From a virus: a stretch of DNA of 43,336 nt. Positions 1 through 43,336 of this stretch are shown here, piece by piece; the first letter of the stretch is position 1; each line of letters begins with the position of its first letter. The DNA is taken from positions 1-43,336 of the IMG/VR virus record IMGVR_UViG_3300010389_000034. One strand, 5' to 3'. A program made the translations under genes and the position numbers. The notes below the pieces were generated by a model. That model was not told the origin of the DNA. It saw only the letters and a list, made by a program, of their open reading frames with translations, and ran no database searches.

Positions 1-161
1 TACGTCGACAGAAGGACCCGTTCGCCCGCACAGGAACGCATTTCCTCACGTCCAATTTCCTCGCCCCTCTCCCTCTCGCATCGATACAGGCGATCCTGTG
101 TGTTCTGGTGGTGTGTTATGCATCGTTGCTTTACTTCACCCTTCCAAACTCTCAATCCCAT
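1..161 (-). CDS. Partial hypothetical protein, open at left edge
   Basis: An ATG at 161 follows the strong Shine-Dalgarno GGGGAGA and lies 15 bases after the stop of the preceding gene, which is normal operon spacing here. The frame then stays open for 53 codons to the window edge. The product begins MGLRVWKGEVKQ and is rich in Arg, Glu and Cys. I do not recognise a family. Its position just before the packaging genes, across the presumed genome ends, would suit a small HNH-type or regulatory protein, but nothing in the visible residues proves that. Confidence 0.5.
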   Translation of the reverse strand, partial: MGLRVWKGEVKQRCITHHQNTQDRLYRCERERGEEIGREEMRSCAGERVLLST

Positions 162-176
162 TACTCTCCCCTCATG

Positions 177-410
177 CTAGATTCCCACAGCGCCCATCTG
201 CTCTGCTGTCTTAATCGCTAATAGACCGAGGTTCTGCATCTTGGTCATGCAGGCCAATCGGTACGGTTCGGTCCAGTGTTCCATGCTCTCTGATAGCTCT
301 ATGAAGTCGCCCACACTGATTGGTTCGAGGTATCGCGTTATCAGTCGCAGTATGTGCTGGTCTTCTGTGTTCAGGGTGATAGCTGGTGTGTGTTCGTCGT
401 CATACGCCAT
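177..410 (-). CDS. Hypothetical protein, 77 aa
   Basis: A small acidic protein of unknown function. The ATG is preceded by AGGGTGG and lies 10 bases after the stop of the upstream gene. Residues 13-65 look like a short helical domain, with helices around ILRLITRYL and PYRLACMTKMQNLGLL. That could be a winged-helix-like fold, but no conserved motif confirms it. It sits at the end of the lysis-region operon. Confidence 0.6.
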   Translation of the reverse strand: MAYDDEHTPAITLNTEDQHILRLITRYLEPISVGDFIELSESMEHWTEPYRLACMTKMQNLGLLAIKTAEQMGAVGI

Positions 411-420
411 CTATCCACCC

Positions 421-735
421 TTATAAACTGCCGTTACGAGCCTGATTTACCAGTTGCTCTAATTGTGTTTGGTTTAGTGGGTCGGCTGGCTTGTCTTTTC
501 GCTTTGACTTAAAAGTCAGTTGAATATTGTTGTAAACAATCGAACCCGGAACTGTTTGCATCACTCCACAATTGTTTAAAAACTCCCCAAAAGGTGGGCA
601 GTCCTGTTCAACATTCAGCTCTACATCTTCGACTTTTGAAGCCTTTACACATTGAATCATTTGCTCAAGTGCCTCGATTACTTGCTTTTTACACGCCTTC
701 TGTTTCTTCTTTTCGCTGATGCCAATTGCCGTCAT
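421..735 (-). CDS. Hypothetical protein, 104 aa
   Basis: Unknown function. The ATG at 735 overlaps the stop of the preceding gene (TGATG) and follows AGGGGGAG; an in-frame GTG one codon earlier is less likely. The N-terminus is very Lys-rich (EKKKQKACKKQ). A Cys- and Glu-containing helical part follows, then a possible beta segment (GSIVYNNIQLTFKSK). No membrane segment or signal peptide is visible. Confidence 0.65.
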   Translation of the reverse strand: MTAIGISEKKKQKACKKQVIEALEQMIQCVKASKVEDVELNVEQDCPPFGEFLNNCGVMQTVPGSIVYNNIQLTFKSKRKDKPADPLNQTQLEQLVNQARNGSL

Positions 736-1085
736 CACTCCCCCTTATCCTTAAACCACCACACCACAAACCACTCTATGAGGCTGGGAAGTATCCACCA
801 GAGGATGACCTGCCATGTGATGAAGCTGTATCCGCTTCTCTGTTTCGCCAGTTCTGAACGCACTTCACGCCGCACATTGCGACGAAATCGTTTTTGGTCT
901 TCGATGTCTGCATACTTACGGGCCGCCTTGATAGCGAGTCCGAGTATCTGAGATTGTTCTGAAGCGTATCGCCCCGCTGGGATTTCATCTTTAGCCGCAG
1001 AACACATCCTGATGTATTGGTCATTCTTCAGCGCTCTCTCATAGAGTCCATGAGGGTCGAGCGTTGGTTGTTTCTTCTCTATCAT
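735..1085 (-). CDS. C-terminally membrane-anchored hypothetical protein
   Basis: About 116 residues. The ATG at 1085 overlaps the previous stop (TAATG), which is better than an in-frame GTG seven codons upstream. A soluble, highly charged part (KRFRRNVRREVRSELAKQR) precedes one Trp-rich hydrophobic segment near the C-terminus (ITWQVILWWILPSLIEWFVV). A basic stretch just before the segment suggests the N-terminus stays in the cytoplasm. Given its place behind the lysis genes, a role at the membrane during lysis is possible but unproven. Confidence 0.6.
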   Translation of the reverse strand: MIEKKQPTLDPHGLYERALKNDQYIRMCSAAKDEIPAGRYASEQSQILGLAIKAARKYADIEDQKRFRRNVRREVRSELAKQRSGYSFITWQVILWWILPSLIEWFVVWWFKDKGE

Positions 1086-1378
1086 TACAGCCCCATTTTC
1101 TCCCACGGAATGAACGGATCAGCCCGCCCCGGTAATTGAGCAATATCAACCTTTACCCCCTTCACACAGATAATCAGACCGTTGATCGCGCCATTGAATA
1201 CAAACCAAGACGCAACCGGCTTTTTACCCATGAACGTTAGATGTAGATCACCCCCAATCTGATTGATTGTGAAATCCAATTCGCCGCCGCTTGGATGCCT
1301 GATGATGTAGTCGCCTACCTTGATATCTTCGCCTTTGAGCAGGCCCGTAAAATGATTGACTATCTCTGCTGGAGTCAT
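1085..1378 (-). CDS. Hypothetical protein, 97 aa
   Basis: Unknown function. The ATG overlaps the stop of the thioredoxin gene (ATGA), which indicates translational coupling. A short helix (PAEIVNHFTGLLKG) is followed by several likely beta strands (GDYIIRHP, ELDFTINQIGGDLHLTF, SWFVFNG, GLIICVKGVKVDI). This suggests a small beta-rich domain. No signal peptide is visible. Confidence 0.65.
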   Translation of the reverse strand: MTPAEIVNHFTGLLKGEDIKVGDYIIRHPSGGELDFTINQIGGDLHLTFMGKKPVASWFVFNGAINGLIICVKGVKVDIAQLPGRADPFIPWEKMGL

Positions 1379-1851
1379 TCGCCTGTCTCCTGATAACGGT
1401 TCCAGAAATCAGCCATCTCGACCGATCCCAGATAGCCTGTGCGTGCAATCTCGCTGCCATCCGGCCTGACCATAACAAACACAGGCACGAACGTTACGCC
1501 GTATTTCCGCACCAGATCGAGGTTCTGGTCGTAGTCGATATATTGGATTTCCGCGCTACTGTTCCCGCCGATATTCCACCCTGACGCCTGCAATGTTGGC
1601 ACTTCGTCACGCTTCCAGATCGAACACGGACCGCACCAAGTAGCGGTAAACATCAACATTCTGTTCTGTGGGATTGCCTTGACTGGCTTTGCTTCCGGCT
1701 TGCATTGGCAGTTCTCGCACTGGCAGGGAGTAACGCCTTTACAATCGCAGGGTTTTGCCTCTATTGGCTTGTCAGCAGCGAACATACTCCACTCCCGGCA
1801 ATAACCAACAGAGGATACAAAACACGCGATTATCAGAACTGTGTACCTCAT
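1375..1851 (-). CDS. Secreted thioredoxin-like protein
   Basis: A thiol-disulfide oxidoreductase of the thioredoxin fold. The active site WCGPC is present, and so is the cis-proline region (VTFVPVFVM). The ATG at 1851 overlaps the stop of the protease gene (ATGA) and exposes a clean signal peptide (MRYTVLIIACFVSSVGYC); an in-frame GTG at 1866 would spoil it. A Cys-rich linker (CDCKGVTPCQCENCQC) joins the signal peptide to the thioredoxin domain. The product should act outside the cytoplasmic membrane. Its coupling to a cysteine protease suggests it could keep that enzyme's thiol reduced or attack disulfides in the host envelope; that is inference. The peptide EWSMFA after the signal is also the C-terminus of the protease. 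Confidence 0.85.
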   Translation of the reverse strand: MRYTVLIIACFVSSVGYCREWSMFAADKPIEAKPCDCKGVTPCQCENCQCKPEAKPVKAIPQNRMLMFTATWCGPCSIWKRDEVPTLQASGWNIGGNSSAEIQYIDYDQNLDLVRKYGVTFVPVFVMVRPDGSEIARTGYLGSVEMADFWNRYQETGE

Positions 1852-2600
1852 GCGAACATACTCCACTCGTATTCACGCGGCTTGATTTCTTCCATGTCAG
1901 TCAGTCCGATTGCGACAGTGTAGTTATCCCTCAACTTCTGGCTCATCTCGCGCTCAGTCCATGTGAAATAACCGTTATCGCCCCAACTCGTACCCCATGA
2001 ATTAGCGACCTTGAAAGAGCTTCCCTCAGTCTCGACGATTGCGACAGCATGACCACCGCCGCCCCATCTCACGCCGATATTGATCCCACCCATACCGCCG
2101 TCAAGCCAGTTTCGCACGTCGTCAACTGTCTCCATGCGTCTTGCTGTTTTGAGTCGATAAGGTTTCGCCGCTTCGTATTGAGCCTGAGAGATTGTGTATG
2201 TGTAGCGGGTAGGATATGGGTAAAGTTCTTCAGGACAGATTCCACGATTCTTTGCCAGTTCTGCACCACCGCTGATCGTGCTCCCCTGGTCGCCTCTAAT
2301 GCCGTCAATGTGTTGCGTTCCGATATATGCAAACCAGCGTGAAAGCTGTGTGATATCGCCTTTGCTGGCGTTGTAATACGCTATCTCGCAGACCGTTGAG
2401 AGTGCGTTTCCTTGGCAGGAACCAAACCCATTTTGATCCTCAATGCGTAGCCATTCAGAAGGCTTTGTCAGCACATCCTGAATCGGTTGGTAATCTCCAT
2501 AAGTGAAAGGCGTACCAACCTCAAGAGAGTCAATCCAAGCCTGATTTTCATCATCAATCAGCCAGCCCAGCTTCTTGCCATCGGGAACCAGATCAGCCAT
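1848..2600 (-). CDS. Papain-like (C1 family) cysteine protease
   Basis: A 250-residue peptidase of the papain clan. The oxyanion Gln56 and nucleophile Cys62 lie in QNGFGSCQGNA, the catalytic His184 in GGGGHAVAIV, and Asn200 in VANSWGTSWGDNGYF, so the triad is complete. There is no signal peptide and no long propeptide. It lies directly behind holin-like membrane proteins and a lipoprotein, where lambda-type phages carry the endolysin, and I find no lysozyme, amidase or transglycosylase in the window. It may therefore be the lytic enzyme, or a protease that opens a proteinaceous envelope layer. The start follows GGAGG and overlaps the previous gene. Confidence 0.88.
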   Translation of the reverse strand: MADLVPDGKKLGWLIDDENQAWIDSLEVGTPFTYGDYQPIQDVLTKPSEWLRIEDQNGFGSCQGNALSTVCEIAYYNASKGDITQLSRWFAYIGTQHIDGIRGDQGSTISGGAELAKNRGICPEELYPYPTRYTYTISQAQYEAAKPYRLKTARRMETVDDVRNWLDGGMGGINIGVRWGGGGHAVAIVETEGSSFKVANSWGTSWGDNGYFTWTEREMSQKLRDNYTVAIGLTDMEEIKPREYEWSMFA

Positions 2601-3009
2601 TAGCGGCCTCCAGTCCCTTGATGATCTCGTTCAGCGTGTAAATCATCTCGCTTGAATCTGTAATCGGCTTAAATGTCTTAATCTGCCATTGGTCGTATGA
2701 TTTCCAGCGTGTAGCTGCTGTTGAGTCACCAGCGAAGACGCCTTTGACGCTCTCCAGAAAATCCTGATTGATTCGGTCGGCATCCCATCGCAAAGCACCC
2801 GACTTAGATACAGTCAACTTCATGGCACCAATCAACCGTGCTAATTCTTCCGGCTTATACTCGGAATCTTTAACAGCTTGATACGCTTCCAGAGCCACCC
2901 CTTGCAGGTCTGGGACCACTGGCCCCGGTGGTTTTGGCGTGTCTCCCCCGTTTGGGTCGATGTAACAACCACCCAGCAGCAGAACAGAAAGCAGCAACAG
3001 ACTACGCAT
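2593..3009 (-). CDS. Lipoprotein, possible outer spanin
   Basis: The N-terminus MRSLLLLSVLLLGGC is a lipoprotein signal with lipobox L-G-G-C (Cys15). A proline-rich stretch follows (PKPPGPVVPD), then about 110 helical, charged residues. A proline-rich lipoprotein encoded next to holin-like genes and a TM/coiled-coil protein fits an outer-membrane spanin subunit of the Rz1 type, although it is longer than most Rz1 proteins. It could equally be an unrelated phage lipoprotein. It overlaps both neighbours by 8 bases. Confidence 0.7.
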   Translation of the reverse strand: MRSLLLLSVLLLGGCYIDPNGGDTPKPPGPVVPDLQGVALEAYQAVKDSEYKPEELARLIGAMKLTVSKSGALRWDADRINQDFLESVKGVFAGDSTAATRWKSYDQWQIKTFKPITDSSEMIYTLNEIIKGLEAANG

Positions 3010-3340
3010 CCGGTTTGGTTTCCTTGTTGATCACCATCGCAGTGATGGTATTCAGAGTTTCCTCTGCCTGCTCGTAATCCTTACAGGAGACTGTCAGATG
3101 CTTAACCGCTGCCATGTCATCTTCGAACGTGCTCGCCGGCTCAACCGCTCCCCCTGTGGACTTGGCAGCGTATCCGACACCACCAAGCCCAGCGAGGAGA
3201 GAGAGAACTGCCTGAGCTAATACAGCGATGTTCGAAGTGTCCATGTTCAACGCCGCATTGAGCACATAGCCACCGTTCGCAACGGCACCCGCGCCAGCAA
3301 TCGCAGCAATCCAGGGGCACCACGCTTTAAGGTTTTGCAT
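3002..3340 (-). CDS. Holin-like protein with two membrane segments
   Basis: About 112 residues from the ATG at 3340, which follows GGGG; a TTG ten codons earlier is less likely. Two hydrophobic, Gly/Ala-rich segments are seen (WIAAIAGAGAVANGGYVL and IAVLAQAVLSLLAGLGGVG). An acidic, soluble C-terminal tail of about 50 residues follows, containing one Cys. Size, topology and position directly before the lipoprotein and protease suggest a holin or antiholin. No family-specific motif proves it. Confidence 0.6.
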   Translation of the reverse strand: MQNLKAWCPWIAAIAGAGAVANGGYVLNAALNMDTSNIAVLAQAVLSLLAGLGGVGYAAKSTGGAVEPASTFEDDMAAVKHLTVSCKDYEQAEETLNTITAMVINKETKPDA

Positions 3341-3560
3341 TGTCTTTGCCCCATCGACGTAATGCGTCAATCACATATCCGGCACCCAGACCGACGAAAG
3401 CCGCGACCATCTGATTGTCGAAGTGCATCACCTGCACCTTTTCCATGATCGCCACGCCGCCAACGGTCAGACCGTAAATGACAATATTGGTCAACTGCTC
3501 TGCTGTGTCGGAGTGAATCCACTCCCATTTGCCGGATACGACTTTTTTTACCTCTGTCAT
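3327..3560 (-). CDS. Holin-like protein with two hydrophobic segments
   Basis: 77 residues from the ATG at 3560, chosen because GAGGTGG lies just upstream; the open frame extends further but without a ribosome site. Hydrophobic segments are LTNIVIYGLTVGGVAIMEKV and MVAAFVGLGAGYVIDALRRW, with a basic C-terminus (RRWGKDNAKP). It is a second candidate holin or antiholin in the lysis cassette and overlaps the next gene by 14 bases. Confidence 0.55.
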   Translation of the reverse strand: MTEVKKVVSGKWEWIHSDTAEQLTNIVIYGLTVGGVAIMEKVQVMHFDNQMVAAFVGLGAGYVIDALRRWGKDNAKP

Positions 3561-3587
3561 CTCACCACCTCGTAAGGGTTTATATGT

Positions 3588-3646
3588 GCCTGCTCGCTTT
3601 AAGGTTCTCGAATGAGACACACCGGGCATTAAAGCCCTGAGCAGGC
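3588..3646 (-). other. Long imperfect inverted repeat between lysis genes
   Basis: Arms GCCTGCTC (3588-3595) and GAGCAGGC (3639-3646) are continued inward by GCTTTAA (3596-3602) and TTAAAGC (3629-3635), with a 3-base bulge. That makes a 15-bp stem around a 26-base loop. It begins at the stop codon of the spanin-like gene and ends 27 bases before the next start. There is no T-run after it on the minus strand, so it is more likely an mRNA processing, stability or translation-control structure than a simple terminator. Confidence 0.6.
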
Positions 3647-3859
3647 TTATTTCGTTCTCTCAAGTATCCTGATTCGGTTTTCGTGGTCGTTCTGGACCTT
3701 CTCCGCAGTCTCAAACCGTCTTAATGCTGCTTTATTCTGTTCAAGTAGTTGCGTTCCGATTTGCTCCATACGAAACATCCACGCTGTAAAAGCTGGGACA
3801 CCGACAACCACCAGACCAACTGTGATTCCAACGAAGATTTTCTTGAAAATATCTATCAC
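3647..3859 (-). CDS. TM plus coiled-coil protein, possible inner spanin
   Basis: 70 residues. One N-terminal membrane segment (IFVGITVGLVVVGVPAFTAW) is followed by a charged helix with coiled-coil character (MEQIGTQLLEQNKAALRRFETAEKVQNDHENRIRILE). This is the layout of an i-spanin (Rz), although it is much shorter than lambda Rz, and it resembles XhlA-like phage proteins in reverse. It is the first gene of the lysis region and starts only 21 bases after the T-run of the terminator at 3880-3913. Confidence 0.6.
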   Translation of the reverse strand: MIDIFKKIFVGITVGLVVVGVPAFTAWMFRMEQIGTQLLEQNKAALRRFETAEKVQNDHENRIRILERTK

Positions 3860-3879
3860 GACATCCGCAGCCCATACGT

Positions 3880-3913
3880 AAAAAAAGCACCAGCAAAGTT
3901 AATTCACTGGTGC
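3880..3913 (-). terminator. Rho-independent terminator between early and lysis genes
   Basis: Read on the minus strand, GCACCAG and CTGGTGC (3907-3913 and 3887-3893) form a 7-bp stem with a 13-base loop, followed directly by seven T. It lies 35 bases after the stop of the last early gene and just before the first lysis gene, so lysis and late genes need their own start or antitermination. This is the position of lambda tR'. A TAAAAT sequence at 3915-3920 could be a -10 element, but no good -35 is present. Confidence 0.88.
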
Positions 3914-3947
3914 AATTTTAATTGATCGGCTGCGGTTTTCGGTTCGC

Positions 3948-4223
3948 TTAGTTCTCGTCGTTTGGAACTTTGTCTGTATTCAGTAGATCTAATCGACTTT
4001 TTTTGAATGTCCGCTTACCTGTAATAGGCGTGCGACTCTTCGCACCACACTTTTCACACTCCCAGACTCGTTTTATTTCGAGTGTTCGGTTCTCTTCGTC
4101 GTTCTTTCGACGCAAGTAGTTCTCTATGTAAAAGCATTGGTGGATGTAGCAGAACGGTTTTTCATACGGCACCGCGCTCGGTGGCATATCCGCTATTCTC
4201 ATCTGGTCTGGTTCCTTGACCAT
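3948..4223 (-). CDS. Small zinc-ribbon-like protein
   Basis: 91 residues with two Cys pairs, FCYIHQC and WECEKCGAK, separated by about 25 charged residues, as in a zinc ribbon. The C-terminus is basic then acidic (KRTFKKSRLDLLNTDK). The start follows GGAGCCAATC, a ribosome site shared by its upstream neighbours. As the last gene before the terminator it sits where lambda-like phages encode the late antiterminator Q. That makes it a candidate late regulator by position only; there is no sequence proof. Confidence 0.65.
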   Translation of the reverse strand: MVKEPDQMRIADMPPSAVPYEKPFCYIHQCFYIENYLRRKNDEENRTLEIKRVWECEKCGAKSRTPITGKRTFKKSRLDLLNTDKVPNDEN

Positions 4224-4233
4224 GATTGGCTCC

Positions 4234-4533
4234 CTATTTATTCAGCCTGTTTATATCCTGATCGTTTATCCATTCGAGATTGTGAGTGAAAACTGGATGC
4301 ACGCTCCCCGGTTCCATTGCTTCATCACATTTTGAATACAGCTTTGTACCTTCTGGCTGCTCTGGTAGATACTTCAGATTATCTTGCCATACCAGATCGC
4401 AGAGCTGATACACATATCCATCGTTATTCCTACCGATTATTAACTTGTCCCTCATGATAACCCTGATGAACAGTTTCTCGCCGCCGGTCCATGAGTTTTT
4501 GAATTGTATTGTTTTCAGTTCATCTGATGGCAT
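4234..4533 (-). CDS. Hypothetical protein, 99 aa
   Basis: Unknown function. The ATG at 4533 (MPSDELKTIQF) is preceded by GGGAGCCAG, the ribosome-site type used by both neighbours; a TTG ten codons earlier is less likely. Likely beta strands (KTIQFKN, KLFIRVIMRDKLIIGRN, YVYQLCDLVW) suggest a small beta-rich domain. Confidence 0.6.
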   Translation of the reverse strand: MPSDELKTIQFKNSWTGGEKLFIRVIMRDKLIIGRNNDGYVYQLCDLVWQDNLKYLPEQPEGTKLYSKCDEAMEPGSVHPVFTHNLEWINDQDINRLNK

Positions 4534-4549
4534 TGTTACTGGCTCCCTG

Positions 4550-4735
4550 TCAGTTATTCCCAAACTTAGGAGGCTTCACAATCGGCACCTCCCACTCTCC
4601 CTTGTAATCACGCGGACACAATACGCCGCGCCGCCGTAGAAAGTCCTCTGGAGTCCAACCCTTGCGGATCTCGTTACACCGTTCCGCTATCTCTTCTGGT
4701 GTCGGGTCAACTGCTCTGTTGGGCATCTCTTGCAT
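4550..4735 (-). CDS. Hypothetical protein, 61 aa
   Basis: A small charged protein with the helical segment PTPEEIAERCNEIRKGWT and a basic patch (EDFLRRRG), followed by a Pro-rich tail. GGAGCCAACAC lies upstream of the ATG. Short proteins with this look are common in phage early regions, but I cannot name a function. Confidence 0.6.
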   Translation of the reverse strand: MQEMPNRAVDPTPEEIAERCNEIRKGWTPEDFLRRRGVLCPRDYKGEWEVPIVKPPKFGNN

Positions 4736-4797
4736 TAGTGTTGGCTCCTATTATAGCAGGGTGTTAAGGGTTAGTCTGTGGGATTCAATTTAATTTG

Positions 4798-4980
4798 CTA
4801 CTCGTTCCAACTACGGTCTGACGGGTCAACGTCCGACCTGATCGGTCCTTCGAAACGAAGCCGTTCAGGAAGCCCCATTTCCTTCCTGAGTTGTTTTACC
4901 CGGTCCCGGCATCTTGCCCTTGAAACATTATTCGGGCCAAATGGAATCTCAGGCTGTGTATTAGCACCATCGTCTTTCAC
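4798..4980 (-). CDS. Hypothetical protein, 60 aa
   Basis: A small basic protein with a helical centre (VSRARCRDRVKQLRKEMGLPERLRF). The ATG overlaps the stop of the preceding zinc-finger gene, so the two are probably co-translated. No family is recognised. Confidence 0.5.
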   Translation of the reverse strand: MKDDGANTQPEIPFGPNNVSRARCRDRVKQLRKEMGLPERLRFEGPIRSDVDPSDRSWNE

Positions 4981-5162
4981 TACTCACCGCCTTTCAGTAT
5001 AAATTTACCATTGACAAATTCGCCGTAGCCTAGACGGATACACTCGGATTGAATGTAGTCTTTCTGCCGGTTGATCCTGCGGCATTCCTTGCAACGTGGC
5101 TTCGATCTTCCGATCCATTTTCTTCTTTTGCAGTCGCGGCATGTCTTCAAAACCATTTCCAT
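4980..5162 (-). CDS. Small zinc-finger-like protein
   Basis: 60 residues with CRDC near position 8 and CKEC near position 24, embedded in Arg/Lys-rich sequence. Two CxxC knuckles 12 residues apart suggest a treble-clef or ribbon zinc site that binds nucleic acid. The start is coupled to an upstream 15-codon reading frame whose end carries the ribosome site GGTGGAG. Confidence 0.6.
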   Translation of the reverse strand: MEMVLKTCRDCKRRKWIGRSKPRCKECRRINRQKDYIQSECIRLGYGEFVNGKFILKGGE

Positions 5163-5163
5163 A

Positions 5164-5211
5164 TCACTCCACCTTCCCTGTATGTGTGTTAGAATTGGGT
5201 TTCTCGCTCAT
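5164..5211 (-). CDS. Possible 15-aa leader peptide
   Basis: ATG at 5211 follows the strong site AAAGGAGAG and encodes MSEKPNSNTHTGKVE before TGA. It ends 2 bases before the ATG of the zinc-finger gene and contains that gene's Shine-Dalgarno, so translation of the leader may control the next start. It is too short to claim on composition; the ribosome site is the main evidence. Confidence 0.35.
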   Translation of the reverse strand: MSEKPNSNTHTGKVE

Positions 5212-5255
5212 TATGTTTTCTCTCCTTTATTTGATTGTGTAATTAGATGGATTGG

Positions 5256-6158
5256 TTATGCGTCTTCAACTTCGTATTCTGCTTTTCCATCGTGGATCTG
5301 AAACAACTTGCAGATGTGGCCCCACACATGAGACAGGTCAACCACTTCCTCTGGTTCTCCTTCCAGATCATCAAGTGATATCGAAACAAACTCTGGTGAC
5401 CTTTCGAACGCTTCAGTGTCTCCATACCATTCCATAAATTGTTTATCAATCAGTGTCTTGCAATCGTTTCCTGACATTATTTCTATCCTTCCTTTTGATT
5501 GTGTAACTGTTCCCGTATATCTAAAACTACTCTTTTGGAGGACACCTGCTTTATGATTCGCTTCAAATACCGCCCTCGCAAATCCCGCTGGCGTTACGCT
5601 TCGCAGATTCGCACGTTCCGCCCCTGGTGGCATTAGATGCATTTTACTGCCTTCCGTTGGTTCCACTGGCTTTGGTTCCGGCATCATGAATCCGTTGCCA
5701 GTCCAGAGACATGTCTTCTTTGTGTATGCGTCCCCTGGTGGGTTCAGGTAGCCGCCGAAGTCGCACGGGTTGAATGTGTAGTCAGGCTTCCTCCAGTAGC
5801 TTGCAATCGTACTGACAGGGTTCTCCAGAAGGTATGGCACTCCAATCGCCTCTGCTATCGACTGAGCGCGACCGAATAGAGACGTTCCCTGGTTCAATGC
5901 TCCCAGCCCTTTCGATTGAAACCAACGCGCACCACTGACAGCCAGGTTGGTACAGTCGGTAAACGCAAACACTATCGCATATTCTTCGCCGTAGGGAGGA
6001 ATCCACATATGCAGGTCAGCCCCGACATAGGTTATATTGCCATCCCTGGTCTCTCCTGGTGGATGCTGCCAGTCCAGACAGACGCACTCATAACCGGCTT
6101 CTGCCCACGGCTTGACCATCTCACCAGTTCTATCACACAGACTTAGAACTACCATCAA
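5256..6158 (-). CDS. C5-cytosine methyltransferase-like protein fused to a downstream ORF
   Basis: Residues 1-205 resemble the short phage C5-methyltransferase-like family. A motif I-like LSLCDRTGEM is followed by the motif IV region FTDCTNLAVSGARWF with Cys69, motif VI ENP at 112-114, and the typical ending SVTPAGFARAVFEANH. In motif IV the usual Pro before the catalytic Cys is Asp, so activity is uncertain. Residues 206-227 read through what looks like an old intergenic ribosome site. Residues 228-300 (from Met at 5477) look like an independent acidic protein. The likely role is DNA modification or a related nucleotide/DNA-binding function. Confidence 0.7.
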   Translation of the reverse strand: MMVVLSLCDRTGEMVKPWAEAGYECVCLDWQHPPGETRDGNITYVGADLHMWIPPYGEEYAIVFAFTDCTNLAVSGARWFQSKGLGALNQGTSLFGRAQSIAEAIGVPYLLENPVSTIASYWRKPDYTFNPCDFGGYLNPPGDAYTKKTCLWTGNGFMMPEPKPVEPTEGSKMHLMPPGAERANLRSVTPAGFARAVFEANHKAGVLQKSSFRYTGTVTQSKGRIEIMSGNDCKTLIDKQFMEWYGDTEAFERSPEFVSISLDDLEGEPEEVVDLSHVWGHICKLFQIHDGKAEYEVEDA

Positions 6159-6493
6159 TTCCCCTCACACATAACCAGATACAACTGTGTTACCAACTCC
6201 GGTAAACGATCTAATTCCACCACTGCCAGCCATTGCTTTTTGTTTCGACGATGGAACACCACCGGCACCTCTCCCACTCCTGCGTCCCTGCTGGCCTGTT
6301 CAATCGCCGGGTAAAGGCTCAGAGCCTCGGTTCGCTTGCACTCGATGTGAAGACCGTCGATGCCCACAACGTCGCGACCGTCGATCCCGTTGAACTGCTG
6401 ACCGCGCCTGCACTCTACGCCGAACAGCCTTGAAAGCTCCTTTGAGAGTTCACGCTCTCCCACCTTGCCTTTGTTTCTCGACATCCTGCCCAT
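6155..6493 (-). CDS. Holliday-junction-resolvase-like PD-(D/E)xK nuclease
   Basis: 112 residues. Features are RNKGKVGERELSKEL (conserved Glu), then GIDGRDVVGIDGLHIECKR. There the Asp and the E-x-K pair form the PD-(D/E)xK core. A Q-A-S-RDAG helix and a strand FHRRNKKQWLAVV complete the small fold of Hjc-like or related phage endonucleases. It would cut branched DNA during recombination or before packaging. The start follows AGGAGAG. It overlaps the methyltransferase-like gene by 4 bases. Confidence 0.7.
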   Translation of the reverse strand: MGRMSRNKGKVGERELSKELSRLFGVECRRGQQFNGIDGRDVVGIDGLHIECKRTEALSLYPAIEQASRDAGVGEVPVVFHRRNKKQWLAVVELDRLPELVTQLYLVMCEGN

Positions 6494-6533
6494 TTACTTC
6501 TCTCCTGTTGTTGTGTTAGAAGGACATGGAATC

Positions 6534-6824
6534 TCAGGCGAACATGCATAAACCGCCGCCACCACTGTCGTACCTGACTCCACAGCGAATCAGCTCCAAT
6601 ATCGTGCTGTCCGGAAGTGTCTCTGCCTGTTCCTCGGTGACATCCAGATAGAATTCGTCGTGAGACGCGCCGCACACCATATCCCTTGTACCCGGAAACA
6701 GCTCGTCAAGTAGCAAGAACGCATGTATGTCCGGTCTCAGACTTCGCTTGTTCTCAACCTTGTCAAACTCCATGTACTCATCGCCTTCCACATCAATTGC
6801 TTCCCATCGCTCATAAATATCCAT
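6534..6824 (-). CDS. Conserved-looking phage protein of unknown function
   Basis: 96 residues, acidic, with the compact sequence KRSLRPDIHAFLLLDELFPG then HDEFYLDVTEEQ and ELIRCGVRYD. Proteins with this pattern occur in phage replication regions, as far as I recall, but no function is established. It starts 1 base from the preceding stop and lies among DNA-metabolism genes. Confidence 0.65.
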   Translation of the reverse strand: MDIYERWEAIDVEGDEYMEFDKVENKRSLRPDIHAFLLLDELFPGTRDMVCGASHDEFYLDVTEEQAETLPDSTILELIRCGVRYDSGGGGLCMFA

Positions 6825-6825
6825 C

Positions 6826-7293
6826 TCAATTCATCTCCCTCATTTCCAAACACATACGGTAATAATCTGAGTCACGGCTTACGTTCGCCATGCCCTTCCA
6901 CTCTAGCCAGCCGAGTACGGATTGGCCGGCACAGTACCGCAACTCCTTAAGGTTGAACTCGTCTTGCGGGTACGGGTTCAATACGCTCGCTTCCTGCTGA
7001 GACTTCCACCACTTCGCGTACAGGCAACAGATTGTGAACTCTATAGGGTTCTGACCGTGGCCCCACGCTAAATGCACAACATGGTTGACTGTGATCAGAT
7101 TAGACCACTCGTCGATTCGCCCGATATTGTGGAATATGTGGTGTGTGTCTAGCTTCCTGATACGCCTGCTGCCAAGTTGGACACACTTCAATTGTGCTTC
7201 CCCCGATAGATGCTGCCACACTTCGCAACCGCTCCCGAAGTGAGAACGGTATTCATCCTGCAGAGGCTTGTTCGCGTATAGTTCTTTACTCAT
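6826..7293 (-). CDS. HNH-like endonuclease
   Basis: 155 residues. The central sequence LDTHHIFHNIG (His51, His52), then EWSNLITVNHVVHLAWGH (Asn65, His71, His74), matches the beta-beta-alpha-metal HNH pattern with the usual His-Asn-His spacing. The zinc-binding CxxC pairs of larger HNH proteins are absent. It may nick or cut DNA in replication or recombination. Its TAATG overlap with ssb shows tight coupling. Confidence 0.55.
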   Translation of the reverse strand: MSKELYANKPLQDEYRSHFGSGCEVWQHLSGEAQLKCVQLGSRRIRKLDTHHIFHNIGRIDEWSNLITVNHVVHLAWGHGQNPIEFTICCLYAKWWKSQQEASVLNPYPQDEFNLKELRYCAGQSVLGWLEWKGMANVSRDSDYYRMCLEMREMN

Positions 7294-7715
7294 TAGAAAG
7301 TCACATCCTCTTCAGGTGTTGAATTCGCTGGAGGTCGGTCGTAGAACTTGTCCGCTTGGCTACGTTCTCCGCCTTCGTCCTTCTTGCCCAGCATGGTCAT
7401 GTTTTCCCCTACCACTTTCAGCTTGCTGCGTTTCTGGCCGCTCTCTTTATCGTCCCACTGATCCAACTGTAACCGCCCCTCGATCAGTACCGATTTACCC
7501 TTGGTTAAATACTCGCTCGCTACCTCTGCGGTTCGGCCCCACAGCGTAACGTCCACAAACGTTGTTTCTTCTTTGCGGCTGTTGCTCGCTTTGTCGAACC
7601 ATGAGCGGTTCACAGCCAGACCGATTTCAGTTACTGCACTACCGCCTGGTGTGTGTCGCAAATCTGGGTCACGGGTCAGGTTGCCGATTAAAATTACTTT
7701 GTTAAAACTCGCCAT
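7293..7715 (-). CDS. ssb: Single-stranded DNA-binding protein
   Basis: 140 residues with the OB-fold signature of bacterial SSB: NKVILIGNLTRDPDLRHTPGG, then TTFVDVTLWGRTAEVASEYLTKG and a VLIEGRLQLDQW strand. A flexible tail ends in the acidic tip EEDVTF, the partner-binding peptide. It should coat single strands during phage replication and support the Rad52/RecE-type recombination proteins further upstream in the operon. Confidence 0.95.
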   Translation of the reverse strand: MASFNKVILIGNLTRDPDLRHTPGGSAVTEIGLAVNRSWFDKASNSRKEETTFVDVTLWGRTAEVASEYLTKGKSVLIEGRLQLDQWDDKESGQKRSKLKVVGENMTMLGKKDEGGERSQADKFYDRPPANSTPEEDVTF

Positions 7716-8065
7716 TAGATTTGACTCACTTTCTGTTTAAAGTCTTCCACTTGTTTTGGATTTTTAGCCAGCATCCCTAACACTGCTGCCTGGTACGCTC
7801 GCTTCTTCAGTGCATTCTCTTTGGTCTTCGCTACTAACCCGTCCACGAATTTCACACCATGCGGAAGTCGCAAGGAATCCATGAGAGCAAGTAGGTAAAC
7901 CATCCCTTCTTTCTTGATTTCTCCGGCTTCGTACATTTCAATATCCTTCACAGCAAGCCGGATACGTGGAACTGTGAAGTCGTCGCTGGTTATCTCCTGC
8001 CTGACTTCGGTACTCGCAACGTAAGCACCGAACAGCGCCACTTCTGTCTGTTCAACTCTGTTCAT
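7715..8065 (-). CDS. DnaB N-terminal-domain-like protein
   Basis: 116 residues, mostly helical. TEVALFGAYVASTEVRQEITSDDFTVPRIRLAVKDIEMYEAGE resembles the N-terminal domain of DnaB helicases, where a short helix pair is followed by DDF..P.H. The ATPase domain is absent. It could be a loader, a decoy or an unrelated helical protein. GGGAGAAACG precedes the ATG, and TAATG couples it to ssb. Confidence 0.45.
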   Translation of the reverse strand: MNRVEQTEVALFGAYVASTEVRQEITSDDFTVPRIRLAVKDIEMYEAGEIKKEGMVYLLALMDSLRLPHGVKFVDGLVAKTKENALKKRAYQAAVLGMLAKNPKQVEDFKQKVSQI

Positions 8066-8157
8066 CGTTTCTCCCTTAATTCAAAGCGCAATGTGTCCTT
8101 ACCCCGCTCTTATTTTCAGTCGCAGCCATTCCGCCCGTAGGCTCCCTCACGACTCAA

Positions 8158-8277
8158 TCAGTTCCATTGCACCCGCCACGGCATAGTCACGCCGTTATTC
8201 ATGTTTTTCACACATACGGCTTTGGGTGTCTGATTTGTTCGCATGACCTTTGACGCCTCAACGTACTCGGTAGCCAT
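8158..8277 (-). CDS. Possible 39-aa protein
   Basis: ATG at 8277 opens MATEYVEASKVMRTNQTPKA and ends at a TGA at 8158. The composition is protein-like and it fills much of the 240-base gap between the helicase and the DnaB-N-like gene. The ribosome site is weak. Further on in the same gap, ATG 8129 could encode a 17-aa peptide (stop 8076). Nothing else is visible there. Confidence 0.35.
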   Translation of the reverse strand: MATEYVEASKVMRTNQTPKAVCVKNMNNGVTMPWRVQWN

Positions 8278-8306
8278 GCCGTTTAACCGGGTGCCCTATC
8301 TGTGGG

Positions 8307-9833
8307 CTATCGCAGTAGTTCTCTCGGAACGTCTTTAACTTTCCGCTTCCAGTCGAAATCATCCTTCGGCATGAATGGCAGATCCCTTGGTGGTCTGTAT
8401 CCATGCTCCCGAAAAAAGAACGCTTCCGCCTGGCTGAATGTCTTGCCGGAGTTTTTGAAGCGGTAATACATGCTCGTCCATTGCTTCTCCGTGTCGCTTC
8501 GTTCCTGCCGGTGTTTCTTCTTCGTGATTCGTCCGGTCTGCTTCTTCAGTTCCCCGTTTTCCTGTACGACCATCCGAACAGATTTTGAATGCTTATGGTT
8601 GCAGCTAACGCAAACCGGCCCAGTCATCCTCACAGCACCGCAGGCAGGACACACGATAGGCTCAGGCTCTTTCCCTTCGCTCATCTGGTCTAATCTGGTG
8701 TTCGTAATCGCGGCGTCTGAGAGCTTCCACAGGCTCTGCCAGTCGCGGTTCATGTTCGGGCTTCCGTGTCTCCAGAAGTTGCCGCCGTGGTCCTGTATAA
8801 TCACCTTGTCGAGACTCTCATGATTCCGCAGCACTCGCCCGACCGTCTGTAAATAGCTCAGCAGTGAACCAATCGGAGTCGCCAGAATGCAGTGGAACAA
8901 TTCCGGTATGTCAATTCCCTCACGCAACACGAACCGATTGCAAATTACGTCGATGCGTCCGGCCCGCAGATCGTCAACCACTTCCCGCCGTTTCTCTGGG
9001 GATGACTGGTATTCCTCACCGTCCCGATACACGTTGTTTCCGTCGATGTGTGCGGCTCTGATGCCCTGTTCCTCTAACTGATTCACAAACCATACTGATT
9101 CCTTCACGCCGGGAGCGAACAGGATCGTAGGCAGCCTGTCAGGGTTCAGACGGTTGTAATAATCAACCACTCGCCCGACGATGGATTGTGTCCAGATCTT
9201 GTAAACCCGTTCTGCTATCTGGAATTCCCCGGTTTTGTTTCGCTTGACCTTCTTTAAATCCGGTTCGTCTGGTGCGTAAACATGGCAGGGGAGATGCGCC
9301 CCGCAGTCCCGCAGGTCTCGATTGGTTCCGGCTACGATCAGCCTGTTATACAGATCCCCGATTCCCAGCGGAGTCGCTGTCAGACCGATGTTGATTGCCC
9401 CTTGTTCCTCATGGATCTTGAATATCTTGCCCGCTGTCGCCGCCTTCTGCATGTGGGCCTCATCCCAGAGAACCAGCTTCGCATGATGCAGGTTGCGTTG
9501 TTTCTTTGTGAACACCCTGGAACGCTCTGTCGGCACGCTGGCGATCTGGATTTTCGCGTCGAGGTTTTCATGCTGCCACATCTCAGCGGCCCGCACGCCG
9601 TAATCTATGCCGTATGCGTCCATCGAATTCATGAGCTGTTCGATCAGCATGTTACGGGTCGCGTACAGAACCACAGACCAATCCCGCTGTGCTGCGTAGT
9701 CCATCATTTCGAACATGCAACGCGACTTCCCGCCACCTGTGGGACTCGTGAAACAGAGCTTGGTTTCCCCCGCTTCTATTGCGCTGAATGTCTCCTGTAA
9801 GCCTCTTGCTTGATGTGGCCAGAGTGCGCTCAT
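8307..9833 (-). CDS. SF2 (DEAD/DEAH-type) helicase with zinc finger
   Basis: About 508 residues from the ATG at 9833, which overlaps the previous stop (ATGA) and follows GGAGGGCC; an ATG 15 bases upstream has no ribosome site. Counting from that upstream ATG, motifs are SPTGGGKS (35-42), DEAH (129-132), TAT (157-159), NRFVLREGIDIP, and QTVGRVLR (334-341). A four-Cys zinc knuckle (CPAC, CVSC) and a basic region follow. It is a RecQ/UvsW-like DNA or RNA translocase and is the only obvious replicative-type helicase beside SSB, so a role in replication or recombination is likely. Confidence 0.88.
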   Translation of the reverse strand: MSALWPHQARGLQETFSAIEAGETKLCFTSPTGGGKSRCMFEMMDYAAQRDWSVVLYATRNMLIEQLMNSMDAYGIDYGVRAAEMWQHENLDAKIQIASVPTERSRVFTKKQRNLHHAKLVLWDEAHMQKAATAGKIFKIHEEQGAINIGLTATPLGIGDLYNRLIVAGTNRDLRDCGAHLPCHVYAPDEPDLKKVKRNKTGEFQIAERVYKIWTQSIVGRVVDYYNRLNPDRLPTILFAPGVKESVWFVNQLEEQGIRAAHIDGNNVYRDGEEYQSSPEKRREVVDDLRAGRIDVICNRFVLREGIDIPELFHCILATPIGSLLSYLQTVGRVLRNHESLDKVIIQDHGGNFWRHGSPNMNRDWQSLWKLSDAAITNTRLDQMSEGKEPEPIVCPACGAVRMTGPVCVSCNHKHSKSVRMVVQENGELKKQTGRITKKKHRQERSDTEKQWTSMYYRFKNSGKTFSQAEAFFFREHGYRPPRDLPFMPKDDFDWKRKVKDVPRELLR

Positions 9834-10228
9834 TCGCTGGCCCTCCATTTACCAAACTTCTCAGAAAGCTGTTTCAGTATTTCCATGCACTCATTTCTAG
9901 TTTTTAAGTCACCGGTATAGTTTCCGATTTCATCAAACTTTCTTGCGAGTTCGTAAAGCACATCCTGTATACTTTCTTTTGAGTAATCGCAGCCGACTTT
10001 TCTTAGACTGGTTGCATCTAGCAGTTTGACCCCTCTAACTGGTTTATTTTTCGTTCCAGACGGAAGCCTTACCCACTCTGCACGTCCAGCCTTTATCAGT
10101 TCAATGATTGCTTTTTCTGTTTCGTGTGCAGTCTTAAACATCTTGGAATCTCTCTGGGCAACACGAAGTGATACTTCGCCACCCTTGCTGTCGATAAACT
10201 CAATAAGTCCATCCAGATCTATAATCAC
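9830..10228 (-). CDS. Hypothetical protein, possible DNA-binding
   Basis: 132 residues. The start is GTG, overlapping the parB stop (GTGA). Residues 5-65 contain short helices and a strand pair (GRAEWVRLPSG, VRGVKLLD), compatible with a winged-helix domain. The rest is charged and helical. It lies between a ParB-like gene and a helicase gene. Confidence 0.6.
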   Translation of the reverse strand: MIIDLDGLIEFIDSKGGEVSLRVAQRDSKMFKTAHETEKAIIELIKAGRAEWVRLPSGTKNKPVRGVKLLDATSLRKVGCDYSKESIQDVLYELARKFDEIGNYTGDLKTRNECMEILKQLSEKFGKWRASE

Positions 10229-11007
10229 CCTTCAGCCCTCCATGTCTTCAAATCAGCATCCAACGTCTTTACCCTGGAGACACAAACCGCGTGACCTTTT
10301 TTACTCTTGACGAATCCTGAACGCTCATCGATTTTGCGTACCAGTTTCCCGATTAAATCGTCCAGGGATTTCTCATCGAATTTGGTTCGCTGTTCACTAT
10401 CCTTTTTCGGCTCGGAAATCTTCTTTGCAGCCCCGCTGACCGACTTGTTGAGCGTCTGCCGTAATTCCTCTGCCTGCTCGGTTTCTCCCTCAGCTTCCAG
10501 CTCGTCAATCACCTTGACGACTTCAGCCGCCTTGTCTGCCGTTCTGCCCTTCATTCCGACCTTCGCCGCTGCTAAATCGCTAGACCTTCCAGATTCTTGA
10601 CCCTTGTGAAAATTTTCACTAGGGTCTGTTGGCTTTCCGGTTTTCATCCGAATTGCGGCCCGTTCTGCCTCGATTTCCTTGAGGAATTGGAACTCCCTGG
10701 CCTTGACTTCAGTGCTCTTTTCTCGCTGCCGGTTCGCCTCGATTATCGCCTCTCTGATGTCCAGTTCATCGGTCAAGTCAAACCGGATTAGTACAGGTAC
10801 TTCTTTCAGCCCTAAAATCTTCGCTGACTGGTTCCGAGTATGCCCGGAAATGATCACGTTATCGCTAGTGATTACGAGTGGTGTGATGATCCCCTTTTTG
10901 CGGATTGACTCGATCACTTCTTCGTTTTTCTTGTCCCCGTAAATCTCGATATTCATCAAATGGTTTTTGAGATTGTTAGGATCTACGTGGTTGTAAATGT
11001 TCTTCAT
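10225..11007 (-). CDS. ParB-like protein
   Basis: 260 residues. An N-terminal ParB/Srx domain (about 15-100) shows EEVIESIRKKGIITPLVI and the phosphate-binding SGHTRNQSAK (54-63). A helix-turn-helix-like region around SSDLAAAKVGMKGRTADKAAEVV follows, then a charged helical C-terminus. No ParA-like ATPase is seen in the window, so it is more likely a phage DNA-binding or nuclease-like ParB homologue than half of a partition system. ATGA overlap couples it to the upstream gene. Confidence 0.85.
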   Translation of the reverse strand: MKNIYNHVDPNNLKNHLMNIEIYGDKKNEEVIESIRKKGIITPLVITSDNVIISGHTRNQSAKILGLKEVPVLIRFDLTDELDIREAIIEANRQREKSTEVKAREFQFLKEIEAERAAIRMKTGKPTDPSENFHKGQESGRSSDLAAAKVGMKGRTADKAAEVVKVIDELEAEGETEQAEELRQTLNKSVSGAAKKISEPKKDSEQRTKFDEKSLDDLIGKLVRKIDERSGFVKSKKGHAVCVSRVKTLDADLKTWRAEG

Positions 11008-11234
11008 AAGTTCAATCCTCCCTCATGTTGTTCATCAAGGCTTTTGCACATTGCCTCTGCCTGTTTAATGTCGTCGCAGATTATGAATTTCCCGAATGGG
11101 ACCAACTGTTTTTCGTCTCCAATATCTTTGACTATTGCCCTTTCGTTTTCTTCGTTCTCCACTTTTTCGAATCCTGTTAAGTAGCCGGGATACCACCAGC
11201 CGTCAGTTGCTACGAATGCACATGGATTGTTCAT
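11004..11234 (-). CDS. Hypothetical protein, 76 aa
   Basis: Short beta-rich sequence (CAFVATDGWWYPGYLTGFEKV, KQLVPFGKFIICDD) with a helical end (IKQAEAMCKSLDEQ). It could be a small SH3-like barrel, but no family is recognised. It is coupled by ATGA overlaps to the annealing-protein gene and to parB. Confidence 0.6.
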   Translation of the reverse strand: MNNPCAFVATDGWWYPGYLTGFEKVENEENERAIVKDIGDEKQLVPFGKFIICDDIKQAEAMCKSLDEQHEGGLNL

Positions 11235-11725
11235 TTCTCGCTCGCTTCCTTAATTGCTTTGACTGCTGCTGCGTTGGGTTTCCACCAGAATGTTTTCTTT
11301 TCCTTCGTCGTCACTCCCTTGTATGCCCCGTATTCGAATCGCTCCAGAACTTCGGCTTTCATTGGGGGGAGCGAATAGAGGTAGCGTCCGATTCCCCATT
11401 GCACCGCCGCCCGTTTCATGGCATCCGAGAGACCGCCTTTAAGGGCTTCGATCTGGGTATCCTTTGCGCCGTCCCATTTGGTTACGCTCCCGACGCCCTC
11501 AATGCTGATTGTGATCCCGCAGAGCTGGCCCCCTTTCCAGTCGCGGAATTCGTTCCACCAGAACACCGGCGTGCAAACCTCATCTAAGCGGTCCTGTATC
11601 GCTCGTGCCGTTACGTAAGGTGCAATCATGGCCTGAATCCCGTCGTACTCCATTACTCGCAGGGTACGCCATTCCAGATCCTCAAATGCAAACGGTTTCG
11701 CCAGTGCTTTGAAATCAATACTCAT
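11231..11725 (-). CDS. Rad52/Rad22-type single-strand annealing protein
   Basis: 164 residues with the family hallmarks. LEWRTLRV near the N-terminus is followed by VTARAIQDRLDEVCTPVFWWNEF, GGQLCGITISIEGVGSVTKWDGA, and the highly conserved ALKGGLSDAMKRAAVQWGIGRYLY. It anneals complementary strands and would work with the adjacent exonuclease as a two-component recombinase (SynExo). TAATG couples it to the exonuclease gene. Confidence 0.9.
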   Translation of the reverse strand: MSIDFKALAKPFAFEDLEWRTLRVMEYDGIQAMIAPYVTARAIQDRLDEVCTPVFWWNEFRDWKGGQLCGITISIEGVGSVTKWDGAKDTQIEALKGGLSDAMKRAAVQWGIGRYLYSLPPMKAEVLERFEYGAYKGVTTKEKKTFWWKPNAAAVKAIKEASEK

Positions 11726-12555
11726 TAAATCACCTCTCCTAATGCGTCGTTATCTGATAACCATTTCATTCCCGGTGTGTATTCCTGAATGTCTGCTGCC
11801 AGTGGTTCAGGCCATACGTTCGACTCGTGACATTTCGCAATGTCTTCCAGTGCTTTCCGAACATCCCGCCGACCGACTTCCCGCACATCGTCAGATATCT
11901 TGTGAACCGCACAGCGGTATGGTTCCTGGTTCTCTACTGCGATATACAGGAACGGAATATCTGCGTCAGTCTCTAGATAATCCTGAACGCCCAACTCATA
12001 GAACGCTGCTGAATGGTGGTAGCCGTATTCATTCACGCCCTGATAAAAGAACTTTTCAGGTGCTGCGTTTCGCGTGGTCTTCAGGTCGCAAATCGCGTCA
12101 GACTCTAGCCACATATCGAGCCGGATCTTGCAATCTAACCCCATGTATTCAAACTGAATTGTCTGCTCACTTCGCACCGTCTGTTCCAGTAAGGCAACCG
12201 CCAGCGGATTAGATTCAAACGACTGTTTCATGAGAGTGAGTTTCCGTATGTCGGAATCTCCAACCGGCTCCAGCCCTTCCGCTTCGCATTCGGCTTTATA
12301 TTCCTGATATGCTTTTAACCGTTTGTTGCCTTCGTATGGTTCAGCCCAGAGTTGTTTTCCCTCAATCACCCATGCGTGAAAGAGTCGGCCAATCTGAAAC
12401 GCTGGCTTGTCGGTGTCCGGTTCGAACTGATTGAGGACATACTTTTGATAGTACGCCCGCGCACCGTACCGAATGAAATACTTAAGCGCCGTCGAACGTA
12501 TCCCCGGTAACAGGTTGTATTCTTCCTCGCTCATTGTTTCTGGTGGTAATGTCAC
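11725..12555 (-). CDS. RecE-like PD-(D/E)xK exonuclease
   Basis: 276 residues. It begins with the family-type N-terminus SEEEYNLLPGIRSTALKYF, then FQIGRLFHAWVI. The nuclease core has Glu136, Asp147 in CKIRLDMW, and D157-L-K159 in CDLKTT; the helix YHHSAAFYELG follows. This matches the RecE / exodeoxyribonuclease VIII-type domain that resects double-strand ends 5' to 3'. The start is GTG (12555), overlapping the previous stop; an ATG seven codons later is possible. It pairs with the Rad52-like protein downstream. Confidence 0.85.
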   Translation of the reverse strand: MTLPPETMSEEEYNLLPGIRSTALKYFIRYGARAYYQKYVLNQFEPDTDKPAFQIGRLFHAWVIEGKQLWAEPYEGNKRLKAYQEYKAECEAEGLEPVGDSDIRKLTLMKQSFESNPLAVALLEQTVRSEQTIQFEYMGLDCKIRLDMWLESDAICDLKTTRNAAPEKFFYQGVNEYGYHHSAAFYELGVQDYLETDADIPFLYIAVENQEPYRCAVHKISDDVREVGRRDVRKALEDIAKCHESNVWPEPLAADIQEYTPGMKWLSDNDALGEVI

Positions 12556-12791
12556 ACGCCCCCCAATCTATAAACAGCGACATCATGATTGCTCTCTGTT
12601 AAGTCCAGGTAGTACGGCTGGAGTTCGACTTGCACGAATGCGGGAAACTCGTCTACGTCCAGCGTTGATATCTCCAGTCGATCCGGCGGAAGGTGTGAAG
12701 ACTTCAGGGACGTTGTCGATCCGTCTGGATGCCGGTCGTTCTCTGGCTCTGTTCCCTTCCAGTACGCATCTCTGAGTAGTTCGCGTATCAT
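12552..12791 (-). CDS. Hypothetical protein, 79 aa
   Basis: Unknown function. Acidic centre (RLEISTLDVDEFPAFVQVELQPYYLDLTE) suggesting a few beta strands. Overlaps both neighbours by 4 bases (ATGA upstream, GTGA downstream), so it belongs to the recombination operon. Confidence 0.6.
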   Translation of the reverse strand: MIRELLRDAYWKGTEPENDRHPDGSTTSLKSSHLPPDRLEISTLDVDEFPAFVQVELQPYYLDLTESNHDVAVYRLGGV

Positions 12792-13060
12792 GAGAGGTTA
12801 TGCTCCTTCATAAATGCTTGCAGGGCTTCATATCGCTCCTTAACCATTGCGGCAGCAGTCTCGACAACATCTTCAATATCTGACAAGCGGAATAGTTCGT
12901 CTTCCCATGCCTCCGCCGCTTCCAGGTCATCGATTAGAATTGCATATTCGTTACCTACATCTCCCTGGTAGAGAACGCAATCGATGAACGCATCCTTGAT
13001 TTGACCTGATTGATTTAAGTACCAGACGTTTTCACTGTCTTTAAATTTAGGATCGCTCAT
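12788..13060 (-). CDS. Acidic hypothetical protein, 90 aa
   Basis: Very acidic, with SENVWYLNQSGQIKDAFIDCVLYQ (strands) and a helical half (LEAAEAWEDELFRLSDIEDVVETAAAMVKERYEAL). A small, negatively charged phage protein of this kind could be a DNA mimic, but that is only a suggestion from charge. TAATG and ATGA overlaps link it to its neighbours. Confidence 0.6.
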   Translation of the reverse strand: MSDPKFKDSENVWYLNQSGQIKDAFIDCVLYQGDVGNEYAILIDDLEAAEAWEDELFRLSDIEDVVETAAAMVKERYEALQAFMKEHNLS

Positions 13061-13896
13061 TAGAAAGGCATCTCCACTTGCTGCTCACGTTCTCGCTGAA
13101 TCTGCTTGTATGCTTCTTCAACCCCGAACTGGTAAGTGCTAATTCGGTCGTATGCTTCTTTAAGCAGGCCTTCGTATACATCACAGTCCATTTCATGCTT
13201 GTCTAAGACAGTCTGGTGGTCAGCCTGCGAAACGCACCCCTGTAACTGTTCTTCCAGTGCGAGGTTTTTATCCTTGAGAATCTTGAACGACTGCGCCCAC
13301 TTGTCGCCTTCAGTTTTCAGTTCTTCCCTCAGCCCCTCAATAACACGCTGCTGCTCTGCTATCTGTGATTCGAGGGAGGGGGGAGACAGAAGAGCGGCGA
13401 TTTTCGGCAGTGCTGCATTGATTTCGGGAATGTCACCATAGTTATTGCGGTACTCTCGTACTGTGAATGTGTTTCGGCTATTTGGCATACCTTGTGGTTC
13501 ATAACTGATCTCATCTGCCTTAACGAAATACCGTATTGGATGATTGGAATTTTCGAGGAATTCAACTGACTGGTCAGTTACCTTGATATCCATAACGTCT
13601 GTGAACGGTTTCAGTACCTCCTCCACCTGCTCCTGTAGTGTTGGCTCGGATAGGAGGGTGATTAGATCGCGGATTGCTGGATATACATGTGAGTGCCATG
13701 TGGCTTCATAATCTTTGCTTGCTGCATGTATTTGCAGATCCTCTATCAGTGCACCATTCGCAGAAGCCACTAATGAAATTGGCTGACGCGGAGCACCCGG
13801 CATCAGTATCAATTTTTCTGAATCTGAATATGTGCTCCATCCTCCCATTCCATGTTTCTCCAGCACATCCCTTACTTGTTCCTCTGTTATGTTCAT
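13060..13896 (-). CDS. Hypothetical protein with duplicated domain and coiled coil
   Basis: 278 residues. Two similar halves can be aligned. Residues 4-90 (EEQVRDVLEKHGM... ending IRDLITLLSEP) match roughly 88-180 (QEQVEEVLKPFTDV... ending LPKIAALLSPP). The rest (183-275) is a charged coiled coil (LESQIAEQQRVIEGLREELK and on). No function is recognised. Overlaps of ATGA type on the upstream side place it in the early operon. Confidence 0.65.
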   Translation of the reverse strand: MNITEEQVRDVLEKHGMGGWSTYSDSEKLILMPGAPRQPISLVASANGALIEDLQIHAASKDYEATWHSHVYPAIRDLITLLSEPTLQEQVEEVLKPFTDVMDIKVTDQSVEFLENSNHPIRYFVKADEISYEPQGMPNSRNTFTVREYRNNYGDIPEINAALPKIAALLSPPSLESQIAEQQRVIEGLREELKTEGDKWAQSFKILKDKNLALEEQLQGCVSQADHQTVLDKHEMDCDVYEGLLKEAYDRISTYQFGVEEAYKQIQREREQQVEMPF

Positions 13897-14192
13897 GACT
13901 CGCCTTTCTGAATTGGTGGGAGGTTCATAATCTGATCCGAAATCTCTGTGACTTCCCTTGGTGTTGCGTTTGAAATCACGTCGTTTGTGATCGGAGTGTC
14001 GTAACAGGGTTCACCGTCAAGCATGACAGCCACTTGATAAAGCCCGTTGTCCTGCTCGAAGGTGTTGTCGTATTGAACGACTGATATTCCGTAGCCGTTC
14101 GAGTAGGTGTGTTCTGCGCGATACCCGCCGCCGCCAAGACGGTCAAACCGCTTTAATTCCAGAACCTGCTTTACTTCGATAATCTTGCTCAT
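13893..14192 (-). CDS. Hypothetical protein, 99 aa
   Basis: Beta-rich small protein (YRAEHTYSNGYGISVVQYDN, GLYQVAVMLDGEPCYDTP) with a short C-terminal helix. Coupled to both neighbours by ATGA-type overlaps. No family is recognised. Confidence 0.6.
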   Translation of the reverse strand: MSKIIEVKQVLELKRFDRLGGGGYRAEHTYSNGYGISVVQYDNTFEQDNGLYQVAVMLDGEPCYDTPITNDVISNATPREVTEISDQIMNLPPIQKGES

Positions 14193-14500
14193 TCCTCACC
14201 TTTCTGAATGATTTTGCAAAGCTCGCTCAATGCCGGTTTGATACTCCCGAACCAGCAAATGTTTAGCCCCTTATCCCTGATATCACGGGCGCGGAACTTC
14301 TTCAGGTATTTCCAATGCTCACCGCAAGTCCTGTCTTCAATTGTGAATCTGACATAGCCGTCTGCATTGATAGTTGTTGTGATTCCGAATTGATCGATGT
14401 CGAGTTCATCCGGCTTGACGAAAAAGCATTCATAATCGATGTTGTGCTTAATCAGGATTCGCTCGACCACATCGGCGTCAATTACTGCTTGCCCGCTCAT
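14189..14500 (-). CDS. Hypothetical protein, 103 aa
   Basis: Mixed alpha/beta protein (VVERILIKHNIDYECFFV, VRFTIEDRTCGEHWKYLKKFRARDI, IKPALSELCKII). The ATG follows GGAGAGGCGGGA. Unknown function; the first gene after the long coiled-coil protein. Confidence 0.6.
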   Translation of the reverse strand: MSGQAVIDADVVERILIKHNIDYECFFVKPDELDIDQFGITTTINADGYVRFTIEDRTCGEHWKYLKKFRARDIRDKGLNICWFGSIKPALSELCKIIQKGEE

Positions 14501-14523
14501 TCCCGCCTCTCCCCGTTAATTGG

Positions 14524-15594
14524 TTAAATAGAATCAACGAAATCCGAAATCATGCCTGTGATGGTTTCCAGGAATTCCTGACCTTCTTCGCTCTTGAGTT
14601 CGATTCCCTGAATGTGAAGCACCAGCGCGTCGAGCTTGGCACCGTCGTCAGCCTGCAATGCTTTCTGGCGTTCGGCTTCCTCGGCTTCGATGCGTGCCTG
14701 TTCTTCCTGCTGGCGTTTGGCTTCGGCTTCCCGCAATCGCTTTGCCTCGGCTTCTGCTGCGGCTTTGGCTTCCTGTTCGGCCTTGAGTTTCTTGGCGGCT
14801 TCGGCTTTGCGTTTCTTCTCTGCTGCCTCTGCCTTTTTGCGTTCGGCTGCCTGCTTCGCTTCCAGTGCCTTCCGTTCCTTCTCGCGCTCCGCACGCTCTT
14901 TCTGGAGTTCGGCTTCCTTGGCTTCCTGTTCTACTTTCAGGCGTGCGTTTTCTTCTTCCATTCGCTTACGTTCGGCGGCTTCTTTGGCCTTCCGTTCTGC
15001 TTCGGCTTTGGCGGCTTCCTCTTGCCGTTTGCGTTCTGCTTCTGCGGCTTCCTGTTCGGCTTTGATTCTGGCCTCATGTGCGGTCTTTGCCGTTGCCAGT
15101 AGTCCCTGGAATGCGTCTTCCTTCATCTCTCCGAGTTGGATGTAGGAATAATCGAAGTCGTAATCGTCGAGCAGGGCAGACCGTTCGCCTTGAAGTCTGG
15201 CAATCTTCTTTTCCTGCTCTCGCTTTGCGAATTCCTCTTGCTCCTGTAGTCGTTCTTCGATGGGAACGATGATGAACTTGGCAATGTTCGCCATACCATC
15301 AATCGCCTTGCCCTCTCTCAATGAAGCCTCCTTCATGGCCTTCCGCGTCTTCTCAACGTCAACCCGGATCTGCTTCATATTCAGACGCAGTGACCGACAC
15401 TCTTTCATTGTCTTTGTGTCTTCCGCACTGGTGACAACAAGAGAGTTGGCTTGCTCTGCCCACTCCTGAGCCTGATCAATAAAAGGCTGGAATACCTTAC
15501 ACAGTGCGACCGCCTTTTCTTCAGCGACTCCAAGTTCATTGGCCTTGGCGATCAGTGCTGTTTCTGGTTTGTCGATAATCTCAACTTCTGCCAT
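14524..15594 (-). CDS. Long coiled-coil phage protein
   Basis: 356 residues. An N-terminal helical domain (1-140; FQPFIDQAQEWAEQANSLVV, REGKAIDGMANIAKFIIVPIEERL) is followed by about 170 residues of nearly pure Ala/Glu/Lys/Arg helix (180-320), forming one long coiled coil or single helix. A short C-terminal domain closes it. Related proteins seem to lie near recombination genes in other phages, with unknown function. GGGGAGATGAGAG precedes the ATG. Long frames on the other strand are products of the biased codons. Confidence 0.7.
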   Translation of the reverse strand: MAEVEIIDKPETALIAKANELGVAEEKAVALCKVFQPFIDQAQEWAEQANSLVVTSAEDTKTMKECRSLRLNMKQIRVDVEKTRKAMKEASLREGKAIDGMANIAKFIIVPIEERLQEQEEFAKREQEKKIARLQGERSALLDDYDFDYSYIQLGEMKEDAFQGLLATAKTAHEARIKAEQEAAEAERKRQEEAAKAEAERKAKEAAERKRMEEENARLKVEQEAKEAELQKERAEREKERKALEAKQAAERKKAEAAEKKRKAEAAKKLKAEQEAKAAAEAEAKRLREAEAKRQQEEQARIEAEEAERQKALQADDGAKLDALVLHIQGIELKSEEGQEFLETITGMISDFVDSI

Positions 15595-15628
15595 CTCTCA
15601 TCTCCCCTAATAAATAATGGTGTAAAGT

Positions 15629-15647
15629 AAAAAGGCGTCCGTGCCTT
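15629..15647 (-). terminator. Possible weak terminator
   Basis: On the minus strand AAGGC and GCCTT enclose the loop ACGGAC, with the T-run continuing into five T. The stem is only 5 bp, so termination would be partial. It lies between the XRE regulator and the coiled-coil gene; attenuation there is possible. Confidence 0.4.
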
Positions 15648-15673
15648 ACCAGCTTCATGCTTCGCGCGTCCTG

Positions 15674-15919
15674 CTATCCCGCTTCATGCGGTTGAATCCC
15701 TATTTCATTCGACAGGCGATTCGTTCGCCCCAACAGGTAGTCAGTTGATACGTCCAGAGCGTTCGCTAGCTCCAGCAGAACGGACGATGACGGCCAATGG
15801 TCCGAGTATTCGTATTTGTAAAGTGTGGTTCTCCCGACTCCGCTGTGCTTTGCCAGTTCGGGGATACTCATACCTCGTTCCTTCCGCACCTCTCGCAGTC
15901 GCTTGTTAAATACACACAT
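15674..15919 (-). CDS. XRE-family (Cro/CI-like) transcription regulator
   Basis: 81 residues with a helix-turn-helix: LREVRKERGMSIPELAKHSGVGRTTLYKYE, then LLELANALDVSTDYLLGRT, the normal XRE layout. There is no protease or oligomerisation domain, so it is more Cro-like than CI-like. It lies inside the early operon directly behind a methyltransferase gene (stop and start share one base), not next to a divergent promoter. It might control the methyltransferase, like a C protein, or act as the phage Cro. Confidence 0.88.
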   Translation of the reverse strand: MCVFNKRLREVRKERGMSIPELAKHSGVGRTTLYKYEYSDHWPSSSVLLELANALDVSTDYLLGRTNRLSNEIGIQPHEAG

Positions 15920-16839
15920 CAGAAAAGTCTCCCCTCTGTCATCTCCGCTTCGGCGGTTCGCAGGTTGCTTGCTGCTGATCGGAAGTAGGAGTCTTTTAAT
16001 TCGATCCCGATGAACTTCCGCTCCTGGTTGATTGATACGTACCCCTCAGAACCGATCCCGGCGAATGGACTGAGAACCGTATCCCCTCGATTGCTCCAGA
16101 GTTGCAGGCACCTTTCGATTACGTCCAACTGTAAAGGGCAAATGTGGCGCTCGTCTTTGCTGTCTCTCGCTGATCGAAACTGAAGCGTGTTAGAGGGGTT
16201 GATATCCATCCACACGGGAGAGGCATATCGCTGCCAGATGTCTATTGATAGGTTCCCATCGCCTCTGAATGGCTCGCCTGCGAAGTGGTCAAACTCTCCC
16301 GCTACTGGTTCCGGGTTCGCTCCAGGCTTACGGAAGGTGACAACATAATCAGGGATGGCCTGCCGACTCATGCAGGAGTCTTTTTTCACCTGCTTATGTA
16401 ACAGTCCGATAGCCTTGGTCCGCTGCATCTGAACTACAGGATCTTTCCAGATGCACACTTCGGAATGGAAAATGAAACCGGCCTCGCAGAACAAACGGAT
16501 CACATCGCCCCGGAAGTCTCTCAGTCCAATGTTTCCGTCCCGCTGTTTTGTGGTCGGGTAGTTCATGCAGTGAATTGAAACCAATCGCCCGGACATGATC
16601 ACCCGATACAGTTCTTCTGAAAGGTATCGGAAGTGTTCCCAGAACTCGTCATACCCAGCACTGTTCCCCATATCTCGCTCTGAATTGCTGAAAACGTACA
16701 AGCTCGCAAACGGGGGGGAGAACACTGAGAACCCAACAGATTCATCAGGCAGCCCCTTGGTGACTTCCACGCAATCCCCGTTATAAACTGACCAGTTTTC
16801 TCCATGTTCCTGATTCAGGCATTTTGTGTCTGTAACCAC
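15919..16839 (-). CDS. Site-specific DNA methyltransferase (N4/N6 type)
   Basis: 306 residues. Catalytic motif SPPF (41-44) precedes the SAM-binding SPFAGIGSEGY (257-267), the beta-class order. The SPP form is usual for N4-cytosine enzymes but also occurs in N6-adenine enzymes. ICPLQLDVIERCLQLWSN fits the family. The start is GTG, 8 bases after GGAG. It overlaps the helicase gene by 25 bases. No partner restriction enzyme is recognised, so it probably protects phage DNA or works with the helicase. Confidence 0.85.
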   Translation of the reverse strand: MVTDTKCLNQEHGENWSVYNGDCVEVTKGLPDESVGFSVFSPPFASLYVFSNSERDMGNSAGYDEFWEHFRYLSEELYRVIMSGRLVSIHCMNYPTTKQRDGNIGLRDFRGDVIRLFCEAGFIFHSEVCIWKDPVVQMQRTKAIGLLHKQVKKDSCMSRQAIPDYVVTFRKPGANPEPVAGEFDHFAGEPFRGDGNLSIDIWQRYASPVWMDINPSNTLQFRSARDSKDERHICPLQLDVIERCLQLWSNRGDTVLSPFAGIGSEGYVSINQERKFIGIELKDSYFRSAASNLRTAEAEMTEGRLF

Positions 16840-18200
16840 TTTGGCAACTCCATTTCTTCTGTGGGAATATAAGTTTGAATTTGATTCCGAACACCTTTTA
16901 CGTTCTCGGAAGACAGGTCTTTCATGTGTTCCGAAAGCTCGTTAAACATCTTCGAGGCATCGGCTTCCTTACGCTTTACGTTTGCGATAACGGCCCCTTC
17001 CAGTTCACTGGCGACCGTGTGAACCTTTACCGGATTCTGTTGACCGAACCGCCAGAACCGGCGAATCATCTGATACCACTGCTCGTATGAGTCAGTTGGA
17101 AAAATCACCGTGTTAGGGCAGTGTTGCCAGTTGAGGCCGAAGCCGCCGATCTTGGGCTTAGTGATCAGGACTCTGATATTGCCCTGAGTGAAGTCGTTTA
17201 AGCGATCTTCTTTCTGTTCGATGGTGTGCCGGCCAGCAACTTCAACCGCATCGGGAATCGCCTTTGCCAGTGTTTCACCCTCTTCGTTGAGATTACACCA
17301 GATGACGAATGGTTCGTTTGTGGAATTCGCCAGTTCCGCAGCCATCGCCACCCGTTCTTTAATCGTGGACTTGCGAGCGTCCCGGCGTTCGTTGAGTGTC
17401 TGAGCTTCGACTGCAAACAACATTCCTGATTTGGGTTCTGTCGCGTCAATTATGTGCTCGATATACTCAATCGGTGGCAGGTCGTAGCCTGGATCGTCGT
17501 ATCCAATATCCGCAGGCCCGCGAAGCATCACGCACCATGAAGCGAGCCACTTCCAGAACTCGGATTGCGCATGCCCCTTAAGTCTCCATTTTGAAGTATC
17601 GCCCCCATCATGAACGAAAAACGTAGCCAGCATTTCTTCACGCGAAAGCACGCCGCAGAACTGAGACTGATTGCCGATCTCCATAAAATCATTCGGGGCA
17701 GGGGTGGCAGTCCACGTCATGGGGTAGGCGATGCTCGACCATTCATTCAGGATCTGATTGCGAATCTTGCCAGCCACTGATTTGATGATCGACCCCTCAT
17801 CTAATTGCACGCTGATAAATTCAGCAGGATCGAACAGATGCAACCGCTCGTAGTTGGCTATATTGATTCCCGGTTTCACATCCGCAGATGATTTGCAAAT
17901 ATGCACATCGACATCGATCTTAAACTTCTCCGCTTCACGTTTTGTCTGCTGTGCAACTGCTAATGGAGCATAAATCATAACATTGCCGCCAGTGTGATTG
18001 ACGATCTGTCTTGAACACTCCAGTTGCTGCAGCGACTTACCAAGACCGCAATCCTCAAACCCACCAAAGCGGCCCTTTTTACAGGCATAACGCACAATGT
18101 CTGCCTGATACGGCTTGAGCATCGAATTGATATCAACGGCTTCAAAGCCACTGTCTGGCATCCGTTTAAACTTGTCATTTATAAACTGGTCGTAACTCAT
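16815..18200 (-). CDS. SNF2-like SF2 helicase
   Basis: 461 residues. Motif I is DCGLGKS (50-56), motif II LDEGS (133-137), motif III TATP (164-167), and the C-terminal half has KIGGFGLNWQHC and QMIRRFWRFGQ. This matches phage SNF2-type translocases with the DExS box. Its gene pair with the DNA methyltransferase occurs in other phages, as I recall. It could remodel or unwind modified DNA. The ATG overlaps the stop of a 27-aa membrane peptide (ATGA). Confidence 0.88.
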   Translation of the reverse strand: MSYDQFINDKFKRMPDSGFEAVDINSMLKPYQADIVRYACKKGRFGGFEDCGLGKSLQQLECSRQIVNHTGGNVMIYAPLAVAQQTKREAEKFKIDVDVHICKSSADVKPGINIANYERLHLFDPAEFISVQLDEGSIIKSVAGKIRNQILNEWSSIAYPMTWTATPAPNDFMEIGNQSQFCGVLSREEMLATFFVHDGGDTSKWRLKGHAQSEFWKWLASWCVMLRGPADIGYDDPGYDLPPIEYIEHIIDATEPKSGMLFAVEAQTLNERRDARKSTIKERVAMAAELANSTNEPFVIWCNLNEEGETLAKAIPDAVEVAGRHTIEQKEDRLNDFTQGNIRVLITKPKIGGFGLNWQHCPNTVIFPTDSYEQWYQMIRRFWRFGQQNPVKVHTVASELEGAVIANVKRKEADASKMFNELSEHMKDLSSENVKGVRNQIQTYIPTEEMELPKWLQTQNA

Positions 18201-18280
18201 TTAATCGTCCTCACTGCAAAAGCCACGAAACACGCACACACAAACGCCATGCAGCCGAATACCAGGTATGGGTTAAGCAT
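18197..18280 (-). CDS. 27-aa single-pass membrane peptide
   Basis: ATG at 18280 lies inside the end of csrA, after AGGCGAGAG. It encodes one membrane span (residues 5-22, LVFGCMAFVCACFVAFAV) with a short basic end. Its TGA overlaps the ATG of the helicase gene (ATGA). The nested start, the clean hydrophobic span and the stop/start overlap argue for a real gene. It could simply couple translation of csrA to the helicase or be a small membrane effector. Confidence 0.55.
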   Translation of the reverse strand: MLNPYLVFGCMAFVCACFVAFAVRTIK

Positions 18281-18536
18281 CTCTCGCCTCCTCATCCGCC
18301 TGCTCATTCAGTTCCTGCAACATTTCTTGCTCAAAGAAAAGTTCGTCTTCGCGTTTCATTGCCTGCTCCATTCGCTCCTTCTGGATCGCCTCAAACACTT
18401 CCCGACGATGTACCGCAATGTCTGTCGGTGCTGTCACGCCTAAGCGAACCTTGTCGCCTCGAATGTCAATCACCTGAATTACGATGTTGTCACCCATGAT
18501 CAGTTCCTCGTTTAGCTTCCGTGTTAAAACTAGCAC
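18273..18536 (-). CDS. csrA: CsrA/RsmA-like RNA-binding regulator
   Basis: 87 residues. The start is GTG, giving MLVLTRKLNEELIMGDNI; GVTAPTDIAVHRREVFEAI follows. The RNA-contacting Leu4 and Arg44 are conserved. A 25-residue acidic helical tail extends beyond the usual length of about 61. CsrA dimers bind GGA motifs in mRNA leaders and block or stabilise translation. In a phage it could reprogramme host mRNAs or time phage genes. A GGA-bearing hairpin lies in its own leader. Confidence 0.95.
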   Translation of the reverse strand: MLVLTRKLNEELIMGDNIVIQVIDIRGDKVRLGVTAPTDIAVHRREVFEAIQKERMEQAMKREDELFFEQEMLQELNEQADEEARDA

Positions 18537-18557
18537 TGTAAAATCCCTTTCATGTGC

Positions 18558-18583
18558 GCGTACCTTCCCCGATGGATGTACGC
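18558..18583 (-). promoter_or_regulatory. csrA leader hairpin with GGA loop
   Basis: On the minus strand GCGTAC and GTACGC form a 6-bp stem, and the 14-base loop contains GGGGAAG. CsrA proteins prefer GGA in the loop of a short hairpin, usually near a ribosome site. Here it lies 22 bases before the GTG of csrA. Autorepression is a reasonable inference. Confidence 0.4.
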
Positions 18584-18592
18584 TGTTGGTTT

Positions 18593-18641
18593 AAAAACGC
18601 CCGGCTGGCTTGCATCAGTGGCGGAACAGACCACACCAGCC
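18593..18641 (-). terminator. Probable terminator upstream of csrA
   Basis: On the minus strand GGCTGG (18636-18641) pairs with CCAGCC (18603-18608). The inside of the loop can pair partly (GTGG with CCAC). GGGCG and five T follow. The gap between stem and T-run makes it imperfect. It would separate csrA from the upstream genes or attenuate transcription into it. Confidence 0.45.
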
Positions 18642-18667
18642 AGGCTCTATGCCTGCTCCCTCATCAG

Positions 18668-18937
18668 TTATCCGCTGTGCATGAGCTGCTCGAAGATCTC
18701 ACGCCGCCCACTCTCAAGGCCATTTTTGAATCCAGCTTGTTCGCCTGCTTTGAATCCCGCTTGCTCTCCCGCCTTCAACCACGCTTTGTTATCTGGGCAG
18801 GTTAATCTGATTTCAACTCGCTTCATATCAGTACCAGGAACGTCATAGACAGATATTCCGGTGACAGTCTTATTGATCGCAAACTCCAGAAGGAATGCGG
18901 ATTTTTCAGTCATGGGAATACAGATTCTGTCAGTCAT
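18668..18937 (-). CDS. Hypothetical protein with short tandem repeat
   Basis: 89 residues. An N-terminal beta-rich part (FLLEFAINKTVTGISVYDV, KRVEIRLTCPD) is followed by the repeat KAGEQAGF twice and a worn third copy (KNGLESG), ending in a helix. Repeats of this kind form amphipathic helices. Unknown function; ATGA overlap with the upstream gene. Confidence 0.6.
   Translation of the reverse strand: MTDRICIPMTEKSAFLLEFAINKTVTGISVYDVPGTDMKRVEIRLTCPDNKAWLKAGEQAGFKAGEQAGFKNGLESGRREIFEQLMHSG
18707..18775 (-). repeat. 24-bp tandem repeat in coding sequence
   Basis: Two near-identical 24-base units (18752-18775 and 18728-18751) encode KAGEQAGF. A third degenerate unit covers 18707-18727. Likely made by slippage. 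Confidence 0.75.
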
Positions 18938-19086
18938 TCGCTTTCATCCTCAAACTCAATCACCGCTTCATCACAAGACAGAGCGTCACATGATTCAGGT
19001 CTATCTACACTCTTCAATCGCTTGCCTATGCACTGTTGCAAGGTCGCGAAGTCGGCTGGCGTTATGCGGTCGATTTCAATATCCAT
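18934..19086 (-). CDS. Small acidic hypothetical protein, 50 aa
   Basis: The ATG at 19086 (MDIEIDRITPADFATLQQ) overlaps the end of the upstream gene and follows GAGGACGACG. The longer open frame to 19158 would run deep into that gene without a ribosome site. The product is acidic, ending AVIEFEDESE. Unknown function. Confidence 0.55.
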   Translation of the reverse strand: MDIEIDRITPADFATLQQCIGKRLKSVDRPESCDALSCDEAVIEFEDESE

Positions 19087-19567
19087 CGTCGTCCTCGTAT
19101 TCAATCCCATCACCCAGGGTGTTATAGGCTGGTGAATGCTTGACCTGTTTGACGCCATGGATCAGAATGACGTTGTGTGCTTTATCCTTTGTGACTTCTA
19201 AACTTTTGAATGCGGCTTCATTGATCTCAAATTCACGCACAGCCCTTGTGATACTTACCGATATCGATGGGCTAAACAGCTTGATACTTCGCGTAGAGCC
19301 TTCACGGATTCGTTTTTTTCTCTCTTCATTTGCCCTTATATTTCCATCACGCATTACGAACGTACTTTCCGATTCTTTATCTACGATTTCCAATGCAAGC
19401 TGCTCTAGCTCTTTTGAGTAGTACGCCTCGACCATGAACCCGTTTCTTAGTCCAAACCTTTGTGCTGCTATTCGATTGAAACGCAGTCCTGAGCTGCTTA
19501 GTGTAGCTGTTGGGCCTTCCGCGACAGCCACGCCACTCTTCCCGCTATATTTCACAAACCCCTGCAT
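19076..19567 (-). CDS. Hypothetical protein, 163 aa
   Basis: The start follows GAGGGGAGATGAG. The N-terminal half is beta-rich (GVAVAEGPTATLSSSGLRFN), then a charged helix (NEERKKRIREGSTRS) and further strands (KLFSPSISVSITRAVREFEI), ending in an acidic tail (EYEDDDGY). No family recognised. Confidence 0.65.
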   Translation of the reverse strand: MQGFVKYSGKSGVAVAEGPTATLSSSGLRFNRIAAQRFGLRNGFMVEAYYSKELEQLALEIVDKESESTFVMRDGNIRANEERKKRIREGSTRSIKLFSPSISVSITRAVREFEINEAAFKSLEVTKDKAHNVILIHGVKQVKHSPAYNTLGDGIEYEDDDGY

Positions 19568-19607
19568 CTCATCTCCCCTCTCTGGTATTAAAACAATACG
19601 CCCTGAG

Positions 19608-20273
19608 CTAATCTGTTAATGCCAGACGCTTCATGTCTTCCATCGCGTCTTCGTTGCTATCAAAAAACCGGACTGGAGAAATCTCGTAACCACTCGCCTT
19701 GTAAATCTGCTGCGCGGCGAACAGGCATGATGTTTTCGATTCCAGTTCCTTTCCCGCGTCTCCAGCAAGAGTAGTCACCCATCCGGCCCGGCAATGAGTA
19801 GTGTCGCATGTGTGCCAAACACCCATATCCAGCGCATCATCATCCACAGACACTGCGTCGTATATTTTCTTGTGAATATTCTCGATTACCGGGATTTCCA
19901 ATATCTCTTTTTTGCCGAAGCAGTCGGAGCAGTCGGAGCAGTCGGAGCAGCGGGAGCAGTCGGAGCAGCCGGAGCAGCCGAAGCAGTCGGAGCAGTCGGA
20001 GCAGTCGAAGCAGCCGGAGCAGCGGGAGCAGTCGGAGCAGTCGGAGCAGTCGAAGCAGCCGGAGCAGCGGGAGCAGTCGGAGCAGTCGGAGCAGTCGGAG
20101 CAGCCGGAGCAGCGGGAGCAGTCGGAGCAGTCGGAGCAGTCGGAGCAGTCTTCCAACGTCTTTAATGCGTCGGTCGCTTTCCCCTCGCTTCCCCACCGAA
20201 GAACCGAAGCACGGTTATTCTTTTCATCATACACCCATGTTTTACCGTCAATAACTCTTGTCTCGTATTTCAT
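19608..20273 (-). CDS. Cys tripeptide-repeat protein
   Basis: 221 residues. The first 42 residues are a small beta domain (TRVIDGKTWVYDEKNN). Residues 43-120 are 26 consecutive Cys-x-x tripeptides, mostly CSD with CSR, CSG and CFD/CFG, arranged in a higher order of five. A C-terminal domain follows with WHTCDTTHCRAGWVTTLAGDAGKELE and a helical end. In related phage proteins, as I recall, this C-terminal domain comes after pentapeptide-like repeats. The Cys row could bind metal, form disulfides, or build a repetitive solenoid. GGGGAGA precedes the ATG. Function unknown. Confidence 0.8.
   Translation of the reverse strand: MKYETRVIDGKTWVYDEKNNRASVLRWGSEGKATDALKTLEDCSDCSDCSDCSRCSGCSDCSDCSDCSRCSGCFDCSDCSDCSRCSGCFDCSDCSDCFGCSGCSDCSRCSDCSDCSDCFGKKEILEIPVIENIHKKIYDAVSVDDDALDMGVWHTCDTTHCRAGWVTTLAGDAGKELESKTSCLFAAQQIYKASGYEISPVRFFDSNEDAMEDMKRLALTD
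19914..20147 (-). repeat. 9-bp tandem repeat with 45-bp higher order
   Basis: 26 units of a 9-base motif (minus strand TGCTCCGAC type) encode the Cys tripeptides. Blocks of five units (CSD CSD CSD CSR CSG) occur twice almost unchanged and twice with CF substitutions; a last block of six differs. This points to unequal crossover of 45-base blocks in addition to slippage. Confidence 0.9.
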
Positions 20274-20321
20274 TTAATCTCCCCGTAAAAAGGTTTCATC
20301 TGTGTCTCTCTGGTAAGGTAT

Positions 20322-20558
20322 TCAGGACTGCTCAGAAGATTGCTTTTTTGATTGCCGCATAACTTCCCAGACATCGGCGGCCTTTGCCCACTGTCGGCCA
20401 CCGAACCACCGAACCTCTAAACCTTCACGCTTTAGCTTCTCGATTGATTTGCGTCCCGCTCCGGCTGCTTTCAGGATGTCAGTAACAGGGTAGATGCAAT
20501 GAAGGTCTAGCTTCAGGATTTCGCCAGCGTTTGTTTTTTGAATGTTGTTTGTTGCCAT
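20322..20558 (-). CDS. Excisionase-like small DNA-binding protein
   Basis: 78 residues from the ATG at 20558, which follows GAGGGG; upstream in-frame codons cover the promoter and are not coding. The core YPVTDILKAAGAGRKSIEKLKREGLEVRWFGGRQWAKAADVWEVM is a MerR/AlpA-type winged helix with a tail, like phage excisionases. Lying beside attP, behind its own promoter, it may direct excision and may also be the first early gene. Confidence 0.7.
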   Translation of the reverse strand: MATNNIQKTNAGEILKLDLHCIYPVTDILKAAGAGRKSIEKLKREGLEVRWFGGRQWAKAADVWEVMRQSKKQSSEQS

Positions 20559-20591
20559 GAATTCCCCTCGTTTGTTTGTTGAACGAGTGAC

Positions 20592-20619
20592 AAGATACAA
20601 CGATTCGCAGGGGTGTAAA
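20592..20619 (-). promoter_or_regulatory. Early promoter before excisionase-like gene
   Basis: Minus-strand TTTACA (20614-20619) and TATCTT (20592-20597), 16 bases apart, fit a sigma-70 promoter with 5/6 and 4/6 matches. The start would be about 25 bases before the Shine-Dalgarno. Inverted sequences GGTGTAAAC (20612-20620) and GTTGCACC (20636-20643) overlap or flank the -35 and could be a repressor operator. Confidence 0.6.
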
Positions 20620-20671
20620 CTGAGATTGCTCACCTGTTGCACCTCTCCAAATATGACCAAAAAAAATACCT

Positions 20672-20713
20672 TGGAAATCCTCTGGAAATCTTCCGCGAAT
20701 TTTCCGCGAATTT
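20672..20713. repeat. Paired short direct repeats in attP arm
   Basis: TGGAAATC occurs at 20672 and 20683; TTCCGCGAATTT at 20691 and 20702. The spacing is 11 bases in both pairs, about one helical turn. Such phased sites near an attachment core usually bind integrase arms, excisionase or a bending protein. Gene-free stretch 20661-20991 otherwise holds the tRNA-like core and the 19-bp repeats. Confidence 0.6.
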
Positions 20714-20811
20714 TTATTATGGTGTTTTTTGAAAGATTATTTCTGAGATGTGCTCGAGCGAGATGAGATAGCGCACTTTATGTTTTAGGGAAGATGCAGA
20801 CGGCCTCGAGA

Positions 20812-20830
20812 TGTAGACCATCTTGTAGAC
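20812..20830 (+). repeat. 19-bp attP direct repeat, left copy
   Basis: TGTAGACCATCTTGTAGAC, identical to the copy at 21050-21068. Each contains TGTAGAC twice. It lies about 100 bases from the attachment core and is a candidate integrase arm site. Confidence 0.75.
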
Positions 20831-20933
20831 CAATCAAAGAAAAAACCTGCTATTTCAGAACGAAACGCAGGTCATTAAAAATTCAGATTGCCATTAGGGA
20901 ACAGTCCATAGGAACATCAACCGACCACTGTCT

Positions 20934-20980
20934 AGGCATTCGTAATGCGTAGGTCAGGAGTTCGACTCTCCTCGGCGGCT
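20934..20980 (+). other. attP core: 3' half of a tRNA-Thr(CGT) gene
   Basis: The segment contains a complete tRNA 3' half. Loop TTCGTAA (20939-20945, anticodon CGT) is followed by the stem strand TGCGT and the variable AGGTC. The T-arm is AGGAG-TTCGACT-CTCCT, with a perfect 5-bp stem. The acceptor strand CGGCGGC and discriminator T (20980) complete it. The sequence before AGGCA does not make a D-arm or the matching acceptor strand GCCGCCG, and one anticodon-stem pair is broken. So it is not a working gene but the copy a phage uses to rebuild the host tRNA on integration. It ends 12 bases from the integrase stop. Confidence 0.85.
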
Positions 20981-20991
20981 CTTTTAAGTCC

Positions 20992-22176
20992 TTACTGAGT
21001 ATCGGCTTGCGACTCGCTGCCCTGCTCCTGTTTCTTGTCTTCTGGCGGGTGTAGACCATCTTGTAGACTTTTGGCCTTTGAAAACGCATCCCACAGAGCA
21101 TTCGTGGTCGTCTTGGCATTCTTCCCTACATAGTAGGCAAGCGTTGTTTTTATATCGGTATGACGCATCAGTTCCATGAGCTGTTGAGGCAGGATCAATT
21201 GCGCCCACCTCTCACCAAAAGACCGCCTGAGGTCATGAGCTGTAGCATATGACCCTTTGTCTGTATCAGAGATAACATTTGCCTTTGTGGCGATTCTCTT
21301 AACCAGACGGCCTGTGGTGTCGATCCTGGGTATCACGCCTCGAGTCCATTTGGTAACAGGCTGAAATACTCTACCTTTTTGATTCTTCACTTTTCGCAAC
21401 AATTGTTCGAACTCTGGAGCCATTGGTGTAATACGATCCTGATTCCCTTTCTCTGCTTCGGCCTGAATGCGGAAATAGAAGTGCTTTCCCATCTCGATTA
21501 CACAAAAGGGCCCTTCGTGCCACTTGAGTTCTATGGCTTCCCCGATCCGCAGACCTGACCACCAAAGACCCTCGAGAAAGAGTTTCCACTGGTCAACGTG
21601 ATCCTCATCTATTACCTTTGAGATACACTTCACGATTCGTTCAAACTCTTCCTTCGTGATAGGCCTGCCCTTCATCATCTTTGATTTTCTGGCCCGCTTC
21701 GGAGGCTTTATCTTAGGCACACTGGCAATCATTCCCATCTCATGGGCCCAGTTCAAAGCAGCTTTAATGTATGCCAGATTCCCCTTGATTGTTGCCTCTG
21801 TTCTCCCTTTCCCCCTGAGCTTGGCAACATAGTGATTGATTCTGATTGATGTGACAGTAGAAAGGTTTTTGACTGAGATAACATCATGAAAACCATCCAG
21901 CACGTTTTCAGCTTTGTAGGCTCCCTTTTCAGATAGGCCTGCAAGATGCTCCTCAGTATACCTCTTGCGAAAGTCTTCCCAGTTAACGCCAGCATCAGCA
22001 ACGTAGGTGCCTGAGTTCAATCGCTCCTCAAGTTTGGCGGCATACGTCAAGGCCTTGGATTCTTTAGTTTCTCCGGTAGTCTCATACTTACGCCTGCCGG
22101 ATATTGGATCAGTCCACCTTGCAATGTAATGCTCACGGTCCTTTTGTTTGACGATGATAACCTTAATCAGTGCCAT
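20992..22176 (-). CDS. int: Tyrosine recombinase (phage integrase)
   Basis: 394 residues. An N-terminal arm/SAM-like domain (1-160) precedes the catalytic domain. The catalytic set is complete: Arg210 in SGLRIGEAIEL, Lys243 in the beta-hairpin region, His314-x-x-Arg317 (HDLRR), His339 (MRHT) and the nucleophile Tyr348 in LAYYV. It should integrate the phage at a host tRNA-Thr gene, whose 3' half lies right after the gene. The C-terminal coding end contains one of the 19-bp repeats. The start follows CAGGGGAG. Confidence 0.95.
   Translation of the reverse strand: MALIKVIIVKQKDREHYIARWTDPISGRRKYETTGETKESKALTYAAKLEERLNSGTYVADAGVNWEDFRKRYTEEHLAGLSEKGAYKAENVLDGFHDVISVKNLSTVTSIRINHYVAKLRGKGRTEATIKGNLAYIKAALNWAHEMGMIASVPKIKPPKRARKSKMMKGRPITKEEFERIVKCISKVIDEDHVDQWKLFLEGLWWSGLRIGEAIELKWHEGPFCVIEMGKHFYFRIQAEAEKGNQDRITPMAPEFEQLLRKVKNQKGRVFQPVTKWTRGVIPRIDTTGRLVKRIATKANVISDTDKGSYATAHDLRRSFGERWAQLILPQQLMELMRHTDIKTTLAYYVGKNAKTTTNALWDAFSKAKSLQDGLHPPEDKKQEQGSESQADTQ
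21050..21068 (+). repeat. 19-bp attP direct repeat, right copy
   Basis: Exact copy of 20812-20830, here within the last codons of the integrase gene (SLQDGLH on the coding strand). The two copies flank the tRNA-derived core. Confidence 0.75.
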
Positions 22177-22510
22177 CTATTCTCCCCTGATTTCGTTGGC
22201 AGTCGATGATAAATTGTCCGTAACACATAAGATCATTACCCCATGTATCAAGGCCTGTACCTTTATTTTTGTGGGCTTTTACAATCTCTTTCCTGTGTGA
22301 TTCTGCCATTTTCAGCAGGTCGCATAAGTCGTTAAACTCGTAATACAATGTCGGGTTGACCCCTGAAATGTTACGATTTATAAACTTAGCGGCCCTCATA
22401 ATCCCTGAAAGGCTTTCAATCGCTAATGTTAAATATGTAAAAAAACCACTAGATTCTCTATTCTCTATTGACTCTGTGTCCGTAGAATCATTATTGTTTG
22501 AGTTCGGCAT
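22163..22510 (-). CDS. Hypothetical protein upstream of integrase
   Basis: 115 residues, helical, with an Asn/Ser-rich N-terminus (MPNSNNNDSTDTES) and a central FFTYLTLAIESLSGIMRAAKFI. It overlaps the integrase start by 14 bases, so it is probably co-translated. The ribosome site is weak. No family is recognised. Confidence 0.55.
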   Translation of the reverse strand: MPNSNNNDSTDTESIENRESSGFFTYLTLAIESLSGIMRAAKFINRNISGVNPTLYYEFNDLCDLLKMAESHRKEIVKAHKNKGTGLDTWGNDLMCYGQFIIDCQRNQGRIDGTD

Positions 22511-22563
22511 GAAAACAAAACCTTTGAGACGGTCAAGTTGTAGTGCTTAAAAAGAGCTCATTC

Positions 22564-22600
22564 CCCGGTAAGGACTGCAATCCTTGCCGGGTTTCTTTTT
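22564..22600 (+). terminator. Strong plus-strand terminator
   Basis: CCCGGTAAGGA and TCCTTGCCGGG form an 11-bp stem (one G-T pair) with a 6-base loop, followed by TTTCTTTTT. This is a classic rho-independent terminator for plus-strand RNA, although no plus-strand gene is visible before it. On the minus strand a T-run occurs only 9 bases after the stem, so weak termination there is possible. Confidence 0.8.
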
Positions 22601-22862
22601 GCACTATGTAAACGCAATGAATCCGTGTTGCGTTTGGGAGATGGGTGGACCTCTACCAAGCAGGCGAACTGCTCGTAACAGTTCTATCGGTTGGGTGGTC
22701 AAGAGAAAATATAACGTACGGCGCAGTGAGAAACGCCGATAAAGCTTAATAGCCGCCATGCTTGTTCCTAGTGGTATTAGGTCTGGTTTGGCGGTTAGGA
22801 CATTGCAGGAGGTGCAAACTTCTGCTCTGAACCGGAGCGGGTCAAAGTGGCCCGCTTTATTT
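22601..22862 (+). ncRNA. Candidate structured RNA
   Basis: No convincing gene lies here, but hairpins follow each other. AACGCAA/TTGCGTT is at 22611-22634 and GAACTG/CAGTTC with loop CTCGTAA at 22666-22684. CGGCG/CGCCG is at 22719-22738 and GCAGGAG/CTTCTGC at 22805-22825. The series ends in a plus-strand terminator. Bracketed by two plus-strand terminators in an otherwise minus-strand genome, it may be an independent small RNA. No clear promoter was found, and no known RNA family is recognised. Confidence 0.4.
22836..22862 (+). terminator. Plus-strand terminator
   Basis: AGCGGGTC and GGCCCGCT form an 8-bp stem (one G-T pair) with loop AAAGT, followed by TTATTTA. It would end the candidate RNA. 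Confidence 0.7.
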
Positions 22863-23231
22863 ATGCGCCAAACAATCGCATGAAAATACAATGTTGTGTT
22901 TAGTTTGTCAATCACGATACACCCTCACAAGAGCTTTTATGACGGGCAACAGTGGAGTTTAAGCGAGACATATTACCCTGACTTTTCGCCTCGTCCAGAT
23001 TGATTTGTACATGGTTTGCAAGAAAAAACATATAATCCTATTCGGATCGACAGCGCGTAATACGTACACTCATCGTAGTGGTAATGATTGGTGTACCAGA
23101 TTTTATACTGGTGAAAATAAGATACGCGGATTCGAAAATCTATCGTGACCACCTTCAGCGGGTCACACGCGGCCTGCACCTGCAGGGCATGGAATAGGTA
23201 TCCGAGTATGATACTGTACCCATGATATAAA
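22863..23231. other. Gene-free stretch
   Basis: I see no convincing gene. A minus-strand frame of 101 codons (22973-23278) starts with GTG, has no ribosome site and overlaps the next gene, so it is not called. A weak minus-strand promoter-like pair (TTGATT, TATCAT) lies near 23211-23236. AT-rich sequence and short palindromes such as AGTATGATACT are present. Confidence 0.5.
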
Positions 23232-23471
23232 TCAAGTGCTGTCTGGATCTTTTTTTGATCTGTGCGGATTGCCTGCACTGAGGTCGAATCGCTCCGTCTC
23301 TACGCCCAGACCGATGCTGATGAGCTGGCGTACTGCGGCTGCGAAATGGGGCTTGTTGCCGTATGTCAGGCCGTTGTCGATGGCATATGCTTCGATTGCC
23401 ATTACCTGGATCGGTGAGAAGTGAATCAGCTTTTTAATGCTCTCTGTGTCGTCCATGATTGAGGCTCGCAT
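23232..23471 (-). CDS. Ribbon-helix-helix-like regulator
   Basis: 79 residues (74 from the second ATG at 23456; neither has a strong ribosome site). KKLIHFSPIQVMAIEAYAIDNGL then HFAAAVRQLISIGLGV fits strand-helix-helix of the CopG/Arc fold, but there is no confirmed family motif. In the lysogeny region it may regulate integrase or immunity. Confidence 0.5.
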   Translation of the reverse strand: MRASIMDDTESIKKLIHFSPIQVMAIEAYAIDNGLTYGNKPHFAAAVRQLISIGLGVETERFDLSAGNPHRSKKDPDST

Positions 23472-23513
23472 AAATAGATTTGTGGATGTGCAAAATAATT
23501 TGTGGTTGAACCC

Positions 23514-23561
23514 GCGCGCCTGCCGTTTGTGTGTCGGTAATCAGCCGACCGGCAGACGCGC
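23514..23561. other. Strong stem-loop between small genes
   Basis: GCGCG and CGCGC, CTGCCG and CGGCAG, then TCGG and CCGA make a 15-bp interrupted stem with single mismatches. No T-run follows on either strand. It could be an mRNA processing or stability element. The nearby direct repeats ATTTGTGG (23478, 23499) lie on its left. Confidence 0.6.
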
Positions 23562-23576
23562 AAAAGGATTCAGTTA

Positions 23577-23774
23577 TTAGTCCCATAGATAGTTCGCTTC
23601 TAGATGTGCATAAAGTGCATCAAGTGCATCCTGTGCTGCTTCCCGCAATGCGGTTGCTGTTGGGTCATTCAGGTCCGTGATTGATTCCCGAAGCCCGGAT
23701 AGACCATCGAGAGCATTATACATATCGTTTCTGATTGCTGGGTTGTTTACTTCTTTTCTGGTTTGCGTTTTCAT
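23577..23774 (-). CDS. Small helical hypothetical protein, 65 aa
   Basis: Start follows AAAGGAAATGAACG. Helical sequence IRNDMYNALDGLSGLRESITDL and TALREAAQDALDALYAHLEANYLWD. Second gene behind the promoter at 24100-24128. Function unknown. Confidence 0.65.
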   Translation of the reverse strand: MKTQTRKEVNNPAIRNDMYNALDGLSGLRESITDLNDPTATALREAAQDALDALYAHLEANYLWD

Positions 23775-23839
23775 CGTTCATTTCCTTTTTGAGTGATTAA
23801 GTCAGGGTGCCAGATTAGAGGCTCTGGCGGGCCTTTGGA

Positions 23840-24043
23840 TTACTTGCTAATGTATATCCTGATTTTCTTATCAGTGGATGATTTCCATCCTCTTTTGGTT
23901 TTAACAACCTTTCCCTCAGCGTGAAGTGATTTGATTGCTGGTGTGAATGTTGACCCAAAAGCATAAGTCATTGATGATGTGGGCTGAGGTCCAAGCTCGT
24001 TCAGGACTTTCATGATTTCGTTTTTTGTTGATTCGTTTTTCAT
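23840..24043 (-). CDS. Small winged-helix protein, candidate repressor
   Basis: 67 residues: KNEIMKVLNELGPQPTSSMTYAFGSTFTPAIKSLHAEGKVVKTKRGWK, then a closing strand IRIYIS. This is a helix-turn-helix with wing. It is the first gene behind the promoter at 24100-24128 and follows AAAGGAAAC. Because no CI-like gene is present, this is the best candidate for a lysogeny regulator, by position and fold only. Confidence 0.65.
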   Translation of the reverse strand: MKNESTKNEIMKVLNELGPQPTSSMTYAFGSTFTPAIKSLHAEGKVVKTKRGWKSSTDKKIRIYISK

Positions 24044-24099
24044 TTTCGTGTTTCCTTTTGACTGATGAGGCCGGGTTGTTGTTGTCTCTTATGTTTTTA

Positions 24100-24128
24100 A
24101 TGATATATATCTTTATCGGTTCCGTCAA
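24100..24128 (-). promoter_or_regulatory. Promoter of lysogeny-region genes
   Basis: Minus-strand TTGACG (24123-24128), 17 bases, then TATCAT (24100-24105): 5/6 matches each. A second TTGACA lies further upstream in the minus direction, 23 bases away. AT-rich surroundings (ATATATC) support a real promoter. It would drive the winged-helix gene and probably the two genes after it. Confidence 0.75.
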
Positions 24129-24177
24129 TCCTATATATGATTAAATGTCAAGATTTTGGGAAAATATTTCTGCGCAT

Positions 24178-24214
24178 AAAAATGGCCCCGAGTGCTCGTA
24201 ACACTCAGGGCCAT
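24178..24214 (-). terminator. Late-operon terminator
   Basis: ATGGCCC, a mismatch, and GAGTG pair with CACTC and GGGCCAT, giving a 12-bp stem. On the minus strand the loop reads TTACGAG and five T follow. It lies 133 bases after the last tail-region gene. Between them (24215-24346) there is only one weak hairpin (ACAATGC/GCATTGT at 24289-24310). Confidence 0.9.
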
Positions 24215-24346
24215 CTCTTGTATCCATAGGACACAGCAATCAAGGTACAAGTATAATGAACGCGCAAATATTAATCACCGAATGTGTAACAATGCATCTT
24301 GTGGCATTGTATGCACTTACGTGAGAGACGTTCAGAAGACTACACA

Positions 24347-24988
24347 TTATTTCCGTGTCGCAATCACAACACCACCCTTGACCTCTGCAGCCTGGTCATT
24401 ATCGATCAGTTCCACCCCGGCCCAGTTCGTCAGATGTACGATCTCCCCATGCGGTTGAAACAGATCGATGTAATCCGACAGTCGGTTGTTGTAAGCGTCT
24501 CTATCTGGATGATTGCCCGAGAAGTCAGAACAGATCTGCAGCACAAACAGACCGCCCGGTTTGATGTATTGGAAGAAATCTGCGGTCCCTTCCCGTGCAT
24601 CGACTCCCGTGGAAGGACAGGTCCTGTCTAATTCGCGATGATACCAGCTCATGCCCCGGCAGTAGATCAGATCGAAATAATTCTGGTCAAAGTAGTGTCC
24701 CAGTGCTGACGCGCTGTCCCTGATGAATATAGCCTTGGAACCCCGCTCAATTGCCCCCATAACGCCCTGTAGTGATGGCTCGACGCCAAACACCCGCAGA
24801 CCGAAACTCGACAGCAGCGACGCGTGCAGACCCTTGCCGCAGCCTAAATCGAGCACACTGTCACCGGGACTTAATCCGAATCGATTCACGATGTGTTTTT
24901 CCAGCCACGCCCGTTCTGTCATGGGGTCATAGCTGAAGTCACCAGCGGCGTATTTTTTGTTATAGAAATCTGTATTCTGCTTTTCCAT
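24347..24988 (-). CDS. SAM-dependent methyltransferase
   Basis: 213 residues, class I Rossmann fold: motif I VLDLGCGKGLHAS (45-57), acidic strand end VFGVEPS, then YFDLIYCRGMSWYH and KPGGLFVLQICS. The substrate is unknown. It is the last gene of the late operon, TAATG-coupled to a second methyltransferase and behind a glycosyltransferase, so sugar or small-molecule methylation is plausible. Confidence 0.85.
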   Translation of the reverse strand: MEKQNTDFYNKKYAAGDFSYDPMTERAWLEKHIVNRFGLSPGDSVLDLGCGKGLHASLLSSFGLRVFGVEPSLQGVMGAIERGSKAIFIRDSASALGHYFDQNYFDLIYCRGMSWYHRELDRTCPSTGVDAREGTADFFQYIKPGGLFVLQICSDFSGNHPDRDAYNNRLSDYIDLFQPHGEIVHLTNWAGVELIDNDQAAEVKGGVVIATRK

Positions 24989-25473
24989 TATTCACACTCA
25001 AACATGGTTATGAGCCTTCGGCAGCTGGAGTCCGTAACGATATCCAATCTGACTGGCTCTCGATTCGTGAGATTTAAAAACTTCCTGATGTCAATCGGGT
25101 CCTGATGGTGTCCGGGACATGAACCCGCAGCCCACATATAAGGCACGCTGATGATAGCAACTTTGCAGGAACTGAATATTTTATCAACGAACTCTCTCAG
25201 ATAGTCCGCTTTGAAATGCTCGATTACCTGCAGGCAGGTGATTACGTCGGCTGTCAGGTCCAACTGCATCCAGTCGCCTTCGATGCATTCCACACCGCCC
25301 AGTTGCGGGAACTCCCGATTATTGACAGCGTATCGTTTTTCGAACTTGCCATACGTTACAACCAGAGTGTCAGCACATCCGACATCAATAATGGACTCGT
25401 GGTCGAGCTGCTCCAGCCACTCCCGCACAACGCGGTAATAGTTCAGATCTTTTCTGCCATCCCAGTAGTTCAT
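24988..25473 (-). CDS. SAM-methyltransferase-like protein
   Basis: 161 residues from the ATG at 25473 (ATGA overlap with the glycosyltransferase stop). It has a shortened class I fold: IIDVGCADT (28-36), CIEGDWMQLDLTADVITCLQVIEHF, then VAIISVPYMW. A longer frame upstream overlaps the glycosyltransferase and is rejected. The third part of motif I is altered (CADT rather than GxG), so it may be a weak or specialised enzyme. Confidence 0.75.
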   Translation of the reverse strand: MNYWDGRKDLNYYRVVREWLEQLDHESIIDVGCADTLVVTYGKFEKRYAVNNREFPQLGGVECIEGDWMQLDLTADVITCLQVIEHFKADYLREFVDKIFSSCKVAIISVPYMWAAGSCPGHHQDPIDIRKFLNLTNREPVRLDIVTDSSCRRLITMFECE

Positions 25474-26504
25474 GTATCTTCTTCCCGGTTCAAGAAATAA
25501 TCCCGAATGTCCTGGTGCAGCCCCGGCTTGTACGAGGCCCATTCCCACGCCCCGCTTTTCCCGATTTTAATATCGGAGATACAGAAATTGTGATTCCGCA
25601 GGATCTGCAGCCGATCCCCATACTGGCGTTTTTCGCGGGTGCCGTGGTACAGGTGATAGGCACCCCCTGAAACGCAACCGATGCGACCATTAATCAGCGG
25701 ATATTGTTTAGCCTTCCATGCATCGAAGTCAGCCGCAGGACGCTTCAGGCTGGAATATTGCTTCTCCACCCACTTCCGCTCTTTGACGAATGCAGCAACG
25801 GCATGACAGTCACCGCCGCCGATGATGTCTTTGTCATAGATTCCCCAGGGGATTGCCTCGCGTCTGGCTGCCCAGGCGAATCCCGGAGTGCCGAACATAT
25901 CCCCGTTCAAGCCGTTATTCCAGTTGTAGGCCCAGCTGTTTGTCTGGTTCGTGACCTTTCTATCTGGCCCGAGAAAATCAACCCGCTCATATAACTGCAC
26001 AATTGGGTACGATTCCAACAGTTTTTTTGTGTCTTCATACCAATTCGGATTCTGAAAGATGGCATCGGCATCAATCCACGCCACTGCATCGATATCAGCG
26101 GGGAGCGACTGAATCCCGATATTCAGCAGGCGTTCCTTTTGCCACATAAATGATTTTGTGAGATCACCAATAATTTTGTGCTGAGCATCGAATTCAAACC
26201 GCCCGTCAAAGGACAGCTCCACCATCGTGACAGGAACGCCAATTTTATCCAGGTATTCATAGGCGTTTCGGACAGGGAGTTTGTAGCCGCAGGGGTTGAA
26301 GTGACAGGACACCACTGCCAGATTTTTGATCGGCGTGTATTGTGCTTCGGGGATCACTGGATCTGCGTTGCCCCAGCCTTCGCAAGTCGCGCGAGTCTTG
26401 ACCAGACGCCGGACCTCATCACCGTGCTTCCGGCAGAAGTAATTACGTTTGAATTCACAGGCTTCACAGAGTTGCTGTTTTGCTTCAGGTGTTAAATCAA
26501 TCAT
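25470..26504 (-). CDS. Glycosyltransferase-like protein with N-terminal Cys cluster
   Basis: 344 residues. Residues 13-41 carry four Cys (13, 16, 24, 41), a likely zinc site. The rest resembles a GT-A glycosyltransferase: NLAVVSCHFNPCGYKLPVRN, then the metal-binding AWIDADAIF (DAD 145-147) and a late AYHLYHGTREKRQYGDR. It should transfer a sugar to phage or host structures. The three-gene cassette with two methyltransferases at the end of the tail operon suggests decoration of the virion or receptor. Confidence 0.75.
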   Translation of the reverse strand: MIDLTPEAKQQLCEACEFKRNYFCRKHGDEVRRLVKTRATCEGWGNADPVIPEAQYTPIKNLAVVSCHFNPCGYKLPVRNAYEYLDKIGVPVTMVELSFDGRFEFDAQHKIIGDLTKSFMWQKERLLNIGIQSLPADIDAVAWIDADAIFQNPNWYEDTKKLLESYPIVQLYERVDFLGPDRKVTNQTNSWAYNWNNGLNGDMFGTPGFAWAARREAIPWGIYDKDIIGGGDCHAVAAFVKERKWVEKQYSSLKRPAADFDAWKAKQYPLINGRIGCVSGGAYHLYHGTREKRQYGDRLQILRNHNFCISDIKIGKSGAWEWASYKPGLHQDIRDYFLNREEDT

Positions 26505-27102
26505 ATAGCTTTGTATGGTAAAAGGTTAATTGGCTGGGAAATTCAAAGGTGACGGCGCTATTGTCGATACTGGAACTCTCCAGAGTGAACGTTGCTGGCT
26601 CTGTGACAAGACATCTGCTTTCTTCGGTCACATAAACCGCTTCAGCAATTGTTGTAATTACGTTTTCGCCATTGTCAGGGCTGTCCTCGGGGTTCGGGTC
26701 TCCGGAATCGAACGAATCCTGGATGCGGAAATTTAACTTCCATGCCCCGTCCAGATAGTACAGAACCAGCTCCAGGAATGTGGCCTCATTACTCGGGTTG
26801 AAACCGCCAAAAGACCAGTCGGTATCTGATGTACCGTCCGGAATTCGCCCCTTTGCCCCTGACGGGCATTGTGCGGCGGCTGGAAACGTGTAGTTCGCGG
26901 CCACAACGTCCCAGTACAGGTTCGCCGTAAATGGATGAATTGCAAAAAGGGCGGGGGCTGCAACCACGGAATCTGAGTTTACAACAGTCCAGACATTGCC
27001 GGTGTTCTTCATGCGAGCCAGGCATCGCCTGCAGTCGAACGTTCCGCGCGGGCACTGCTTCTTGAGAAGCGACATTGAACAATTGCAATTACTGTTTGCC
27101 AT
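26497..27102 (-). CDS. Minor tail-region protein
   Basis: About 201 residues from the ATG at 27102 (MANSNCNCSMS), 3 bases after the previous stop; upstream in-frame codons overlap that gene. The Cys-rich N-terminus (CNCSMSLLKKQCPRGTFDCRRC) could bind zinc or be crosslinked. The rest is beta-rich, with no repeats. Probably a tail-tip or surface protein by position. Confidence 0.55.
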   Translation of the reverse strand: MANSNCNCSMSLLKKQCPRGTFDCRRCLARMKNTGNVWTVVNSDSVVAAPALFAIHPFTANLYWDVVAANYTFPAAAQCPSGAKGRIPDGTSDTDWSFGGFNPSNEATFLELVLYYLDGAWKLNFRIQDSFDSGDPNPEDSPDNGENVITTIAEAVYVTEESRCLVTEPATFTLESSSIDNSAVTFEFPSQLTFYHTKLYD

Positions 27103-27104
27103 GA

Positions 27105-27902
27105 CTATAAACTCGGAGTACCATCGCCGTTGTAGGATCGGCATTCGTTGACATCAGCCACCCAGCCCACGCCGGGGAACCATTGCGCTGTCCCAAATGA
27201 TCCCGCAGCAACCGCATCGTTGATCACACTGTCGTCACTGTCCCATTCTCCGATCAGAGGAATCGGGTATAACACTTCCGCATCTTCGCCAGAATCAGCC
27301 CATGTGGTCACGTAAACATGCACCTTAAAGACTGCTGTTTCAATGTGGTCTACTTCAAACTGATCGAACGTCCGACCTGCCAGATCGTTTATAAATTCAA
27401 TCTGCCACCGTCCCGGCCAGAGAGAGACCTTGACGTTTCCCGGTCCGATATTTGACAGGGCTTCCAGTTTCTCTCTCAGGTATGCTTCTGTAAGAGTGGC
27501 AGCTGCAAGGCTGATATCTTCCGTGGACTGCTCATCCAGAATTAACTTGACGGTGCCACTCACTGAGTCACCAATAAACGAAACCACCTGTTTATGGTTG
27601 CCGTTGGGATCGTATTTCAGGATGGAAATCTCCACCGGCGTTTCACCGTCCACCATTACCGGATATTCCTGCCCTGACCTCAGATCACCGTCTAAATCAT
27701 AGCTGTCAGACGCATACGTTCTCACTGTGTACGTCGAGTACGGAACGTGAGTGATAAACCGAATCGGCGTGCGATGGCCGTCTAGCTGCCCGTAGCTGGA
27801 CTTATTCGGCTTATTCCGTGCGGTCCGCCATTCTGCCACCATCTTTTTTAGATCGGCCCAGAACTTCGCGGTTCCCTCAAGAAATGAAAGCTCCTCTGTC
27901 AT
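27105..27902 (-). CDS. Tail protein with one IAYN-type module
   Basis: 265 residues. After a short helix (FWADLKKMVAEWRTAR), the middle contains GTVKLILDEQSTEDISLAAATLTEAYLREKLEALSNIGPGNVKV then WQIEFINDLAG. This is the same module repeated in the neighbouring 831-aa protein. The end has VYVTTWADSGED and an Asn/Gly-rich tail. ATGA-coupled to the upstream gene. Likely part of the tail fibre or tip. Confidence 0.65.
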   Translation of the reverse strand: MTEELSFLEGTAKFWADLKKMVAEWRTARNKPNKSSYGQLDGHRTPIRFITHVPYSTYTVRTYASDSYDLDGDLRSGQEYPVMVDGETPVEISILKYDPNGNHKQVVSFIGDSVSGTVKLILDEQSTEDISLAAATLTEAYLREKLEALSNIGPGNVKVSLWPGRWQIEFINDLAGRTFDQFEVDHIETAVFKVHVYVTTWADSGEDAEVLYPIPLIGEWDSDDSVINDAVAAGSFGTAQWFPGVGWVADVNECRSYNGDGTPSL

Positions 27903-30394
27903 AACGAAATAGTTCCGGTAATCGTGGCCTCGTCGATGGAGATACTGCCGCCTGTACGCTCCAGCCCCAACAGTGTGACATCAGAGCCAATCGTCAGGTC
28001 TCCGCTACGCTGCGTGATGGATGCGAAGTGTGCTTCCTGATCGGGGTAGACTGCGACCCCCACTTCCCCGCCGAGTATTTCCAGGCTGGCTGTATTGGTT
28101 GCGTTCGTGCTGGTGAATTGCACGGCTGGCTCGTCGTCTCCCCGGCCCGATGCGTGAACCGTGATTGCTGGATCTGTGCCGCCAAAATCGATTTGAATGC
28201 GGTCGCTGCCGTTACCCGCTCCCAGTCCGGTCACAATCGTGGCTGCTCCGATCTTCAGGAACGTTTCACGGTATTCTATGGTGTCCACGTTCCGCCGTGG
28301 TAGTCCGATTTCGACTTCTTTATTGCCGATCTCCAACCGTCCAAGCGTTACCGCTGATTGGTCCAGACCATAGAGGATATTATCACCGTCAACAATAAAC
28401 ACGTTGTCTGAGTTGACTGGTACTGTGTTTGTATTCCAGTTGGCAGCGACGTCCCATAAGTTGGGTCCCGAATTGGCTGTTGTGGTTGTGGACTCAATCG
28501 GTATTTGAGTTGTATTAACGGTTACGGTTGCGGATTCACCACCCTGAACAGTGGTCTCGGAATACCCCTGAACCTCAGACATTAGAGTTACGTCAGTTCC
28601 GCTCAGACCGCCTGTAAACGTCACGTCAATAGCTGTGTCAGGAAAGGGACCACCCGAGCAAGAGACGTTACCCGTTCCAATCGTGGATACCGCTTCCAGA
28701 ATATCCTCCAGTTCCGATGCTGTCTGGTTATAGGCGATAGGGCCGCTGAACCCTGTGCCCAGCTTCACTGAAAATTCACCCGCACCGGGAGAGCCTGTAA
28801 TACTGATTTGCTGAACTTCAGATATTCCAGTTACTCCCGGCAGATTGCGCTGGACAGAATAATCATCCCCGGACGTAAGTATCGTAACAGAGAGACCAGT
28901 AATCTGGTTGCCGAGATCCCCGATAAACGTTAGTCGGATTCCATGTGCTATTGTTGCACCGTCACTGATGTGCTCGATGCTGATGTTGCCAGATCCCACG
29001 CTGCTCAACGCCTCTGCTGCCGTTTGGATATCTACTGCAGATGCGTTGTAAGCGAGCTGTGACGAGGCCTCTCCGTTGATTACCACAAAAAAACTGCTTT
29101 CGTCCCTCCCTCCAGATCCATCTGCAGGCGAATCGATAATTGAGCGTGAGTAACTTCCCCCTGTAAGCCCAGCACTGTTGACGGTTGCGGTGAGTGCCCC
29201 CGCTCCCAGAGTTGGGGAGATAAAGAAAAAAAACGAATCGCCTTCGCTTAGTTGGTTGGCACCCGAGGTGGAGCTGACAAAAATACCATTTGCGTTCGCA
29301 GCCGACAGGTCAGCATCAATCAGCAGCTGAAGCTCATAGGCGGTCACGTCATACTGTACGCCTGTGAGAGTCAGAACATCGCTACCGGCGATTGCAATAG
29401 TAAGGTCGAACGTTCCACTTGATACGCTCGAATTACCAGCAATCGACATATATCCTTCGGTGCCGTATGTCTCCCGAATATTCCATATCTCGTTTGCTCC
29501 GCCGCCTCCCGCAGTCTGTTCTGTGATCGTCACTGCATCAGCCAAGCCACCAGTAAGACTGGAACCGTTGACGATAATCTGCTCGGCATTCACACCAGCA
29601 AGGTTGTTCTGAAACGTCAATGTGTAAGGCCCGCCGTCTGAACCAGAGACTGCGATATCATCTACGGCAATGCCCGCGAGGGTTTCCAGTGCGGTTTTTA
29701 AAGTCGCAGCAGAAGCGTTGTAGGCGATGGCAGCCGAGGGTGTACCGTCCTCTCCGATCTGAACGGTAAAGGTTCCTCCTGTGGGGTTCCCCAGATCAAT
29801 CAGTTGCACCTCTGCAGCAACGGTCAGATTGTCAGGATTGGCACCCATTTCCGTGACGTTCTCGCCCACCAGATCGCCAATGAATTCCACGGTCCACGGC
29901 CCGCCGTCTGAACCAGTGACGGATACGTTACCGCCCCCAATAGTCGTCAGGGCTTCGAGAGCAGATTCAACTGCAGAGGCTGCTGCATTGTAGGCAATAC
30001 CCGCTGTCACCTGACCCTCAAAAGCCAGTGTAAATGTCCCGCCTGTTGGAGAGTTTCCGATTGTGACAACCTGGATTTCATTTGTTTCTCCCCCCATTGT
30101 AAACGTGACCACAAACGGGACACCTTCTTCATCGGCAGTCAGCGTAAACGTACCGGCTGTGGCCCCGGCTGCAGCTGTAATCTCAGCGAAGTGTGGAACG
30201 GTTGACGCATTCCACAACGCCACAAACGCCGCTGCCACACTGGTCGCAGTCGCTCCAGACAGAACCGTGTAAGAGAGCTTCTTCAGTCCGATGGTTGCCT
30301 CTATCACCATCCCCGCTTCAATGTCGTCAGGAACGGTAACGGTTACAACCTGCGCCACTTCAGGAGCGCCACCTATCCATATATGATCTGTCAT
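27899..30394 (-). CDS. Large repeat-containing tail fibre/tip protein
   Basis: 831 residues. The N-terminal domain (1-110) has VVTVTVPDDIEAGMVIEATI. About four modules of 75-80 residues follow (near 113-190, 201-280, 430-505, 528-605), each with IAYNASA-, EALxxIGxGNVxV and TVxFxGxLxG. A further worn copy is near 300-415. The C-terminus (640-831) has LWDVAANWNTNTVPVNSDNV and then beta-helix-like sequence. Such repeats occur in phage tail and virion proteins, as far as I recall. The likely job is host binding. GGTGATGAA precedes the ATG. Confidence 0.75.
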   Translation of the reverse strand: MTDHIWIGGAPEVAQVVTVTVPDDIEAGMVIEATIGLKKLSYTVLSGATATSVAAAFVALWNASTVPHFAEITAAAGATAGTFTLTADEEGVPFVVTFTMGGETNEIQVVTIGNSPTGGTFTLAFEGQVTAGIAYNAAASAVESALEALTTIGGGNVSVTGSDGGPWTVEFIGDLVGENVTEMGANPDNLTVAAEVQLIDLGNPTGGTFTVQIGEDGTPSAAIAYNASAATLKTALETLAGIAVDDIAVSGSDGGPYTLTFQNNLAGVNAEQIIVNGSSLTGGLADAVTITEQTAGGGGANEIWNIRETYGTEGYMSIAGNSSVSSGTFDLTIAIAGSDVLTLTGVQYDVTAYELQLLIDADLSAANANGIFVSSTSGANQLSEGDSFFFFISPTLGAGALTATVNSAGLTGGSYSRSIIDSPADGSGGRDESSFFVVINGEASSQLAYNASAVDIQTAAEALSSVGSGNISIEHISDGATIAHGIRLTFIGDLGNQITGLSVTILTSGDDYSVQRNLPGVTGISEVQQISITGSPGAGEFSVKLGTGFSGPIAYNQTASELEDILEAVSTIGTGNVSCSGGPFPDTAIDVTFTGGLSGTDVTLMSEVQGYSETTVQGGESATVTVNTTQIPIESTTTTANSGPNLWDVAANWNTNTVPVNSDNVFIVDGDNILYGLDQSAVTLGRLEIGNKEVEIGLPRRNVDTIEYRETFLKIGAATIVTGLGAGNGSDRIQIDFGGTDPAITVHASGRGDDEPAVQFTSTNATNTASLEILGGEVGVAVYPDQEAHFASITQRSGDLTIGSDVTLLGLERTGGSISIDEATITGTISL

Positions 30395-30402
30395 TTCATC
30401 AC

Positions 30403-31332
30403 CTATTTACGTGGTAAAACGTTGTGGTCTTCTTCGCGGAAATCGTTTCTGCGGATAATGTAAATGCTCGACGTATCCAATCCGCCGCGTTTCTTGTCCG
30501 GTTCCAGCACAATGTGTTTGCCGTTTTTGTCCAGATATTGTGGCTCGCTCGGGTAGTCTCCCGGCCCTATCGTGATACGCTTTTTGGTGTACGTAATCGG
30601 CGTCGATGGGTTTCCGAGAAACTTGTCTATTTTTATCTGATTATCTGATGGTGACTGCTCCAGGTAATGAAAACCTGTGCTTGGCTCGAACGTGTCGTGA
30701 GTATCTTGATCGTGCGTCAGTTCGTACTGCAGCGGGTAGTACCAGACCTTATTCTCCAGAATTCGGTTAGGTCGCTCCGATGCTCCCAGTAACAGCGTCC
30801 GTGGTTCATACGTAATATCTTCGATCTGCACTGAGGACTTATTGACTGACCCCGGCATGTAGTGGAACCAGTTCGGCACTGTGGCTACGTTTTTCTGAAC
30901 GCTGATATCCTGAATGGCCTTGAGTGTTGTTCCTACCTGAATATCACCGGCAGTATTGATCCTGATACGCCCCTTGCCATCACGGAACGTTTCCACTTCT
31001 TCCAGTCGGGTTCTGATATCAATAATCGCAGGACGTTTCAGCGGGTTCGGATCGTTGTTGGCATCGTCCGCGTTTGTATTCCACTCGACTTCGACCTTGT
31101 AGATTTTGGAAGCCCCCACCTGTGACAGCTTGACGCGAATCACCAGCGCAGCAGAGTTGACGTCGTGACGCTCCCCCAGCTTCGGGCATTTCTTGTACGA
31201 GAAAATATACATCGGGTCCGTGTTGACATCCTGCAGCGTTGCCCAGTAAAGGCGCACCAGCTTCGTTGTCGGTCCCTGTTCCATCTCGCCAGTCCAACCG
31301 TCAGCAACGGCCCAGTGTTCTACCTTCGCCAT
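30403..31332 (-). CDS. Minor tail protein after tape measure
   Basis: 309 residues, mostly beta, acidic, no membrane segment: VKLSQVGASKIYKVEVEWN, then RPAIIDIRTRLEEVETFRDGKGR. The position right behind the tape measure is that of distal tail or tail-tip baseplate proteins, but no family motif is recognised. TAATG-coupled to the tape-measure gene. Confidence 0.6.
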   Translation of the reverse strand: MAKVEHWAVADGWTGEMEQGPTTKLVRLYWATLQDVNTDPMYIFSYKKCPKLGERHDVNSAALVIRVKLSQVGASKIYKVEVEWNTNADDANNDPNPLKRPAIIDIRTRLEEVETFRDGKGRIRINTAGDIQVGTTLKAIQDISVQKNVATVPNWFHYMPGSVNKSSVQIEDITYEPRTLLLGASERPNRILENKVWYYPLQYELTHDQDTHDTFEPSTGFHYLEQSPSDNQIKIDKFLGNPSTPITYTKKRITIGPGDYPSEPQYLDKNGKHIVLEPDKKRGGLDTSSIYIIRRNDFREEDHNVLPRK

Positions 31333-33359
31333 TAGCTTGCTCCCGTTGTTCGTGGTTTAGGCTTCCGCAACAGGTCAACCGCTTCGGCAAGAAGGGTATT
31401 GCTGGTTCTAATCTCGTCAATCGTCTTATCCTGACCGCTTTTATTAAAAGCCTCGATGATTGAACGCAGACCGTTCTGGGTAGAGAGTTCGCCCATACTG
31501 GCTCTGCTCGCTAGTGTGCCATTGATGGTATTGGGCAGATCCCTTAGCTTGTCCTCCTGCTCTTTCTTCTTTTCATCCTCCTGCTCTTTCTTCTTTTCAT
31601 CCTCTTGTGCTGGTGATGGTTGCGGGCTTTCTGCAATCAACCGCGCAAGGTCTTCTTTTGCTTTATTCAACCGCTCATCTGCTGTCCGCTGGGATTCGTC
31701 CAGAGCAATCTGACGCGCGTCCCGCCGGTCCTGTGCCATTTCATCAACAACACTGCCAGCGCCAGACCTGGCTCTCCGCTCTGCGTCAGCTTGTCTGGCT
31801 CGTTCTGCAATGCTTTCGCTGGTCGATTGGTTGATCTGCTCATTAGAGAGTCCAACACCAGTTGCTTCCTTTGCGCGGACACGAAACTCGCCCATTTCAC
31901 GCATGCTCATCATCGGGTTCAGGGCCTTCATGATGTGGCCTATCCCGTTAATGATTCCCCCACCCACTTTAGACCAGACCTTCTGAATACCGCCCATGAC
32001 GATATCCCATGTATCCCCAAAGAACTGAGTCAAGTTAGTCCATGCGTCCTGTAGACCGGCCCACGCGTTAATCATATATTTAGACGCCTGGTCGATTGTG
32101 CCGTACCAGACATCAAGGAAGAACGTTTTCCATTCGCTGATGTAACTATTTAGATTATTGATTCCGGTCTGCCACACGATTTCCAGAGACTTCCACAATA
32201 TTTCGCCAGCCTTGGAGAAATCACCAGACATCATGGAGTCTTTAATAGCATTAAACACGTGGCCTGTGCGTTGTCTTAACTCCTCAAATTTTGCTTTGAG
32301 AAACGCTACCACCTTGCCGCCGATCCCTGAGAAATACAGGAAGGCAGCAGCAGCCCCTAGAACAGCAGTCACCACCAGACCTATCGGTGAAAGAATCGCA
32401 CCGATCACAGTAGCCGCCAGTGATACCATTGATATAAGACCACCGATTGCAAAACTCGCAACCGCAGCAGCAGAACCGATGGCAATCAATGCCACACCAC
32501 CTGCCACCGTCGCTGCCGTAACAATACCGATGATCTTTACCAGTTCCTGATTCTCACCGATCCATTTACCAGCAATCTCAACCGCGTCAGCAAGATGTTT
32601 TACGAATGAGGTAACCGCAGGCAGCAGGGCATTACCGATATCGACTGATGTGTCATTGATCACCGCGCCCAATCGTTTCATCTGATTGGCGTAAGATCCA
32701 GCAGAACGTAGCGCATCACCCTGCGCGGCTGTGGTGCCTCTCATGATGATCGATAAGCGGGCCATTACCTTTTGTTGATCGGTCGCCGTTTTTGGGTCCA
32801 TTCCCGTTCGAAGAAGCTCCTGCTTAACGGCTGCTTCAGAAACGAGAACGCCGTATTTTTTCATAACTTCGCCGGAACCAGTCAAAGCGGCTTGCAGGTC
32901 GCGTATAACGTCTTCGTCTGCCATGTTGTTAAATGATGCCAGATCGACAGCCAAACCGGTTATCTGCTTGCTCATCTCGGTTGCTGCACCTGGTTCAAAT
33001 CCCAGGGGAACAAACAGATCTTGAGAACCGGCCATGAAATCGGCTACCTGCTGTTTTGATCGTCCAACGTCCTTTGCAAAGCCATCGCTCCATTCCTTCA
33101 CCAGTTTACTATTCTCACCGAAGACCACGTTAAATTTATTCATGGTCTCTTCCATGTCGGAAGCAGCTTTAATCGGATAAGCAAATGAGGCAGCAGCAGC
33201 AATACCGAACCCGGCGACCCTTGCGCCGATTGATGTAATAGTGGCACCAAACCGCTTCAACTTCCGCTGTGCAGAGCGAAGACCACGGACGAGCTTATTG
33301 TCATTCGCGTATAATTCGACGAATGCCCTTCCTGCTCGAATTCCCTGAGTAGTCGCCAT
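31332..33359 (-). CDS. Tail tape measure protein
   Basis: 675 residues. The N-terminus has the family pattern FVELYANDNKLVRGLRSAQRKL. Helical MEETMNKFNVVFGE, ISLSGSGEVMKKYGVLVSEAAVKQ-like sequence and AQGDALRSAGSYANQMKRLG follow. A long hydrophobic stretch (275-360) and a helical, Ala-rich C-terminal half include DEKKKEQE repeats. It sets tail length and passes into the host membrane on infection. At 0.15 nm per residue it predicts a tail of about 100 nm. Confidence 0.9.
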   Translation of the reverse strand: MATTQGIRAGRAFVELYANDNKLVRGLRSAQRKLKRFGATITSIGARVAGFGIAAAASFAYPIKAASDMEETMNKFNVVFGENSKLVKEWSDGFAKDVGRSKQQVADFMAGSQDLFVPLGFEPGAATEMSKQITGLAVDLASFNNMADEDVIRDLQAALTGSGEVMKKYGVLVSEAAVKQELLRTGMDPKTATDQQKVMARLSIIMRGTTAAQGDALRSAGSYANQMKRLGAVINDTSVDIGNALLPAVTSFVKHLADAVEIAGKWIGENQELVKIIGIVTAATVAGGVALIAIGSAAAVASFAIGGLISMVSLAATVIGAILSPIGLVVTAVLGAAAAFLYFSGIGGKVVAFLKAKFEELRQRTGHVFNAIKDSMMSGDFSKAGEILWKSLEIVWQTGINNLNSYISEWKTFFLDVWYGTIDQASKYMINAWAGLQDAWTNLTQFFGDTWDIVMGGIQKVWSKVGGGIINGIGHIMKALNPMMSMREMGEFRVRAKEATGVGLSNEQINQSTSESIAERARQADAERRARSGAGSVVDEMAQDRRDARQIALDESQRTADERLNKAKEDLARLIAESPQPSPAQEDEKKKEQEDEKKKEQEDKLRDLPNTINGTLASRASMGELSTQNGLRSIIEAFNKSGQDKTIDEIRTSNTLLAEAVDLLRKPKPRTTGAS
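31552..31604 (-). repeat. 24-bp tandem repeat in tape measure gene
   Basis: Two exact 24-base copies (31552-31575, 31576-31599) plus a partial third encode DEKKKEQE. A slippage product in a charged helical linker. Confidence 0.8.
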
Positions 33360-33640
33360 TTACTTGACCCCAAACCCTCTAGCCATGTCTGCAATGCGAA
33401 TCTTGCCGCCGCGTTTCTTCTTTTTCTGCCGGTATGGGTTCGCGCTTTCTGGCGAAATCATCTGATTCCGTTTCACGCCCATCCTTGAGTTATGCATCAT
33501 TGCGATAATGGACGCTGTGTGGTCCCAGTCGAGCTGTAGTTTTAACTCAACCATTCGCGCGAGAGACCGCAACGAATACAGACCACCATCACGCCCCAGG
33601 ATTACTTCGCAGTCTTCAATAAACTCCCAAACTTTTCTTC
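33360..33640 (-). CDS. Downstream part of tail chaperone (GT-like), reached by -1 frameshift
   Basis: About 90 residues (from VWEFIEDCEVILGRDG) in the -1 frame relative to the upstream chaperone gene. The frame is open far into that gene, but its upstream part is a shadow. It has no ribosome site or start of its own. The content (YSLRSLARMVELKLQLDWDHTASIIAMMHNSRMG, then KKKKRGG) and its place before the tape measure match lambda gpT-type extensions. The slip site is not certain; an AAAAG run at 33632-33636 lies in the overlap. Confidence 0.7.
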
Positions 33641-34066
33641 CATCTCCTGAAGAATCGCGTCCGTGTTCTGTTCGATCATCCCCGACTCCATCAGCTCCAT
33701 CGCCTTCGTCGTCAGCTTCGTCTCTGCTGCCTTGGCTTTCTCCCATGCGGTCGCCACAACCTGACTCCGGCTGCGGCGGGAAATAAAAACCAGCTCGTCC
33801 ATCAGCGCATCGCAGGAATCGTCTAAAGCGCCACCGATCAGGCATCGAGCAAAACCCGCTCCGTCAAGGCCCTGTTTCTTAATTTGTTCCTGACAGATAA
33901 TCGAAAGCACATCAACGAGCTTTTCATCATCGCTGGTCAGACTGGAAACTGAGTCCTTATCGAGTTTGTGCAGATCCACACCCAACTCCGTGCGGATCTG
34001 CCGTGTCATGTTCACGTCAAGAATGACGGACCATTCTTTATCGTTCGCATCTTTGAACGTGTGCAT
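33602..34066 (-). CDS. Tail assembly chaperone (G-like)
   Basis: 154 residues. DANDKEWSVILDVNMTRQIRTELG, then LIGGALDDSCDALMDELVFISRRSRSQVVATAWEKAKA. Small, helical, and located between tail tube and tape measure as in lambda G. It should hold the tape measure soluble during tail assembly. A fraction of ribosomes would shift -1 near its end to make the longer form. TAATG overlap with the upstream gene. Confidence 0.75.
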   Translation of the reverse strand: MHTFKDANDKEWSVILDVNMTRQIRTELGVDLHKLDKDSVSSLTSDDEKLVDVLSIICQEQIKKQGLDGAGFARCLIGGALDDSCDALMDELVFISRRSRSQVVATAWEKAKAAETKLTTKAMELMESGMIEQNTDAILQEMEEKFGSLLKTAK

Positions 34067-34278
34067 TACTTGCCTTCCTTGGGTGGTGCAATTGGCTCTC
34101 CACCAATGCGGACATTGATAACCTTGTAAGTCCCGTCTTCCTGTTTCACTCGATTGACGCGATACTCGTACCCGTCGTCACCAATCCAGGCAGGCTTCTT
34201 CCACGATGTATCGTTCTTCTGGGACTCTTTGAACTCTTTAACCGTCGTAACTGGTTTTTTCGCTTCTTCTGCTGACAT
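34066..34278 (-). CDS. Small tail-region protein, 70 aa
   Basis: Charged short protein (KPVTTVKEFKESQKNDTSWKKPAW, YEYRVNRVKQEDGTYKVINVRIGGE). Lies between tail tube and chaperone genes, 3 bases after the tube gene. Likely virion-assembly related, but no family is recognised. Confidence 0.6.
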   Translation of the reverse strand: MSAEEAKKPVTTVKEFKESQKNDTSWKKPAWIGDDGYEYRVNRVKQEDGTYKVINVRIGGEPIAPPKEGK

Positions 34279-34281
34279 CGA

Positions 34282-34740
34282 TTAACCCCCTGAGATTGTG
34301 ACTAATGCAGCTGCCGTAGTCGGGTTGGCTGCTGGTTTAATTGTGACAGTGACATTGTTTCCCTCGTGAGAACCGTCGTTATTCCATCCTGTGACGTAGG
34401 CTTCGCACTGGAATCCGCTTTCACCTGTTGTAGCAACCGCCCCCGACATCACCGCCAGACCGATCTTTGTTCTGCCGCGATACGCCGCGCGAAGTGCGTC
34501 AAAATCCGTGTTCCCGTTCCGTTTGGAAATAGTCACATCGACGGAATAGGTTTCATGCGTCGGAACCACTCCGATCACATTCACGTTTCGTTCGGCAAAC
34601 TCAGACTCGTTAAGCGTCGAGTTTTCCTGAACGTCTTGAACGCCGGGCATCAGCACCCATGTGGGGGATGCAATGTCACCGTCTGCGTCGTAGTAAATTT
34701 CCTCTGTAAAACCAATTTCACCTGCTCCAGAGACACCCAT
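34282..34740 (-). CDS. Major tail (tube) protein
   Basis: 152 residues, beta-rich: EIGFTEEIYYDADGDI, VPTHETYSVDVTISKRNGNTDFDALRAAYRGRTKIGLAVMSG, FQCEAYVTGWNNDG, then a short tail (NNVTVTIKPAANPTTAA). Helix-in-beta-sandwich layout and position before the chaperone pair match siphophage tail tube proteins. AAAGGTGG precedes the ATG. Confidence 0.8.
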   Translation of the reverse strand: MGVSGAGEIGFTEEIYYDADGDIASPTWVLMPGVQDVQENSTLNESEFAERNVNVIGVVPTHETYSVDVTISKRNGNTDFDALRAAYRGRTKIGLAVMSGAVATTGESGFQCEAYVTGWNNDGSHEGNNVTVTIKPAANPTTAAALVTISGG

Positions 34741-34752
34741 ATTGCACCACCT

Positions 34753-35157
34753 TTACTTAATAGAATTTGCCCACATGCCAGGCATATGCTCGCTCAATTG
34801 CCGAGTAAACGCCGGACCCATGAACGGCCTGTCTAAGTCACCTTTTTCCAATTTCTCAGGAGCCTCACCAGCGCCTTTGAATCCCATCAATCGAGCCGGC
34901 CCAATCAGGACCGTCTTCTGAAATCTGTCGTATGCAAAAAACAGAAAGTTCTTCAGTAATCCGGTTACAACCCGTGGCGGTTTACCCTTTTCGCTTGGCC
35001 CCTTTTTGCGTCTCCGCATGGACTTTCGCGCGTCCTTCATCGTGTAATAACCAAACTTACCCAGCACCTTCCGCTCTGCTTTTTCTGTTGCGTTCTCCAC
35101 TTCCTTCGTGTTGAAAAAAACCGCGTTTGGCGGCAGTCTAAAACCGATTCCAGCCAT
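34753..35157 (-). CDS. HK97 gp10-like tail completion protein
   Basis: 134 residues, very basic: ENATEKAERKVLGKFGYYTMKDARKSMRRRKKGPSEKGKPPRVVTGLLKN then VLIGPAR and DRPFMGPAF. The RPF-x-P-AF end and basic middle are typical of the gp10/Z-like family that joins the tail to the head. Position before the tail tube gene agrees. Confidence 0.75.
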   Translation of the reverse strand: MAGIGFRLPPNAVFFNTKEVENATEKAERKVLGKFGYYTMKDARKSMRRRKKGPSEKGKPPRVVTGLLKNFLFFAYDRFQKTVLIGPARLMGFKGAGEAPEKLEKGDLDRPFMGPAFTRQLSEHMPGMWANSIK

Positions 35158-35158
35158 C

Positions 35159-35641
35159 TCAATAAGTCTCCTTGAGAAGGAAGGGGACCCGGAAATAACT
35201 CAGAAAGTCGCCCGTATATTTGCCCGTTGCCGGGTCTCTCGTTAATCGCGATGGATCGAACGTGAAATACTCATCAAGTCGCCTCAATGCCACGAACGTT
35301 CCAACCCCCGCCACCGTGTAATCTGTCTTTGCGTATCTCTTTGTGATCGTGTGAACCTGCTCCCGCAGATCGTCTATTTCTGTTCTGGTTTTGTCGCTCA
35401 ATCGCTTGGCAAAACCGATATCAACCGACAACTGATACCGCACGTTGTGTCTGTCTTCCGGTTCCACTTCCACAACAGGCCACGGGTTAACAAGGCACCC
35501 GAGAGCCGTTGCCAACTCTGTTTTTCCAATCCACAACGGTGTCCAGGTTCGCACCGCTGTGAACGTCATATCCCAATTACGGTCAACGTGGTTCAGGTCT
35601 GCCACAATCGCGTCTGCTAACTCAACATCAGGTGCCGCCAT
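35159..35641 (-). CDS. Tail terminator/neck protein candidate
   Basis: 160 residues: MAAPDVELADAIVADLN, then VRYQLSVDIGFAKRLSDKTRTEIDDLREQVHTI and an acidic-aromatic end. Fold and place resemble tail terminator or lambda U-like neck proteins. The assignment rests mainly on gene order. TAATG overlap upstream. Confidence 0.6.
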   Translation of the reverse strand: MAAPDVELADAIVADLNHVDRNWDMTFTAVRTWTPLWIGKTELATALGCLVNPWPVVEVEPEDRHNVRYQLSVDIGFAKRLSDKTRTEIDDLREQVHTITKRYAKTDYTVAGVGTFVALRRLDEYFTFDPSRLTRDPATGKYTGDFLSYFRVPFLLKETY

Positions 35642-36009
35642 TACGCTGCCACCTCTTCAACGTAGATCATGTATTCCAATGAAGTACCGTCTGAGTAATC
35701 CCAGCACTGTTCAACACCCTTTGGTGTTTGAGGCTCGTACTTGCGACCAGAGACAGTGAATTCATCAATCGCAGATGGTTCGACCACCCCCCCTCCAAAG
35801 TCGTAATGAGAAACCGGAACTTTTATAACCACCCAGTTACGAGCGATTTCAAACCCTTCTGCATCGCGTGTCTTCACTTCCTGCTTTGCCATAATGACCG
35901 TTGGCGTGATCGTTACAGCAGCCCGACTGACAGAGGCAGTCTTCGCAAAGTCTTCTGTGTTAAAGAAAACGCTACTCAGATCTGCTTCTATCAAGTCGTC
36001 GAGGCTCAT
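35641..36009 (-). CDS. Head-tail attachment protein (FII-like)
   Basis: 122 residues from the ATG at 36009, 2 bases after the previous stop; a longer frame overlaps that gene. LDDLIEADLSSVFFNTEDFAKTASVSRAAVTIT resembles lambda FII-type head-closure proteins (short helix, then LFNTDEFA and a beta barrel). It would seal the head and dock the tail. Confidence 0.65.
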   Translation of the reverse strand: MSLDDLIEADLSSVFFNTEDFAKTASVSRAAVTITPTVIMAKQEVKTRDAEGFEIARNWVVIKVPVSHYDFGGGVVEPSAIDEFTVSGRKYEPQTPKGVEQCWDYSDGTSLEYMIYVEEVAA

Positions 36010-36011
36010 AA

Positions 36012-36692
36012 TTAAGCACCGTATGCGTAGGTGTACTGTGCTTCCCACTTGGCGATCGTGATGGAACCAACGCCGGTTCCGCTCGCTTTGTGGATCTGAA
36101 TGAAAGGTTGCACGTTCTGCCCACTTGAGATAGCAGACATATCAAACGTAGTGCCTGCGGCTACACGCTCGCCATCAACAAAGAACCGCACATCAGTGAG
36201 GCCAGCTGTGAAGTCGATTGTGAGTCGCTTGTAGGTAGAACCGAGTGTGGCACCAGTGGCAACATCGTCATTGTCAGTCGTTCCATCGTCTGTTTCTGCG
36301 ACCAGAGCAGAGGTTGAAACGCTGCCGTCAATCTTTAGCCAGGCATTGACAGCAACGCTGTCTTCAGTGTCGTTCTGTGCCGACCCAACGCCGACCACAA
36401 CATCAGTCACAGCGTCGATGCCAGCCACTTTCACGACTGCCTCGACATACTGAAGCTTGGCAAGGTCCATCGGTAAGACATCGTTCTGATAAAGTGTCAG
36501 AACCTCTTCTTCGCTGGTTGCTGCCATTGTGAGTTTTGCACCACCGCCATCTTCAGTAATACCCAAATAAGTAGGTGCCCCTGAAGACGAGTTATCTTTA
36601 ATGGTCCAGCCGTTATGCCCTGGAGTTGTCGAAAAGACTTGCGCCCGATCGAACAAATCACATAAAGTTCTGGTTCCTCTTGTTACACTCAT
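36012..36692 (-). CDS. Capsid-region protein, jelly-roll-like
   Basis: 226 residues, beta-rich: GWTIKDNSSSGAPTYLGITEDGG, AKLQYVEAVVKVAG, STYKRLTIDFTAGLTDVRFFVDGERVAAG. The pattern is like concanavalin-type beta sandwiches, where FFVDGE... is a typical strand. It lies directly behind the capsid gene, where decoration proteins are encoded, so it may decorate the head. The exact role is unproven. Confidence 0.6.
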   Translation of the reverse strand: MSVTRGTRTLCDLFDRAQVFSTTPGHNGWTIKDNSSSGAPTYLGITEDGGGAKLTMAATSEEEVLTLYQNDVLPMDLAKLQYVEAVVKVAGIDAVTDVVVGVGSAQNDTEDSVAVNAWLKIDGSVSTSALVAETDDGTTDNDDVATGATLGSTYKRLTIDFTAGLTDVRFFVDGERVAAGTTFDMSAISSGQNVQPFIQIHKASGTGVGSITIAKWEAQYTYAYGA

Positions 36693-36745
36693 GATTAAAT
36701 CCTTTATGGTTTGTGTTGTTAATTGCCGTTTATAAAGCCAGCGGA

Positions 36746-38899
36746 TTAAGCTCCAGCGTGCTTCTGAATTCCGCGATGGTTCATGGCCTTAACGCCATAA
36801 GTCTGAAGGATGATGGTTTCCAGAGACAGTTTCTTGAAATCACGGTCTGTTCTGGTAACTGGCGATTCCTGACCCTGAAGGAAGGTCACTTCGATCGTGT
36901 CCACCTGGCTGGGAGACGCAAACAGATAGATAGCTGTAGTGCTGTCTGCATCCAGTAGCGGCTCAATAATCGGCACCAGCCCGGTATTGATGTTTGCCAC
37001 ACCTGAATGAGTCGCATTCGGATCAGCAATTGACCGAACCAGCTGCAGGATTTCCTGGCGTTTTGTCGATGGTGCAACGATGTAAACAGGCTGGATTGAC
37101 AACACGTCGTCGCCTTCTTCACCTTCTGGAGTGTTTTCTCCACGCATCTGCATCATCTTCGTCGTCATAGCACTGACAGCTGCCGTGTAATCAGAAATCG
37201 ACCCAGTCGTGAGGTTGGCTCGCTTCCTTGCTCCAGTTGCTGCTGAGAACAATGCAACACTGTCTGACAGGGTTGGATTTGCAGTTACCTGAGACCATGC
37301 CACAGCGTTCACGGTTCGTGCTGCTGCCATTCCCAGAGAGAACGGTGCGCGACTTAGAACGTCCATGTCATCGTTTACCAGAGTCTTATAACTCAGGCTC
37401 AATTCCAGCGACCGAGACTCAACACCGTAGGTTTCTTCTGCATCTGCCATGCTCGCCTTCTCTGGGTCTTTGTTATCAACCCAGATCGGCAGATTAGGCA
37501 CCGCACCAAGACGCATACGATGAATCGTCTTGAAGTCGGAAACAGAGGAAGCCTGACGCATTGGCCCGCGCCATGTTGCCGGCGCTTCAGTGTAGCCCAG
37601 CATCATAGACTTGTTGGTTGCGTCCTGTGTCAGCTTCGCAAAACTACTCGTAACATGGTAAGCAGCTTCACGTAATCCAGCCTGTTCACCGAACCCGAGA
37701 GCGGCAATAGCGATGTTGTCCCGCGTCATATTGCGAGTATCAACACCATCGATTTCCAGGCTCATACGAGCAAGGTCAAACAGTCCTGCATTCTGGTAGT
37801 TTGCGGCATCTTTTGACCGCAGTTCTTCAGGATACAGAGTATCGATGTTCTCTTTCTTGCCGTTGGTATCACGCAAAGCACGCATCGTAAGAGCTGTGCC
37901 GATTGCCTGACGCCCCCGGTCTGCTGGTTGCTCATCTGCAAACCGAATGAAGCTTCCAGGAACGGATTCCTGCCGTTTGGCTTTGGAATCGATGATCAGC
38001 GTGCGTGCTTCTTCAATCGTGTCTACATCGCTGAATTCGCGATTGTATTTCACGCCTGCCAGTTCACACAGAGACTCAACCTCTTTACGGAAAGCCAGCT
38101 TTTTCTCTTGTTTCCGTTTGTCCATTTCCTCAAACGCATCAATAATTGCCTGACGCGTCAAAGGCTGGTTTTCTGGAGTCGATTCGTTGCGGGCTTCCTT
38201 TTGTTTTTCAGCACCCTTTTCTTCTTCCGAGGCAAAAAGCTTGCTCCGGTTTTCGACCATCCACTCCTGTGCCTGGTCGTCGGTCAGTTTGTCATCCATT
38301 CCACGCTCAACACAGAGCTTACGCAATTCTTCATTCATTTCAAAAACCCTTTCTTTCTGGTTTTTATTAGGCTGTAAGCCCCGTAATTTTGCCTGTTCAT
38401 CAGCCCCGATTGGAGTAATTGACCCTTCTCGAAGCTTCCATTTCGTTGCAACGTTGACAGGTCCTGTAAATTGCCTGCCGTTGATCGTTGCGATTGTTCC
38501 TTCCTCAATATATGTTTCCGCTAATACCTCAAAGCCTGCTGAAACGTCGGTCACATGGCCTTCCCGAACCTTTGTGAATGACTTGTCTGCTGTCGATGAA
38601 AAGTGCAGGTTTCCACGGACTCTGTTTTCTTCTACTTTCAGCCCACGGATGCTGCCGATTTGATCTTCTGTTGAACTGCGGTTGTGATTGTCGAGTAGTG
38701 GAACCTGTCTTGATGTTGGCAGTTGAACGCCTTCTGCAAGCAATATGCGTTCGACATACTCACCACGGCTCCAGTCGTATTCGCGAACGGGAGTTTCGGT
38801 TGAAATATCAGCCTCGATAGTGCGCGTTTCTTCGTTGAGGGTTGAAGTACGCACGCCGAAATTTCGGAATTCCATTTCTTTCAATTCAGATTCACGCAT
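36746..38899 (-). CDS. Prohead protease-major capsid fusion protein
   Basis: 717 residues from the ATG at 38899, which has GAGGAAG upstream and overlaps the portal stop by 8 bases; an earlier in-frame start has no such site. Residues 15-180 are an S78-type HK97 prohead protease: LLDNHNRSSTEDQIGSIRGL (His72) and DVSAGFEV (Ser120). A charged helical linker (about 190-320, scaffold-like) follows. Then comes a Mu-gpT-like major capsid domain with GLFDLARMSLEIDGVD, NLPIWVDNKDPEKAS and AMNHRG at the end. Protease, scaffold and coat on one chain must be cut apart during assembly. Confidence 0.85.
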   Translation of the reverse strand: MRESELKEMEFRNFGVRTSTLNEETRTIEADISTETPVREYDWSRGEYVERILLAEGVQLPTSRQVPLLDNHNRSSTEDQIGSIRGLKVEENRVRGNLHFSSTADKSFTKVREGHVTDVSAGFEVLAETYIEEGTIATINGRQFTGPVNVATKWKLREGSITPIGADEQAKLRGLQPNKNQKERVFEMNEELRKLCVERGMDDKLTDDQAQEWMVENRSKLFASEEEKGAEKQKEARNESTPENQPLTRQAIIDAFEEMDKRKQEKKLAFRKEVESLCELAGVKYNREFSDVDTIEEARTLIIDSKAKRQESVPGSFIRFADEQPADRGRQAIGTALTMRALRDTNGKKENIDTLYPEELRSKDAANYQNAGLFDLARMSLEIDGVDTRNMTRDNIAIAALGFGEQAGLREAAYHVTSSFAKLTQDATNKSMMLGYTEAPATWRGPMRQASSVSDFKTIHRMRLGAVPNLPIWVDNKDPEKASMADAEETYGVESRSLELSLSYKTLVNDDMDVLSRAPFSLGMAAARTVNAVAWSQVTANPTLSDSVALFSAATGARKRANLTTGSISDYTAAVSAMTTKMMQMRGENTPEGEEGDDVLSIQPVYIVAPSTKRQEILQLVRSIADPNATHSGVANINTGLVPIIEPLLDADSTTAIYLFASPSQVDTIEVTFLQGQESPVTRTDRDFKKLSLETIILQTYGVKAMNHRGIQKHAGA

Positions 38900-40529
38900 T
38901 TGTAAACGCTTCCTCTGTCGCTGGTTTCTTCGTTTCCTGGCTGTCATCATCATCCTCATCTACTGATACCGGAGAGGAGTCCACTCCGATGGTTGACATT
39001 ATCCATTGCTCAGGCAGTCCCTTTGATCGCGCCGACTCAATGAAGTCCCGCATTTCTGCCATCGTTTCTTCAAGGTCGACACCAGCTGCAGCGGCCTCCC
39101 TTTGTGGTGACGACCTGCCACCTGACTTGCGTAATCGTGAAGCGTTTTCGTCTTCTGATGGCTTGATTGATTTCGAAACAGGCCCTTGCCAGTTGGCTGA
39201 AAGGTAGTTCTCTTTTCTCTCTTGGAAATCCCGAGCAGAAAAACCTTTGACACCATCGAAAAACCCCGACTGAACACCCGCAATAATCACGTTTTCATAG
39301 ACTGGCTGTGAGAAACTGCTGAAAAACCAGTCCTGAACACCCTCGATTTCTGGCCATGTATCGTTGTCTGCCGCTCGCTCTGAGGAGAATGAAGAGTTTT
39401 TATAGTCACCAGTTAGCGTACTACCCTTGATTCCCGGCACACCTGCTGCCTGTGTGCGCTGCATGTGCTGAATAAAGTTGTTTAAATTGGCATTTGGTCG
39501 CTGTGGATCGAATGATTCAATAGCCCCTGTCTGCCCCAGATCGAGCAACATTCCCGGCTGCATATTTGTAACCGCGTTACCGTTCATGTCTGTCAGACCA
39601 GTGTTTCCGCCTTGCAAACCGAATCCTGTTTGCCCGTTTGACCTGCGATAGCCGAGAACAACACACGCGGCCTGTAGCGCTGCCTGAATCTCTGTGTCTT
39701 CGTATGACCTGGTATTCCGCATCGGGAGCAGAAGAGAGGCAAACCAAGGAACCCCACGTATCTGGTCGACATCTTCAGACGCATAAAGGTGAGTCATCTC
39801 TGAAGCAGGAACACGAATCGTAGAACCACGCCTCGCGTTCATTCTGGGGTCAGATGGGTGTGCGTTTAGAATGTGGTAGGCTTCGCGCTGTTCGTCATCG
39901 TCGAACTCAATGCCGTAGAATATGCGATCTGAAATCAGGGTTTCATCAAGTCTGTCGGCATGAATCAACTGCAATTTCAATGGGATCGTCAGACCCCGGC
40001 TTCGCTGCTCTCTTCGTGTCAGATAGCGGAATCGCGGGAGAACTTCGCCGCCCAATACAGTTGCACGCAATGCATTTTTGTGGATGTCAACAAGATGCTG
40101 ACCACCCCGGCCCGGCTTGCCTCTGTAGTCAAGCTCTTTGTAAACAGCCTTCCACAATTCAACGGCTCGCCGCCGATACTCTAAGTGAGGATCGCCATTT
40201 TTAAGAGTGGTTTGCGGCTGTGGTTTCGGGAACCGGCCAACCACCTTAGATTCCAGCGTCCGAATGATTTTCCGAGCAGCGGTATTATCACGGAATAACT
40301 TCCAGCTCTGCTGTCGCAGGCGGTCGACCTGTTCCCTGGGGATCGCATTTTCATTTAAACCAGCGCCAATCTGGAACGGATTCAAACGGTTATTTCTGCC
40401 TGCTTCGTACCCCTGTTTTCCGCTGGTGAAAGCTTCGATTTGCTGCATAGTAGCGCGGGCGTACTGTCTCCGCATCGCCCACCCTGGCGCTACCACCGAA
40501 ATCGCTCTATCGAGTACGTTGCCGATCAC
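38892..40529 (-). CDS. Portal protein (lambda gpB-like)
   Basis: 545 residues. Lambda-type portal hallmarks: NPFQIGAGLNENAIPREQVDRLRQQSWKLFRDN, RATVLGGEVLPRFRYL, LQLIHADRLDE, EMTHLYASEDVDQIRGVPWFA. The C-terminal helical and acidic tail (VDEDDDDSQETKK) is usual. It forms the DNA channel at one vertex and binds terminase. 4-base overlap with the gpW-like gene. Confidence 0.92.
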   Translation of the reverse strand: MIGNVLDRAISVVAPGWAMRRQYARATMQQIEAFTSGKQGYEAGRNNRLNPFQIGAGLNENAIPREQVDRLRQQSWKLFRDNTAARKIIRTLESKVVGRFPKPQPQTTLKNGDPHLEYRRRAVELWKAVYKELDYRGKPGRGGQHLVDIHKNALRATVLGGEVLPRFRYLTRREQRSRGLTIPLKLQLIHADRLDETLISDRIFYGIEFDDDEQREAYHILNAHPSDPRMNARRGSTIRVPASEMTHLYASEDVDQIRGVPWFASLLLPMRNTRSYEDTEIQAALQAACVVLGYRRSNGQTGFGLQGGNTGLTDMNGNAVTNMQPGMLLDLGQTGAIESFDPQRPNANLNNFIQHMQRTQAAGVPGIKGSTLTGDYKNSSFSSERAADNDTWPEIEGVQDWFFSSFSQPVYENVIIAGVQSGFFDGVKGFSARDFQERKENYLSANWQGPVSKSIKPSEDENASRLRKSGGRSSPQREAAAAGVDLEETMAEMRDFIESARSKGLPEQWIMSTIGVDSSPVSVDEDDDDSQETKKPATEEAFTNA

Positions 40530-40747
40530 GTTATGTCCTGAATCCTTCCAAGGGAGGCCATGTTGCCACTGTTGGTTGATTCATTCAGTTCCTGCATCAG
40601 ACCTGATTCCATCTCTCGAAGTGTTTTAAGCTCCGCCATACGTTGTCGACGGTCGCCGGTTCCGTATTCCTGAGACGTTAAACAACGATCAATCGCCGCG
40701 CGAACGGCTGCTAATCGGTCCGATGCTGATTCTGATGTGTATGCCAT
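40526..40747 (-). CDS. gpW-like head-tail joining protein
   Basis: 73 residues, helical: SASDRLAAVRAAIDRCLTSQ, then MAELKTLREMESGLMQELN. Lambda W is of the same size and lies between the large terminase and portal genes, as here. It would plug the portal after packaging and join the tail. Confidence 0.7.
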   Translation of the reverse strand: MAYTSESASDRLAAVRAAIDRCLTSQEYGTGDRRQRMAELKTLREMESGLMQELNESTNSGNMASLGRIQDIT

Positions 40748-40757
40748 AACGCAACTA

Positions 40758-41015
40758 TTACTTATTGGTCCTCCGCTTCGTAGATGGCTTTTGACTATGC
40801 GGCAAACGTGTTTCTAAATTGACATGATGAGTCTGGATAATCGGTTGTTCTGGCTTGAAATCCTGGCTCCAGGTATGCCCGCAGACATTGCACCTGAAAT
40901 ATTTTCGCAGCAGCGTATTCCCTTTCTTGTAAGAGGAATAACGCTCGCCTTTACCACCCCACTCGCCATGACAGGTAGGGCACTTCTCGTAATGCTTCAC
41001 ATCGTTACTCATCAT
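40758..41015 (-). CDS. Zinc-ribbon protein in packaging operon
   Basis: 85 residues with CPTC near 12 and CNVCGH near 42, plus WGGKGERYSSYKKGNTLLRKYFR between. A clear zinc ribbon with a basic tail. An insertion compared with lambda, between large terminase and gpW. It may bind DNA or RNA; no defined role. 4-base overlap with the terminase gene. Confidence 0.75.
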   Translation of the reverse strand: MMSNDVKHYEKCPTCHGEWGGKGERYSSYKKGNTLLRKYFRCNVCGHTWSQDFKPEQPIIQTHHVNLETRLPHSQKPSTKRRTNK

Positions 41016-42895
41016 CTGCCCCTTCTGGATTGCAGGCTGTGTAAATTATTTCTTGGCAAGACAACACCACTACCATCAGTGGCTATCAGCATTGCAGCGC
41101 GACTGTACCGCCTGCAGTCTCTCACATCGTTGGGAAAGCTTTCGTCAATTCGCTTCCATGATTCGCGGTTGTTGTTACTGGTGTCTGTGTCTTGAACCGC
41201 TGCGTCATTCAGGATCTGCTGGAGAAAGTCCTGGTGTTCGTATGGAGTCCCTAAAAACAGGGATGAGGACAACTGGTCGCCTGGTCTTCGGGTATTGATC
41301 GACTCATCCATCCAGTCTTGTGATCGGTAGGTATCTACAATAAAAATGCGTGTTCCCGGTGCCGATGTCCCTTTGCCGAGTATCGACTCCTGAACCTCGC
41401 ACAGCATCGCCTTGGAAGACCCTTTACAGGGGTAAACATGCTGTCCGTTCTGCTGGCTGATCGCACAGAAATCGTAAACGCTTCGCGGCCTGTAACCACT
41501 GTCAATCAGAGTGATCAGCGGTTGTAACGGTTCGCCGCCGTCCTCATGCTGGTAAGACTTCCCGAGAATACTTACTGCGAACTCTTCAAGGTTGTCGACC
41601 GTTCCATAATCCATCGTGTGTGACTGTTGTGCTGGCCCCCATGCGTCGACGACGTAAACATAGAACTCCTTCTGCTTGTCGACTCCAACCGTCACCATAC
41701 TGGCCCATGATGGGATAATATGACGAGGTGTATTCACAATAATCCTGTCTCCTAATTGCTTCCACGTCTGCTGCCTGGAGAACAGTTCCCATGTTTCTGC
41801 TTTGTCTTCGTTGGTCCATTGCCGGAAGTCCTGCAGCTTCTTTTTCTTTGCGAGAAAGTCAGCTACAATCTGCCCCCACCCATGAAAGAGGGCATAAAAC
41901 ACACTTATCTGTGAACCGTACCGATTCCCATTAACCAACGGCTCTTTAAGTAACCAACTGGTGTCATCTGGAGGAAGCTCTCGCGCGGTCATCGCCCTTT
42001 CATGGTCGATATCACATCCTGCAGGACACCAGACACCCCTGTTTACCATTTCAGATCTGTGGATATCGTCAATCCTGCCCTCGCAAAACTGGCACACATA
42101 ATGAGCTGTTTCCTCTGCCAGTTGTCTATCTGTGGTTCCATCCTCTGTTTTATCCCAGAATATTCCCCCTGGCGTCTTGCCGTCTCCGAACCGGATCACT
42201 TGAAACATAAAGCAATGCGGACAGGGGAAGTAAAATTGATGGTTTGTTGACTGCAACCGCCCTGATTCAACCCGGCTTTTCCCCTTCGTCCCTGGTGTTG
42301 ACTCCAGAACAAACTTTCTATCAGGGTACTCCGCCCCACGCTTCAGGAATCTCGGGAGCGGATCACCTTCCGTCGATGTTGATGCGTGTTCCCATTTGTC
42401 AATCTCATTCGCCACACCTGCCGGAATCGACTTGTCAGCCAGTCGAGACTTTCCCCGAGGCCACGCACCGTAAACCGTTGCCCGCTTCAGATCGATTTGC
42501 AGTTTTGATTGCATTCGTTCTGATGGGCATTGACTCCGCAAGGTAGGGCAGTTCTCAAACATCTGCCACCATCGCTTAAACACCGTCTTACAGTTGGTTT
42601 CGTCGGGAGTCGCAAACATCATTTCGCATGGGTCCAGATCAGCACGCCGCATCAGGGTCGACAACGCAAAGTTTGTCTTTCCCATACGCGCAGCCCACTG
42701 CAGCCAGATCTCATTAAACTGCGGATTGTCGAAAGCCCAGCACGGCCCCTGTGGAGCTGTTACCCAAGGAACGCGGGTTTCGTCGAACGCCTGCCCATTG
42801 TGGAAGTAGAATCGCTCAAGCAACCAATCCCGTTGTGACATCGGCTCTGGTGGAACCAGCGAGTCTGTGAATGCTTGGCAGACAACACTGCTCAT
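41012..42895 (-). CDS. terL: Terminase large subunit (GpA family)
   Basis: 627 residues. Walker A AARMGKTNF (68-76) with Lys73, the acidic Walker B/catalytic region NEIDKW (163-168), and a four-Cys zinc site (CPHC, CQFC) in the middle. The nuclease half contains VGVDKQKEFYVYVVDAWG and LIDSGYR. It matches lambda gpA, the motor and nuclease that packages DNA from cos sites, which suggests cohesive ends. The ATG overlaps the small-subunit stop (ATGA). Confidence 0.93.
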   Translation of the reverse strand: MSSVVCQAFTDSLVPPEPMSQRDWLLERFYFHNGQAFDETRVPWVTAPQGPCWAFDNPQFNEIWLQWAARMGKTNFALSTLMRRADLDPCEMMFATPDETNCKTVFKRWWQMFENCPTLRSQCPSERMQSKLQIDLKRATVYGAWPRGKSRLADKSIPAGVANEIDKWEHASTSTEGDPLPRFLKRGAEYPDRKFVLESTPGTKGKSRVESGRLQSTNHQFYFPCPHCFMFQVIRFGDGKTPGGIFWDKTEDGTTDRQLAEETAHYVCQFCEGRIDDIHRSEMVNRGVWCPAGCDIDHERAMTARELPPDDTSWLLKEPLVNGNRYGSQISVFYALFHGWGQIVADFLAKKKKLQDFRQWTNEDKAETWELFSRQQTWKQLGDRIIVNTPRHIIPSWASMVTVGVDKQKEFYVYVVDAWGPAQQSHTMDYGTVDNLEEFAVSILGKSYQHEDGGEPLQPLITLIDSGYRPRSVYDFCAISQQNGQHVYPCKGSSKAMLCEVQESILGKGTSAPGTRIFIVDTYRSQDWMDESINTRRPGDQLSSSLFLGTPYEHQDFLQQILNDAAVQDTDTSNNNRESWKRIDESFPNDVRDCRRYSRAAMLIATDGSGVVLPRNNLHSLQSRRGR

Positions 42896-43336
42896 TCGCC
42901 AATCCCTGCTTCTACAATTTCCTTTAACGCCAGTCTCACTGCGTGTTCCACTTTCGTTTTCGTCACTCCCTTAATTTCCCCCGGAACCATTGCCGCGATT
43001 TCTGCCCCCAACCCCATCAATCGCGATCGCATCCTGACACAAACTGAGGCAATATCCTTTTGGACGGTCTCGATTTCAATCAGCTCGCCTTCCAGCTTCC
43101 GATTCTCAATATCGAGTTTCCGACCGCGCTGCCGTTCTGTTTCTAACTGTGCCCTGAGAATTTCTTCTTTCAGGTCTGAAGTTTCTACATCTTCTGATGA
43201 TCGGGATTTGACGTTCTTAGATCGCCAGTCAATAATTTCTGAAGCAGTAGTTTTAGGGCACCCATCACTTATATTTCTTGCCAGTTGGCGACTTGAAATA
43301 CCTACCTCTTCCGCAAGTTCATCTACTGTTTTTTCC
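42892..43336 (-). CDS. terS: Terminase small subunit (Nu1-like), 5' end missing
   Basis: The frame is open from the right edge to a TGA overlapping the terL start. The visible 148 residues begin with TVDELAEEVGISSRQLARN, a winged-helix motif, then SDGCPKTTASEIIDWR as in lambda Nu1 DNA-binding domains. A charged coiled-coil end follows. No ATG, GTG or TTG is in frame near the edge, so the start codon and probably a few residues are outside. It should recognise the packaging site and load terL. Confidence 0.88.
   Translation of the reverse strand, partial: EKTVDELAEEVGISSRQLARNISDGCPKTTASEIIDWRSKNVKSRSSEDVETSDLKEEILRAQLETERQRGRKLDIENRKLEGELIEIETVQKDIASVCVRMRSRLMGLGAEIAAMVPGEIKGVTKTKVEHAVRLALKEIVEAGIGE

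Follow-up and report, generated by a model that had tools for sequence, protein, structure and literature searches.

A candidate lysis cassette pairing a papain-like protease with a predicted exported thioredoxin in a phage of probable planctomycete hosts

A cassette of six minus-strand genes, all present between positions 3859 and 1375 of the window (the whole stretch of viral DNA analysed here, a linear record of 43,336 nt), may be the lysis module of a temperate Planctomycetota siphovirus in which a papain-like protease takes the endolysin's place. On this reading, to which we assign a probability of roughly 0.45, holin-released protease and exported thioredoxin would together open a wall of disulfide-linked protein. 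The record is cut at its left end and at its TerS end, so a gene could be missing. The features in and beside the cassette are as follows.

3647..3859, minus strand: transmembrane (TM)/coiled-coil protein, by topology a candidate inner spanin or accessory lysis protein (70 aa, N-terminal TM segment, GTG start)
3327..3560, minus strand: small membrane protein 1, holin candidate 1 by hydrophobicity (77 aa, Shine-Dalgarno sequence GAGGTGG before the ATG at 3560)
3002..3340, minus strand: membrane protein 2, holin candidate 2 by topology only (112 aa from the ATG)
2593..3009, minus strand: lipoprotein (138 aa, signal peptide and lipobox LGGC)
1848..2600, minus strand: papain-like cysteine protease by Pfam, fold and catalytic residues (250 aa, Shine-Dalgarno sequence GGAGG)
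1375..1851, minus strand: predicted exported thioredoxin (158 aa; Pfam, CGPC, N-terminal signal segment)
1085..1378, minus strand: 97-aa protein, function not assigned (ATGA overlap with the thioredoxin gene)
735..1085, minus strand: 116-aa protein with a C-terminal TM segment, tail-anchored by topology and position
1852-1868 and 1785-1801, no strand assigned: 17-bp direct repeat, read directly from the sequence

The sequence-only reading had described six consecutive, overlapping genes. All six exist, but the first, encoding the TM/coiled-coil protein, does not overlap the gene for membrane protein 1 and is separated from it by an 86-nt gap. Overlaps begin at the next junction, with 14 nt between the two membrane protein genes, 8 nt between membrane protein 2 and the lipoprotein, 8 nt between the lipoprotein and the protease, and 4 nt (ATGA) between the protease and the thioredoxin; two further small genes after the thioredoxin are coupled likewise. 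Judged from these junctions, translational coupling runs from the membrane protein 1 gene onward. The ORF of membrane protein 1 stays open upstream as far as an ATG at 3629, and for the thioredoxin a GTG at 1866, the listed start, is an alternative. The direct repeat encodes EWSMFA both at the protease C-terminus and in the N-region of the thioredoxin. A proposed equivalence of the 97-aa gene product to the C-terminal domain that chromosomal thioredoxins carry is unsupported (hhalign probability 1.7%). The 116-aa protein has no family match in Pfam or PHROG, and proteins built like it also occur in relatives' cassettes.

By residues, profile and modelled fold, the protease is an intact member of peptidase family C1A (papain). 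It exceeds the Pfam gathering cut-off for Peptidase_C1 (7.7e-7, 29.8 vs 20.7 bits), and its active-site residues fall in order as Gln56, Cys62, His184 and Asn200, invariant among aligned relatives, in agreement with the intact Cys/His/Asn triad reported earlier. A phmmer comparison with xylellain gives 1.8e-11, and a Foldseek search with the AF2 model (pTM 0.82) finds xylellain, papain and cathepsins as best matches (3ois, E 1.3e-11, TM 0.64). An I29 inhibitory propeptide and secretion as a zymogen are typical of eukaryotic C1A members; the window protease shows no signal peptide and no I29 propeptide match, with only ~50 residues before the active-site region. It resembles the xylellain branch (PDB 3ois) in fold, in its Gln-Cys-His-Asn active site and in being free-standing, but differs in its GSCQG motif, in that no I29 propeptide was found, in its location in phage cassettes, and in having only planctomycete relatives in the genome collection.

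The thioredoxin clears the gathering cut-offs of Thioredoxin_2 (2.9e-7, 31.2 vs 27) and Thioredoxin (8.7e-7, 29.3 vs 23.5 bits). An N-terminal signal segment and a Cys-rich linker precede its CGPC active site, the classical reducing motif, and cis-Pro123; C73, C76 and P123 are invariant in 12 papain-linked homologues. The signal sequence suggests export, and with the ATGA overlap this bears out the earlier description of a coupled, exported thioredoxin.

Searches with the window protease alone returned no close relatives, and a TerL-only search returned one 30.8-kb fragment (G001) with neither a papain match nor a useful lysis region. The protease is part of a 'GSCQG' subfamily, for which all four matches in a collection of 84,980 bacterial and archaeal species are in Planctomycetota and none elsewhere. 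In most loci checked, the gene before the protease encodes a helical lipoprotein or a TM-anchored protein, and in many a thioredoxin-fold protein (CxxC plus cis-Pro) directly follows the protease. A WCxxC scan that placed no thioredoxin beside the papain gene used too strict a regular expression and was overturned by a profile search. When the five-seed thioredoxin profile was run against the ORFs of ~200 loci, every match other than the seeds and their close copies was a gene immediately downstream of a papain gene (L159, 1e-7; L196, 1e-6; L161, L163, L160 and L167, 0.002-0.02). Thioredoxin-linked papains, including those of the window and the outlying L196, are spread over the papain tree, and because of this scatter through the clade the pair looks ancestral. 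About half of the protease clade is without thioredoxin; a second protease, of matrixin or trypsin-like type, occurs in some loci, and only in loci lacking thioredoxin. A complete planctomycete prophage (G199) shares the window's order of early SSB, cassette and TerL; its SSB is 77% identical to that of the window, and its thioredoxin gene overlaps the papain gene. The synteny check suggested with the sequence-only reading therefore comes out in favour of conserved protease-thioredoxin coupling in relatives, this prophage included.

The accompanying small proteins had been called a candidate inner spanin, two holin-like proteins and a lipoprotein; genes, topology and lipobox are all there, and the inner-spanin and holin labels, drawn from topology, stay those of candidates. 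A two-component spanin pairs a TM/coiled-coil inner subunit with a lipoprotein outer subunit; for such a candidate pair in the window, PHROG spanin matches are weak (E = 0.08-0.09, the best at 0.08), and no window cassette protein matches a PHROG holin. Holins are small cassette-encoded proteins with one to three TM segments, and membrane protein 2 has, by topology, N-terminal hydrophobic segments and a cytosolic tail. In relatives, PHROG holin phrog_9987 is matched upstream of the papain gene within the same cassette (8e-5 and 0.0016), and a 64-65-aa protein with a TM segment and coil follows the papain or thioredoxin gene. The window lipoprotein occupies the position of the helical lipoprotein/TM-anchored family that precedes papain in most relatives and shows a weak sequence relation to it (5e-4, 16-sequence set). 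That family is predicted to fold into a bundle of three helices for which no match is known; identification of the lipoprotein as an I29-type inhibitor or other known fold was rejected, as no PDB fold matched.

Because relatives point to Planctomycetota, the window phage probably infects a planctomycete. Many Planctomycetales are described as having lost peptidoglycan genes, and Cys-rich YTV proteins have been described as well (PMC8567305), as has a protein sacculus with disulfide bonds (PMC2754498). YTV wall proteins are found in 8/8 protease-carrying host genomes but in only 1/25 of the remaining genomes (Fisher p 6e-7), an association confounded by phylogeny because YTV is restricted to Planctomycetales. 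A murG match is present in all eight carrier genomes and mraY exceeds the cut-off in 7/8, so peptidoglycan is probably made, and the idea of carrier hosts lacking it is unsupported. Planctomycete sacculi are reported to be lysozyme-sensitive (PMC4432640), and lysis would therefore seem to need a peptidoglycan-cutting step. The earlier proposal of lysis by proteolysis and disulfide reduction in a host with a protein-rich envelope stands in part: the conserved pair and the Planctomycetota relatives favour it, whereas the hosts' murG and mraY and the lysozyme-sensitive sacculi (PMC4432640) do not.

The same retention of murG and mraY is consistent with an alternative, unlikely overall, in which the papain-like protease acts as an atypical endolysin whose substrate is not wall protein but the peptide cross-links of peptidoglycan, and thioredoxin merely keeps its catalytic cysteine reduced in the periplasm. 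Papain-like folds occur in phage endolysins as CHAP and NlpC/P60 (PMC10318531), among the BFVD fold neighbours of the protease are phage proteins annotated as 'Peptidoglycan binding-like' and 'N acetylmuramidase', and mycobacteriophage LysA carries a papain-family N5 domain (PMC3314691), although N5 belongs to an endolysin of several domains that include wall-binding ones and the window protease is free-standing. PeiW and PeiP, the pseudomurein endoisopeptidases of archaeal (methanogen) phages, are also cysteine peptidases encoded by phages; they lyse hosts whose walls depart from the standard type and require a reducing agent (PMC4592898). The window protease differs from them in peptidase family and in substrate. 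We know of no encoded thioredoxin partner for either PeiW or PeiP. What weighs against peptidoglycan as substrate is that sequence and fold lie nearest true C1A enzymes; that Pfam, at E up to 1, matches the protease to Peptidase_C1 and, below cut-off, Peptidase_C1_2 but not to NlpC/P60, CHAP, C39 or C71, and finds no wall-binding domain in it; and that C1 proteases of other phages adjoin a separate peptidoglycan hydrolase, suggesting a different job.

The window cassette resembles the holin-endolysin-spanin cassettes of tailed phages in its compact operon of small membrane proteins, its cytosolic enzyme without signal peptide and its small lipoprotein. It departs from them in having a protein protease as its sole recognisable lytic enzyme, with a predicted secreted thioredoxin beside it; no glycan hydrolase, amidase or transglycosylase was found. 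The absence of muramidase, amidase and transglycosylase noted earlier is borne out by Pfam scans of 40 window proteins, which include no peptidoglycan hydrolase, and by six-frame searches of the window for SLT, Amidase_2, Phage_lysozyme and M23; much of the small-ORF content was covered by these four-family searches only, and the absence can be no surer than Pfam itself. Neither of the two counter-indications named with the sequence-only reading was seen: profile checks for a hidden hydrolase found no endolysin fold in the unknowns, and no evidence marks the protease as a virion protein.

These scans bear on a further alternative, improbable in our assessment, in which protease and thioredoxin are spanin-like lysis accessories that cut envelope linker proteins and loosen the outer layer; the peptidoglycan itself would be degraded by host autolysins or by a phage enzyme that went unrecognised. 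A papain-like protein also lies within the lysis module of Thermoanaerobacterium phage THSA-485A and of Arthrobacter phage Mufasa8, and each has both enzymes, C1 adjoining GH25 in the former and M23 in the latter; unlike the window, neither has a thioredoxin, and their C1 proteases share only ~22% identity with the window's (E ~0.1). Room for such an enzyme is left by the cut ends of the record and by several large window proteins without a Pfam match (27899-30394, 30403-31332 and 25470-26504). Arguing the other way, Pfam scans of six relatives, including the complete prophage, give no hydrolase candidate, and six-frame searches for SLT, Amidase_2 and Phage_lysozyme find none in 17 virus records (0/17); the one match to M23, which lies within a 1,242-aa open frame in a 172-kb phage, falls below the cut-off.

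Planctomycete chromosomes also carry an intact lipoprotein-papain-thioredoxin set under purifying selection and outside obvious prophage, which makes a host function possible. A non-lysis cassette, host-derived or serving lysogenic conversion as an envelope module (protein quality control, surface proteolysis, or defence against rivals or superinfecting phage), fits the conservation of these copies across Planctomyces species, their dN/dS (L193 vs L194: 0.05 for papain, 0.27 for thioredoxin) and their neighbours, by eye a COG2401-like ATPase and a possible anti-phage deaminase ORF, but is quite unlikely given that in phages the cassette sits with holin-like genes at the lysis-module position between replication genes and terminase, that the chromosomal copies keep the upstream 2-TM (holin-like) gene as a domesticated lysis cassette would, and that the protease has no signal peptide.

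In the preferred lysis reading, the protease, lacking a signal peptide, would build up in the cytosol while the thioredoxin and lipoprotein are exported, as their signal sequences and lipobox suggest. At lysis time the small membrane proteins would permeabilise the inner membrane and release the protease. The exported thioredoxin would reduce disulfides of Cys-rich wall proteins such as YTV and may also keep the catalytic cysteine of the protease reduced; once the protein wall is opened in this way, the protease could cleave it together with envelope linker proteins, and the cell would burst. The PHROG holin in relatives' cassettes and the absence of a peptidoglycan hydrolase from the scans count for this model; the hosts' murG and mraY, the thioredoxin-less half of the clade, the topology-only labels and the inferred host count against it.

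A broader proposition, more tentative and on present evidence somewhat doubtful, is that a planctomycete phage lineage dispenses with peptidoglycan hydrolases altogether and lyses its hosts by coupling disulfide reduction by exported thioredoxin to proteolysis of a Cys-rich protein wall by holin-released papain or, in some relatives, a matrixin or trypsin-like enzyme, which would amount to a proteolytic-reductive endolysin system. Our literature searches returned no description of planctomycete phage lysis. To our knowledge, the endolysins of tailed phages cut peptidoglycan or its archaeal counterpart; if true, a conserved lysis cassette that has a protein protease as its recognisable lytic enzyme and pairs it with a secreted reductase would solve lysis in another way. 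Such a cassette would also provide independent evolutionary evidence on whether protein, peptidoglycan or both bear the load in planctomycete walls, and its enzymes would serve as tools to dissect and open planctomycete envelopes.

The cassette of the window phage is best read as a holin-released papain-like protease paired with an exported thioredoxin, in which a holin would release the protease and the thioredoxin would reduce wall disulfides and keep the protease's catalytic cysteine active. Gene content, intact active sites, the conserved linkage, the host phylum of the relatives and the lack of recognised hydrolases are observed directly, whereas timing, export, substrate and requirement for lysis are what we infer. 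The archaeal phage endoisopeptidases PeiW and PeiP, which need a reductant (PMC4592898), serve as a working analogue. The linear 43,336-bp record, its left end cut, is that of a temperate siphovirus. It also encodes portal, capsid, Rad52-like and SSB genes; nearly all genes lie on the minus strand, and the cassette forms the far end of this array, ahead of the cut left end.

Main features of the window
41012-42895: TerL, GpA-type
31332-33359: tape measure
20992-22176: integrase
3560, minus: membrane protein 1, preferred start (ATG)
3340, minus: membrane protein 2, preferred start (ATG)
3009, minus: lipoprotein, preferred start
2600, minus: papain-like protease, preferred start
1851, minus: thioredoxin, preferred start

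Overlaps of 14 nt (membrane proteins 1 and 2), 8 nt (membrane protein 2 and lipoprotein), 8 nt (lipoprotein and papain) and 4 nt (papain and thioredoxin) bear out the sequence-only reading of consecutive, overlapping lysis-region genes and couple the cassette from the first membrane protein through thioredoxin; the coupling extends into the genes at 1085-1378 and 735-1085. Through a 17-bp direct repeat (1785-1801 and 1852-1868), EWSMFA occurs both at the C-terminus of papain and in the N-region of thioredoxin, and the two genes would share one frame if the 67-bp repeat unit were removed. Elsewhere, the window encodes a 737-aa protein joining a weakly prohead-protease-like N-terminal part to a Phage_capsid_4 domain (36746-38959), a CsrA-like regulator recognised by eye (18273-18536) and a 221-aa protein, rich in cysteine repeats of the DCSDCSDCS type, that matched no family in a Pfam scan (19608-20273).

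The window protease exceeds the Pfam Peptidase_C1 cut-off and matches xylellain by phmmer (1.8e-11). An AlphaFold2 model built on a nine-homologue alignment (pLDDT 79.7, pTM 0.82) has xylellain as its predicted closest fold (TM 0.64), followed by papain and cathepsins. Gln56, Cys62, His184 and Asn200 are invariant across relatives, in keeping with the intact Cys/His/Asn triad of the sequence-only reading. The protease has no signal peptide or recognisable propeptide and would therefore wait in the cytosol as an endolysin does.

Searching IMG/VR twice by pattern and once by profile yielded C1 proteases in well over 100 phage loci. The subfamily of the window protease has GSCQG as its active-site motif. 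A single scan of genome contigs from 84,980 species found four relatives, all in Planctomycetota MAGs (Planctomyces, Bythopirellula), and searching 392 Planctomycetota genomes brought additional strong matches; we infer a planctomycete host for the window phage itself. Among the latter genomes, G199 carries a complete prophage (C1, about 674-719 kb) with the gene order of the window phage and an SSB 77% identical to that of the window: replication genes and SSB, small membrane and secreted proteins, papain and overlapping thioredoxin, then further small proteins of the membrane, followed by tail fibre, TerL, portal, head, tape measure and integrase.

The neighbours of the protease are also conserved. 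Most of the clade loci examined have, ahead of the protease, a short helical protein that is either a lipoprotein or TM-anchored; the window lipoprotein is only weakly similar to this family, a representative of which is confidently modelled as a three-helix bundle with no PDB match. The window's two membrane proteins are candidate holins by topology alone, and in relatives L160 (8e-5) and L155 (0.0016) the protease cassette includes an upstream PHROG holin. Directly after the protease, many loci encode a thioredoxin-fold protein that is secreted or anchored in the membrane. When a five-seed profile was searched against the ORFs of about 200 loci, it matched, seeds and close copies aside, exclusively genes directly after a papain gene, and the CxxC motif and cis-proline are invariant in 12 of 12 aligned proteins. 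The linkage holds in related phages, the complete G199 prophage included, where the sequence-only reading had proposed to look for synteny. The protease tree does not group the thioredoxin-linked members together: they occur throughout the clade, the window and the outlying L196 among them, which suggests an ancestral pair that some branches have lost.

Planctomyces chromosomes (L193, about 8100-12800; L194; L150; L148) retain the set of 2-TM gene, lipoprotein, papain and thioredoxin with no obvious prophage around it, followed in the first three by genes for a COG2401-like ATPase and a protein resembling acetyltransferases (named by eye). Between L193 and L194, dN/dS is about 0.05 for papain and 0.27 for thioredoxin. 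These sets are possibly domesticated lysis cassettes; as copies under purifying selection, they also suggest a rival to lysis, a non-lysis envelope role.

Some thioredoxin-less branches carry a second protease in the cassette. Pfam identifies a matrixin in L144/L171 and L175, and the HExxHxxG motif points to one in L164; L131 (identical to L165), L164 and L169 have a trypsin-like protease that is secreted. Neither was seen in any thioredoxin-bearing locus (Fisher p 0.04, the loci being related and non-independent). The phage matrixin metalloproteases of L144 (2768-3670) and L175 (3155-4090) lie in the same cassette as papain and resemble animal MMP proforms, with a PG_binding_1-like N-terminal prodomain and the cysteine-switch motif PRCGCPD. 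The Trypsin_2 serine protease genes (L131:7241-7918, L164:7632-8303, L169:7194-7871) lie ~1.5 kb upstream of papain in one phage branch. In thioredoxin-less loci the gene after papain often codes for a small protein that is secreted and has cysteine motifs of a CxxGxCP-like type (L146:7154-7342, L162:8471-8839, L155, L158).

A second rival makes papain and thioredoxin accessory to a hidden hydrolase. C1 proteases supplement a normal lysin in THSA-485A (GH25) and Mufasa8 (M23), phages that infect other hosts, whereas the window cassette has no recognised hydrolase. As the sequence-only reading had it for muramidases, amidases and transglycosylases, SLT, Amidase_2 and Phage_lysozyme had no match in six-frame searches covering 17 virus records, among them the window; M23 had a single match, below its cut-off, in a 172-kb phage, where it lies in an open frame of 1,242 aa. 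For 86 proteins from the G199 prophage and the relative G402, the best 25 of 66 Pfam families include Peptidase_C1 and no peptidoglycan hydrolase family; weak matches could lie among the others. Complete family lists for a further 93 and 64 proteins from G199, G400, G402, G404, G406 and G407 held Peptidase_C1 but no amidase, lysozyme, transglycosylase, CHAP, NlpC/P60, M23 or M15.

The remaining rival is that papain cuts peptidoglycan peptides. Cysteine-rich YTV wall proteins are confined to Planctomycetales, many of which have lost peptidoglycan genes (PMC8567305), and R. baltica has a protein sacculus with disulfide bonds (PMC2754498). YTV proteins (PF07639) are encoded in eight of eight protease-carrying genomes versus 1 of 25 others of the phylum (Fisher p 6e-7), an association consistent with, but not probative of, a protein-wall target, since both may simply mark Planctomycetales. 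Against a pure protein wall, protease carriers keep murG and mraY, and planctomycete sacculi contain peptidoglycan and are lysozyme-sensitive (PMC4432640). The wall that the window phage encounters therefore probably contains protein as well as peptidoglycan.
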